Shown here piece by piece: positions 1-64,000 of a stretch of DNA of 64,000 nt (the stretch's first letter is position 1; each line of letters starts with the position of its first letter). The position numbers and the translations under genes were made by a program. The stretch lies in the NCBI RefSeq assembly GCF_025602895.1, contig NW_026516275.1, positions 168,695 through 232,694 on the forward strand, read 5' to 3'. This DNA comes from Polychytrium aggregatum. Lineage: Eukaryota > Chytridiomycota > Chytridiomycetes > Polychytriales. The notes below the pieces were generated by a model. It worked only from the letters and a program-made list of their open reading frames with translations, had not been told where the DNA came from and did not search any database.

Positions 1-465
1 AGCTCTTTGCTCTGTGGCCTGCGCCCGACCTTTTGATCCTCCAATACAGGCCCGTGAGCAGCATCCGTGTGGCCGGGGACCCTCCTGCAAGCCCACCCCC
101 TCTCAGCGGGACGGGAGCACCGAGTGCACGAGGCTATCCTCAGCGTGCTCTGGTCTATCCAATACCGCCTGTCCCCTTGGGTTGACGGGCGGAGGGTGCT
201 TCTCGGCCCTTCCGGGCGCACTCAGGATCAGGTCCGATGCAGCCAGCCGCGCCAGCCAGCCGCGCCAGCCAAGCGCCCTTGTCCTCCCTTGCCCCTCCGA
301 CGCACCTGCCTTTTCCGGGCGCTGCGCACGTCCATCCAGCCGCCGCCCCAATCCCCAACGCATTTTCTCCCTGCGCCTTTGCTGGTATCTCCCAGCCTTC
401 GTCTGACTCGATCTGCCTTGGTCTGCCTCGATCTCCCCAGCCGCCTCGAATCGCTTCCTTCCGCC
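1..465. other. Upstream region of the transketolase gene
   Basis: I see no supported gene here. The stretch is C-rich and pyrimidine-rich, as expected for the promoter and 5' UTR of a strongly expressed gene, and open frames on both strands lack recognisable domains. A short direct duplication (agccgcgcc) lies near 243-268. The end of a gene outside the window cannot be excluded. Confidence 0.5.
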
Positions 466-3400
466 ATGGCCGACATCGACACCGCTTGCATCAACACCAT
501 CCGCTGCCTGGCCCCGGATGTCGTCCAGAAGGCCAACGCCGGCCATCCCGGTGCCCCCATGGGCTGCGCCCCCATGGCCCACATCCTCTTCTCCCGGTTC
601 ATCCGCGGCTCTCCCGCCCACCCCAAATGGGTAAGTGCCCGTCGTTCGATCGCCCGCTGCACTGGATCCGTCCAGAAGACTGCTGCCTCGAGCTGCTCGG
701 GCGCCCCTGGCTCCCCGATCGGTCCGCTCATCCGTAGCCATCCTGAGGATCCGCGCACTGCCCGATGGGCCGACAACCGCAATCCTGATGCCGACGCGAG
801 ACTGACCCCTGGCCATCTGTCGTTCGTCCCGATTCCAGATCAACCGCGACCGTTTTGTCCTCTCCAACGGCCACGCTTGTGCCCTGCAGTACATTCTCCT
901 CCACCTCACCGGCTACAACATCTCTCTCGATGATCTGAAGAGCTTCCGCCAGCTCCACTCCAAGTAAGCACTTGCGGCGCTTGCCCACGACAGCACTCCA
1001 TCATTGTGGCTTGCTGGTTGGGAGCGACCGCACAGCATCTAATTTTGCCGTCCCGCACTGCACAGGACCCCTGGTCACCCCGAGACCAATCACGGTGTCG
1101 ACGGCATTGAGGTTACCACCGGCCCGCTCGGCCAGGGCGTTTCCAGCGCCGTCGGTCTTGCCATGGCTGAGGCTCATCTTGCCGCCACCTTCAACCGCCC
1201 CGGCTTCGAGCTGATCAACAACTACACCTACTGCATCCTTGGTGACGGCTGTCTCCAGGAGGGTGTCCAGGCTGAGGCTGTTGCTCTCGCTGGGTAAGCT
1301 CTGCTCTGATGCCCGCTGTCGATTCCTGGATTTCAGGGCATTGGTCCTGCAATCAGGCGCTGTTCTCGCGCTGCGAGAGATGGTTGGGCCATGAATCCAA
1401 GGGCTGCGGCTCTTGCCAAACCAGAGCACTTGACGATCCTAGGCTAACACGCATGCCCGCTGCTTGGTCCTCAGCCACCTCCAGCTTGGCAAGCTGATCT
1501 GCCTCTACGACGACAACCACATCACCATCGACGGTGACACTGCCTTGGGCTTCACCGAGGATGTTTGCAAGCGCTTCGAGGCCTACGGTTGGCACACCCA
1601 GGTCATCACCGATGGTGACCACGATATCGAGGGCATCGCCAGAGCCATCGAGATCGCTCAGGCCGTCGCCGACAAGCCCTCCCTGATCAAGATCCGGTGA
1701 GTCGCGGCTACATCGCCCTCGCTACATCTTGCAATCTGGATCGCCTGCATCGATCTGCAAGTTCCGCCGCCGCCTTTGAGCTGCGAGCCCACCGTCTGCC
1801 TCTACTGCATCCCTTGACAAGTGGGAGTGCACTGTCGCCGAACTGACACTTGCATCAACTCCGCTCATCAATGTCCCTGCAGCACCACTATCGGATATGG
1901 CTCCAAGAACCAGGGCGAGGAGAAGGTCCATGGCTCCCCTCTGGGTGAGGCCGACATTCTCAATGTCAAGGCCAAGTTTGGCTTCCCCACCGACAAGAAG
2001 TTCTATATTCCTGATGAGGTGGGTGTCTCTGCTGTTGCGGCATCTTGTTGCTTTCAACCAGCCCCCTCCTGCTTCTGAGCCCTCGCGCAACACACATCCT
2101 TTCTGCAGCTCACCAATCGATTGGCTTTGCTTTGCAGGTCTACGGCTTCTACAAGAACTTCTCCCTCCGCGGCCAGCAGCTCTACGCCCAGTGGACCGAG
2201 ACCTTTGCCACCTACGGCCAGACCCACCCCGAGCTGGTGCGTGCATGCTCAAGCATAGCGTGCCATGGCCGTCGCCGTCGCTGTTATCGTGGCCATTCCG
2301 CCCTCTGTGCTCGGCCTGCTCACAATGCTCTGTATCTCGATGCATTCGTGCTTTGCCACACATTCAGCATGCCGAGCTGAGCCGTCGTCTTGCCGGCGAG
2401 CTCCCTGCTGGATGGAAGGATGCCCTCCCCAAGTACACCAGCGCAAGTGCCACCCTGGCCACTCGGTATGTTCACAGTTCGATTCGTCCTGTCCGATCGC
2501 GCCACTCCCACTCGATGGTGGCCGATCCTGCTCGATTGGGCGCAACGCTGACGATCCAACTTGCTTCCAGCAAAACCTCCGAGGCTGTCTTCAACGCCAT
2601 CGCTGAGCGCATCCCCGAAATTATCGGCGGCTCTGCCGATCTCACTGGCTCCAACAACTGCTGGTGGAAGACCGCCAAGGACTTCCAGCCCGTATGTGCA
2701 CATTGCTCGCTTGCTTGACCCTGCTCTCACACGCCCACTGCACTGGCTCTGCTGTGGCTATGTCTGTGTCTGTGTCTGCCTGTGTACATTGCTGACGAAA
2801 GTACCAACACTCTCGTATCTCGTGCAGCCCGCCACCGGTCTCGGCACCTATGCCGGCCGATACATCCGCTTCGGTGTTCGCGAGCACGGAATGGCTGCTA
2901 TTTGCAACGGCCTCCACGCCTACGGCGGTCTGATTCCGTTCGGCGCTACTTTCTTCAACTTCATCAGGTGAGCATCGAGATCGACATAGCGTCGTCTGTC
3001 GCCACTGGGCATGCATATCCTGTGGTGGATGTCACTGACGCCACGGCCGATCCGATATCCGCCTCTGACTTGCCGCGCGGTGTCAACTCTGTATTCTGTG
3101 TCGTGTTTGATTAGCTACGCCCTTGGTGCCGTGCGTCTGTCCTCGCTGTCCAAGCACCAGGTCCTGTACGTCATGACCCACGACTCGATCGGCCTTGGCG
3201 AGGACGGCCCTACCCACCAGCCCATCGAAACCCTCGCCGAGCTCCGCGCTCTGCCCAACACCCTGGTCATCCGTCCTGCCGATGGCCACGAGGTATGAAG
3301 CTCGTTTGTGACTCGAGTTGACGAACCAGGCACTACGACCTCGCAGACTCGATAGGCGCTTGGCAACCCTCGGCAGCATCCAGTCGAACTGACCTTTGCC

Positions 3401-4022
3401 GGCCGTGTCTCCAGACCAACGGCGCCTACATTGCCGCCCTCGAGAACCGCACTGGCCCGACTGTTCTGGTCCTCACTCGTCAGAACCTGCCCCACTTTGA
3501 CACCTCCTCGGCCGAGGGCGTCCTCAAGGGTGCCTACGTTCTCCAGGACGTGGCCAGCCCTCAGGTCATCCTGGTTGCCACTGGCTCCGAGGTCTCGCTC
3601 GCCGTCAACACCGCCAAGGAGCTCGCCAACTCTGGTGTCCATGTGAGTGCCATCGCATTGTATCCACACAGCTCGTCGCTTTTGGCCGTTCCTGTGCCCG
3701 TTCCTCACCTGCTGCTCTCCAACAGGCCCGCGTCGTCTCTTTCCCCTCCTGGGAGCTCTTCGAGGCCCAGTCGCAGGAGTACAAGGACTCGGTCTTCCCC
3801 GAGGGCATCCCTGTGCTGAGCATTGAGGCCCTGAGCACCTTTGGCTGGGACCGCTACGCCCACGCCTCGGTTGGTGTCAACAGCTTTGGTATCTCTGCCC
3901 CCGCCAGCCAGATCTACAAGACCTTTGGTCTTGTTCCCGATGTCATCGCCGAGAAGGCCAAGCGCCTCATCAGCTACTACAGCGACCGCAAGCCCGAGTG
4001 GAAGCTGCGCAAGCCCTTCTAA
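466..4022 (+). CDS. TKL1: Transketolase, 12 exons
   Basis: Cytosolic ThDP- and Mg-dependent enzyme of the pentose phosphate pathway that moves two-carbon ketol units between sugar phosphates. Exons by splice signals: 466-630, 839-963, 1066-1293, 1475-1696, 1883-2018, 2138-2236, 2368-2465, 2571-2691, 2828-2967, 3115-3292, 3415-3642, 3726-4022. They sum to 2037 nt, 678 aa, the usual length of the family, and every junction keeps phase. Visible motifs: GHPGAPMG near residue 23, the ThDP motif GDGCLQEGV followed by LYDDN, the central GSADLTGSN, and VREHGMAAI carrying the catalytic Glu of the pyrimidine domain. The C-terminal domain reads to [10 protein letters not shown] and stop. The start sits in a good context (gccATGG). 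Family assignment is certain; individual splice sites are inferred but self-consistent. Confidence 0.96.
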
Positions 4023-4597
4023 GTGGCTCGCCTGCGGCCACCACCACCCAGTCGAAAGCCCTGCAGTCGCCATCGATCCGTAACCCCCCCCAGAAGTTCA
4101 ATGTTAACAAAGCTGACTGGATCTGCGATGATGGATGTGTGGCCGTGCCGGGCCTGCTGGGCAGTCCTGTGGACAGTCCTGATGGGCAGTCCTGTGGGCA
4201 GCAGGAGTGCGTGCTTCGAATTGTAGAGGCGATGGTGGCGAGCCAAGTACACCAAAGGCAGCCGAGCGTTGGCATCATGCAATGTGCGTTGTTGGGTCGA
4301 GACGAAAGCCCGTGGCCATGAACCCACCGGGCATCCGGACACACCAGGCATCTGCGTCAGGCGCCGCGCACTGGTCTTCCAGGGTCTGTGCGTGGCAGCC
4401 TTCGTTTTGCACAGGAACAAAGCGCAGGCCACGTGCGCGAGCAACAAGAAACCGGGAGACATCAGTCGCGTCACGTGTGTCGCCTCACATCTGGTCCTGG
4501 TGAGCGTTCGCATTCGCGCTCCACACAACCCCCGACTTGCACAGTCCATCGCCGAGCAGCCCTGGTCGCCCTACTCTGCCCGTCTGACTCTGGGCAA
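4023..4597. other. Intergenic region between transketolase and RTC4-like gene
   Basis: 3' UTR of transketolase and 5' region of the next gene. A short imperfect tandem, cagtcctgtgg / cagtcctgatgg, is visible at 4162-4200. The frame of the next gene is open upstream of its chosen start but has no conserved content. No other gene is supported. Confidence 0.5.
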
Positions 4598-7199
4598 ATG
4601 AACACCAAATCAGCTAAGCGGCTGGGCATACTGGACCCAGATGCCTCCGCACTACCGCCGCCACCGCGGGTACAACTGGAGCAGTCCAACGCTGAGGTTC
4701 GGCCAGCTCAGCGCAAGACCTTTGCCAAAAACCATCCCAAACTGCGGCTCAAGGAGTCAACGAGGAAGGCAAGCCCGATCGGATACTCAGAAGCAAGGGG
4801 AGGTCATCCAGCCAGACCCCGGATGAAACCCGCAAAGACGGATGGGCTCCATCAAGCAGGATCATCTGGCAGCCTGTCCCGATTCACCGAGGAGTCGCCG
4901 ATCGATAGCCCGCCTCGGGTTCTCCATGAGCAGATATCGAACGCTCGCCTGCTCGATCGAGGAATCCTCCCGTTTTTCAAACCCATATCCGCTTCACCCC
5001 CCTCAAGCCACAAGTTGCCGCATGAGGTCCGCCGACAGTCGCTTGAAAGCAGATCGCCTGTCGGGTCCTATCGTCCGCCTCATCCCAACCGCCGCAGCCG
5101 CCAGGATCATATCTTGGCCCCATCAGGCGCAGGTGCAGGTGCCGGAAGCTCGACAGGAAGAGCCATTCATGTCACACAGATATGTGATACCGATTCCAGT
5201 GACGAGCAAGGGCCGAATGCCATCCGTAGCGGCAGCGATTCATCTCGAACAGCCCGAGTGCCTCGTCAGGCAAGCCCCTCGAGCGGAAAGCGAGACGGCG
5301 CATTCGGCCATTCAAAGAATGCGAGCACCCAGCAGCGGTTCAGGACTCCAGAAAAGGGAATAGATCTCGCAGATACATCCGATGACGAGGTTGCAAAGAT
5401 CACTCCTGTGCGGCACACCGACAGCCGCGAGAACAACCCGGCCAGGAAGCCCATAGGCAGCAAGGTGACAGACGACCGCTGCAAGGCAAGGGAGAGTCTC
5501 GATAGCGACGATGATGAGTTTTCTCGACTGACTCCGAAAGCAAAGTCCTGCGATCGTAATCGTGGATCCAAGCCGAGTCTTGTCCCAAACGCAAATGCAG
5601 ATACGGTGCGCGAGCAGCGGTCCGGTTTGGACCCAAGACCAGGATCTCGCCAGGTTCCAAAGCCTGAGACAATGCCCAGGCCGGCCCCAAGGCCCAGCCC
5701 CTTGCACCAACTGGACGACACCAGCAGCTCCTCTGACGAGGCGCTTACCAAAAAGCGGGTGGTGCGAGAATCGTCAAGCACTCGGCCGCTTCAACCAACG
5801 AAGCGAGTGCGCGGAAAAGCACCATCAAGTACCCCAGAGCCTCACGCCCCCAAATCGAAGCCATTGTCGAACTCATCGGCCGCGCCTGCCCTAAGCATCC
5901 GCGATACACCACAGTCATCGGCTCGCCCAAAATACACGACCGCGATCGCAATTCAAGATACCCCTGAAGTCGGCGATGTTCAGATTGTTACCAACAACTC
6001 AGCTTCCTCTCCAGAACACACGCCCACACACCCGAGAGCATCCAAAACAGGCGCTGTCCGTGCAACTTTCGGTAAGAACATATCGCCAACGACTGCGTCT
6101 GCTGGCGATCTGGAGGAACATGCCTCGACAGCAGCTGGAGCGGCCGTTGAAATTGTGGACAGCAGCGACTTTTCCGACGGCGACTCCCTGGACTCTGGCT
6201 ATGACAAGGCCCTCAGGTGTCCAAGTTGCCAGAGACACCTGTCCGACAGCCTCTCTGCCAAAGCCATGGATCTGTACAGTCACCTCCTGTCGCTCACGCC
6301 GGGATCGGAGCAGTATTACATGCAGGGATTCGAGTTTTGTCGGCGCCACAAGGCCGAGGAGACCACCATTCCGGAGGGTATCAGGAGAGGATATCCAACG
6401 AGCATTGACTTTAAGCGTATCAAGATGCGGGTTCGGGGTCTGCTGTCCGAGATCAAGGGCATTGTTTCTAATCCAGAAACGAGCTACTTTCGCACCCTGG
6501 CGATGCAGGCATACAGCTCCCTCGGCAAGCGGCATGCACAAGGTGGGCCGCACCGTTTGACGAACCGAGTGCACCGAGCACAATGTACTGCCGGCTGACG
6601 ATTGACCGTCTGCCTCGGATCGATGCCGATGGCCGTTGAGTCATGGCATCGCGGAGTGCCGTCTATCGCTATGGAGAATGAGAGGGCTTGTTGTTCAGCC
6701 AGGCCGCTCGTCATACCCCCAGCAACTAAGGAGCCTCTGCCCATCCCATCCCATCGATGCCCCAGGCGTCGAATACAAACTAAGACATAGCCAGCAACTC
6801 AAATGTGGCTATTATGGAATGGTAAGAGTATGGACTCAGTAAAATTGCTCGCCAACATCCCCCATGGAGCTTGGACGATGGCGCTAACGCCTGCTTGAAC
6901 CTCGTCACGACCAGCTCGGGACAAGCATCATCTTCAAAACACTGATCGAGCTCTTGACTCGCGGAGAGAAGCCGATCCTGAAGTACAGAACAACAAAGCC
7001 CCAGACCGTTTTCGAGTTCATCCAAGACGTACTTGTACCCGAAGTCGCGAGCCGTCTTATACTCCAGGACTGTCAGAGCGAAGCCAGCCGGATTGGCGAT
7101 GTGACAAACTTGGCAGAAGCCCGCCAAGTGATGCAGGAGAGCTCCGAGTTTGGCTGGGCGCTCCACGGCGACTGGAGCGACGAAGAAAGCAGCGACTAG
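4598..7199 (+). CDS. RTC4: RTC4-like domain protein, 3 exons
   Basis: Exons 4598-6542, 6766-6821 and 6915-7199 give 761 aa with consistent phases (1, then 0). The first ~520 residues are Ser/Pro/Arg-rich and look disordered. The C-terminal third carries the RTC4-like domain: a RCPSCQRHL cysteine pair, then FCRRHKAEE, IPEGIRRGYPTSIDF, GYYG encoded across the short second exon, and FIQDVLVPEVASRLI near the end. In yeast, RTC4 (restriction of telomere capping) is a nuclear protein linked genetically to telomere-cap defects; its biochemical role is not settled. I chose ATG 4598 because conserved content is absent upstream, although the frame is open to 4388. It ends in an acidic tail and converges with the BAHD gene on the other strand. 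Confidence 0.82.
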
Positions 7200-7742
7200 G
7201 GACTAGGGGGAACTCGCCTCACCTCGTCTCGGAGCGACGAAGCGTCGGCTGAATCGTCTTCGCTAACCCTGCTGTCCAGCGGGCTTGCATGCAGGGCTAT
7301 CCGGGACTCACTTCCCATCCGTTGTTCATCCACTGTCCATTCGTGTTCATCTGTCCCATCGTCACTGTATGCACAATGCAGCCTTCACCGACCGAGAGGT
7401 GGCACCCTGTTTTGAATCCGCATCACCTTGGCTGAATCGCAATACATATACGGCCTATTGTCATTGACCCACCTATTCGTACCATCCCATGCCCATGGAG
7501 CTATTTGCAAGAGTTTTGAGCGACTGTCGATTGGGAATACAAACGAGTGTACATAGCCTGAAGTGCATGACCAATAACGGATAGCATTTGAGCATATTGG
7601 AAATTGCCCTGAACGACACCAACGACACAAACGACACGGGTGATGCACAAGAAAATAACCAACGCCGTTTCGATAAACGATGGAAAGGGTGGCTCGGTTT
7701 GCGGGCCGCTCTTATTGGAGGATCGCTTTGGACCGCCATATT
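7200..7742. other. Convergent 3' region
   Basis: Lies between the stop of the RTC4-like gene (+) and the stop of the BAHD-type gene (-), so it should hold both 3' UTRs. A small aacgacac tandem is at 7612-7640. No coding content recognised on either strand. Confidence 0.5.
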
Positions 7743-9026
7743 TCAAAGTCTATCTCGGACAGATTGCCACAGCCCCGGAAGTCTCTCACCAACAGACTTG
7801 TTGATCGAAACACAGGCCTCAAGACCTCCCTGCGGCGAGTCCAAAATAAACGCACATCCATCGAGTTCGATTCGGACTGGTCCGGCATAGACTGGCTTGG
7901 ATCCAAAGTCGGGCTTGAGTAAGCCCATGCCGGACCAGGAGCTTACGATAAAGTCCTTTCCGATCTGAATGGAAAGTACAATACGTTCTTGCCTGGGCTG
8001 GGTATCGAGATAGTTGACGGTGTCTCGCATGAACTCAGCGCTCGTTCTCTCGATACCCTGTCGAACCCGCCTTGCTGCTTGGGCGATCTTGTCTTGGTCC
8101 AGCCCGATCCACTCTTGGCGATGCTCCATGATGGCAGTGAACACGGCGTTACCAAAGTAGTTGGGAGGCAGACCAAGCTTCGCTCGGCCGTTGATGGCGT
8201 TGCTGGAACGGAAGCTATGCTGAGGATCGCGGGCGGCACCGACAACCATAGTCACAAGGCCGATGAAAGAGTCCATTGTGCTGGCAAAGTGGCCGGCCGG
8301 CTGGTCTGGGGGATTGGTCCAGTTCTTGAGCTTGACCAGCTCCTCGGGAGACAAGTAGAGCGAGACGCTGGTCGTCGAAGGTGGGCCAGAAGAAGACCTT
8401 GCCTTGGCTTGGAGGGCCTCGATTGGAACAGGCACAGTGAAATATTCGGGGTGAGCCCTGGCCGGAGGGCCGGTGCTGAAGAGGAGACTGCGATCGTGGC
8501 AGGGCATCAGCTTTGATTGACCACGGAAAGCACGGCCCCACGACTCCATCAGCTGGAACATGGAATCTCCGTCGAGGACACTGTGGTGCGCCGACAGCCC
8601 GATAGAGAGGGCGCCGTGAGCGAGCTTGGAGACCTTGACTGCGAAAATGCGCTCGTCGCGCAGGGGCAGGAGATTGAGCGGTCGCTCCTGGGCAAGAGCG
8701 ATGTGGTCCTCGGGTCGGTCAACAAAGAGCAGCAAGGGCTTGAGCTCCGGGTCGATCAGCACAGAGGCAGAGCCGTTGTCTGCGCCGTGCTGGACTCGGC
8801 CAAAGAGGATGGGATAGTCCTCCATCACAGACCAGAACGACTCTTCCAGGAGCGACTGGGGATACTCGCCGGGCGGGTAGATGTACACCAGCGCAAACAG
8901 AAAGACGTGCGCAACGGTGTCCATGGGCGTGAGCCTTACAACGGTGCCGTCCGTGTTGCTGTCGTCAGCCGCGGCTGCTGGTGCTGGTGCTGCTGATGCT
9001 GCTGTTGGGGATGTCGAAGCGGGCAT
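7743..9026 (-). CDS. BAHD-type acyltransferase
   Basis: Single exon of 427 aa, the usual size for BAHD (PF02458-type) enzymes, which transfer acyl groups from CoA thioesters to alcohols or amines. The N-terminus has the family-typical VVRLTPMD. The HxxxD active-site motif reads HHSVLD (His148, Asp152). The second family motif, DFGWG, appears as DFGSK at residue 373, so the Trp-Gly part is missing. I chose ATG at 9026 because conserved sequence begins just after an Ala-rich leader; the frame stays open to 9359, but that extension runs through a 10-bp tandem repeat and has no conserved content. Fungal relatives include trichothecene 3-O-acetyltransferase-like proteins; the substrate here is unknown. 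No biosynthetic-cluster partner is adjacent. Confidence 0.85.
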   Translation of the reverse strand: MPASTSPTAASAAPAPAAAADDSNTDGTVVRLTPMDTVAHVFLFALVYIYPPGEYPQSLLEESFWSVMEDYPILFGRVQHGADNGSASVLIDPELKPLLLFVDRPEDHIALAQERPLNLLPLRDERIFAVKVSKLAHGALSIGLSAHHSVLDGDSMFQLMESWGRAFRGQSKLMPCHDRSLLFSTGPPARAHPEYFTVPVPIEALQAKARSSSGPPSTTSVSLYLSPEELVKLKNWTNPPDQPAGHFASTMDSFIGLVTMVVGAARDPQHSFRSSNAINGRAKLGLPPNYFGNAVFTAIMEHRQEWIGLDQDKIAQAARRVRQGIERTSAEFMRDTVNYLDTQPRQERIVLSIQIGKDFIVSSWSGMGLLKPDFGSKPVYAGPVRIELDGCAFILDSPQGGLEACVSINKSVGERLPGLWQSVRDRL

Positions 9027-9561
9027 TTCGGGCTCCAGCGTCTCAATCGTCGAGGGGGGTGGGCGAGAGGAGCAGGGAGGCCAGGGGTCTGTTGTGGATG
9101 TCTTGCAGACCCACACACGGCAGTGGCGCAGTGGCCATGGAGGGACGGCGTGCGCCACCCGCCCCTGGCTTGGCAGGCACCACATTGCCGAAGCATCAGG
9201 CGACATTGCAGTCCATCGCAGTCCATCGCAGTCCATCGCAGTGCATCGCTCTGCCAACGACTTTGTGGATAGTGGCGTATCGTCATCTCGATGGACGGTC
9301 GTTGGATGTTGCGTGCTGTTGATCCGGCAAAGCACAGTGCAGCGCTGTGCTGGCGACACGTCGTTCCAGACCAGACCCCTGTTGCGATACGGACATCGAC
9401 ATACAAACGACTCGCAAGCAGTTTATTTCCACGAGCAGGCGGTAGGCGCCAGGCATCAAGGCATCTCTGCGACAAATCCAGCCATCGCTTTCGGCAGCTG
9501 CCGAGTGCTGGCGATCTGTGATCCCTGGTGGCTGTGCTGATGAAGACCGGTGCGACGAGAT
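9027..9561. other. Upstream region of BAHD gene / 3' region of Elongin-B-like gene
   Basis: Both neighbours are on the minus strand, so this is the BAHD promoter followed by the 3' UTR of the Elongin-B-like gene. It contains the 10-bp tandem repeat listed separately. Nothing else is supported. Confidence 0.45.
9208..9247. repeat. Four tandem copies of a 10-bp unit
   Basis: Four adjacent copies of gcagtccatc, the last with one substitution (gcagtgcatc), upstream of the BAHD-type gene. Length and purity are read directly from the sequence. It may overlap promoter DNA; no function is inferred. Confidence 0.9.
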
Positions 9562-10240
9562 CTATGCGACGGCCTTGCCCTTGAGGTCGGCCGGCTCGTC
9601 GTCGTGAAGTGGCTCGAACTCAGGAACTTCTGGAATCTCCCACTTGCCCTCTGCAGCGTTGGCTGGGATAGGATCAAAGTTGCAGAGGCGATTGTGGATA
9701 TTCGGCCGATGGCGAAAGGCCGCAGGATAGACAGAGGCATGAATGCCAGCAGCGAAACGAGGATGAGAGTTGCATCAGGCGCAGTGCTGTTGTGCACCAC
9801 CCTCGATGCCATCGATGCACCCAGCGGCGGGATCGTGGACAGGTGGATGGGTTGGTGGATTCGGAAACAGGAGATCTGGGGCTCGAGATGCTAAAGCATT
9901 CAAAGGGACAGGGGCAGCACGTCTCACCTTCGTTCGAGATCCAGAACGTCGCAAAGAGAACCGACTCGTTCTTGAGGCCGAGTTGATCGAGCATGCTGCC
10001 GTCCTCGAGAGGGGTGTAGACGTTTGTCTGTGAGTTGTGGATCGAAAACCGAACATCGCGAGGGTCCGTTTTCTCGAGGAGCAGAGCCGCAAACCGGGTC
10101 TTGACGGCCACGACCGAGTCCGACGGGTTCGCTTCAAGGAACCAGGTCGTTCTATGGCGCTTGATGCGGATATATATTGTTGGGCTCTGCGGCGGCAGGC
10201 ACCGAGCCAGGTTCGGCCGTGGGTGGAAGATGGTAATCAT
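9562..10240 (-). CDS. ELOB: Elongin-B-like ubiquitin-fold protein, 2 exons
   Basis: Exon 1 is 9928-10240 and exon 2 is 9562-9662 (intron 9663-9927), giving 137 aa. The core IRIKRHRTTWFLEA resembles the N-terminal strand of Elongin B (MIRRHKTTIFTDA in human), followed by a ubiquitin-like core with the typical PLEDGSMLDQLGL turn and a C-terminal EIPEVPEFEPL tail. Elongin B pairs with Elongin C as the adaptor of Cullin-2/5 ubiquitin ligases and in Pol II elongation complexes. The N-terminus is uncertain: gtatga near 10240 also looks like a splice donor with an acceptor just before the conserved region, so an alternative first exon beginning near 10330 is possible. Confidence is moderate because the family is short and divergent. 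Confidence 0.65.
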
Positions 10241-11255
10241 ACGATGAGAATATGGGCGGGCAGGCCGGACCGATCGGCGAGGCTGCAGAGATATCCTATG
10301 GGGCAGGCTATCGCTGAAGGCGAAATCATCAGGATAAGCAGGTGGCGGAGCTGCAGCCAGCTCATACCATGGTGTGCGGACAGCGAGGCGGCGATCAGGA
10401 CGATCCAGAAGGAAGATCTGCGACGAGGCCAAGCGGGACTGCGGGGGTCGCGGCAATAGAGCGCTCTCAAAACGAAGCGGGACATCCCGCTCTGAGCCAG
10501 GACAGTTGTTGCTTGCTGGAACCTGAATACATCCACCCACTCGTTGCATTCACGGCCAAGCAGTATGTCCAAGGAGACCGAGGCCGTCATCGCCGTTGGC
10601 AATGCTTCATGGCGTCAAGGCAAGGGCTATGCATCCAGTCACAGGAGATAGCGATTGTGAGACCGGAGAGCGTCCCAATGTCTTCACTCGGAGGTGATTT
10701 GCTGAATTGCATGTGGTTCTGTTGGATTCATTCTCATCACACACTGCGCTGACATGCGGAATCAGTGGGGGTGTCCCGATTCCTCATGAGCAAAGTGTAT
10801 TGTGTGCGGGAATAGACAGCCCCGCTCATAGAACGCGGCCAGAGTAGCAAGCATGCCAATGAATACCAGCGAATGCCGAGGATGCCGAGGATGCCAAAGA
10901 TGCCGATGGATGCCGATGGATGCCGAGGATGCTGATTGATGGTGACCGCCGGGGACGGCACACAACGCCGGATCGGCCACACCGAGTACATAATCCGATG
11001 GCAATCCGGCGGCTGTCCTTCGATTCTGGTGCTGCCGACATCGCATTGCTTCCCAGTGGCATCGCAATAGCAACGACTGATTGGCTTCGATCACTGCTGA
11101 TTGCATCCATGCCCTCCGTCAAGCCCGTCGGCGCCATCGCGGTTGCTGAGAGCCGCTTTCCTCTCGGTCTGGACCGGATGTTTTCGGCTCTCCCAGAACC
11201 ACAAGGTCCCCCCCCCGTCTGCCCCCTGTCCTGGAGATCCAGACGGCCGTCTCGA
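10241..11255. other. Divergent intergenic region
   Basis: About 1 kb between two divergently transcribed genes, presumably with both promoters. It contains the GATGCCGA-type tandem repeat at 10872-10936. I found no additional gene; a possible upstream exon of the Elongin-B-like gene near 10240-10330 is the only candidate coding stretch. Confidence 0.45.
10872..10936. repeat. Imperfect 9/10-bp tandem repeat (atgccgagg / atgccgatgg)
   Basis: Seven or so copies of a 9-10-bp unit alternating between atgccgagg and atgccgatgg, in the promoter interval between the Elongin-B-like and receptor genes. Confidence 0.85.
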
Positions 11256-14200
11256 ATGAACAGCTTCGGGCAGCGATGGGTTCTAGCTGTCGCCTGGACC
11301 TGCCTCGGCATCGCTTCGTGGCTCGCCCAGGCGGCCGGCATAGTCCCCACGAGCACCATCAAGATCGGACTGATCTTTCCTTATAACTCGACCAATCCAT
11401 ACATTCAACGGTGGATCGGAGGTGAGCAAATGTCGCGCCAGCAGATCGTGGTGGCATCCCCAGCACTGCTGCTCGAGATTTCCGACGCGAGTCTCACCTC
11501 ACATCGTCACAATACCGATGCCGGATCGCAATCAGTTATGGAGGTAGGCTCACGGCATCGTTACGGTGCACCTGGACAAGCACAGCACCCATTCCACGAG
11601 CGCGAGTACGCCGTTTGACCCTTGCCAAACTCCTCCATCGACCCGCTTGGACGGGCTGCAGGGCGCCGCCAGAACAGCCGAGTCGCATATCAATGTCGCT
11701 GCCAACCGCTCTGTGGTCCAACTGATAACGGGATCGAGTGGCTCAGGCGAAGGCTTCACAGCCGTGTGAGTTTGGCCTCCGGACTCGAATTGCTCGAATT
11801 GCTCGAAGCAGCTTCATTCCGACTGACTGCGATTGAAGTCTGCAGCTGCTGTACGAAAGACCAACCCCGAGCGCTCATACAGATCGACCATTCTTCCAAC
11901 TAGGATCGCTCTCTCGTATCTGTATTACTCTGGCGCCACAGCCCTGATCGGCGACATCCTTCCGCTGGTATAGTGAGCAGTAGAGCACTTTGTACCAATG
12001 CTCGCTCGGTAACTCACACTTGTTTCACCACCCAGACGACCACGATTGAGGCAGGATACACCAACGCTTTTGAGGCAGGCATCTCAACTCTCTGCAGGCT
12101 GCATATTGGCTTGTCTCGACAGCATCTTCGACAACATTTCTGACGGAATGAGTTTGCAGCTGCCGCAGGTTTCCGTATTCCCCCTGGTGGATGTGCTCGA
12201 CAACAAAGCGGCGTATCCAGTAAGTCCCAGACATGGCAGCGGCGCCATCTTGGGTGGGATCGATCGACACCGCTGATAGATCGAGTCCGCTCGGATTGGG
12301 TCGAGCCTGATGGCACCACAATTCGATTGGCTGACCTGGCAAACCCAACGGATCTGTGCTCAGTTTTATTGGCGAGCGACAGCCGGTAGTCAAGCGATTG
12401 CAAGTGCCTTGACAGGTAAGGTCCCTGCCGAACTCAGCACAGCACCCGATAACAACAGCATATGCAGGAGTGACTGACATGGTTACCTCATACTCGATCG
12501 GATTTGCATTTCCGCAGCATATGCCACCATGCAAAACTGGACATCAGTAACTGTCATATCCGGCCCTGACGTTGGCTCCCGATCGTTGCTTTCGGATATA
12601 TATCTGAAGTAAGATACTGCAGTCTGTTCAGGATGAACACGCTCCGAGATCAGCTGTGCTAATAGAAGTAACTGGCGCGCATTTTCCTTTGAAGAATGAA
12701 GACCGTTGGGATAGGCATCGATTCCTTCAACATCTTCACTGACACGAGTCTCCCACCGGAGCAGGTATTTGGTATGTCACTGGGATGAGCAGAGCGGATA
12801 CGGGGGGGGGACAGCGATGCACCGTAATAGCCCAGAATACACTGAAGTGGCCTTGGTTGGGCACTCAAGTACCGAGCCTGTATTATTCAAGGAAAGTCAC
12901 CCGGACTTTGAACTCAACCGTCTCGACGTCTGGCCATCACAGCCAATACACTCGATCAAGCTCCAGTCAGCCTCGAGAGCGTCTATGAGGGCGTGGAGTT
13001 TGTGAAGAAGCGCTCCAACATTGTCATCCTCAGCATCACCGACCCCGCGGTTGTAATGTTGTTCCTGAAGATCTCATGGTAAATTGCTTAGACTGCAGTC
13101 ATGCCACGATTTATGCCATGCTGAAATCTATGCAACCTCAGCTAACTGGCACTGAAATGCCAATAACGCACAGGTACGAGTACGGTCTTCTCGGGAGCCC
13201 GTACGTGTGGATGGGTCCGGAACTGGCCGGGGATGTCTCCCAGACCAAGGGTAAGCCAGACTTTTCTTGGCATCTGCTGTCGAGCCATGCAGACGATCGC
13301 TCTGACGAGCACGATCAGCATCCCGCGATCGACTGGCCCGTTGCTAATGTCTTTGAGTCACAGGCATCTTGGGCGATCTGTTCAACATCCAAGATTTCCA
13401 GGGATACATCCAGTTCTCAGAGTCCACTTTATTCAAGGATGCCACGGGGGGCTTTGTGGACCTCAACGGACGTCCCCTGCCAGTCAACATTTCCTTCACC
13501 GACACTCAGCTCGATGATAGGGAAACAATGTATTCTTATGCAATGTGAGGATTGCTCGTTCGCCAAGGTGAACTGCTATCCCAGGAGAGTGTCGACGAAG
13601 GCCTGACTCGTGATTTTCGACTGATTCGCCATCGAAATTCGATCAACTGGCAACCGATTGGCTGCAGGGCTACCTATGATTCCGTCAATGTGCTCGTTAA
13701 GGGAATCCAGCAGGTATGCATCGCTTGGCTGGAGCAGCCCAGGCATCCCTCCTCGAGGGGCTTCCATGTTCACCACTCGATATCGGGCACTGGGTAACAC
13801 AATCAACTCGATCTCCAGAGCATGATCTCCCCGACCCCGTTGCAGACGCTCATCGCGGATCCAATCCATTTTGCTCGGGGGCTTGACTATACCGTGTTCA
13901 AAAACACGGGATATATCGGGGCCGCAGGTCCATTCATTCTCAACAACAACGGCGAGCCTCAGTTCTCGTAGGTTTTAGCTGCGCAGCGATGATCATGTCT
14001 CGGTGGTAGCAGCATCGCAGCGGACGACATATAGCTCACCAAATCATGTGTTATCATCACAGAATCATCAAATTTCGCTCGTTTGTAAGTGAAACTACTG
14101 TGAATACCTTAGTTCCGGAGATATCCAATCTACCGAGCCACCATTATCCGCCCACCCTTCGTTGCAACCGCTTGGATGGGAGCAGGCTGGCGGAGTCGGC

Positions 14201-17200
14201 CGCCCTGAAGAGTAACGAGCTGCAGTCACATGGGAATCCGGCTCACTTGGTGCTGTTGAGCCGAACAGATCTTGATACAATTTGAGAGCGCTGACTTTGC
14301 CTGAATTCACATAAACCCACCCAGATCAGGCAGCTCAACAGAACATCGACCCTGGCTTACTACAACACTACGCAGCAGAAAGTCACTGTGATGCGTGGCA
14401 CTGGGTTTATAGGATACTCCGGAAGCGGCAAAGTAAGCGAGGGTGGCCGGTGAGCGACGTTCCTTGGGTTGGTCTCGTGATTGCACTATTTGTGTCTGAC
14501 CTGTGCTGACTGTGATGCATCAATATCAGCCACCGACATCAAGATGCGGTAGGTGGTCAAACTTGATGCGAGTGTACCAGACATATGCACCACAAGGCCA
14601 TCGGCTGACATTGGTTTGACTGTCAGACAACTGTCCGATCGGAACGATCCTGGTCGGTGGTGTCTGCATGGAATGTGGATTCAATGGTATGTTCAGAAAG
14701 CGGCTGGTGGCCTCGGCTGCAGTTTCGAGTCTGTGCATCACCGGTTGATATCCTGCAGGCCAATGCCTCGCCACTAACGTTTGCCGTTGCTCTGGCACCT
14801 TGAACCCGCTGAAACTTGCAGAACCTCAGAGCAGCTCGACAGGACACTCCCAGTACTACAACATGTCCAGCGGGACTTGCGTTGGCCCGTGCCCATACGG
14901 TAGGGTACAATCGTCGCTTCGCGTGGATCACAGCGTAAAATCCGCCGCCCGATTGGCTGTTTCTCGATCTTGACACCAATCGATATCCTACTGCAGGAGG
15001 GCGATGCGTCGATTCGTCTACAACGCCTCTACCGCAAGCCGACTATTTCCGTTTTGTCAACACTCACTACTATCGAGTATGGTTTTTGGAATGCCCAGAG
15101 GTCGGCGTGTGCTGTCCGGGAGGTGAGTGCCCATGAACGGCCGCAGTCGATGCAGGTCGGCCGCGCGTGTGTCTGTGTTGTTTGACGCCGGTGTCGAATT
15201 GCCTCTCGTGTCTGCTGCAGGAAACTGCACCGAGTCGTCGCTTTGTGCGCCCACCATGACCGGCACCTACTGTTCAAGTTGTCGTCTCAACAACACATAC
15301 AAATGGAACGGGGCTTGTGTGCCCTGCGACAGCTCAAACTGGGACATTGCTCCCATAATCAACCTGATCCTCGCCTACTCCGGAGTGGCTATCTTGATTT
15401 ATCTGAAGCCCAAGAGCGCAAACACGTTTATTTCTGATATGGTACCTGCCATCCGCAGCGGTGCCAAGCTCAGGGGTGGTCGTGCGTGTGCGCTTTGGAC
15501 GCTTTAGCATGGTAGCTTCATTCGCTAACCCTACCTGTCTGCTCATTTGGCGGTATGGCAGATCATGTTCTATCAAATTGCTACGATTATGTACTCTGAC
15601 ATGAGGACGGTGGCCGGGACCATGTAAGCACAACTGCACAGATAAATCCTGAGGGTGGCCCAATTGTCCATTTGAGTGTCGTGTGAGCGTCGCAACCAAC
15701 CTTGTTTGTGTAAGCGTCGTCGTTGTCGGTACAGCTTCTGGAGCCTCTGTTGATGCGATAATGATCATATGCACTGGTCGAAATCACACAATTAATGCAA
15801 ATGCTGGTTTGCCCAGAGTCAACATTGTTGGATTCAATCTGCAGCTTGGATCAAAATCATCCAAATGTGTCCTGCCGCTGGGCCCGCTCTCCAAATCGAT
15901 ATTCGATGCGTACTTCCAGCCGGCCATCATCATTGTCTCGTATGGCATGATCACGTTGTTTGCGTACATGTTCCGGCGGATCAAGGAGCGCAACGTGGTG
16001 ATCAAGCTGTGGTTTGAGAAGCTTGTGCCGCAGTGGCTCCAGAACTGGAATTTTTCGATCCAGGCCATGATTGCAGCCGTGGACATTATGATGTACGTCG
16101 AGAGGCCGCTGATCAATTCGAGTGAGTATATTTGCTCGCACTGGTTCAGCCGCGGCGACTATGCTGCTGCACGAGACGGTGGGATTGCTGTTGGTGCGCA
16201 TTGCTCTTGACGCTGACTCGTGCATTCGTAGGCCTTAGCTTCAACGACTGCATCAAAGTGCCGCTCAAGAACCAGTACTTGCTGCGATCAAATCCTGCTG
16301 TCGAGTGCTTTTCAACAACCCAATTCAACACAGGTGAGTTGATCCGCCCCACCAGCGGGTCTCTTCACCAATAGCGAAACGAAATATGCAACCTCGGCTA
16401 GGTATTTTTGATGGTGGCACTCGTCGTCGTCTCAACGTTTCTGACGCTTTGATGTTCTGCTGACTCGACACAGTGTTGATCCTGAGTTCCTTTGTCGCTG
16501 CATTTTTGAGCATTGGGATTCCGATCCTCGTCATGGTTGCGCTCTATCTACGCAAAGTACCGAGTATGGCTTGCGTGTCACTGCTGCTGATCAAAGTCGG
16601 AGCCCTCGAATCTCAGTGGAGGGGTGGCACTGCGACGATGGCGACGATGGCGACGATGGCTGCTTCACAGGGATGGAAGCGGCAACAGAGACTCACGCTC
16701 ACGTTCGCGTTCTGTTCCAGAAATGAGGCCCTATCTGATCTGGACCCGTCCGTGGCTCCACATTCTGTTTCGGTCATACAAGAAAAAATATCACTGGGTG
16801 TTTTTCTTTGATCAAGCCGAAAAGCCCATTCTGCTGTTGATGATGTTCTTCATCAGCCACAGTGAGTATTTTGGGCACAACAGGCTGGGCAGGCGCTCTG
16901 CATGTCGCCACAGCATGTGCATCCCATGGAGCTTGCGATAGTCACGGCAATGCAGCAGTTCGATCGGATGAGTGATTACGGGCAACTGTCTCCGAGCAGC
17001 GAGGCTTTTACTGATTCAAGTGGCAATCTCCAGCCGGCATTCAGTCGATTTGCATGATGCTGTTTATCTTTATTTCGGCGACCTTTCGCCACATTATGCA
17101 GGTAGGCTCTAAGGGAGTGACTCGTGATTGCTTCCGGACACTCGCATGCGCTTTTAGGTGGATTGCGGCACCACGTCGCGTGCACTGATTGTGATCAATT

Positions 17201-17798
17201 CCTCGCGACACAGCCATACATATCCACGCTCGATAACTACGGAAAGTCCATGTGCGAGCTCAGTCTCACGGGAATCGTCTGCCTGCGGATGTTGCGACTC
17301 ATTGCAATCAAGTCGTCGGCACGTAGTGGCTTCCTGTGGAGCAAGAGCGACGTGGCCGGAAACAAGTGGTGGACCCTCGACATGATCCTTCTGGTGATTC
17401 CTCTCACTCTTACCCCAATCAAGATCTGGGTGATGTTCAAGTCGGCAGCCCGGAATCCGACGCTCCAGCGGGCCTCCAAGAATGTCTTCAAGGCTCTCTC
17501 GGCCACCACTATGAACCTGACCCTGAGCCGAGCCGACAGCGCAAAGCAGTCGTCGCGGCTGGAAGGCAAGCTCGACACACTACCTCGTTCGGCGAGCATG
17601 GCCATCAGTAGCAAGCACTCCAGCCTCGAAGCACTCGATAACCGAAGCTCCCAGCTCCTGGTTGCCGAGGACGGCAAGTCAGGCACAAGCCACAGCCACT
17701 TCCTTCTTCCACTAAGCGCACACAGGAAGAAGCAGCTTGGATCGTCACTAAGCGATTCCGTGCCTTCGTCGTCAATGCCGAACCCGCCGGGCAGATAG
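11256..17798 (+). CDS. Receptor-like protein: ANF/periplasmic-binding-like ectodomain, Cys-rich region, 7-8 membrane helices, 27 exons
   Basis: Hand-built model of 1092 aa. Exons: 11256-11421, 11536-11543, 11662-11765, 11904-11972, 12123-12219, 12364-12415, 12518-12608, 12695-12771, 12967-13078, 13174-13250, 13364-13544, 13668-13713, 13819-13967, 14063-14084, 14325-14432, 14530-14548, 14627-14686, 14759-14899, 14997-15122, 15221-15441, 15562-15623, 15817-16121, 16232-16333, 16474-16563, 16721-16861, 17034-17101, 17214-17798; total 3279 nt, all phases consistent. A signal peptide (to AQAAG) precedes IKIGLIFPYNST, typical of type I periplasmic-binding/ANF receptor folds; ALIGDILPL, LPQVSVFPLVD and NWTSVTVISGPDVG continue that fold to about residue 455. 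Residues ~455-605 are Cys-rich (CMEC, CSSC, CVPC). Hydrophobic helices follow around 612, 680, 800-825, 860, 880, 910 and 935; the last ~140 residues are a Ser-rich cytosolic tail. Likely a plasma-membrane sensor; ligand unknown. Exons 2-5 are the least certain. Confidence 0.75.
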
Positions 17799-17877
17799 TG
17801 CGGCGCCCTCATGATGCCATTCTTTTGATGTCATCCTTATGACAACATACTCCAGATATGCTATCGTGCCTGCTTAC

Positions 17878-17883
17878 AATAAA
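17878..17883 (+). promoter_or_regulatory. Putative polyadenylation signal AATAAA
   Basis: A perfect AATAAA lies 80 bp after the stop codon of the receptor gene, at the expected distance for cleavage and polyadenylation. Inferred from motif and position only. Confidence 0.4.
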
Positions 17884-18014
17884 CACCGGAACTGCATGTG
17901 CAAGTGCGAATGCGTGGTATTTCAGCAATATAGCAGCAGACTGCACTTCCCCCCCCCAAGAGTGGATCGGGGGGCTACAAACTACAGAAAGGAGAATACC
18001 AAGTGCCTGTCATT

Positions 18015-20955
18015 CTATGGGTTTGAGCTGTTCCAAGGAGAGGGCTCTTCGTCGTCGGCAAAGAAGAACTCGCCCTCATCGGCCGCGGTAGTGGCACCCG
18101 CCGTGCTGGGCTTTCGAATATCCTTGCTTGAGCCGGCCGTTTTGATATCCGGATGCGAGGCGTACGTCGAGTCGCGATGCGATTGCTTGCGCTGGAATGG
18201 AGGCGCTGTCTTCACGACGCTGCGGCGACTGGTTGAGAGCCGAGTGGCCTGTGTCGCCGGCGGACCAGCAACATCGGGAGGGGTTGCGGCGACGTTCACA
18301 AGCGATGCTCGTTGGGAGGCTGCGGTCGAGTTCACTCTGGACGACTCTGAAACTGAGTCGACAGCATCGGGCTCTAGGGAAATGAGGAACTGGCTTCCGA
18401 TGACAGAGTCACCGCCATAGAGCTCCTGTCTGCTTGAGGCTGTGTCGTCAACCAGATCGGTGGCGATTGATGTGTTTGACTGGAAGGTGATTTCGGCTGG
18501 GAGATTCGGCTCACTTTCGACTGGGTGGGTGTCCAAAGCACAGGTTTCGTCGCCTGGCTCCATCGTGGCGTCCGGCTGGGCACTGCCGCCGATCTGGGAC
18601 GCCTCCGTTGGGATACCATCAGAAGTTGGCGAGGCGTCGGTCATGATAATGCCCGGGAGGTCAGCTGATAGCACTGGGTCTGTTGGAGAGCTTTCGGGCG
18701 AGACCTCGACAAAGGATGCTATTGGTGCCAAAATCTGGATCTTGGGCATTGTCTTGGCCCCGTAGATGTTGCTTTCGGCGATTCGTTGGGCCTGCAGCAG
18801 CCGAAGCTGCTCCCGGCGCTCACGGGCCCTCCGCTCTCGCTCCTCCTGCTCCTGTCTCCGCTGCTCCTCCAGCCTGAGGATGGTCTGGAAGTTGATTCCG
18901 TGGATGTAGCACTGGCAGCCCTGGTCTCTGGCGTTGCGGGGCCGCGGGAAAAAGTCCGAGGTGAACTCCAAGGCCATGCGCTGCTTCTGGAGTATTCGGG
19001 CAAGGTGGATCGGATCGGTGAGGTGCATGATGGCGTCGATCTTGACGTCCCAGCTCTTGATCATCTTCTTCTTGCGCTTCATAAAGACATCGAGCTCGGC
19101 CTGGCTCTGCTTCTGCAGGGTCTCGATCTTGGATTTAAACTCATCCTCCATGTGGCGCAGCTCTCGGTCCATGATGGCGTCCTCGTCCTCCTCCTCGATG
19201 GGGGTTTCGATCGACTTGGCGGACTCGGATTTGCTGGACGTGGACGAAACAAGCGAGGAGCGAGCAGAGAAGCTTTGATCAGCCCCCAGGTCATCGCTCT
19301 CCACAAGCCGGACCCCAAAGCCGCGCATGGCCTGCCGAAGGATCGTCTTTTCGGCATCTTTCCAAATGGTTGCGCTCCGCGTCTTTTCGGGGTTGGAGTC
19401 GGACACCAGCAGCTCGTCCAAAAATACAACTCGGGAGCCCCCCAGCTTTTCTCGAACGGCTTGTTTCATCCGGGCACGCTCCTTGACCCTCTGGAAATAA
19501 TCCATCTGGCTGGCGAGCTCGATATCGGTGCTGCCTTCGGCATTCTCGGCCACGGTGCTTAGGGGTCCTGGTTGCGGAGTAACGCTGGTCTCGAGGCTGG
19601 ACGGTGTGGTGGGCTTGACAGGTGGGCAAATGACATCAAGGATCTCCTCGATGTTGCTCTTCCGGGTGCGCAAGTCGTGCAGCTTGTATTCAAGCCCGTC
19701 AAAGATTTGCTTGTAAAATGCGGTGATCTGGTCGACCTTGAACTTTTCGTGCATTTCCGAGGATTTACTCTGCGGTTGTTTTGGAAAGCGTGCGAGTTAT
19801 TGAGTGGCGCTGTGCGAAAGCGCGGACCATGGTTGCTGCATGGTTGCTGCATGGTTGCTGCATGGTCGCTGCCCGGTTGACGTCCGGTCTGACTAAACAG
19901 ATATCCCGCTCCCGTGGCTTGACTCACAGCAATGACATGTTGCAAATATCAATCTCGTACCAGTAGAGCCACATCGGCAACCCCCTTCTTCTTCAGCAAA
20001 AGGAAGGCTCTTGCGGCAGCATACTCGAGACGATGCATCTCGTGCTCCATCAGAATGAGATTCCTGTTGGCGCGGTCGATGGCGAGATCCATGTCCTTTT
20101 TCTTGGAGGCGTGCTCCTTTATCTTGGACTGTATCTGCTGTTCGTTGTAGGACTAAGGGAGGGGCGGTAAGATGGAGATGCAAATGCGTTGGGAGCTGGT
20201 GCGTGGTTGCCGGCAAGAGGGGATCTCTGTCGGTCGAGAGTGTGCCGAACCTGATACTGCGAGTAGAGTTTGTCGACACCCTCTGCAAGACTCTTATGGC
20301 ACTGCTTTCGCACGCTGCGGATCTTGCGGCGGTGCTCGTTCTCGAGGACGGCCAGCTTGGACCGGACGGTCTGCTCGAGGATGCGAAAGTTTTCTTTGAG
20401 ACGCTCATTGCAGTGGACGGCCAGCATCCGGGTGGTGATGTCGAGTTCCTAAGGGCGCGGGCAGCCCAAGAAGCAGCCACAAGAAGCAACCACGAGAATC
20501 AGCCACGAGACGCAACCGCAAGAAGAGCCACATGGCCGGTAGTTGTGTTTAGATACACTGATGGATACAGTTTGGCATGCACCACAGCGGTCCAGCCCAC
20601 AAATGCCACGGACAGCAGAATGGGGTGCCGTCGTTGGAGCCCTGTGAGAACAGATCCGGCCGAGTACCTCGTGGAACTTTGCGGCCATCTTTTCGACGAG
20701 CTTCAGATCGAGAATGTCGTCGTCGACCTGGGTGGCGCTGTCGATGAAGGACCTGCCCATGCGGATGTACTCCTCGCGCTCGTCCAGAAGCTCCTCCCAC
20801 ACACGGCCGAGCAGGCTGAGGTTCTCGACCTTGCGGGCCTCTGCGATTCCAGCCAGGCGGCGTGCAAAGACTTTGGCCCGGGCCATGGAGGTGAAGTTGC
20901 CAGCCATCGGCTTGGGCGTGGGAAGCAGGTCGGATAGACGGGAAAATGCAGACAT
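18015..20955 (-). CDS. Coiled-coil protein of unknown function, 4 exons
   Basis: Exons on the minus strand: 20668-20955, 20251-20448, 19961-20152 and 18015-19769, all in phase 0, giving 810 aa. I do not recognise the family. The N-terminal ~230 residues are predicted helical and charged, with heptad-like stretches (LEQTVRSKLAVLENEHRRKIRSV; MEHEMHRLEYAAARA). A second long coiled coil lies near residues 400-590 (DRELRHMEDEFKSKIETL; RLEEQRRQEQEERERRARER). The C-terminal ~220 residues are Ser/Thr/Pro-rich and look disordered. No membrane segment or signal peptide. It is divergent with the PTP gene and converges with the receptor gene. Size and composition would suit a cytoskeletal or ciliary scaffold, but that is inference. 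Intron 3 holds an 11-bp tandem repeat. Confidence 0.82.
19828..19871. repeat. Four tandem copies of an 11-bp unit inside an intron
   Basis: Unit catggttgctg repeated four times with one change in the last copy, in the third intron (19770-19960) of the coiled-coil gene. Confidence 0.9.
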
Positions 20956-22436
20956 GTTGCTTGCACGATGATGGAAGGATGCACGGTTGCCTGGCTGGCG
21001 AGTTTGAGTGTGGATGAGGAAGGACAGCGACGGGCAATGATGGACAGCAAAAGGCAGGGTATCGACGGGGTTGAAGCCGGACGAAGGAGCCGGCATCCCA
21101 CGGATGCGTATGAGTGTGGGGAAGTTTGGGGAGGGAGCCGCTTCCCTCGACATCAGGCTGCTTCGCAATCAGAGGTATGCCCATATGTCAAGGACCCCCG
21201 ATTGCAGTGGCCAGCCAAGAGGGAGCGAGCACTGAACTGGATGATGGCTGCCGGTGCAAGCTGCATGGCATGCAAGGCATGCATGGCATTCAAGGCATGC
21301 ATGGCATTCAAGGCACTCCCAGGATGAATGCTTGCGACAGGATGCGTCCAGGGCGGATACCCGTTGCCGCTGCCTTGTCTGCACCAGCAAGGCGACCCCA
21401 CGCGAGTCTGGAATCGGCAGGCGCCGGTTTCTTTTTTGGGGTTGTTGGCAACAAGGCCCATTGCTCCGGGCCCACAGCCACAGTCTGTGTGGTGTTGAAG
21501 TTGCAGCAGACCTTCTGCTGGACATTGCAGCGTTACGAGATCGTCGCCGATAAATGCACTATTTTCATCTGAGGATGTGCGGTTGGAGAGCGTCGCTCGA
21601 TCGAACTGCCCCGCTGTGCTTGCGCAATCGTCGTGCTATTCCGGTCTCGCACTTGTGCTGGGTTGTGCTTCGTTGTCTGCTTGTGCTGCTTGTGCTGCTT
21701 GTGCTGGTGTCTGCTTGTGTCTGCTTGTGTTGCTTTCTGCTGCCCGGCACTTTCCGGCTGCACTCCTGGCTTGGTTGGCGATGCGACTTGCTGGCCCTCG
21801 TCGGTCGTCTCTGCTCGCATCCGATTCACCCAATTCATCCTGAGCGCCGTCGGCCTCCGCCAGACTTCCTCCTCTGCGACCCAGTGCAGCCCGCAGCCCA
21901 GCTCGCAGCCCAGCTCGCAGCCCAGCCGCTCAGTAGCCCCCCTCTGTGTGTCTGCAGTGGCAGTCCCGTTTCTTCCCCCACCCGGCCTGCCCTTGCTGTC
22001 ACCCGCGACCAGGATCGCCTCTTGCATTGGCATCCCAGGCACCAAGGCTCCAAGGCAAGAACGCACTTCTTTCGTCCTGGGTCATCTTGGGTCATCCGTC
22101 GAGCTGCCCATCTTCCTGTCGGACCATCGCTCCGTCCTCTCCTCGGGACACCGATCCGGTACTCCCCACAGAAGGGCGTCCGTGGCAGCCGCAGAATCCT
22201 CATCGAAAGTAGCATACTGTCTCTCCAACGCCGCCCGCCAAAGCCAAAGCCAAAGTCAAAGCCAGTTTCCTCGCTGCTGTCTGCAAACCTCTTGTTCCAG
22301 GGCACCGTCGGCGTCTCGCATTCCACCTGCGCCTTCTCTCTCGCTCCTGCCATCATCGTCCGGGCCTGTGCCTCCACGTTCGTTGGCCGCAGCGGCTGTG
22401 GCTCTCATCCCCCCCCCCAAGCCAAAAACAGAAAAT
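20956..22436. other. Divergent promoter region between coiled-coil and PTP genes
   Basis: About 1.5 kb without a supported gene. It contains several low-complexity tracts: an 18-bp tandem at 21262-21317, gcttgtgct/gtctgcttgt repeats at 21680-21745, cagcccagctcg repeats at 21888-21930 and aaagcc repeats at 22238-22262. Long open frames here reflect C-rich composition and repeats rather than conserved protein. Confidence 0.5.
21262..21317. repeat. 18-bp tandem repeat (about 3 copies)
   Basis: Unit tgcatggcattcaaggca in about three head-to-tail copies, the first with a variant centre, in the divergent promoter interval. Confidence 0.85.
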
Positions 22437-25400
22437 ATGGGCAACCACCATTCCAAGCCGGGCAGCCCCGCCTCTGGCTCAAAGTCGTCGGCAATGCCAA
22501 AGAAACACTCGTCAAGCCAGCAGCCGTCCAGCAGCCCAAGCGCTGCCAAGTACAAGCACCTGGTTGTCCACAGCAGCGGCGGCATCCTCCCGCTGACGCT
22601 GCAATCCAGCCAAGTGCGTAAGCGTAGTTTGCAGACGGACTGGAGAAGCTCGGGATGGACATGGTGGGGTTTTGGGCGGCTGGCAAGGACAAGCTGTGCT
22701 CCGCAATGATTGCTCGACCTACCGTGATGATTGCTCGACTCGGTGTGATGATTGCTTGGCCTACCGTGATGATTGCTTGGCCTGCGTGGCTCTGGGATAT
22801 CTGGCATGTTGAGGCAGCGCCCTTCCTCGACACCCGGTGATATGCTTGGCCTGTGCGATACGGGCATGCCCCTGGCGGAGTAGCGGTCATCGTGGATCTG
22901 CCAAGCGCTCATCGGCCGGATGCAGCGGCTTCTGGACGATCGTGTGGGTTCCGTTTGCTCGCTTCTGATCCCCCCTTCTTCCCCTGTGTCTGCAGGAGCC
23001 GTCCAAGAACAGCAACAGCAGCAGCAACAGCAACAGCAGCAGCAGCGGCAGCGGCGCTGAGACTAGGCCCGAGGCCGGCCCCGACCCGCTGCAGTTGCCG
23101 GCCCTGCAGCAGATCACCCCACTGTCGAACTCGGTGCTTGCGCCGCTCACGACCGAGTGCTCGCGCTTTTACATGCCGTCTCTGTACGATCTCGGCAGCA
23201 GCAGCAAGCCCCAGAGTCCGCCAGCGCAGGCGAGCGAATGTATGTATAGCGGCCGTCGGAAGCATCGGGGGCATCGGGGACATCGGGGGATGTGCGCAAG
23301 TCAAATCGGCGATGCGATGCGATGCAATGGCGATGCGATGGCTTGGGCTGTCCCATTCCATCTCGCCGTTTGTACATTTGATTGTTTGCACATCCCACCC
23401 ATCGACCCCTCCCGTATGCACCAACCTCGTCCTCAACACCATCTCCCCCCCCGTCCACTGCACCGGCATTCCGCTCCCATCGCACCCATCCCGCCGTGCG
23501 CATCGCTGCCAACGTGCGGCGGGTCACACGGCGGTGTGCCGCTCCTGTCCGGGGGCGGCCTGCTCGCCGCTGTTCGCTCGGCCGCACATAGAGGCTGTCG
23601 CCTGCCGCTCGTCCTCCCCATCGCCTGTCTGTCTGCGCCGTCTTGCATCGTCTCTTTTATCGCCCCGCTCCGGCTCCGTCCTGCTCGATTTTACTTTGCC
23701 TCGCTTCTCACCCCGCCTTCGGCTCTGCCCCCTTGCAGTCCAGCCCTGTCCCGACCAGGCTTCCCTGTCCTGTCCCGTCCCTGCCGCTGGACCACAACAG
23801 TCCCTCGAATCTGCCGCCTCCGCAGAAGCCTCGACCCCATCTGCTCCTGCTGCCTCGTCTGCAGCAACAGCCTCCCTTGGACCCGCAACCTCCCACGACA
23901 GCGTTGTCTCGGTCGACTCCATCACCTCGTCGATCGAGCTTGTCTCCGCTGTGCCTGAGCCTGTTTCTGCATCTTCACCGATACCGCCTGCTCCCCTCCA
24001 AGCGCCGCCGTCCTTCCTGGATTTTGTTAGCAGCTTGACCGGCTTCCGCCCCCCGAACCCCCCGGAGCCATCGGAGCCGTCAGAACCGTCAGAACCCCTG
24101 GAGCCTTCGCGGAATTCATCATCCACAGAACGCCCATTTGCCCCTGCACAAGCCTTGATGTCCGCAACCATCACCGAGAATGTCCTGGCACACTATGCGA
24201 GCCCCGGTATCTCGCCCACAAGCTCCCCCGAGCCGTCAAAACCGTCGACCGGTATGCAGCTCGCCCCCGGTGCCGATGGTCTGCCGATGGCCGTGTTATA
24301 TTTCATTGGCATCGCATTTCACGCTTTTGCACTCACACTTTAACGCTTTGCATCCAAATTTGCTTGACCCCAGGATACGACGACGTCCCAAAGCCAAAGA
24401 CGCCTCCGCCGACACCCCCGTTTCCCGACCAGCCTCTTGCCACCAATCGCCAGACGCCTTCGCGCCTGTACTTCACCGTCGTCGGCAGCGACGTTGACAA
24501 CTACACCTCCGAGAGCACCGACAGCGACGAGGACGCCACCACCAACAGCGCCAAGCTCGAGTATTACGCCGAGGCAGCCCGCCAGGCGGCCCTCGAAACC
24601 ACCCAGTGGTTTTCAAGCTCGGACCGCAAAGACAGCAGCGCCAGTACCCGCAGTGGCTCGTCCATCTCCTCGTCGATTCCTGTCCGACCCATGTCAGTAG
24701 ACCAGGCTCCACATGAGCGGCTTCGTCCGCGCGGCTCCCTCGCCAGCCGCCGGTCGTCGTCGGTCGGCTCCAACCGTGGCCTGCAGCCGCCGCGCCTCAA
24801 CCTCAGCAACGTCAAAGCCCAAGGCGCCAAGGAGGACAGCCCCAACTCGGGCAGTAGCAGCAAGCCTGGCACCCGCCTTTCCCGACTGGGCGCACAGCTC
24901 CACCTGGATCAACTGCCCATCTGGCTGGAGACTCTGTGTGCCATGGATCCATCCGAGTGCGCCAAGCGCCTCCGCTCCAACTTTCGCGATCTGGAGGAGT
25001 ATCAGTCCGAAAACCTCAGGTCCGACTCGAAGCGCTTTCTCTCGGGCATCTCGAGCGAGCGTGAGAACCTTCGCCGCAACCGGTACAACGACATTGTCCC
25101 CTTCGACTGCAATCGGGTCGTGCTCAAGACGCTCTCGAACGGATCCGACTACATCAACGCCTCGCCCATCACGCTCCGCCACTCGGGCCAAGTTGGCTAC
25201 ATTGCCACCCAGGGCCCGCTCGCCCAGACCTTTGGCGAGTTCTGGCAGATGGTTTGGGAGCAGCACTCACGCGTCGTGGTCATGCTCACCAAGGAGGAGG
25301 AGCGCGGCCGCATCAAGTGCCACAAGTACTGGCCCGACTCGGTTGGCCGGCCTCGCAAGTACGAACTCGGCATGGGCGTGCTCTCGGTCGAGCTGTTGGA

Positions 25401-26310
25401 GGAACGGCTGGTATCGATGCCGCTGTTCCCGGACGTGACCCCGACCACGGCCAAGGACGACGGCGACAGCCTGAGGAGCGCCGGTGCCCTCAGCCTCGAG
25501 TCGCCCGAGCACTCGACCGTCCAGCGCGACTTTCGCCTGTCGCTCGTCCAGAACGGCCAAGAGTCCGAACGACGGGTGACCCAGCTCCACTTTACCGGCT
25601 GGCCGGACCGCAAGCGCAGCCATTCGAACGTTGTGCTGGCGCTCATCGAGCAGGCCAACTCCCTGCAGAGCAGCTACGCTGGCGAGGCCGCTCCGGGTCC
25701 GATTGTGGTGCACTGCAGCGCCGGCTGCGGCCGCACCGGGGCGTACATCTGCATCGACAGCGTTCTGCGCCAGCTGCGGCGGCTGCCGCAGTCCCTGCGC
25801 AGAGAGCAAGCCGACGACGCCATCTTTCGGACCGTCAAGCGCCTGCGGGACGAGCGCATCGGCATGGTCCAGACCTTTGACCAGTTTGCGTTCTGCTACG
25901 AAGCCGTCGTCACACAGCTGGGATACTGGCAGAAGGGATACGACCGCCCCAACGATAACGATGCCGACGACGGCCTGGCGCTGGACAGCCAACTCGCCGA
26001 GCCGGCGCCCACCACGCCGCGCCCCAGGCTGGTGATTGCCGCCGACCAAGCCAGCAGCGACGACTCTGCAGGCGACGCCCACGAAGACCTGGCCGCCAGC
26101 AAGAAGACGGGCAAGTTCAAGGGCAAGGCGCGGCTGGTGACCGTCAGCCCCGACGAGGTTGTGATGCCGCAACCACGATTCAAGGCCCGTCTGCTGCGCG
26201 AGATGCCCGACTCGCCGCTGGAGCTGTCGACACCGTCGACGCCGAGCGGCGAAGAGCGGTCGTTCTCGTGGGACCAGGTGCAGATCGTCTCACGCAGCCA
26301 TGAGGAGTAG
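22437..26310 (+). CDS. Classical protein tyrosine phosphatase with N-terminal myristoylation motif, 4 exons
   Basis: Exons 22437-22613, 22996-23239, 23739-24251 and 24374-26310 sum to 2871 nt, 956 aa. The first residues, MGNHHSKPG, match the N-myristoylation consensus (Gly2, Ser6), suggesting membrane attachment. A ~500-residue Ser/Pro-rich disordered segment follows. The catalytic domain covers about residues 515-865: [10 protein letters not shown] (pTyr-loop region), DYINAS, the WPD loop at 721-723, and the signature [10 protein letters not shown] with catalytic Cys759 and Arg765; [13 protein letters not shown] is the Q-loop helix. All catalytic residues are present, so it should hydrolyse phosphotyrosine. 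Fungal relatives (Pyp1/Pyp2, Ptp2/Ptp3) switch off stress-activated MAP kinases; whether this one does is unknown. The tail is acidic/basic and unstructured. Confidence 0.92.
22707..22792. repeat. ~20-bp minisatellite in PTP intron 1
   Basis: Four imperfect copies of a unit resembling cctaccgtgatgattgctcg, wholly inside intron 1 (22614-22995) of the tyrosine phosphatase gene. Confidence 0.85.
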
Positions 26311-27685
26311 ACGGCCAGGACCATGTTCGCAAGCACCTCCATCGCGGTTGCAGTTGAAGTTGAAGTTGAAGTTGAAGTTGAAGTTGTACTTGTACTTGTC
26401 GCCGCCCCCTGACTATTCTTTCCCCTGATCGTTCCCACTCATCATCCTCGCCATTTGGTCACTCCTTCATCGATTCATTTCATTCTTCTCTCACATGGCT
26501 CTCCAAGCATTCGACGGCGGCATGTCCGTTGGTCCTCCGGCCTGTTTGTGCTCTACTCTGTTCTGCTCTGCTCTGCCCTGCACTGCTCTGCCCATCCCTG
26601 CTGCGTGTCTGTCTCCCCTCCCCTTAGAAGTCCACACATGTCGTTTCCTTTTCCTAGAGTGGTGCACCAACGCAGCCCGTTTTCCCTTCGAGATCCGCCC
26701 CAGTGCACAAAAACCATTTTTTCTTGCAAAATGAGACAAGACAACACCGCCCCTGTCTTTGAGCCAGGCCTTCTGAATAATGAATATACAAACGTCCCTT
26801 CACTTCACTCACCGCTCTCGGAAACCCTTTCCCCCCTCCCCTCCGAACAATGTCACGACTGAGTCTGGTTTGTTGCACTGGCAGCGGAGCAGCGTTCCTC
26901 CGATCCGGCGACAGCGGAAAGTAGCAGCGATAGCCACGCTCCCACACCGTCTTCCTCAGAGGGCACCGACACTCGCCGCCTGTGCATGGTGATTTGATCT
27001 TCGCATAGAATGAGACCTCGACAGGGTGGATCATTTTTGCCATATCAAGGTCAATTAATATGCGGTTGCCGTTGCCGCTGCCGTTGCCGCTGCGGCTGCG
27101 GATTTGATGTGGGTGGGCGGTGAAGGTGGAGGTGGTGGTGGTGGTGGAAGGAATGGGGGGGGATATGCGACATTATGGGTTGCGAGAAGGGCTCGGCTCA
27201 CGATGCGATGGATCAATGGGGCTTGTGGGAGACGCAGCGGCCACACCCAGGAGCCATTGTCCGAGTCGCTCTGATGGGCACAGCGGGGGATCGCGAGTGG
27301 GCGAGGAGTGAGGCGAGCAGATCAAGATATGGAGGGAACAGATCAAGAACGGGGCGAATGGATCAGGAAGCCAAAGAAATTCGTCGGTCACCGGACCAGC
27401 GCGGTCCATATGCCCCAAAGAGGCAGGATGAAATGCATTCGGCACATTGACACACTTGGGCAATGTTGGTCGGCCGTCTGGGCTCGGTCAACGGTGACGT
27501 GGCCAGATCGATCGGCGACGACGGTCGCAGACAGCTCCAGCTCGATGGCCACATCCGGCGCAATGGCCATTTGCAGCCCCACGAACCGATTCGGCGCAGC
27601 GCAGCGACCGAACACCTATTCCGGTTTGTGCATCCACTCGATAGGCTCATAGTGCTACTCGGGTCGAATTGATATTAACCATTGA
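26311..27685. other. Intergenic region between PTP and tRNA-Pro
   Basis: No supported protein gene in nearly 1.4 kb. It begins with the PTP 3' UTR, which carries a TTGAAG hexamer tract at 26353-26398, and later has gttgcc/gctgcc hexamer tracts at 27064-27100 and a gtggtg run at 27128-27148. Open frames in this interval carry no recognisable domain. Confidence 0.5.
26353..26398. repeat. TTGAAG hexanucleotide repeat
   Basis: About six copies of ttgaag passing into ttgtac variants, shortly after the PTP stop codon, probably within its 3' UTR. Confidence 0.9.
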
Positions 27686-27757
27686 GGGCTGATAGTGTAG
27701 TGGTAGCATACTTGCTTTGGGTGCAAGTGGTCGCGGGTTCAAACCCCGCTCGGCCCC
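27686..27757 (+). tRNA. tRNA-Pro (anticodon TGG)
   Basis: Full cloverleaf, 72 nt, no intron. Acceptor stem GGGCTGA pairs with TCGGCCC (one G-T pair), the anticodon arm is CTTGC-TTTGGGT-GCAAG with anticodon TGG, and the T arm is GCGGG-TTCAAAC-CCCGC. Internal promoter boxes are visible: A box tagtgtagtgg and B box ggttcaaaccc. The CCA end is not encoded, as is normal for eukaryotes. A T-run terminator follows. Reads proline CCA/CCG-type codons. Confidence 0.96.
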
Positions 27758-27767
27758 CAGCGATGTG

Positions 27768-27773
27768 TTTTTT
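27768..27773 (+). terminator. RNA polymerase III terminator (T6)
   Basis: Six T residues start 11 nt after the tRNA-Pro discriminator base, the standard Pol III stop. Confidence 0.8.
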
Positions 27774-29391
27774 CTTGCCCTGCCCAAATTCACTCAACTT
27801 CACTCCAACTCCCAGCTCTGCTTTTGCCATCCGCCTCCACTTGCCCTCGCGAGTTTACTGTGCTGCAAACCGTCCCCGTGTCCAGCGTGCCCACCAACAA
27901 AAAGCCAGCTCGGCCGTGCCCAGACAGCGTCCCGTGGCCGGTCCCTTTCTCTTTTTCCTTTGACTCCAGGCTCACACAGACGCGTGCGGCGCCACATGAA
28001 AAAAGAAAGGCTTCTGTCCCCGTTACTTGCTTGGTTGGGTGTCCACCGCTGATTTCCTGGGCATCCAATCCGAGCATCCACGGACGAGCAGCCAAGCCCC
28101 AGCACTCGATACCCAGATGCTCCAATATGTCCAGCGCTTGAATGCCGAGTGGTGAATGCCGGGTGGTGAATGCCCGGCGGTGAATGCCCGGTGGTGAATG
28201 CCCTAATACCCCAATACCCCAATACCCCAATACTTCAATACCCCAATGCCTCAATACTCCAATAATCCGATACTTCGTTGCTTCAATCTGCCCAGGTCTC
28301 AAGACCGCCCCGACAGGTCTTCCCCATGTCTGCTGAGCAGCCTTCCCCCCGGGTATGGTCTCTGCCCGCGCTCGGCCCCCCTGCTTGGCTACTTGTCCTG
28401 CCCGGGCAATCGCACGCATGCTCCATGAGCCCCCAGTGGGCCTTGGTGCACCCAACAAGGCCGGCTTCCCCCGCTCCTTCTGCAGCGCAAGCGCAAATCC
28501 GAGCACGAAATGGACACCCGCCGGCACTCTTCGACTTTTGCGAGCTGCCCTCGGGACTGCCCGTCTTCGCTGTCTGCTCGTCTCGACTGCTTGGCCCGAC
28601 GCCCTCCAGTCGTCCGCCAGCTCGCTCTCCCCACACTCTTCGTGGTGGTGGTGGTTCTTTGCAGAGGTACGCTGTGGCTGCTGTATGCAGAAAGTCACAG
28701 CCTCGTCTGCAGCACCGTCCTCCGTCCTCCAGCCATTCGCCGCGATCGTCTCCTGTTTGCCGATGGGAAGAGACCCACCACCGGCTGTCCGTGGCCCGGA
28801 AAGGCGGCTGCTGGCTGGTCCACAGGACGAAACTTGTGGTTGCCGGGTGCTGCCGAGGGGCCAAAGCTCCCTCCGGCGTGTCTTTCCGCTTTACCGCCAA
28901 ACCCGCCCTGACTCTTGCCGTCATCCTGTCCCAGATCGGCGCTATGAACTAAGAGCCAAGCGACCTGCCGCCCGCCTCGTCTTGTCTGCCGTCTTGTTCC
29001 TCCCATCAGCGCCAATATCGTCAACGCCAAATATCACCAACGTCGGCTCTTCGCAATGTCTGGTGAGCCGACCTCCCTCCTTCCCCCCCATGCCGCCATC
29101 TGTCTCCCCGCCTCTCAGGAACATGGATTCCATCTGCTCGTCTCCGATAATGCATTTCCGCAGCGGGAAGGGGCCCTGGGCATAGTGCCTTCCCAGCCTC
29201 CCCCTCTCCCTTTGTCCGTGAATATCGCCGCTGAAGACCTGGCCGCTGACCATGCCGCACAATGCCCCGACTCTGTCAATCGCACCGTTTGTCCTTGGCC
29301 CGCCTTTCCGATGCGCCATGCGCATCGGCTCTCTCGGATGCGTGGAATCATAACCAAACTTGCACTGTGATGTCGTCGATGACCTCTCCAG
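27774..29391. other. Region upstream of the LRR-SH3 gene
   Basis: No gene is confidently supported, but the missing first exon(s) of the LRR-SH3 gene, with start codon and signal peptide, should lie in the right part. A candidate splice donor (ctggtgagcc) is at about 29063. Long open frames on both strands lack conserved content. A tandem-repeat block occupies 28140-28275. Confidence 0.4.
28140..28275. repeat. Compound tandem repeat: 14-bp gaatgcccggtggt units then 9-bp caatacccc units
   Basis: About five copies of a 14-bp unit (variants gaatgccgggtggt, gaatgcccggcggt) run directly into about eight degenerate copies of a 9-bp unit (caatacccc, caatacttc). The two families are unrelated in sequence and abut. 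Confidence 0.88.
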
Positions 29392-31843
29392 CCCACGACA
29401 GTACCGACTGCACTATCATTCGACCATGGCTCGCTCGCAGCGACTGCTGCTCCTCGTCTGCGGTGGAGTGCGTCCAAAACCGAATCGTTGGGCTGTGAGT
29501 CTCCTTGCCCTTTGCTCCGCCATGGCTACTTGATACATGGGCCGCCGTCACTTGTCCGGACACGATGCCTGCCATGTCGGCCAGACGACTAATGGCAACG
29601 ATGGGTTTGGATGATCTGCTCTGCTCTGCTCTGCTCTTGATCGGACTTTGGCCATCCCGCCGACCTCTTCTCGACTCCCAGATATCTGTCGAGCTCACAG
29701 CTGAGTGGGTCGATACCTGCGTTTATTGCAAAGCTTCAGAACTTGCAAGTCCTGTGAGTATTTGCACACCAACCGGGGGACGCTCGCCTCTGGATGGACT
29801 CACGGTGCCGATATATGCCCAAGCCGCATCCGCATATCGACATTGGCATGTGGGGCGGCACTTGCGAAGGTGTCGATGGCGCTGCTACTGGCATATTCCC
29901 CCCTATCTGCTGACAATGGCCGCCCCTTCTTCGACACCAAACTCACTGCTGCCTCGATCTCCAGCGATCTTTCCAACAACCGGCTCGTCGGAGCGATCCC
30001 CGCCGAAATTGGCGCGCTGCCGTCCCTCAAAACCATGTATGCCTGATTATCTGTCTATCTGTCTATCTGTCTATCTGCCTGTCTGTCTCCCGCGTCTGCT
30101 TCGAGTCTCCCACCCCCCTATCGTATTCGCCGCGAGATCCATAGATTGCTCCGGCTGCACCAGTCATTCATGGGGCTGAAGAGTCTCAAGTTGACATTGT
30201 TCTTGCTTGCTTGCCTCTCCATAGAAACCTCTCCAACAACAACATTAACGGAACCATCCCAGCCGAGATTGGCCGCCTTACCCGCCTCGAGAACATGTGG
30301 GTTGCACCGCCATGCTCCAGAGTAAAACCCCTGGACAAGACCGCCGATTCATTTGCCGTTGCTAATGCGGCCATCATTCGCTCTGCTCACAGCAATTTGC
30401 AGAGCAATCAGCTCTGGGGCCGAGTCGACCTAGACTGGTGGAATCTGACGGCCCTGCAGCAAGTGTGAGTAGTCCTGCCGCACCCACGCCCATGCTTGGC
30501 CGGTGGCATTCGCTGGGCTGCTGGGCGTTATCGCTGATGTTCTCCAATCCTGGCTCGGGCGGTGTCCTTGTTACCCGTCCGCTGACTCGGCCAAACCCTG
30601 CTCCCTCCCGCAATCGCAATCGCAATCGCAATCGCAATCGCAATCGGGCAGAAACCTTGACGACAACTCTCTCTGGGGAACGGTGCGCCTCAGACAGTGC
30701 TCATCCAACGAGACCCACGAACAAGCCGGCCTTGTGTGGAACTTTGGAGGACTGGACTGTTTCCAGACGACTGTCGCAAACCCAGCCGTCCTGCCCTCCA
30801 CCACCTCTGTCGCCCCGGCCCTGATGGGCTCCCCGACGGTAGCAGCCAGCTCCACCAACCCGGCTCCTTCGGGCCTGTTCTCGGACCCATACGGCGGACC
30901 CATGATCGCCCTGTGGATCCTGGCTGGAGTTGCCCTGATCTCCGTGGTCGTCTCGGTCGTTCATGTCTGGCGGAGACGACGCCTTCGCAAGCACCAGCTC
31001 GGAGAAGGCAAGCCAGAGGATCCCGAGCAAGCCCGGCAGACAAACTCGCTCGAGTCCCTGCCCACCCAGCCGAGCCTATCGTTGCAAAACCCATCACCGT
31101 CCCCGTCGCCATCGTCATCACTGGTGCCGTCGCCGCCGGCCGTTTCTCTGCCACCACCTTCATCCCTCCAGCCGTCTCCGTCGCCGCCACTGTCGTTCCT
31201 GCCGTCCCATCGATCGTCGCTGTCGTTCCTGCCATCCCATCGATCGTCGTACTCAGCCCGGAGTATCACTGCCCGTGACGGCGCTCACGGCACCCACGGA
31301 TCTGCCGGTCTGCTCAAATCCAGCTTTGAAAACTCCAAGCGGATTCGATCGATGGAGCAGCTGATTCTTCAAAAGTGCCTCAACCAGCTCGAGCTCTACC
31401 ACCAGCCCAACGATTCGGGTGAAAACCTGGCGCGGCTCTCGGTCCAGAGCGGCGTCAGCTCCATTCCGAACCGAAGCATCCGGAACTCGGCCTACAGCGA
31501 CCGCAAGCTCAACTTTTACCAGGCCATCGAGGCTCACGCCGGGAACGAGTCTGAGCTGGATCTGGAAGTCGGCGACTTGGTGATCCTGACGCAGTTTCTG
31601 GACAGCACGCGTGCCGAGGTATGTGGCTGGCGTGGGAATCCTGGTTCTTGAGAGCATCACGAACGGATGGGCCAAGACACTGCAGACGCATGGATCGTTT
31701 GCACAGTGGGCGGATCGTCTCTGGATGCAACTGCCCACTCACTCTGCCTCCATTGTCCTCCTCAGGCCATCAAGGAGAGCACCGGGGCGCTCGGTGTCGT
31801 GTACATCACCAAGATCCTCCCAACCACCCGCTCCATACCATAG
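29392..31843 (+). CDS. LRR - transmembrane - SH3-like receptor, 5' end not resolved
   Basis: Exons 29392-29494, 29682-29753, 29965-30036, 30225-30296, 30393-30464, 30652-31618 and 31766-31843; the visible part encodes 477 aa and needs an upstream exon ending in phase 1. The first exon has a plant-type LRR N-cap (DCTII...W...DCC...VECVQNRIVGL). The next four exons are each exactly 72 nt, phase 2, one 24-residue repeat each (LSSSQLSGSIPAFIAKLQNL; LSNNRLVGAIPAEIGALPSL). A single helix (IALWILAGVALISVVVSVVHVW) is followed by a basic stop-transfer, a Pro/Ser-rich linker with a duplicated SFLPSHRSS, and a C-terminal divergent SH3-like fold (FYQAIEAH, ESELDLEVGDLVIL, GALGVVYITKI) that lacks the usual Trp pair. 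Likely a surface receptor or adhesion protein; ligand unknown. The last intron (31619-31765) lies within the SH3-like fold. Confidence 0.78.
30610..30647. repeat. CAATCG hexanucleotide repeat in an intron
   Basis: Six copies of caatcg directly upstream of the splice acceptor of the penultimate exon of the LRR-SH3 gene. Confidence 0.9.
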
Positions 31844-32654
31844 TCCGCTTATCCCCCTCCCTGCTTCTAGACCTATAGCGTTCGCACTGGGCGCAGCCTC
31901 CGTATCATCGAGACCATATTCTCAACCTGCCTTCCTCCACCTCTCCGTCGAACCATCACCTTCCACCCTGTGGCTCAGCAGCACGTCCCGTTATTCTAAT
32001 TCGACACTACCCTATCCCTTCGATTCCCCCCCCCTTGATCTCGGGTTCGGCACGGCTTCTTTGCCTGCTGTGCATATTTGGTTGATCCAAACATGATGCA
32101 GCCGCAAGTACGGATGTCGCTTCCTCAGCCCCTTCCCCTCCCCCCCTCCTTTCCCTCATTCCTGCCAAGCCTGCAACACAGTGCATCCACCGAGACTCAC
32201 ACCGATACCTCTTGTGCCATCCTTTAATGACTCGCTTGGCAAAACCCGAATACCTCATTACCGCCCCGCCCCCTCCATTCCTCTCCCTTGCTATGCCTTT
32301 GGTCCCTATCCATCTCATCCGTGCGCGTCGTCCTCTTAGCGCTGGCAATCCTCGCTTTTCTTTCCTGCCCCGCACACCACCCATCTCTCCTGCCCAGTAT
32401 TTGTCGGAAGCAACAGAAAGATCACGATCTATTCGGTGAAACATGCGCTTTCTCGCCTTGGTCACCCCTCCCCGCTGCGGCTGGCTGTGTCTCGTCAAAG
32501 ATGTGCTCTACGCTCGTTGTCGTCGCTGCCGTCGCTGCCGTCGCTGCCATGAGGGCCCGGATGCACATCTGACCATCGATCTGGTCGTCGATTTGGATCG
32601 GCAATCGGTGCCATCAAACTTGGTCGTGTCTTGCCTCGCCGCCGCCAGGGCCAG
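31844..32654. other. Convergent 3' region between LRR-SH3 and FASTK-like genes
   Basis: Pyrimidine-rich, no supported gene. Holds the 3' UTRs of both convergent neighbours. A cgtcgctgc trinucleotide-like run is at 32518-32550. Confidence 0.5.
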
Positions 32655-34349
32655 TCATGCCTTCTGCACAAGGTTTCGCTTGACTTGCCCAAGCGCCTCT
32701 TCCAGGAGCAGCTGCTCCGAGTGGGTCAGTTGCGACGAGCTCGACTCTGTCGTCTTGATCCATTCGCGGTCCCAAGGCAGCGAGGTGGTTGGTGAAAGCC
32801 GGCAGAGCGCCCACCGGATCCGCACCAAGTCAGCCGAGACGAACGAGTCGAATCGCTCGCCGACATAGACGACCACGGCGTCGAGGAGCTTTGCGGTGTC
32901 GAGCGGCGGCTGGACCTGGGCCAGCGAGACGAGCGTCGTGGCAAGCAGAGGATGGTGCTGGCGAGGGTCGAGCGGGATCGACTTGGGCGAGCTCGGATGG
33001 ATCTTGGTGGCATTGCTGAGGACGACGGCCCACCGTCGGGCGGCACTGGCAAAGAGCCCGGACGAGTGTAAATCGTGGACGATAGCGAACTGGAGGGTCG
33101 ACGTGGCCGTTTCATAGTCCAGCCGGTCCCAGAGCCGAGTCCATGCTGGGATGGAGCAGGCGAGCAGTTCGTGCGAGGGTTTGAGACCAGCCCGGTCCAG
33201 GGACAGAACCAGAGCCGTAAGGCCGCTGGCCTCGATCAGCTCTCGATCGAATCCAGAGCGATGCACAAGCGAGTCTGCAATCCGGGCAAACACACCGCAG
33301 CACACAGGACGCAGCTCCTCATCGTCCAGCAAGCGGCCCGCCCACAGAGTCTTGCTCCAGTCCAGCAGCTCCTGCGCAGAGAAGGTTTCGATGTGGCGGC
33401 ACATGAGGTTGGACCAGATCACAACCTGCTTGCTGTCGAGGTGGCGGCCTTGGAGCGCTGCATCAAACGACCGCACCAGATCAGCGGGCGGCAGCAACTG
33501 TCTCTGAGCATCGATCCGGCGGAATGCCAGCGCACGGAGCTCCTCGGAGAGTTTGGCCTCTAACTGCAGCCCTGAAAAGTTGAGGTGGGTAAAGGCCCAG
33601 AAGATCTTGGTTAGGCTCGAGATGCTGAGGGCCGACGGGCTGGACATTTGCGATGGTGATGTTGACGATGGAGGTGTTGACGATGTTGACGATGTTGACG
33701 ATGATGACGATGATAGTGGCGATGATGACGATGGAACAGAGGCACCAGACAGTTCGTGGGATGTCTGAGACTGCGACGGCGACGACGACGGGACCGCGTT
33801 GGTCCTGAGCTTTTCCAGCACCTGGAGGGCGATGGACGACGTCAGAGGCGAGTTTGGCAGATGGAGCAGCGCAAGCGCTTCGGCCACATCCGCGAGCTGT
33901 TGGTCAGACCAAGTGTCGATAGGCGATGGTGACGACGGCTCCAGCGACGCCTGCAGAATGGCGAGCAGGTTGGCGTTGCGACAGCCATCATGGGCAAGCT
34001 TGCGAAAGGCGCCGATCTGCTGGCTGAGAGTAAGCTGGTCGGGATGGCGCCGGTCCAGCTCGGCAGAGAGGAGAAAGATGCGGTCGGCCAGGGTCTGGGC
34101 GGGCGTGTTGTATCGGGCAATGTGGTCGAGGAGATCGGGGGTGGCGAGCTTCTTGAGATTCCAGTCCCGCTCGATCCGATAGAGCCGTCGTTGGTTCCAG
34201 AGCACCGGAGATGGAGCTGCACGATCAGCGACCGAAGCGGAACGCAGCCGAGGAACCGAGGGAAGGTCAGACGACAGCCAGGGCCTGGGATGCGGGCACG
34301 GCAGGATATGCCGATGCGGACGAGCGACGCTCTTGGACAGAGAGGCCAT
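32655..34349 (-). CDS. Putative mitochondrial FASTK/OPR-like helical repeat protein
   Basis: Single exon, 564 aa. The first ~45 residues are rich in Arg, Ser and Pro with no acidic residues until Asp, as in a mitochondrial presequence. The rest is almost entirely alpha-helical, with repeated motifs such as WSDQQLADVAEALALLHL, ISSLTKIFWAFTHLNF and AQELLDWSKTLWAGRLL, which resemble the helical repeats of FAST-kinase-like and octotricopeptide RNA-binding proteins. A low-complexity Ser/Thr insert near residues 195-235 is encoded by a GAT/GTTGAC-type repeat on the plus strand (33652-33734). Known relatives act on organellar RNA; that is an inference here, and the assignment is by style rather than a diagnostic motif. 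I saw no clear RAP domain at the C-terminus. Confidence 0.6.
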   Translation of the reverse strand: MASLSKSVARPHRHILPCPHPRPWLSSDLPSVPRLRSASVADRAAPSPVLWNQRRLYRIERDWNLKKLATPDLLDHIARYNTPAQTLADRIFLLSAELDRRHPDQLTLSQQIGAFRKLAHDGCRNANLLAILQASLEPSSPSPIDTWSDQQLADVAEALALLHLPNSPLTSSIALQVLEKLRTNAVPSSSPSQSQTSHELSGASVPSSSSPLSSSSSSTSSTSSTPPSSTSPSQMSSPSALSISSLTKIFWAFTHLNFSGLQLEAKLSEELRALAFRRIDAQRQLLPPADLVRSFDAALQGRHLDSKQVVIWSNLMCRHIETFSAQELLDWSKTLWAGRLLDDEELRPVCCGVFARIADSLVHRSGFDRELIEASGLTALVLSLDRAGLKPSHELLACSIPAWTRLWDRLDYETATSTLQFAIVHDLHSSGLFASAARRWAVVLSNATKIHPSSPKSIPLDPRQHHPLLATTLVSLAQVQPPLDTAKLLDAVVVYVGERFDSFVSADLVRIRWALCRLSPTTSLPWDREWIKTTESSSSQLTHSEQLLLEEALGQVKRNLVQKA

Positions 34350-34501
34350 GGCGGCGACGGTTGGGCAGCGACGAGATCGAGGCAGAGCGGTGTGGACGGA
34401 TGGCGACCGATGACTGCCGACAAGGCCTGCGGGATGTGCACGACGAGACGCAGTCCAGCGATGCGATCGACCGGGAGGGTTACCAATCCAGACTGTTGAC
34501 C

Positions 34502-34746
34502 ATCAACCGGATGGCTGGCGACTATCAACCGGATGACTGGCGACTATCAACCGGATGACTGGCGACTATCAACCGGATGACTGGCGACTATCAACCGGAT
34601 GACTGGCGACTATCAACCGGATGACTGGCGACTATCAACCGGATGACTGGCGACTATCAACCGGATGACTGGCGACTATCAACCGGATGACTGGCGACTA
34701 TCAACCGGATGACTGGCGACTATCAACCGGATGGCTGGCGACTATC
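34502..34746. repeat. 22-bp minisatellite, 11 copies
   Basis: Eleven head-to-tail copies at a strict 22-bp period; each begins aaccggatg and ends ggcgactatc, with the first and last copies carrying atggctgg instead of atgactgg. The period is not a multiple of three and copies are adjacent without spacers, so it is neither coding nor a CRISPR array. Located upstream of the FASTK-like gene. Confidence 0.95.
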
Positions 34747-34848
34747 ACCTTTGTCGACTATCATCTCTGTCGATCATCATCTCTGTCGACTATCATCTCT
34801 GTCGATACATCATCTTTGTCGACTATCATCTCTGTCGGTACATCTCAC
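34737..34848. repeat. Second minisatellite, ~16-18-bp unit, about 6 copies
   Basis: Degenerate copies of gactatcatctctgtc follow directly after the 22-bp array and share its gactatca core, suggesting that one array seeded the other. Confidence 0.88.
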
Positions 34849-35546
34849 CGTCTCCCGCAGCGGCTCGCTGGCGGGTCCTGGTCGTGGTGACTCGTGTGGG
34901 TCCGTCATGCCAGCTCATCGCCGGGATGTGGGGGGAGGCACCCGGACGAGCCCACAGGAGCGAGCAGCCGTTTGTTGATCCCCAGCGGATGAGCACATGT
35001 CCCGCTCGGCCGCGAGCGAGTGGTGTTGTTGGCGGTGTTGTTATTGCCACTGCCGTTGTCGGCAATGTTGTTAATACTGTTGGTCATGTTGCAATCGCTG
35101 CGCTGTATTGCGATCCAGCCCGTTGATCTCACCAAGTCAAGCACAAGTTGCATCCCGAGTCAACATCCGGGTTGACATTCCCCGAGTCGACACCCGTCCA
35201 GGCCCATCGACGATGCTCACATGCCCCACGTTGTTGTTGGTCTCATGCCCACCGACAGCACCACACCACCGCCGCCCTCGTCCGCAACCGCATCTCGGCG
35301 TCGCTCCGAACCCACCAGCACCCCCGCGCTCACAGTGACTCATCCTGGCTGGCGTCATGACCCCGCCAAGTCATGTTCCCGTCGGCCCTGGAGTATAAAA
35401 GACCCGGCCCTGGTCGCGGCCTTCTTCCTTCCCCAGCCTGCCTCGCAAAGCCTGCCTCGCAAACCACTTTCGGTCATCTCCAGCCACCCGTCTTTTGTTC
35501 TTTGCACCCTTTCCCGCTCCTCTTTCATCCTCAGCCACCTCGCATC
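34849..35546. other. Promoter region of the universal stress protein gene
   Basis: No protein gene supported. Contains gttgtt/attgcc-type runs at 35026-35090 and a clear TATA box (listed separately) upstream of the stress protein start. Confidence 0.5.
35394..35400 (+). promoter_or_regulatory. TATA box TATAAAA
   Basis: Perfect TATAAAA 147 bp upstream of the start codon of the universal stress protein gene, with a pyrimidine-rich 5' leader in between. TATA promoters are typical of stress-regulated genes. Confidence 0.7.
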
Positions 35547-36354
35547 ATGGCCACCGGTATTGAAGTCGAAAACGTCCCCGTCTCCCACGCCCCCCGCACG
35601 ATCCTCATCGCCGTCGATGACTCTGAGCACGGCGTCCGCGCCCTCGAGCATGCCTTCACTCATGTCCTCAACGACGGCGACGAGGTCGTTGTCGTCACCG
35701 TTTTGAAGGCCGCCGCCGCCATCTCGTACTCGGGCGTCACCGGAACCCCCTCCGGTCTGGGTAAGTCGTTTCGCCTTGCTTGTTTGCCGTGCAACTGGCG
35801 TCGCCCCGTTTGGACCAGCATCCAGCCAACTGATCTGCTGCTTGCTCGCCTTGACCGACAGATGCCTCTGACTACGAGAACCAGAAGCTTGTAAGTTGAA
35901 CATCTCTGCGTGCTGTCTCCGCCACCGCCCTAGTCATGCCCACACACATTCTCTGCATTTGCTTCTCACACTCACTCGTCCCATATTCACTTCAGCTGCA
36001 AAACACCATCCGCGAAGTTGTCGAGAAGGTTGCTGCCAAGTATACCAAGCGCGTCCACGTCAAGGTCGAGTCGTTCATTGGCGATCCTCGACAGATCATT
36101 GTCCTCCGCGCCGACGAAGTCAAGGCCAGCCTCATCGTTGTCGGCAGCCACGGCCGATCTGGCCTGAAGAGGTATGTCCAGTCCGCTTCCTGCCGCAGTC
36201 GGCTCCCCTGTCGATGCTGGTTGTGGATATGCACTGACGCCGCTCCATTTGTCTCCCCCGACCTTTGCTCCACAGCCTCCTGCTTGGCAGTGTCTCTGCC
36301 TACGTCGTCCAGCACGCCCACACCCCTGTCCTGGTCGTCCGCCCCATTGCCTAA
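35547..36354 (+). CDS. Universal stress protein (UspA family), 4 exons
   Basis: Exons 35547-35760, 35862-35890, 35996-36171 and 36276-36354 encode 165 aa with consistent phases. The UspA fold is clear: RTILIAVDDSEHG at the first strand with the adenine-contacting Asp, then SFIGDPRQIIVLRADEVKASLIVVGSHGRSGLKR and GSVSAYVVQHAHTPVLVVR at the end. The G-x2-G-x9-GS pattern (GSHGRSGLKRLLLGS) is the ATP-binding signature, so this is probably an ATP-binding USP. Role: cytosolic stress response of unknown mechanism. A TATA box upstream suggests inducible expression. Exon 2 is only 29 nt. Confidence 0.94.
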
Positions 36355-37636
36355 ACCGCCGAGCCGGCTATCGCAATTGACCTGTATATTTCTGCCGACA
36401 AGCCCTCACCATCATTGTTTGCAACCTCCAACACATCGTCGTATCTCTTTGGCTCTATACTCTTGCTTCATTGTTTTGCTGCTCTCTCGTTCCGCTTTGT
36501 ATCAGTTATGCCGTCTGTCATCCCCCCCACCATTGCACTTGTATCCCACTGCATTGGCTATTCTGTGCTGCTCAAGTGCAGATCCTCTCTCTTTTTGGTC
36601 TCGCTCGGCTTGCTGCTGCATGAGAGCCCCCTGCCAGCACAGCACCACCAACCCTCCTCAATACAAGCCGTTCTATACACAATTCCCACAAAATGGCAGT
36701 GCACCCGGGTGTCATGGTTGAGAGTGTAGTCTCATTGAGTTATCACTGTTGTTTTGGTTGTGGTGAGCCCGAGCACCTTCCGATCCAGCCTGCCCCGGCC
36801 TCGTCGTTCTTGGCCAGGTGCATCTCATGTGGACCGATCCCACTCTCGACTATCGAGTCCCGAGCATGTCCTTGTGCACACCATGATATGCATGAAAGCG
36901 GTTCTCGGCAAGCCTTGTCAGAACAGTGGGATGGTTCACGCCACGGCCCCTGGTCACCCACCCCAGCCGCCCACAGCCAATCAGGTTCCCTGTCCCGCCA
37001 TGGCCACAAAACATGTGTCCGTCGTCACACCACTTTTTTTGCTCCCCCGATGGCGCAACCGCCGTTGTTCATGACGCTCTTCCGGCATCCATCGCCCATA
37101 TCAACCAGTGCTCCGCCCTGGACTATCGTCTTCCAGCGCCGCCATCGCATGGATGCTTCCTCCGTCAACCCAGGATATCCTCTAGAATTGATTCCAGGCT
37201 ATTGTCCCCAGCCGCCCCCGTTTTCTCCCTCTGGCCCCACAATCAACCGTCCCCGTCGAGAAATCCTTTCGTCCTGCCGTACTCGAGCTGCACATCTGCT
37301 CGTTCCGCCGATTCGATACCTACAGAACCACACCATATTCACGAGCTCCGGACATCTTGCTCTCCAGTGTCTCGATCACCAGTGCCAACTCTCGGCTGAA
37401 TCTCACGTTTCTGTCCGAACAGCTTCGACACTGTCTCGTGGGCGCCATTGCTGTTCTGCCGAACCTTCCTCCTGCCAGACCCAAGCGTCCGAAACCCGCT
37501 GGCTGTCGCCTCCGTCCCTTGCCTGATTCCGGATCATCGGCACGCTGGCGCCCCTCGTCTTTAAAAGCAGTGCCGCCGCCCAACTCCATCCCATTGCCCT
37601 CTGTTGTGGCCATCTCAAGCCCCTCCGCGAGATTCA
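36355..37636. other. Intergenic region between stress protein and F-box genes
   Basis: About 1.3 kb of C-rich sequence with long open frames but no conserved domain; I treat it as the 3' region of the stress protein gene plus the promoter/leader of the F-box gene. A TTTAAAA sequence at about 37560 could serve as a weak TATA element. Confidence 0.45.
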
Positions 37637-39394
37637 ATGCCTCATCCGTCCACCGCCCGTTTGCACGAGCCCTCGCCCTTTGCCCGGCTTCCGACCGAAG
37701 TCCTCAAGCTGATTCTGCACCAGCTTTCCGACCCGAGCCTGTTTTCGTGTCTGCTCGTGTCCAGACGGCTCTCGGCCCTCGCCAGGGAGGAGCTGTGGCG
37801 AGCCCCACCACTCTCTGCATTTGAATCCGTGATTGGTAAGCTTGTCGCATCCAATGCAATTCGTTCGGAGACCGATCGCCGTCCAGTCCCTCGTCGACCT
37901 ATGGGCACTCGCAGTCCACTCGATACAGATGCAGCCCCGAGCATTGCCCGAGTCAGACCCGCGGGGATTACTTCGGCGCATAACCCCGGAGTTTCAGCAT
38001 CCGAATCGCCCCTGCTCTCAAGCCAACACGACTCTCTGTGTCCTGCTGAAGCTCCCACAACCACGGACGCTGTGTCGATCCGGTCGTCGGTACCATCGCC
38101 CTCGTCGCTCCGGCATCGTCAAATGGATTCGCTCGGACACACGCTCCAGCCACTGCTGCAAGTCGGACGACTCGTGCGCTCGATATCTGTTTGCCACCGT
38201 GATATGACCAAGGCCACCCCGGCAGTGCTGTGGCTCATCCTGTGGGCCTGTCCTCATCTTCGGTCCCTCAGTCTCGATGCTGGACACGACCATGTCTCCA
38301 ACAGACCCTTGATAAGCTCGGCGTTCCTTCTGCAATCGGTGTCGTTTGCGTCCAGTCTCCGATCTCTCAGTCTCGGTACATGCGACTTGCAGGACCAAAC
38401 CCTGGCCGAGCTGGCTCGACTGTGTGGACCTACACTCTCTCAATTAGCTCTAACGGAATGCAGCGCCATTACCGAGCCCGCGCTGGTCAACTTCATCTCA
38501 CAGACGCCTGGTCTCAAAGCTGTCGAGTTGGGCTCGTTCCAGTCCTACCTCGGCACATTCTCGAACCGCCTGCTGGCCGGCGAAGCCCTCGTCATGGCTC
38601 TGGCCGATCTCTCCCATCTCGAGCGTCTTTCGATCGGGCACGGCATCTGCTCGGTCCACAAGTCCTGGATGGTCGGCCTCTCGCCAAAGTTCTTTCCCTC
38701 GCTACGCTCGCTCATCTTTGCCGCCTCCCACGATACGGCATCTCCCGAGGCAATGTGTGTGTGGATATCTCACTTGAGGAGTCTCTCTGAGCTATCGCTG
38801 GCCGGTGATTTCATCAACGAAGCCGTGGTCGAACAGAGCGTCCTGGCAACAGGACGGACACTGAAGGCGCTGCATCTTATCCAAGCAAGCCAGATGACCA
38901 TCCGAGCACTCCACCTCATTGCCGAGCACTGCCCCATGGTGCGGTCCCTGCAGTACACCCTGCCCCGGTCCAATCCCAGGCTCTCTGTCTCGCCGGGCTG
39001 GTACGATGGCGCCGTCGCAGACCTGCTCGACAAGTGTCTGCTGCTCGAGTCGCTCGCCCTGAACACTGGCCGATACGTCAAGTTCCACGACTCAAGCCTG
39101 GAGCAGATCATGCCCCGTGCCATGCGTCTCCGCGATCTGAAACTCAGCACCGGGCAGTTCCAGATCTCGGACGAGTTTCTGAGCCGATGCGAGGATCGGG
39201 GTCTGTTGTTTCCGAGTCTGCAGGCCCTGAGCTTTTCACTCATCGACGAGCAGGGCTGCTTTCCGCCGCCACAGCGCATCGTGCGCTTCGTGGAGCTGTG
39301 CTGTCCGGTCCTGAAGGCCTTTGACTGTGGGAACATTTCGATCTGGCGGGAGGTCACGCAGGCACTACCGACCATCAGACATCTGTCGTGGTGA
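37637..39394 (+). CDS. F-box protein with leucine-rich repeats
   Basis: Single exon, 585 aa. An F-box at residues ~14-55 (FARLPTEVLKLILHQLSDPSLFSCLLVSRRL, ending REELWRAP) would bind Skp1 in an SCF ubiquitin ligase. A Ser/Pro-rich linker (~70-160) leads to a C-terminal leucine-rich repeat array (HLRSLSLDAG, LRSLSLGTCDLQDQTLAELARLCG, LSQLALTECSAITEPALVNF) of the FBXL type that would select substrates. The substrate is unknown. I chose ATG 37637; the frame is open a little further upstream but without an ATG. No intron is needed. Confidence 0.85.
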   Translation: MPHPSTARLHEPSPFARLPTEVLKLILHQLSDPSLFSCLLVSRRLSALAREELWRAPPLSAFESVIGKLVASNAIRSETDRRPVPRRPMGTRSPLDTDAAPSIARVRPAGITSAHNPGVSASESPLLSSQHDSLCPAEAPTTTDAVSIRSSVPSPSSLRHRQMDSLGHTLQPLLQVGRLVRSISVCHRDMTKATPAVLWLILWACPHLRSLSLDAGHDHVSNRPLISSAFLLQSVSFASSLRSLSLGTCDLQDQTLAELARLCGPTLSQLALTECSAITEPALVNFISQTPGLKAVELGSFQSYLGTFSNRLLAGEALVMALADLSHLERLSIGHGICSVHKSWMVGLSPKFFPSLRSLIFAASHDTASPEAMCVWISHLRSLSELSLAGDFINEAVVEQSVLATGRTLKALHLIQASQMTIRALHLIAEHCPMVRSLQYTLPRSNPRLSVSPGWYDGAVADLLDKCLLLESLALNTGRYVKFHDSSLEQIMPRAMRLRDLKLSTGQFQISDEFLSRCEDRGLLFPSLQALSFSLIDEQGCFPPPQRIVRFVELCCPVLKAFDCGNISIWREVTQALPTIRHLSW

Positions 39395-40562
39395 CGCGAG
39401 CGACCCTGCAATCCAACTGGCGAATGTGCTTGGCGGGCCGCATCCTTTCCATGGCTCTGCGGTCTGCATATTCGGCATCCGTGATCACTTTCAATTGCTA
39501 TTCCACACCACTTTGTCGACTTCCTCGCACGCACCGCCACATATCACCTCCCTGCTTTCCAATCCGCCACTTCCAGCACAAGCACTCTCTCTCCATATGT
39601 ATACTCACTCTCCGAAACGACCTCTATTGTAGTCTTGGACGAATACGTGCGGACGCGAATAAACAATGCAACGACATCCGCCCAGGACACTTTTTGCTGT
39701 ATCTTGGGGATACAGACCCAATACGGTGGGTGTACAGTCAATCCAGAAACACATCACAGAATGGTCATGGCCAGTGTGTGATGTTTTGAGTGATAACATA
39801 TTTGTCCAACGACCGAGACCTGTTTTGTATTGTATTGGTCGCAAGTGACTGCTTGACGCTGAAACAGAGCGCTCTCGTTTCGATTGCAATCGACGACAGG
39901 CTTGAAGCCTGATTGTCTGTATCAGCCCAACAAGCCTGGGGATCATGGTTCCCACCTGTGAGCCAAGCAGCCTGGCCCAGGCGGTGCTGCTCCGACGCTT
40001 GTCAGAGCCCATGTCTATGCCTCACCCAATCACTCACGCTGGAGCCGTCCTGGAGCCAAGAGACGTGAGTCTTTGCCACGTCTTTTGCTCGCTCGCTCCT
40101 GCCGACCGCTCCTGCCCTGTTTCTGCATCTCTGTCGCTCCCGAGCCACGATTCCCTCTGCATCCGCTTCGGCTCGCTGATCTCCCTGATCGACCTCGACA
40201 TCGCGTTCCCACGGACGCCAGCCACGATCCCACGAGCTTCTTTGCTGCTCCATCGACACGATCTCAATTTCGATCCCGATTTCGATCTCGATTTCGGCAT
40301 CGGCTTCGGCCTCGATATCCAGACGCATCTCCGCCCTCCACTGCCGTCGGTGGGAACTACTGTCCGCGACCAACTCTTCACCGTCAAGCCCTTCTTACTT
40401 GGCTGTGCCATTCCACTTTGAGAGTGTGCCATTCCACTTTGAGAGGCGTCCGCATCTATCACACGAAACCAAGGCGGGCCGGGTTGATCTGAGAGCCAAG
40501 ACGGACCGAGACACCCTCGCTACTGCAACTCCCCGTCGCGATCCAGGCCAGACGATGAGACT
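39395..40562. other. Intergenic region between F-box and CXorf65-like genes
   Basis: 3' UTR of the F-box gene (AATAAA at about 39658) followed by the upstream region of the next gene. A possible 5'-UTR splice donor (gacgtgagtc) is at about 40063. A gatttc/gatctc hexamer tract spans 40259-40316. The open frame 39945-40421 has no recognisable content. Confidence 0.45.
40259..40316. repeat. Degenerate hexanucleotide tract (gatttc / gatctc / ggcttc)
   Basis: About nine degenerate hexamers in tandem upstream of the CXorf65-like gene; read directly from the sequence. Confidence 0.8.
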
Positions 40563-42061
40563 ATGAGCTTTATTATCGTAAAATACGGTGGTGCGTATCG
40601 ATGCGGCGCTTGGGCAGCCAGTCTGTCCAGTTGAGGAGCTTTCATTTTGTATTGCGTCAAATTCGGCCGCACTGTGCTGCAACATAGTCCATGTCCACGA
40701 CGCTATGCGATGACGGTCGCTGTGGACGCAACGCGGGTGGGTCTGAAACATGCGGTAGCATGCGAACAAGCACACGCTATCCGCTAACCTTCCCAATTGT
40801 CTTCCACAGCTAATGAAGAAAAGATTCTGAACCCGAATTGTCTATGCTCTGTCCTGCTGAACCACATCAAAAAGGCACCCGCCATTCTGAGCGCTCTGGG
40901 GCTACAGCACCCCTTTTCCGAGCCCGTCGATCTAGCCTTGGAGACCGGAGAGGTCATTGATCTGCTTAACAAGCCCCGGGAATACGCCAAGCGCTTCGTA
41001 GAGCCGAGGGGCGTCTATGTGCTGGTCAAAGTCGTGTCAGGTATGGCTCTCGAAGGCGAGAGACGGGACGGAACGGGACGGGGAAGAGGCTCACGCTGGG
41101 AGCTGCAGAGAGGAAAGGGCCCAGGGGAAGGCGCCTGCTCTGAGAATGTTCGCGTTGAGTGAGATGGCCGAGGCTGGGAAGCAGCAGCGTCCCTTATCGC
41201 ACCTACTGCATCTTACATCCCGCCATCAGAGGAGACCGAGGAAACGGTGGCGCAATACGTTCCTCTCCTGGAACAAACTGGAGACTCCAAGGTCAAGTAC
41301 TCATGTGAGTAGCCAATGTCGTCGTGGGGTGGGGTGAAGTGGGGTAGGAGCGATCCATCTCAACCTCAAGAGCGTTGGTGTCGCTGTGGATGTTTGCAAA
41401 GGAGTGGATAGCGGAGAAGCAAGTCAATGTGGGTGTGCATATTCCTCAAAGCGGTGGTGCTGGCGAGTGAGTGTCGGCAGGCACCGACATGTGGGGCAGG
41501 CCCTAGCTCTGTTCGATAGTCTCGATCATGTCATTCCCAACAACGACTATGACTACGATCACGACTATGACCACGACCACGATAACGATAACGATCAAAC
41601 ACGCCCCTGACGCCATCGTCTCTGTTCCTCAACCCTTGACCGCAGTATCGTCACAAAGCCGGCAAAAGTACAAGTACGGCAAATATGCCTCGGGTTCAAC
41701 TGGCCAGTCCATTGCCGATTCAAACGACAGCGGCGGTGGCGGTGGTGGTGGTGGTGGTGGCGATCGAAAGGGGCTTGGTGGGAAAGCGCGCCGATACGGG
41801 GGCTCGAGTGTCTCGCAATCGATATCGCACGATGCCTCGGCCTCGCAGGGCTTGTCGTCAAATCAGAGTCTGAGCTCCAACAGCATGATGGCCAGCCCAG
41901 GGCAGTCCTCCGGGACATCTGCAGCCGCCGCCAACCAGTCCAGCACGCTGAGTCCCAACTCGGCTGCCGCCGGCAAGTCCCCGCATCCTCCAAACTCCAA
42001 ACCGGACACGGCCAACCCCCGGCCCCCGCAACCCAAGCGCAGCGTGGTGTCGCGCAACTAG
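40563..42061 (+). CDS. CXorf65/C22orf15-like protein, 4 exons
   Basis: Exons 40563-40590, 40810-41040, 41188-41304 and 41646-42061 encode 263 aa in consistent phase. The N-terminal ~100 residues resemble the uncharacterised animal proteins CXorf65 and C22orf15: MSFIIVKYG, then an NPNCLCSVLLNHIKK helix, VDLALETGEVIDLLNKPREYA, and the closing RGVYVLVKVV. This looks like a small ubiquitin-like or DUF fold. Then comes an acidic stretch and a disordered Ser/Gly/Asn-rich tail with a poly-Gly run. Function is unknown; human relatives are testis-enriched, so a link to the flagellum is possible but only inferred. The acceptor of exon 3 is ambiguous by three bases (cagcag). Confidence 0.72.
41543..41596. 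repeat. Hexanucleotide-like tract in intron 3 of the CXorf65-like gene
   Basis: Degenerate gactat/gaccac/gataac hexamers in tandem, entirely inside intron 41305-41645. Confidence 0.85.
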
Positions 42062-42377
42062 CAACCTGCAACTTCGGTGTCGAGAATAATCAGGTGTGGG
42101 CATGGGATAGGTGCAGATGGTATGCCCGCTGATGGGACAGGCTGGATGGCACTACGCTATCTCTGGCACGACAGTCGCGAATCGACAGCGTCGTCATTGT
42201 AATCATATGGAAGTAAAGTATCGCTTTTGCATAAGGAGTGCAGATGGGCGATTCTGGCCCTGGCCAACTGGAATCATCATGGCTGGCCAATTCCGGGGCA
42301 TCGGCGGGTGCGCGTGTGTCGCAATGATGATGGAGTGATTGTGACTACGCGTGTGTATTGGTATCGATGACGATGCC

Positions 42378-45300
42378 CTAAAACCGGCAGTGCTTGCTCA
42401 TATAGAACTGAGCCAGTGCCGGGTTGCCCTTGCTGTAGTGGAGCATGGCACAGTTGTATGCCGCCTCCTTGGCCAGACTGTCTTCGTCCGCGCTGCTATC
42501 TTGAGCCATCTGTGGTGCCAAACACATGTTAACCCGTAAATGAAGGGGTTCGTGGAGCTGAATTGAGGGGGACGGAGAGCATCGCTGCTCCGAGTAAAAA
42601 TTCGTGAACGAGAGCGAAGGGGAGTTGGTTTGAACGGAGGCTCGCGATGGCCTCCATCCATCCAAGCGGTTGTTGTGAAAGCATCCATGGCAGTACCAAC
42701 GGCTCGCTTGCGAGGCCTACCTGTTCGCTGGCCAGACTTAGGACTCGGTCATAGTACTTGAGTGCCAGATGCCAGACACCTATCAAGCCAGGAGATGATT
42801 GACAAAGCCAGCCAGGGATGAGTATGTCGGAGTCGAGGTTCGTGATATCAAGACGAAGGAGCTGTTCAGAGTCCCTCAGGAAACTGCTTCACGTACCAAT
42901 GTGATGGTATGCCCTGGCGATGTTGTAAAAGACCTCTTGTGTGTCGCCGCGTAAATCGGCGTATTGGAACAGAAATGCGAATCCCTGTGGTGCGCGATTT
43001 CAGTTAGTCCAGGAGCCCGTATCCGGCAACGCCATAGTGCAACGCCATAGTGCAACACAGCACGAGCTGCATCAGACTGCAAGCCGGCTCCTGGATGCGC
43101 GATTGGCTCAGCAGAGCAAATGACGGATCGAACCTGTGCAATGTTTAGATGTCGATTGTCAGTCTTGCGCTGCAGAGCACGGTGGATGTGGCTGATCCCG
43201 AGACATAAGTTGGTGATAGGATCACTGGGACAGAGCTTGTATGCCTTGAGATAAAGTCCTGCCACAGGTTGGATGCGTCAGAACACAGTGGATTTGTGGG
43301 ATTGCAAATGACGGCGTGCAAAGCAGGCTCTGGCTAGGTTTCTATGACGCAAGTAAAGCGAAAACAGTCCACAGACCAAGCCACGCATCGCATATGCCAG
43401 CAGACAAACAGCGCTGTGAACGTAGAAGCAGAGCTGTCTTACCGATTGCGTCCGTGTAAGACCGACCACAGCTCAGAATGTGGCCATAGAGCGTGTATAC
43501 GATCGCGCTCGGCTGTTGCTTGGCCTCCATGTCTCGGATGTTTCGCAGGAAGAGCTTCTGGGCTGTGCCCGATGCATACAAATGCAGCGAGTTTGTGTTG
43601 CTGTCGAGATAAGGGATCAGCGATCCATGAGTCGGCATGGTTCATCACCGTGGGTAGGATACCATAGACGATGAAGCGCGGCATCCGGAAGCCACAGAGA
43701 CATTGGGTGTGGCAGTGGTGTGGCTTACCCGTTGAAAATGGCATTGTAGAGTTTGTACACGCCATCACTCAGTCGAAAATCGCTCTCTATCCCGCGAAGG
43801 TACTCCGTGACTCTGATCAAGTTTCCGGCGTACAGAGCGGATGCTGTCGGATTCCGAGCACGGACTGTTAGCAAGCCACGGCGAGGCATGGGCCTCGCGT
43901 TGTCGGCCCGGCGAGCAGGGGGACCGTCAATTCTGGTGTTGGTGTCTTACTCATGATATGCAGCCGAAGCTGGTTTCTCCAGACAAGGTCGCTCCAGAAG
44001 ACACACGAATCTAGAGCCGATTTCAGAGAATGGAAAGCTTCCTCGTGTCGGCCATCCAGGGTCAGGTTGCGAGCATACTGTCGATCGAACCGTGGACTGT
44101 GAGCGAGCAGCGTGTGGCTATATCGAAACCACATTCCAGGGCTGTCAAAGGCCACGTCGCATCCACACACTAAGGAAGCGCAATCCGTAGCAGAGGCATC
44201 TGAGACTTGCCTTCTCGAATACTTCGAGCCACTGGGAAAAGCGCAGTCCCAAGTAGCCTTCAAAGTTGGCGCCGCTACTGTCTTTGTTCCATCGGGTGCC
44301 AACAAATGACTTGTTCTAGAGTAGCCAGGCGGTGATAGGGTAAAGCCATTACTCTCAGCGCAAATGCGTACCTAGAGTGAAAGATGCAACAAACATTGGG
44401 CAGCACGTGCAGTGCGCCACACAATGATAAGGAATGCGCGAAATAGGAAGGCTGGAGCTGAGGCGTTACCCTGTCAGACTGGATGGAAATTGAGCGCCGT
44501 TTGATCGCATAGCGCGGTTGGTAGCAGCAGAGTTGTTAGTTGCGGAGAACACGGAGCTTCAGGATGCACGAGGACTTCACCATGGAACGTGATATCGAGC
44601 CATCACATTGCTGCCGTGCTTACCGGATAGAACTCCTTGGTTTCCTGGAACGATTGCACCAGCTTGCGGGCACACCGAAGGAACTCGTTCTGCAAGAGAG
44701 CCGCAAGGATGGGTGTTGGAGCAAGTCGATGTTTGAGGACGTTTACAGCCTGCGGGCTCCAATTCACGCCATACTTCCCAACACCAACGCTATTCCATGG
44801 CCCCAAGACAATATCTCGAATAGCAACGATACGTATTTGCTGCCATCCGATTTGCAAAGTCCTGGACTATCCCGTATGCATGTATCGGTCGACATTGCGC
44901 TGAATAGCACTGAAGTCATACGCACGCGCTGAATCTTGTTGTACTGCTCAGTTTCATGTTCCAGCATGGCTTGATACTTGGACTGGTTTTCGATGCTTCG
45001 GTTCTTGTATTCGATCTCCAACTTGGCAACCTTCTGAGCCTTTTCGATCGGCCGAGATATCGACTTGCTGCGGAGGTTGAAGGCCCGCTCGGCTCCGCCG
45101 TAGGAGCGACGCGACGATGATTTCGGCCGGCTGCTTTGGCGAGCGATTGCGGCACTGGCCTCCTCAAGGGCCTCAACTGCATGAGTGAAGCACAAAGGCC
45201 GCAAGTGAGCGTTCCTTGGTATCGTCAGCAAGTACTGGCATTCTCCACCAGCGCGCGGCGGCAGTCTACATCAGCATGTTGCGGCGATTTCACAATCGCT

Positions 45301-48214
45301 CCAACCAACAATGGCGATCTCCTACCTTCACGACGGAGTCTGATCGTGGCGTCTTCATCTCCGCGCTCCTCGTAGATCTGCGACAGCTGGGCCTTGACTT
45401 CAATATTTTGGGGGTCGACATTGAGGACTGGCGGAGAAGGGCGTCAGCACATCACTTCAAGGATCCAGGCAAAACAGCTGTACAATAGATGCGCCTGCTT
45501 ACCCTTATTGTAGTAGAGTATGGCGCGGTCATAGTCGTCTGTCTTGAGTTGCTGGTGGCAGTATCCCATGAGAGCCCATGCTGCAGCGCTGTGGGCCTAA
45601 GGTGCAGCAGAGGATGATGCCGGCGGTAAGTCGCGCGACTGAACCAGAGAAGTGCCTAGGCAGTGTGCTGGACAAATGACACATACAGAATCATCTTCTT
45701 CGAGATAGTAGCACACGTCCAGCGCAGTTTGGTACATTCTCTTGCCGACGTATGCATCGATGACGTCGTAGAAGAGCTCTCTGTACTCGGACAACGGACT
45801 CTCGTACAGGTATGCAAAATGTGCCTGGATGCAGGGGTAGCGGGAGTGAGTGCCGCGGATTGAGTAGCCAAAGATTGTTGGTTTGGCCAAGTTGCAGCTG
45901 CACGCTGTAGACCAGGTGCAAATCAAGATGCATGATCGAGACGGAGGATCGAGACGGAAGATCCAGTGGCAGCAGATCAAGCTGCGAGTTTGAGCGCCAG
46001 GCTGTGTCGATTTGAGCAACACACCAGCTGCCACATATCCAGTTCAGTGGCACACACGCAAAGGCAGTTCAGACTGAGCGCTGGCCGACGGCGTCTGGAG
46101 GTTGATTGTCCAGTCTTTCCGACAGACTGGACCCGATCGTTATCACGAGCGTCTGTGTATGCAAAACCACTGACCTGAGCGACCTCAAAGTTGTCGAGCC
46201 ACAGACGACAGATGCCGAGCTTGGTGCGGAGCTCTAGCGGAAGATAGTGCTCTTCGTCGTCGTCAAACTCCTCGTCGTTTTCTTCCCACTCCTCCAAGAA
46301 TGTCTCTTGCTCGCGGTCTTGGATGCGGCGCGCACCTTCTTTGATCACCGCAATGCACTTTTCGTAATCCCTCATCTCGATATAGGCTTCAGCCATCTGA
46401 AGCAGCTCCTCGTAGCCAACGCGTGTCTTGACCGTGACGCGGGCGCCCATGACAATCTCGCCGATGACCTGTTCGTCATTGGAATCGGCGCTGGGCTTGC
46501 CGATAAAGTCGTCCAAATCATCGTCGTCGTATTCATTCTGGGCCTCTTCAAGAGCCAGCGGCAGCGTTGCATCCGCCTTGAATGCGGACTCGTAGAGCGG
46601 CAACATGCTTTTGCTGTCGCCGACTTGCGCGTAGAGCTTTGCGAGTACTTTTATGATGTCCACGTTGTTTGGGACAACGTGGAGCAGCTTTCGAAAACAT
46701 TCTATGGCCTGGAGAGTGGTGGTGAAGGACTTGTAAGGAGGCAGCTCATTTGACGCCGTTGCGGTTGTAAAGTGCTGCTCACGCAACGCTGATGCGCAAA
46801 CCAAGTGCCCCTATACGACGTCGTCGAATTGACGTTGGCCGCTGTCTCATGGACTGTGGTTCACCTTCTCGGGTTCCTCGAGCTTGACGAGGAGATGGGA
46901 TCGATCCCAGAGCGCCTGTATATCATACGGCGCCTTCTTTAGGGCTTGTTCGAGGGCATAGAGTGCCTGTTCGTCATCTCCCAGCTCGCTACAGTACAAA
47001 GTCAGTTGGACGGACGTTCCGGCGGCAAATCGAGTCGAGCCTTATCCTGCATGCACAGCAGCTGCGCTACTACCAGCGTCGCTGGCACGCTGGCGGGCAC
47101 TCACTTGGCGAGCACAGAGATGTGCTTCCACTCGTCGAGATCGGGTTTGAGATGCACTGCTACCAGCCGCGCATGCAGCTCCTTTTCTTTTTCGCCGACA
47201 TCGCCCAGCATCTGTGCAAGCGTCGTCCAGGCATAGGCGGAACGGGGCTCTTGGCGAAGGACTGTATGGCAGAGTTCAATCGCTCTCTTCATGTCTCGAC
47301 GGGCAAAGGCGCTGTTGGCGCTTCCGAGGGCGCTGTGCAGGTCCGGAGGCAAGTCCATGGCTTTTCGGCGCTGAGACACCACCAGACGGCAGGGGGGTGC
47401 AATGGAAGCAAAGCCAGGCCATGCCACAAGAATTCACAGGGGCATAGGGTAAATGCCAAGGCTCGTTGAATACCGAGGGGCTCGCTCCCCAGGGTATATG
47501 TCGAATGCTCGCACCGTGGCCAGTCTCTGGATCGATCAGATCCAGATTCCGCTGCTCGTCGCATGCCTCACGATATCCAAGCACCCACCCGGCGTCCGGC
47601 TCGTTTTCTCTTGCCCTGTTGCTTGGAGGAGACACCAAGAGCCTCGTCGATGTATTCCATGGTCTCTGGATCCTCGTCCTCCCAGAGCGTCGAGACATAG
47701 TCTTTGCCGGGCTGCTTCAGATCAGTTCCGATGTCGACAAGGGCTTCGTTGAGGGAGCGTCTGTCATGGAGCGGGCAGACCCGGGGCGAAGAGCAGGTTT
47801 GACGAGAGGATTAGTGAGGAGGGAGGCGAAGTCCATCGATGATCGGTCTCGACCATCACGACAGCACCATGGAGGCTGGGATGCAGACGACGGCGGCGCT
47901 GGATAGATCCGGAGAGTCCATGTGGCATACCCTACTCCGACGGGCAGCCGGCTTAGGTCGTCGTATTCGTCGTCCATGGGCAGGACGTATTCACTCTCTG
48001 ATTCGTGGTGGTCATCGCCGCCGGTGAAGACTCTGATTGGATCTGCAGGGCCGGGGATGACGGCCATGGGGCCTCCATCGCTCTCCCAGGTGCCGTCCAG
48101 GACGATCGAGCCGTCATCGGAGGCGTCGTCTTCATCGTTGTCTGGCTTGCTATCGTCGAGGAGATTCAGGGCGGCCTCCTTGAGCAAGCTGTCGATCTCT
48201 GCGTGGTCTGACAT
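42378..48214 (-). CDS. TFC4: TFIIIC subunit TFC4/GTF3C3 (TPR protein), 18 exons
   Basis: Exons (minus): 47931-48214, 47589-47760, 47105-47370, 46865-46988, 46175-46708, 45687-45824, 45503-45596, 45326-45427, 44926-45176, 44624-44689, 44211-44309, 43951-44077, 43729-43864, 43443-43600, 43134-43258, 42897-42984, 42721-42779, 42378-42509; 2955 nt, 984 aa, every junction in phase. The N-terminus is acidic; then GRRRRKAMDLPPDL leads into TPR repeats (FARRDMKRAIELCHTVLRQEP; AIECFRKLLHVVPNN), an acidic insert (EEDEE-type, residues ~330), and a second TPR block ending with the family-typical AYKLCPSDPITNLCLGISHIHRALQ, EVFYNIARAYHHIG and EAAYNCAMLHY. In yeast this tauA subunit bridges TFIIIC to TFIIIB at tRNA genes. 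One intron (44078-44210) uses a GC donor (gaaggcaagt). It converges with the CXorf65-like gene, 316 bp away. Confidence 0.93.
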
Positions 48215-49244
48215 GGCTATGGAGGGAGGGGGCTCGTTGGACCGCGGATGCGTCTGATGCGTCTGATGGCGGACGATGATGGGCGTGTGATGATTGATGA
48301 CGAGTTATGATCGCTTGAAGGCGGATGCTGGGTGAGGGACGGCAGATGGCAGATGATGGGCAGATGATGGCGCTTTATGGTCGATGACGGCTGGATGACG
48401 GTCCCTCGATGCTGGATGATCGGCGATGGTGGGCGACAGGCTGGATGCCCCCGGCGAGATTGATGCCCGACGATGAATGCTCTGAGGCGACGAACAACAG
48501 CAACAATGCCCATGAAAACCAGGGCCAAGCCAGGGCCGAACCAGGGCCGAACCAGAATGGAGCCGCCATGGAGCCGGCTCGAGCCGTGGCGGCCACGTGG
48601 GTTTGCGTTTGTGACGTCATGGCACGCCGCGCCATCCCGGCTGCCCGGCAACCAACTCCGCCGGCCGTGGGTCGCGGCCGTTTCCCCCGCCCGGATACCG
48701 CCCCGGCAGGCGCACGAGAGCAAGCGCAGAGGCAGAGGCAGAGGCAGAGGCGGAAGTAGATGCAGAAGTAGATGAAAAAAAAAAAGATGCAAAACCCAGA
48801 GCCAAGCGCTGATCCCTGGCCTCGCTGCTCAACGGCCCGGACCGGACCGGCGAGGGCGTCGCCATCGATGGTGACTCTTCCAGCAATCAGCAACCAGCAA
48901 TCAGCAATCGTCGATCTTGCCGGCGTCGGCCTTTGCCGGGTCTTTGTCCTGGCCTTTCCGGCGTCCGCGCGGGAGGCTTGGCCGAGGCAAGGCCGTCCCC
49001 ACGCAGCCCGCTTGTTGCGTCGCGGTTTGAACTCCCGCCCCCTCCCGAGCCACACGGCCAAAGCGATCCCAAACTCACCTCCCTCTGGCCCCGCAAGGCT
49101 CCTATATAGATCCCCGTCTCGTCCCTCGCCCGCTCTGCTCCCGCTCGGTCTGAATCCATTCGGCATCCGCCTCTGCTGTCTCCCGAGCAATCCCTGTCCC
49201 AGTTCCCTCGCTCCCCATCCTCGCCTGTCCACCCTCGCTGCACA
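48215..49244. other. Divergent promoter region between TFC4 and the orphan membrane protein
   Basis: About 1 kb with no supported gene. Near TFC4 it is full of gatgatggg/gatgacgg-type degenerate repeats (48250-48450); a cagagg hexamer run sits at 48728-48755 and an A9 run at about 48776. A TATATA element lies at 49103-49108. Confidence 0.5.
49103..49108 (+). promoter_or_regulatory. Putative TATA element (TATATA)
   Basis: TATATAG sequence 137-142 bp upstream of the start codon of the orphan membrane protein gene, with a pyrimidine-rich leader between. Position matches that of the TATA box in front of the stress protein gene. Confidence 0.5.
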
Positions 49245-50475
49245 ATGATGACCTCGTCGCAAGTCGAGATTGCCAAGCCAGAGATTTCGTCGCCGGCACT
49301 CAGCACCATCAAGCCTTCCAAGTCCCTGATATCGGTGCTGCCGGTGGAAATCGGGTCTGCCGTCGCCTCGGCCGCCCTGATCACGCCGTTCATCTCCATC
49401 ATCGACAAAGCCATCTTCGAGAATGCATCGGGGCGTATGAAGCTGGCCCCGGCAGTCGTGTCGGGACTGCGACTGCTGGTCACCAAGCCCTTGACCTTTG
49501 CCCGACAGCCCAGTTGCTATCTCATCTGGGGTCTCTACGTGGCCACATACACTGTCGCCAACACCATCCAGGCCACCTGCGAGTCTGCCAACATTGACTG
49601 GTTCTATCCCAAGTTTGTTGGTGAGTGTTGTGCCTGCGTCGGTCTGCACAAGAGCCGGACACCCTGTTGGAGGATTCGCGGCGGCCAAGGGCTCGGTTCG
49701 ATGGTAGCCACTGGTTTCGATAGCGGGTTAGCCAGCGTCGATGGCGGAACGACGGAACGGCGGAACGACGGAATGACGGAATGACGGAATGACGGAATGA
49801 CGGAATGACGGAATGACGGAATGACGGAATGACGGAATGACGGAATGGCCCGCGCAGAGCTCAGTTTTGCGGTGGCATCCGTAAAGCAGAGCGATACCAG
49901 CCTCGACTATTGGTGCAATTCCTCTGTATCCGATTGATGTTGCGGTTTTGCCCCGTCTGCGTACTGACAGCGTGCTTTTGCTGCTGCTTCTGCTGCTGCT
50001 TCTGCTGCTTTTGCCACTGGCAGGCACCTCGTTCGCCAACGTCACCCTCTCCGTCCTGAAGGATCTGTACTTTACCCGAGCCTTTGGCAAGGGCAGCATC
50101 AAGCCGGTTCCGCTGCGGTCCTACGGCATGTACACCATCCGTGACACGATGACTGTCTTTGCCGGCTTCAACTTGCCGACGTTGATGGCGGAAACGCTCT
50201 CGACCAACTTCCCCATCGAGCGGCGCCATGCCGATGTGATCTCGCAGCTGGTTGCCCCGTGCGCCGTCCAGGCACTTTCATGCCCGCTGCACCTCTACGG
50301 CATGGACTACTACAACCGCCCAGGCAACCTGGGCTTTGATCAGCGGTGGGCCTTCATCAAGAGGGAGTACTTTGGCACAACCCTCGCCCGCATGGGTCGC
50401 ATCCTCCCGGCGTACGGCATCGGCGGCGTCGCCAACAAATTCTTCCGGGCCAAGGGATACGAGATGCTGGGTTGA
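49245..50475 (+). CDS. Conserved fungal membrane protein of unknown function, 2 exons
   Basis: Exons 49245-49620 and 50024-50475 encode 275 aa (phase 1 junction). There are several moderately hydrophobic segments (VASAALITPFISII, CYLIWGLYVATYTVANTI, LVAPCAVQALSCPLHLYG) and conserved-looking motifs such as YGMYTIRDTMTVFAGFNLP and KREYFGTTLARMGRILPAYGIGG. It resembles an uncharacterised family found across fungi, possibly in the mitochondrial membrane and of carrier-like topology, but I cannot name it. A second ATG follows immediately in frame (49248). The intron holds a 9-bp minisatellite. Confidence 0.75.
49744..49846. repeat. 9-bp minisatellite (gacggaatg), about 11 copies, in an intron
   Basis: Near-perfect copies of gacggaatg, the first three degenerate (gacggaacg, gcggaacga), entirely within the intron 49621-50023 of the orphan membrane protein gene. 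Confidence 0.95.
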
Positions 50476-51050
50476 AACCCCTTCCTGGGCTCTGTGGCTC
50501 TCGAACGCTCCTGGATCGCTCCTTCGGACAAATGTACATATTCCAGCATATGGCCGCGTGCGCACGCTGGCCATGCATTCCATGGCGATAGAGGCCATGG
50601 CCACAATCGATGATGACGGACTCTTTTTTCTTTCATTTTCAGCAGCAGCTGCTGCATTCACAATATATTGCCGACGGTTGGCCGGCCTGTGCATACCTGA
50701 GTCCGACTGCGACTGACTTTGCAGCGCTGGGGGCTGTGCGCCAGAGCCGGGTCGCTGCAACAGACAGGAGGCGACCGAACAAGTTCCAGGAACGCTGGAG
50801 CAGGCCGCCCTCAAGCCGCCGCTGGGCTTGAGCTGGATACGCAGGCAGAGCGAGACCAGAAGGCCGCTGGCTTTTGCACCAGGGCTTGCGTCACGGCTGA
50901 CTGATTTCGAGCCCCGCGTCGTGGATTTGCAATTTCGTCGGCTCGTCGATCACGGCACATCTTCATCGCCAGCCCTCGAGCGACAGCAAGCAGCGCCCAA
51001 GCCAGTTTGCAGATTGTACCGGCTCGTTGCAGACTCTACCCAGGCCCCCG
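50476..51050. other. Intergenic region before kynurenine 3-monooxygenase
   Basis: 3' UTR of the membrane protein gene and 5' region of the KMO gene. No other gene or notable repeat seen. Confidence 0.5.
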
Positions 51051-53218
51051 ATGGCTACTCCACCCGAAACCTCCTCCAACTTCAAGGTCGCCGTCATCGG
51101 CGGCGGGCTCGTTGGCTCCCTCACGGCCGTCTATCTCGCCCGTCGCGGCTGGAATGTTGAAGTCTACGAGCTTCGTAAAGGTAGGTTCAGTGGCCGCTGT
51201 CCTGTTCTTGGTCGGCAACGTCGTGGGCGATCAAGCGTCCGCTCACAACCTGCCAACGCTCAATAATGGCTGATCGCTCACTCATTCGCTCGCCGTTACC
51301 ATCGCCGTTGCCATCGCCGTTGCCATCGCCGTTGCCATCGCCTGTGATTCTCCTCCCCTCGACCAGATTTGCGCAACTCGCCACACTATTCGGGCCGATC
51401 GATTAACTTGGCTGTCAGCCGCCGCGGACTGGCTGCCCTTGATGCTGTCGGCCTTGAGGCTGCCATCAAGCACACCATCATCCCGATGAAGGGCAGAATG
51501 GTGCACACACTCGATGGAAAGCAGAACTCGCAGCTCTACGGCGTGTTCGGCGAGGTAGCAGACTCGTTCCTGAGGATGTCGCAGCAACAGCATGTGCACT
51601 GCTGCTTCGTTGGCCAAGCAGCTCGTTCGCCAAGGCGGCCCATGCCCGATGCTGTGATTCCTAACCACCTGTGTGCGTCGCACTCTTCCCCTTGGTCGCC
51701 GTGAGCAGCACATCAACTCGATCGATCGCAAGGTCATCAACGAGTACGTCCTCACCGAAGCCGAAAAGTACCCGAACGTCAGGCTGTTCTTCGAGCACGA
51801 CGTGCGGGCCATCGACTTTGAGTCCAACCTCGTCGAATTCGAGGCCAAGGACCGCCAGCGTGTGCAGATCAAGGCCGATCTGATCATCGGCTGCGACGGC
51901 GCCTTCTCCAAAGTCCGGGGACAGATGATGAGGAAGACGCTGTGAGTGTTGCGAGCAGCTCATGCTGCATAGATGCCGAATTGCCCCAGCCTTTCTGGAC
52001 CTGGGCATTGCGGCAGCAAAGCCGCATTCTCGCATTCGGCCGATGCATGATCTCCGCGGATGACTTGTTTCTGACCGATCCGCCCGTTTGGCTTCGTGCT
52101 TGGCTCTGCACTTGGCCGACTTCTCTTGGACTCGCCAGCATGAACTACTCCCAGGAGTACATCGATACGCACTATGTCGAGCTGCACATCCCACCCACCC
52201 CCAGCGGCGACTACGCTCTCGACCCCAACCACTTGCACATCTGGCCGCGCAAGTCGTTCATGCTGATCGCCCTTCCAAATCCCGACAAGTCGTTCACTTC
52301 GACGCTCTTCATGCCGCTCGAGTCGTTCAACGTCATTACCACACCCGAGACCCTCGTGGACTTTTTCCGGACCACCTTCCCCGATGCCCTGCCGCTGCTG
52401 GGACGTGACGGGCTCGTCAAGTCGTTCTTTGAGAACCCCAAGGGCGCGCTGATCACGGTCAAGGTTGGTGACGATGTGTCTGACGCTGTCGCGAGAGATG
52501 CTCGATATGACGGCCATGGACAACTTGCTTCGCCAACTCAAGCGAGTCGTGTCCAGTCGGCGTCATCAGCAGTGCCGAACGATCATGCTCGGTCCGGATA
52601 GCATGCGTTGGCTGACTTTGGCAAATGCCCTGACTGTTTGCCGCCTGTTTGGTCGTCCAGTGCCAGCCCTACAACTACCAGCACAAGGCCCTGATCCTGG
52701 GCGACGCAGCCCACGCCATGGTGCCGTTCTATGGCCAGGGTATGAACTGCGGCTTCGAGGACATCTTGCTGCTCAACGAGATTCTCGACCGCCAGATCGG
52801 ATCCGAGAAGAACCCGACCCAGGACCAGATGCTGCACTGTCTGGACGAGTACAGCCGCGCCCGCCATCCAGATGCCACGGCCATCTGCGATCTGGCCCTG
52901 TATAACTACCAGGAGATGCGCTCATCGGTGCTCGAGTGGTCGTATTTGCTCCGCAAGGCTGTCGAGGGCTGGATCTACCGCCGCCTGCCGTTCCTGGGCA
53001 TTGTCCCGCTGTACACGATGGTGTCGTTTACACGCATTCCCTACTCGGAAGCCGTCCGCCGCTGGAAGCGCCAGACACACTGGTTCAACACCATTGGATC
53101 GACGACCAAGGTCACCCTGGCGGCTGCGCTGGGAGTTTTGCTTACCCGCGAGACGCTCAAGCGTCTCGGGATATCCGCGGTGTCGTGGGTGCTTGGCCGA
53201 GGCATCCAGACGGCGTGA
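51051..53218 (+). CDS. BNA4: Kynurenine 3-monooxygenase, 5 exons
   Basis: Exons 51051-51180, 51367-51554, 51709-51941, 52139-52463 and 52661-53218 encode 477 aa, the usual length. FAD- and NADPH-dependent enzyme that hydroxylates L-kynurenine to 3-hydroxykynurenine in tryptophan degradation and de novo NAD synthesis, on the mitochondrial outer membrane. Visible: the Rossmann dinucleotide motif VAVIGGGLVGS (Gly17, 19, 22), SGRSINLAVSRRG, the DLIIGCDGAFSKVR motif, the second FAD motif LILGDAAHAMVPFYGQGMNCGFED, and a C-terminal hydrophobic helix (VTLAAALGVLLTRE...) that would anchor the protein in the membrane. All core residues are present. The exon 3 acceptor may be three bases earlier (gag|cag). 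Intron 1 contains a 12-bp tandem repeat. Confidence 0.95.
51292..51340. repeat. 12-bp tandem repeat in KMO intron 1
   Basis: Four copies of gccgttgccatc (first copy gccgttaccatc) inside intron 51181-51366. Confidence 0.92.
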
Positions 53219-53787
53219 GGCTCGCACCAGGACATGCCATGCCATGCCATGCCATGTCATAGCGCTGTGTCATAGCGCCTGTGTCCGACCCAATCAATAT
53301 AATTCCAGACGGGCTGCATTCTTGCCGGCCTTCCAATGTTGCTTGGATGTTCCCTGTGGCTGCTCTTGCCCCGTGCTCCATGTTCCATGCTCGTGCGGAT
53401 TGCCCTGTCGCTCGTGTCGGTGTGGGATTTCGGACCAGGATTTGTTCGGGAGGCGGCTCGGGGCCCGAGCCGATTCCCGCGTCCTTGCCGCGGAGGCCAG
53501 TGGCATCTGTGTGTCATTTGTGCGACGGGTGCGGGGTTTGTCGGATGTGCCACAAGGAATAAGGGCCCGTCGTTCTCGCCTCTGTGTCGGTCTCGCTGCG
53601 GCAGTGTCGCTGTCGAGGCACTGGTTTGTCGCAGCGCTCTCGGCCCCGTCTCGGCGCCGCTCGTGGCTTCTCGTGGCTGTCCAAGGCTGCGTTTCTGCCG
53701 GCCTCGTTCTGGAACCGACCTGCTCTCCCCAGCTCATCTCCAGACCTCCTCAGGCCATCTCTGCAAGCACATCCACCAGGATCGAGA
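53219..53787. other. Intergenic region before the GH46-like gene
   Basis: No gene supported. A catgc pentamer run lies at 53234-53258, just after the KMO stop, followed by two copies of gtgtcatagcgc-like sequence. Confidence 0.5.
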
Positions 53788-55505
53788 ATGCGCCCAGCAC
53801 ATCTCCTGTCACCTGTTGTCCTTGTGCTGCTCACCCAGGAGGCCCAGGCCCTGGCTCTGACTGACTGCCAGAGGAACATCATCTACCAGCTCACTAAGTA
53901 TGCCTGTCCTCTTGTGTCGCCCCAGAGCCGAACATGTCGCCCATCGCTCCGACTGACCATCCAAACTCTGTCCGCCTCAGCTTTCTTGGATACTCGACAA
54001 ACCAGTTCGAGTACGGCTTCTGCTCGCTACACGGAGAACATACCTTCACCTGCGGCATCATTGGGTTCTCGACGTATGTGACCGTGCCGCATCCTATCTT
54101 GTCATCCCGGTCTCTGCCGCTTGCCTTCCGCCGCTTCCGCCTCTCGTCGCCTCGAGCCAGCCACGGGCCCTCAGCGGATGTTCGTGGCCAATGAAGCTAA
54201 CGCCAACTACGCTTGAACCTGCCCTGTCGCCATGCAGCAAAACACAGGACGTCAGCCAGATTGTCGCCAACTATTCGTCGGCACTTTCGCCCGTCACCGC
54301 CAATCCCTTCCAGGCGTACCTCGTTCCGCTGCAACAACAGTCCACCTCTGAATCAGCCTACAATGGCTTCTGCGCCGCCTGGAACTCGACTGCCTCGCGC
54401 GATCCGGTCTTCCAGAAGGCCCAGGTCAACTACCTTGATCAGAATTACCTGCAGCCCTCGGTCCAGATTGCGCAAAATGCCGGCCTTACCTCGCCGCTGG
54501 CTGTAGCACAGGTCGGCCATAACCCATCGTCTGTCGACCGCCTCCCTTCGACGTCGTGCAATCCATGTCACCGGACTGAGGATACCTGTGTCTGCGACGG
54601 CATCATGAGAAGTCACTGACTCGCCATGTTCGATCACTCTACACCCAACAGATCTTTGACACCCTGATCACCAACGGCTACTTGGACGCACAAAAGGGCA
54701 GCACCGTCTCCACCATGATTAGCGACACCAACAGCCTCCTCGCTGCCAACGGAACCACATGGACCGAGCAGCAATGGCTCAGCACGTTCCTCCAAGTCCG
54801 TGTCGAATATGCCAAGACCTCGTCGTCCTCGTCATCGTCCACATATGGTGAAACAGTGACCAGAGTAAACTCGGTAGGTTGTGTCTATATGTATCTACAT
54901 GCGTCTGCATGTGTCTACATGTGTCTATATGTGCCTACATGTGCCTATATGTGTCTGCGTGCGTCTGCATGCGTCTGTATGTGTCTGTATGCGTCTGTAT
55001 GTGTCTGTATGCGGCATCCCGGGCCCCGATTGTTTGTGCGGTATCAGCATGCCTATCGGCTCCGCCATGACCGCTTCGTGCATCATCAACACCTCCATGA
55101 ATATCTGTGGCCGCGACTGACTCGTCCCTATCCCTTGATCTGGCGCAGTACCAATATGCCCTTGCAAACGGATACATCAACTTCACCGACATGCTGGTTG
55201 CCCTGCAGATGAGTGGCCAGGTCACCACCATCAGCTGCGTGCCTTCGCTTCTGCCTGCATCCGGACCTATCCCAGTTTCGGCCAGCGCAGCGGCGGCGGC
55301 CAAAACGACCTCGTCCACGACTCTCTCATCGGGAAGCACCGGGTCGTCCATCGTTTCGCAGCCTATCTTTGTGGGCAGCGTGGTCGAAGGCTCCCTCATC
55401 GGCATCGCCGCCCTCTGTGCTGTCGTTATTGCGGGATACAAGATTCGCGCTCATTTTCGACGATTCAAGCACATTCCCCTCGACGATGTTGAGGGGCGTT
55501 TCTAA
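53788..55505 (+). CDS. GH46 chitosanase-like protein with C-terminal membrane anchor, 5 exons
   Basis: Exons 53788-53897, 53981-54073, 54238-54511, 54652-54873 and 55149-55505 encode 351 aa. A signal peptide (HLLSPVVLVLLTQEAQAL) precedes a domain with GH46 hallmarks: FEYGF, TFTCGIIGFST, TQDVSQIVANYSS, FQKAQVNYLDQNYLQPSVQIA, and late TWTEQQWLSTFLQVRVEYAKT. GH46 enzymes cleave chitosan. By-eye alignment to Streptomyces chitosanase places Gly where the catalytic Glu (Glu22) should be, and Glu, with a one-residue gap, where the Asp (Asp40) should be; activity is therefore doubtful. A Ser/Thr linker leads to a single helix (GSLIGIAALCAVVIAGY) and a short basic tail, so the domain would sit outside the plasma membrane. 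The family call is fairly firm; loss of catalysis is inference. Confidence 0.75.
54881..55018. repeat. ~12-bp minisatellite in intron 4 of the GH46-like gene
   Basis: About eleven degenerate copies of atgtgtctacat / gtgtctgtatgc inside intron 54874-55148. It is open in several frames, giving spurious Cys-rich ORFs. Confidence 0.9.
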
Positions 55506-56269
55506 AGTTCGACTCTGCTCTCGGAGCATTCCTCATCATTCTCTCGCCGGCCGACCCTCATCCACCGCATCCAAGCTCCCTTTGGTTCATCCACAACCAA
55601 GCGATGTATTAAGATTTTGCATCCACCCAAACATGATCCAACCCCCCACGATAGAACCCAGCTCAATTCAATCTTGACATGGCGCTATACAGCTAGTGCA
55701 CAATACAGCTTATTCAGAACGAAACGGGGCAGTGCGTTCCTGAGTGTCCCTGCCAGTAATCTGTTGGCCCCAGCGAGCAGGACATGGGATTGCACTCTTG
55801 CTTTGGTTGGCTGATTCGGGAGCGCGGTCTCGAACACATCCAGTCGATTCGCTGTGGCAACTGGGATTGGCTTTGCATTATGGGGTGTGGCACATGCAGT
55901 CGATACTCTGTATATCTTGGGTGCAAAGTTCGGTTCCTCGGCATCGATTGATTCGAGCGGCTTGAGTTGCTTGCTCGTCGCCATCTGCTCTGACTCATGC
56001 CAGACACGTGTCTCTGGTGCATCACGTGGACGACCGATCCAGCCGGATCGAGTGTCGCCCGTTCGAGCCTGTCTCTCGCCACCATCACTGCTGCAATGTC
56101 GCTCTCCATCGCCATCCATCTCCTCTGAAGCCATCGACCGCCAGCGAGCCCCGCCTCACCAACCTCGAACTCGCCGCCGTCTCGCAAGCCTCATCCCCAG
56201 TCAGCCATCCAGGTGCCATCGCGGCCCCGATTCCCTCCCCCTTTCTCTTCTGGACTGCTGCCCTCAGCC
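55506..56269. other. Intergenic region before the PPR gene
   Basis: 3' UTR of the GH46-like gene, then the left copy of a 273-bp inverted repeat (listed separately), then the PPR promoter/leader. No other gene supported. Confidence 0.5.
55704..55976 (-). repeat. Left arm of a 273-bp dispersed inverted repeat
   Basis: The reverse complement is about 97% identical to 59307-59580. The few differences include one in the lysine/glutamate position of the shared open frame and one in a serine/alanine codon. It contains a 90-codon open frame (LESIDAEEPNFAP...) that I cannot match to any family. No terminal inverted repeat, poly-A tail or clear target-site duplication is visible. Confidence 0.92.
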
Positions 56270-58883
56270 ATGTCTTCCATCAGCCGCAAGGTCATCCGCG
56301 ACATCATCCGCAAACAGAAGGCTGCTCCGTCAGCAGCCGGGCTCTCCATTCCGGGCATGGACGCCGTCAGCTTCTACCCGGAGCCCGTGGTGTTTCCCGC
56401 TTCCAGTCCGTCGCTGCCTCAACCGCCGTCGCACTTTGCTCAGCCGCGACCAGAGCGATCCGATACCGAGCAGGAGCTCTACAACTCGCTCAACGAGCAA
56501 TTTCTGGATAAGCTCAAGGGCCATGTCGACCAAGAAACCATCTGGGAGAGCTACGAAAAGCTGATGGAGTCGGCTGTCGAAAAGGTAAGTTGCCGTGGAT
56601 GCGATCTCGACTCCGGCCCCTGCTGCTGCGTTGCGCCTTGTCGAGTGATCGGGTCATGGCAACACTCATCGTCAGCACTCACACACGGGAGAGCCACCGG
56701 ATTCGACGCTCTAATCGCTCTAATCGCTCTAATCGCATTTCCATACCACTGCTGCTTCCGCCGCCGCCGCCACTTCCATATGCAGTCGCTCCACTCGGCT
56801 GTCAATCACAAGCGGCTTCTCAGCCAGCTGCAGTACCTCGAAAGGTTCCTCACCGACGGCGAGCATACCAACGTCCGTGACCCTGAGAGGATCCGTGGCT
56901 TCTTCTTCAAAATTCGAGACCGTCTATCCTCCGATGCCAGCTACCAGACATATCTATACCTTATCAAAAGCTACGAAGAAAAGGTGCGCGAATCGTTCCC
57001 GGGACGGTAGCCTCAGCCACAGCTTGTATCGCTGTTGCCACCTGATAACCGCCTTGACACACGCAGTTGGTCTTGCGGCCCGCCACCAACTCCTTGGATC
57101 GGGCCGATTTTGTTGCGTAGTACGGCTTTTAGAATCATCTAGTTTGTAGACTCACTCGCCCTTGCGCTGTTATATGTAGGGTGACGTTGCCAAAATCAAA
57201 CAAACCATCCTGGAGATGAAGCGCAGGAAGCTCGACATCCGATCCGAGATCTACAACATTTTGGTTCGCACCTGCATCGCCGTCGGTGATCTGGATGGCG
57301 CCCGTCAGGTGCTCCTCGAAGTCAAAGCCCTGCACGAAGCCAGCACCCCGTCGCATATCTCTGTCGATCCGTCCGTGTACGAGTCGCTCATCAAGCGTTT
57401 GTCCGCCTCCGGACGCCCAGACGACTGCGAAGACCTCCTCGAAGACATTCCCGTGCTTGGTATCAAGCCGACCTCACCAATGTACAACTACTCCATGATG
57501 TGTATGATGAAGCATCGCAGATACGAAGATGTCGTTCGCTGGTTCCAGACAGTCAAGAACGGCCCGGTGCAGCCAACCCTGAGCACGTTTCACATGGCGT
57601 TGATCGCATACAGTCATCTGTCCCCCAAGAAGGCCATACAGCTGTTCCGCTCGATGCAATCGTCGGAGGGATCCCTTCCCAAGCCCGATCTCCACGTCCT
57701 ACAGACCATGGCCAAGTTTTCCATTCGCACCCATAATCTGGATCTTGCTCTCGAGGTTCTGGATCTCATCCACACCAACCCAGATTTCCTCCGAGAGCTT
57801 GGTAGAGGCCGCTCTGCTCTGTATCAGGGCCTCGTTTCGCTTGCGTGCAAAATGGAGCGCCTGGACATCGCCACGGATCTGCACCTGTCCTTGAACACCC
57901 ATCCCAACGTCGGCGTCCTGCCGCCTGACTTGATCCTGGAACCAACTCCCAAGCAACTCAACGAGCTGCTGACGTCCCTTGCCGAACGCAGCCGCATCGA
58001 TCTCTTGAGCCGTGTCGCTGCTAACCAAGTATCGTGGCACCAACTCACGCCCGAGGCAATTCGCTCCATCCTGCAGTGTCAGATTCGTCAAGCACCCACT
58101 GATCCAGAAGCGGCAAATCGCGCCGTCGACATTCTCTGCTCCAAAACAACGCATCTGAGCGAGTCCGATCTGAATGCAGTCCTTTCGGTCGACCTTGTTG
58201 GCTTGCTTGGTCATCTGGAGCGGGCGCAGGGCGGAGAGAGCATCAAATGTCTTCTCGATCTTGCTGCCCGTGCCAGCGACCCGAAGCACCGCGAGACGCT
58301 CTACAACAGCTACTTGCGTGTGCTTTCTGCCCAGCGACGATTCGACCACGTAGTTCGCGTTTACAGCCTCATGAAAGACGACTCAGTGCCCGTCCACGAT
58401 TCCAACCTCATCTTTGAAGCCCAGCTCCAGTCTTGCGCCGCCTCGACTGACTGTACCCTTCGCGACGGGCTGTGGCCCCTGATGCAGAGGGTCGTCCTCG
58501 ATGATGGAATGTACCCAGGGCTTGCAGGAATCCTGCGGCTGTTTGAGCTGGCGGCTGAGTGCGAGCAGCTGAACGAGCTGGAGCTCTTTGCGCACAGCAT
58601 CCGAGAGCAGTCGAAACAGCCCGGCCGCCGCTTGACCCAAGACGATCGACAGCGGCTCCAGAGGCTATGTGACATTACGCAGTATTTGCTGCTCTGTGTG
58701 CACCACAGCTTCAAGTTCGACGGCGATGGTGCCAAGATTGACGCCACGCAAATGCCAAACGAGCTCAGTCACGACGAGGTCGATCAATTGGTCGAGTTTC
58801 TGATGGGCAAAGTTGGCTTGCGCGGCAACCGTGGTGCCGACAGTCCACTTGGCCAATTGATTCAAGCACGGCTTTCTGCCTGA
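56270..58883 (+). CDS. Pentatricopeptide-repeat protein, probably mitochondrial, 3 exons
   Basis: Exons 56270-56584, 56786-56983 and 57180-58883, all phase 0, encode 738 aa. PPR motifs are visible in exon 3: SEIYNILVRTCIAVGDLDGARQVLLEVK, SVYESLIKRLSASGRPDDCEDLLEDI, PMYNYSMMCMMKHRRYEDVVRWFQTVK, STFHMALIAYSHL..AIQLFRSM and further degenerate helical pairs to about residue 560. The N-terminus is basic (SSISRKVIRDIIRKQK), fitting import into mitochondria, where fungal PPR proteins bind and stabilise transcripts or support translation. RNA target unknown. The gene sits between the two arms of an inverted repeat about 3.3 kb apart. Confidence 0.86.
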
Positions 58884-59820
58884 GTTGTGCTCAGCAATCG
58901 ACTCTCATTCCGCGAATCGACTTGCGCCCCCCCCCGAACGGTCCGAGAGAGGCAAGAGACAGCCCAAGATGAAGCCCAAACAGTGTGTGCTGTATGGAGC
59001 TCTGCACTGCCACTGTAAATACATTTGACTTGATCGAAAGGAAAGCATGACATCTCTGTGATTCCGGTTGGCTGTGTTGGTAGTGGGAATGCCTGCGTCC
59101 AGCGAGCCATTGAAAACGAACGCTTGCAGTCTCAACATGACACCTTGGTCCGATGTCTCATCATAGATGATGAATGGGGCATGTTGAATCAATCCAGAAA
59201 GAAGCGGGACGCCTTGGTTTTTGGTCATTGACCGAATGATTTGTCACTCGAGACTAATTCGCGCCCATATCCCGTTATGACTGAACCTGGTGTCCAAGGA
59301 GACCGATGAGCAAGCGACTCATGCCGCTCGAATCAATCGATGCCGAGGAACCGAACTTTGCACCCGAGATATACAGAGTATCGACTGCATGTGCCACACC
59401 CCATAATGCAAAGCCAATCCCAGTTGCCACAGCGAATCGACTGGATGTGTTCGAGACCGCGCTCCCGAATCAGCCAACCAAAGCAAGAGTGCAATCCCAT
59501 GTCCTGCTCGCTGGGGCCAACAGATTACTGGCAGGGACACTCAGGAACTCACTGCCCCGTTTCGTTCTGAATAAACTATAGAAATGATACCCAGGGCAAA
59601 AGATCTGGCGCACCATTTCATTTTGGGAGCATTCAAGTGCAGTCGACTCGCTGAAGCACAGATATGCGATGAGGAGCAGTGGCTTGTCTATCTTATGCAA
59701 GTGGGCGATGGTCCTCAGTCGATGGTGACGGCGCAGTTCAGATGCAAGGTGAATGCTGGTGCTAGGTGTCGTCGCCTCCTGAGTCGGTTCATTTGTGCGG
59801 CTGGATGAAGGATTGTCCGA
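58884..59820. other. Convergent 3' region between PPR gene and CFAP52
   Basis: Holds both 3' UTRs and the right arm of the inverted repeat (59307-59580). A C9-type run is near 58927. No further gene supported beyond the unknown open frame in the repeat. Confidence 0.5.
59307..59580 (+). repeat. Right arm of the 273-bp dispersed inverted repeat
   Basis: Near-identical to the reverse complement of 55704-55976. Here the shared open frame runs from an ATG at 59306 (MSKRLMPLESIDAEEPNF) to a stop at 59581, 91 codons. Whether it is coding is unknown; the near-identity means the copies are young. Confidence 0.92.
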
Positions 59821-62800
59821 CTAAATGTCGGGGAACTTCCACGAGAACACCGCGCCTTCTGCCGAAACCGAGACAACGCACCGATGGTCAGGGGAGATTT
59901 TGACCTTAGTGATGTCGGTCGAGTGTCCCACGCCGACAAAAACGACATCGCCTTCCTCGTATCGGTACATCTTGACAAGTTTGTCACTGCCGCCGATCAC
60001 AAAGAAGCGGCCGTCGGCGGTGATGTCGAGACCGTTGATAGTATCGGACTGCGAGGCCTCGAGCTCTCGGATGAGCGAACCATCAAAGGCCTCCCAGTAA
60101 GCCACCTGCGGACAAAGAGCGAGGTCGTTCGATGGTGGCACTCGCGTTGATAAGCGGTGCTAAGATGGCTGTGCTGTCCGGATCCAGGGCGAACAGCACC
60201 AAAACAGCACCAAAACAGCACCAAAACAGCACCACCGATCTGCCCACATCCAGTTATGTGTCTCATCAAACACTGGTGCACACAGTCCTGCTTCCATCAA
60301 GCCCTTACCTTGCGGTCCGTGCCGCTCGTAAGGAGCTGACTTTCGTCCGGAAAGTACGCCACAGCTTTGAAGAAGCTCGGGGCAAACAGTACTTGGTTGC
60401 GGACATATCGGGTCAGATCCCAGACGATACACGAGCCGTCTGACGACGACGAGACACACTCGAGGTTGTTTTTGCGGATCTTGATGCAGGTTACCGTTCC
60501 CTTGTGCTCTTTCATGGCATCCTCAAGGATCTGTATTTGCTTGGTTACTTTCCACACCCGGACTTGTCCATCTACGAGGGACACATCATGTTGGCTCTGA
60601 GTTCATCGACCGTTTGTAATGCAGGCAGTTGATGCGCCTGGAATCTTCGCTTGAACTGTGCCAGCCAAGTCGGCCCCACGACCGGCTCCGTGCGATATCC
60701 CTGATGCCAACATGTTGTCAACCACTCTGTGCATACCTCCTCCGCCCGAAACAATGCGAAAGTCCCCGCGCTGATTGAAGGGGTCGGTAACAGCCAAGGC
60801 GGTGACGCCCCGCTTGTGGGCATCATGAATCTCGTACTGGAGTCGACCGGACTGTGGCCCGAAAGCCCTGATCTTGCCATCGTTCCAGCCTGCAGTACAA
60901 GAAACGTTTCGGATATCACGTTAGCACGACTGTCCAAAGCTGACATTCTGTCCACGAGCAGTATACTTGTGTCAGCCGCAGTCAACGCAATTGCACCCAT
61001 GCCTACCGCTGATGAGCGATGACCCATCTTTCTTGAAAGTGATGCAATTGCACTCGAGGTTGGGCACTGCAATTCTCAGGAGCTCGGTGGCCGTCATTGC
61101 GTTCCAGATTCGTATGTCGGTGTCCGAGGCTGTCGCAAAGACTTCCGAGGAGTTGCTACAGACAGATATCGCAGGACATGAGTCAGGAGGCGCCAGTATT
61201 GCCCCCCCCCCTTGCACGCGCAGCCATTTTTCTTTCGCACACGAGTAAAGACTCACGGGGGGAAGCAAATGTCATTGATGGCCGAGTAATGACAGGTGGA
61301 CTTGAGCGTGGCTTTGAAGTCCTTCTTGGTCACATGATAGATGTTGCTGTATGCTGTTCCAGCCACAAACGAGTTATCGTCGTAGACTGCAATCGATGTC
61401 ACACTTCCGCTGACTTTGACAGTCCTGCCAGAAGTGGATGTTCGATAAATAAATTTGATGACGTCCGTGCATGCGATTTGCTGCAACACGCTTCAATGCG
61501 CGGATGGCATCGCTTGCGAGAGCAGCGACCGTTTGTTGATTGAATTGCTTACCTTAGAATGTTCAGTTTTGGGAGTTTGAGAGCCGCGATGGTGCCGTCG
61601 CCACATCCGACGACGATCATGTTGTCATCTTTGTATAGAGCAGCGGAAAGAACGCCCATGCTGAACAGATCCTGCATACGCACAAACCCAGGGCGGTCCA
61701 TAAAGGTCACAGTCAGGGCGAGTACGGTCGAATCAGAGTCGGAGGGCCCTTTCTTAGCGTCGTTCAGACGACATACCTTCTCCTTGGGTGGGCCCGAGAC
61801 CTTGAATAGCTTTGTTCGCAGGTTCACCTGGAGCAGGTCGCCTGTAGTGGTGCCGCAGTACATGAACTCGTCGTCGCTGTCGACCGTGATGCACTTGACA
61901 ATTCGCTTGATCTGGCCCGTCTGGCAGTCTGTTGCCCGCACCTTGCGCTGGGTCAAATTCAGCTCCCAGACTCTCAGGGTGCTGTGTCCGCCGGTGACAA
62001 AGATGTTATCGTCGTTGTTGAGATAGGCGAGCGAAAGCGTGACGGCCGGCGGAATCTTTGCCCGCCGGCGAGCCACAAATGGCTGCGCCCTTGGCCAAGT
62101 CCCAGGACAATCACCGAGTTGTCGTCTTCACCGCCCAGTGAGGCCAAGTACTTGTCGTTGGGGCTAAATGCCAACCGCTTGAACCTTCACCTTGTGGAGC
62201 GTCAGGCGATGCAGCAACTTGCGGTTCTCAAAGTCCCAGATGATAATGTCTGCCTAATAGAATCCGACAGAGGACCTTCTGCATCAACACAAAGCCACTC
62301 GCTGAAGGCGTGGGCGATGGAGCGCCAACTTCAAATATCGCTCATCGGTCAGCATCACGGCCACTCACCTGGAATCCCATGTGTGTGACCTGGCCGCTTG
62401 CGATAAATTTGCCACTCTTGCTCACGGCCAGGCAGCTCACGGTGTTCGTGTGGCCTTGGAGAAAATCTTGGCTTTTCTTGCCTTCGCCGCTGCTTTCGAT
62501 CACGACGGTGCTGCCAAGGCTGTAGACCATGTGCCCGTCGGAGTGCTTCAAGAGCCCCTGGGGAACGGCACCTGCAAGCGAGTGGGAGGTGAGTGCCACC
62601 CGACGCGCAGGTTCAGTTGTCAAACCACAAGTTGAGGCGATAATGATCGATTCAGTGGATTTGGCGAAGGCATGAGTCGAACGGAACCCAGGCGATGGGG
62701 ATCATGCCTCCCTCGCCGATGGGGTTCCTCACTGGACAGGCGAGTCTGACTATTCAGCGCGGGGAAGTGAAAACAGGGCAGGGAACGCGAGAGCATCGAT

Positions 62801-62898
62801 GAATCGACGCGCATGCAGTCTTGCTTGGGCACAGCACCTCCAAAACCGATGATGGTTTCGAGCTCCAGATGCGTGAAATCCGATGTGATGGGCGGCAT
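59821..62898 (-). CDS. CFAP52: Cilia- and flagella-associated protein 52 (WDR16), 9 exons, three single-base frameshifts
   Basis: WD40 protein of the axonemal doublet (inner junction) in motile cilia. Exons (minus): 62838-62898, 62369-62571, 61777-62253, 61553-61671, 61257-61424, 61007-61155, 60737-60889, 60309-60571, 59821-60105; 1878 nt, about 624 aa against 620 in human. It matches CFAP52 closely: LELETIIGFGG, NTVSCLAVSKSGKFIASGQVTHMGF, VTGGHSTLRVWELNL, DCQTGQIKRIV, GTTTGDLLQVNLRTKL, GQVRVWKVTKQ, and the end SAEGAVFSWKFPDI. In exon 3 the reading frame breaks three times, by an extra base near 62175, 62105 and 62044; together they add three bases, and frame is restored. Each extra base doubles a single base. 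Intron 3 (61672-61776) is 105 nt with no stop, so it can be mistaken for coding. Confidence 0.93.
60192..60235. repeat. 11-bp tandem repeat in a CFAP52 intron
   Basis: About four copies of aaaacagcacc inside the last intron (60106-60308) of CFAP52. Confidence 0.92.
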
Positions 62899-63841
62899 GC
62901 TCCAGATTGTGTGCGGAAAGTCAGAGGGAATGCGTTTTGGTTGTGCGCTTGTGTGGGCTGGGCGAGAGGATGCCGGGTTTGTGCCGAACGCGAACGGCAG
63001 CGACGAGATATGGCCAGAAACGACAGCGCCGGCGCGAGGAGAGTCGGAATGAGGGGCGAATGGAAGGGGGGCAGCAGCAGCCGATGCGATTCAATGGCGG
63101 TGGACTAGAGTCAAGGCGGGCCAGGCCCGAGCCGGACCAGGAAGCGAGGATGGCGATCGGCGTCTTGGGCTGGCCTGGGTTCATGAGCGGTTGCGGTGCC
63201 CTGGCTCCCTCCAGGCGACCAACGCAGCAGCAGTTTCATCCTTGGAGGAGCAAGACACTCAAATCACACCCCAGCGGGCAGCAGAGACCAGAGCATGGCT
63301 TCTTGGCTTGGAGCGAGGACGATCGGCGATGCTGCAGCACCCCTCGCCACGACATCCAAACAGATTCGGCTGACAACCAAGTCGACAGAAACGGCATGGC
63401 AGGACTTGGTCTTGAGATGGCTGTCGTTGCGCCGGGACACCTCTGTCTTTGCTTTGTGCAGATGGGCCGCATAGCAGGCGCAAACTGTGGTTAAGACTGT
63501 CATGGGAGTGAGAGCAAGGCGAGCAATTGGTGTGTTGAAATGTGTGAACAACGAGTGAGATTCGACGCCACTCTGCTCAGTGAAATGCATTATCTCAGCC
63601 CCGTCAGCGGCGTTGCACTGCTGAACAACATAGCATTGAATAGAATGGAATTGAAGTGTATGCTGTTTGGGGCGTCGTCTCCTGGCTCGCCAGCCCGACA
63701 GGGGGAAAGCATCTGGCCTTTCCGTTCTGCCCCCCCCCATCGCTCTCTCATTTCGCTCCTTCGGCTTCGTCGCCGCTCTCCTGGCCTCGTCTGCACATCG
63801 TCGATTGCTGCTTCCCCCCACTGTCATCCAACCTCTCTGCC
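62899..63841. other. Divergent region between CFAP52 and the right-edge gene
   Basis: No supported gene in about 940 bp; expected to hold the CFAP52 promoter and the leader of the next gene. No notable repeat beyond short C-runs. Confidence 0.45.
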
Positions 63842-64000
63842 ATGCTCAGAGCCTTTTCCTGTTGCTTTGGAGGGCTGGCAACCCCACCCAATGGCCGAGA
63901 TGCCTCATCGCAGACCCCTGTTGCTGTGCAGCCAATATCCACTCCCCCGCCCAGTTCCATGAGCGCCTGGCTCCATCCCGTCGAGTGTCTCATCAACACC
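63842..64000 (+). CDS. Start of a gene cut by the window edge
   Basis: An ATG at 63842 after a pyrimidine-rich leader opens a frame that stays open for 53 codons to the end of the window. It begins MLRAFSCCFGG, a Cys pair near a hydrophobic start that could be palmitoylated, then a Pro/Ser-rich stretch, then MSAWLHPVECLINT, which looks like folded protein. Family not recognisable from this fragment. A later in-frame ATG at 63959 is an alternative start. Confidence 0.4.
   Translation, partial: MLRAFSCCFGGLATPPNGRDASSQTPVAVQPISTPPPSSMSAWLHPVECLINT

Follow-up and report, generated by a model that had tools for sequence, protein, structure and literature searches.

A putative Venus-flytrap receptor with a cysteine-rich stalk and a predicted nine-helix membrane module in Polychytrium aggregatum

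The window, i.e., the whole 64,000-nucleotide stretch of Polychytrium aggregatum DNA that was analysed, carries at 11256-17798 on the forward strand a putative receptor gene of 27 exons that we assembled by hand from the DNA, with its ATG at 11256, a single stop codon (TAG, 17796-17798) and a product of 1100 aa. The exon count of the original prediction was borne out, and its protein length of 1092 aa was not. Exons 1-9 lie at 11256-11421, 11536-11543, 11662-11765, 11904-11972, 12123-12219, 12364-12415, 12518-12608, 12695-12771 and 12943-13078, exons 10-18 at 13174-13250, 13364-13544, 13668-13713, 13819-13967, 14063-14084, 14325-14432, 14530-14548, 14627-14686 and 14759-14899, and exons 19-27 at 14997-15122, 15221-15441, 15562-15623, 15817-16121, 16232-16333, 16474-16563, 16721-16861, 17034-17101 and 17214-17798. 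All 26 introns are of the GT-AG type and the frame stays open across every one of them. Exon 2 is a microexon of 8 nt (11536-11543, forward strand) that restores the frame between exons 1 and 3, and both of its flanking intron borders were recovered with at least one of the guides described below. As judged by eye, a gatgccga unit is repeated in a short, tandem-like array upstream of the start codon, at about 10860-10940.

The gene model is hand-curated, some splice borders having been picked with ANF motifs in mind, and it was checked by guided prediction, for which four paralogous proteins served as guides, the splice scores were generic and the codon model was built without the receptor gene. 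The guides scored 792, 597, 555 and 752 on the forward strand at the locus, compared with 255-308 in the 16 controls (the reverse strand and three block shuffles for each guide). Taken together, the guides recovered 23 of the 26 introns; each single guide recovered 12-18, and single guides also called introns that are absent from the model. Introns 8 (12772-12942), 14 (14085-14324) and 17 (14687-14758) were recovered by no guide, and their borders are less certain. As the receptor protein had itself been the guide in the initial pass from which the four guides derive, the check is not fully independent, and its circularity is reduced, not removed. An ab initio chain for the locus (28 exons, 921 aa) was without the ANF-homologous and stalk exons and was dropped. 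A second haplotype copy of the gene (L037; contig C397, 716500-726000) differs from positions 10900-18000 of the window in 16 alignment columns, five of them in exons, and every indel between the two copies lies outside the exons. Near-identical contig pairs are numerous in the assembly, in which both haplotypes are kept as separate contigs, the copy on C397 being one example.

The encoded protein begins with a probable signal peptide (aa 1-27; 11256-11336), for which the evidence is hydropathy, with a hydrophobic stretch at aa 9-27. The next part is an ANF-receptor or Venus-flytrap ectodomain (about aa 28-417, exons 1-13; 11337-13967), in which PF01094 (ANF_receptor) matches aa 127-419 with 32.7 bits, above the cut-off of 25.4, in a model whose borders are partly ANF-informed. 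This agrees with the ANF-like, sensor-like ectodomain that had been proposed. The same profile scored 121 bits in the ectodomain of paralogue L039, 107.3 in L040, 77.6 in L038, 74.3 in L041 and 73.9 in L043, and in L044 the ANF domain is represented by one exon with 49.1 bits, also above the cut-off. When the PDB was searched, the full receptor protein matched no chain at E up to 10, and the ectodomain of L039 found GABA-B receptor subunit 1 (E 4.2e-13) as its nearest solved structure. When the genome was searched in six frames, PF01094 returned only loci on contigs C323 and C46, which are the paralogues L043 and L044; the receptor gene was missed because its ANF domain is cut into short exons.

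A linker (about aa 418-466, exons 14-16; 14063-14548), which has the least certain borders of the model and contains the unrecovered intron 14, leads to a cysteine-rich stalk (about aa 467-612, exons 17-20; 14627-15327). The CSSC and CVPC motifs noted in the original prediction are present at aa 594-597 and 609-612, and the cysteine pattern of the stalk is conserved in a ten-member alignment. The nine-cysteine domain NCD3G gave no match in a Pfam scan of the receptor protein, and in one paralogue a stalk piece matched it at E 0.022 with 15.1 bits, below the cut-off of 38.9; GABA-B receptors are also described as being without NCD3G in the accessible part of one report (PMC5168858). Two further Pfam families touch the stalks of other members, namely DUF7630 (PF24633) in four of ten (best E 3.5e-5) and DUF7631 (PF24634) in five of ten (best E 0.0071), with all listed bit scores below the cut-off (at best 24.3 vs 27), and neither matched the receptor protein itself in the Pfam scans. 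A search of the genome with PF24633 at E 0.001 returned nothing, and neither did its controls, and a literature search on DUF7630 found no paper. Since the stalk touches two families of unknown function below their cut-offs, parts of the wider family may already sit in databases without a description.

The stalk is followed by a polytopic membrane module (about aa 613-985, exons 20-27; 15328-17450), with predicted helices at aa 619-638, 650-668, 704-723, 751-768, 810-830, 863-882, 887-905, 918-936 and 960-980, and by a predicted cytosolic tail (about aa 986-1100, with the stop codon; 17451-17798) that has no Pfam domain above cut-off. Hydropathy averaged over the family gives nine peaks, that of helix 2 being weak (1.05-1.12). 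If nine helices are assumed and the stalk is placed outside, lysine and arginine are commoner in the predicted inside loops than in the outside loops in all ten members, with helix limits for the count set by us from hydropathy and with four of the ten members having poorly modelled C-terminal helices and lacking the loop from helix 8 to helix 9 in their models. When helix 2 is dropped, the bias is reversed in all ten. Hydropathy and charge together favour a predicted topology of nine helices with the N-terminus outside and the C-terminus inside, in place of the seven to eight helices suggested before.

Alignment of ten modules revealed 26 invariant columns; C688, C779 and C798 are invariant, all in predicted outside loops, as are the prolines P823 in the fifth helix and P907 before the eighth. 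The modules of L043 and L044 are modelled only in part and were left out of this ten-member alignment (A4), L043 being represented in alignment A1. In blastp, aa 613-1000 of the receptor matched the modules of five of six paralogues (E 1.9e-4 to 1.2e-12) and gave no match to that of L043, and the receptor module aligned with a three-paralogue profile over 373 columns with a probability of 99.2% (E 1.8e-19). These similarities may be inflated, as the paralogue models were computed, partly guided by the receptor protein, and merged by hand.

At least seven paralogues combine the stalk with the module, and six of them (L038, L039, L040, L041, L043 and, by one exon, L044) have an ANF domain above cut-off beside it. 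In the seventh, L042 (C403:162000-171900), stalk and module lie under an OpuAC-like ectodomain whose two pieces, in the right order, matched at E 0.0023 and 0.012 with 18.0 and 15.6 bits on hand-joined exon pieces, below the cut-off of 21.2. If this reading of a single paralogue is right, stalk and module would be constant and could carry interchangeable sensors. For L067, L068, L069 and L073, the DNA examined does not reach as far as the ectodomain, and these loci do not figure in the ANF count. Exon searches with five queries found many loci, and 44 hits picked from four of these searches merged into 30 places in the genome, among them several haplotype copies and some stalk-only matches, and we estimate the family at about 20 distinct genes. 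Some members are paired at a distance of a few kb and oppositely oriented, a pattern suggestive of duplication by inversion (C279 at about 98-104 kb and C13 at about 707-722 kb). A search for relatives in viral and prokaryotic collections with alignment A2 and exon 22, which requires short exact stretches and says nothing on other fungi, gave pattern matches, none of them confirmed; alignment A1 proved too little conserved for such a search.

Because stalk and module recur under an ANF domain in the six paralogues, the sequence evidence indicates that the receptor locus is one gene, not two, and the same order of parts in these paralogues agrees with the earlier view that ectodomain, stalk and module belong to one protein. 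A misreading, in which two genes were taken for one or the exons were chained wrongly, could be suspected in a hand-built model of 27 short exons from which the ab initio chain differs and in which three introns went unrecovered; but with the part order repeated sixfold, frames open over 26 GT-AG introns and haplotype indels confined to non-exonic DNA, we regard it as very improbable.

From the stalk onwards, the receptor protein had no Pfam match at E up to 10, and 7tm_3 (PF00003) in particular matched neither the receptor protein nor any of the ten modules at this threshold. Profile-profile comparison of the module with five class C receptors of the same genome (hhalign) gave a probability of about 0.1%, whereas an ordinary class C receptor of this genome, used as a positive control, found mGluR8 in the PDB at 4.2e-22. 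Ordinary class C GPCRs are readily detected in the genome, with 58 exon-level 7tm_3 matches, 36 of them over the cut-off, counts that include haplotype copies and, among the 36, two that pass only with their neighbours. We conclude from these comparisons that the module is not 7tm_3, in line with the original prediction. The receptor could still be a far-diverged class C GPCR, with an ANF ectodomain, an NCD3G-like stalk and a G-protein-coupled 7tm_3 that has drifted past recognition. The order of parts is as in class C receptors, chytrids are rich in such receptors, a portion of which carry ANF or OpuAC domains, in the part of PMC3251606 that is accessible, and one paralogue stalk piece has the sub-cut-off NCD3G match. 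With 7tm_3 absent throughout the family, a profile comparison that fails where the control succeeds, nine helices fitting better than seven and a receptor protein without an NCD3G match, this explanation is nevertheless quite unlikely.

The membrane part had also been placed closer to cysteine-rich, TRP-like polytopic proteins of protists and chytrids, and stalk and module may resemble certain cysteine-rich polytopic proteins, known from protists and algae, to which the label TRP-like is sometimes applied. In the fungal TRP family (PF06011), too, a polytopic module follows a cysteine-containing lumenal or outside part. Neither PF06011 nor another channel family in Pfam matched the receptor, its paralogues or any of the ten modules; a search of the genome with PF06011 at E 0.001 also returned nothing, and it carries little weight, since its controls gave no match either. 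Searches of the PDB gave a best E of 2.9 with the seven-member profile and of 0.2 with the ten-member profile, the latter covering 62 residues and pointing to a bacterial ion transport protein; both are regarded as chance matches. NCBIfam, searched with the ten-member alignment, matched one member at E 0.68. The ion transport protein as best PDB match and the likeness to protist and algal proteins would suit an ion channel from a known superfamily, TRP-like or other, to which an ANF sensor has been added, but a match at chance level and the Pfam scans without any channel family make such an origin rather doubtful. Of the original interpretation as a whole, the single gene, the sensor-like ectodomain and the non-7tm_3 membrane part stand, the TRP-like character finds no support in the form given, and nine helices are favoured over seven to eight.

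We propose, with a probability of roughly 60%, that the gene encodes a ligand-binding surface receptor in which a Venus-flytrap domain is joined through a cysteine-rich stalk to an expanded nine-helix transducer module that matches no described family in our searches. Both the ANF family and the domain exchange suggest that it acts as a sensor. Outside the cell, the Venus-flytrap domain would bind a small molecule, as the ANF family suggests; its closing would pull on the disulfide-rich stalk, and the stalk would move the nine-helix module, predicted to have its N-terminus outside and its C-terminus inside. To judge from the sequences, the module would be a transducer common to a large family, in which the sensor differs or, as one paralogue suggests, is exchanged. 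A class C GPCR is made less likely by the nine helices and the lack of 7tm_3, and for this reason a channel-like output is weakly favoured. That the module acts as an ion channel or gates one is, tentatively, the likeliest single output; action as a G-protein-coupled unit is less likely, and the remainder falls to others such as lipid or solute transport. Nutrient sensing by zoospores would fit the organism, and the zoospore chemotaxis suggested before is a conjectural role.

Class C GPCRs, including those of chytrids and Blastocladiomycota, are alike in having a signal peptide, an ANF ectodomain (OpuAC in some fungal members), a cysteine-rich linker in many cases and a polytopic part, and they are likewise expanded as a family within this same genome. 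They differ in that their membrane part is 7tm_3, whereas the module described here is non-7tm_3, with nine predicted helices and another cysteine pattern. Exchange of sensors over the membrane part has been described for fungal class C receptors, according to the accessible part of PMC3251606. The class C GPCRs of gut fungi come from a zoosporic lineage as well and carry binding-protein ectodomains on a polytopic part; as far as the available text of PMC5168858 goes, they were picked by GPCR annotation, have 7-9 predicted helices and, per the authors, no ANF domain, whereas the present receptor has ANF and lacks 7tm_3.

Our literature search, which left subscription papers mostly outside its reach, found no recognised description of an ANF ectodomain on such a module. 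A fungal GPCR survey uses 7tm_3 with seven helices as its criterion for the Glutamate class, in the part of PMC12842992 that is accessible, and because surveys of this kind require a known 7TM profile, the receptor family would go uncounted in them. It is conceivable, although more doubtful than the receptor reading itself, that class C GPCRs are paralleled in zoosporic fungi by another large class of Venus-flytrap receptors, with exchangeable binding-protein sensors, a cysteine-rich stalk and an undescribed nine-helix transducer that is possibly a ligand-gated channel. If so, the coupling of Venus-flytrap sensors to membrane transducers would have arisen repeatedly, and the family would provide candidates for chemosensors of chytrid zoospores. 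The receptors share their sensor type with animal glutamate and GABA receptors and may form a further set of chemical sensors that has been overlooked.

The assembly that holds the window comprises 64.7 Mb in 418 contigs. Chitin synthase gave 71 exon-level matches in it (best E 3.9e-229), with a profile that also matches four of 14 prokaryote controls. The best E for a radial-spoke gene was 3.9e-32, with a match in none of the 14 controls. The radial-spoke gene, the many chitin synthase genes and the short GT-AG introns fit a flagellated fungus, probably a chytrid. Within the window, the receptor gene is adjoined by an open frame on the reverse strand (7746-9422) with a PF02458 Transferase domain (E 5.6e-27), and just downstream of it a 593-aa open frame on the reverse strand (18018-19796) has no Pfam match at E 0.01. 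Further open frames encode a protein-tyrosine phosphatase domain (24031-26307, forward strand; E 1.9e-66), an F-box protein (37565-39391, forward), a TPR-repeat protein (45980-46810, reverse) and a PPR-repeat protein (57180-58880, forward).
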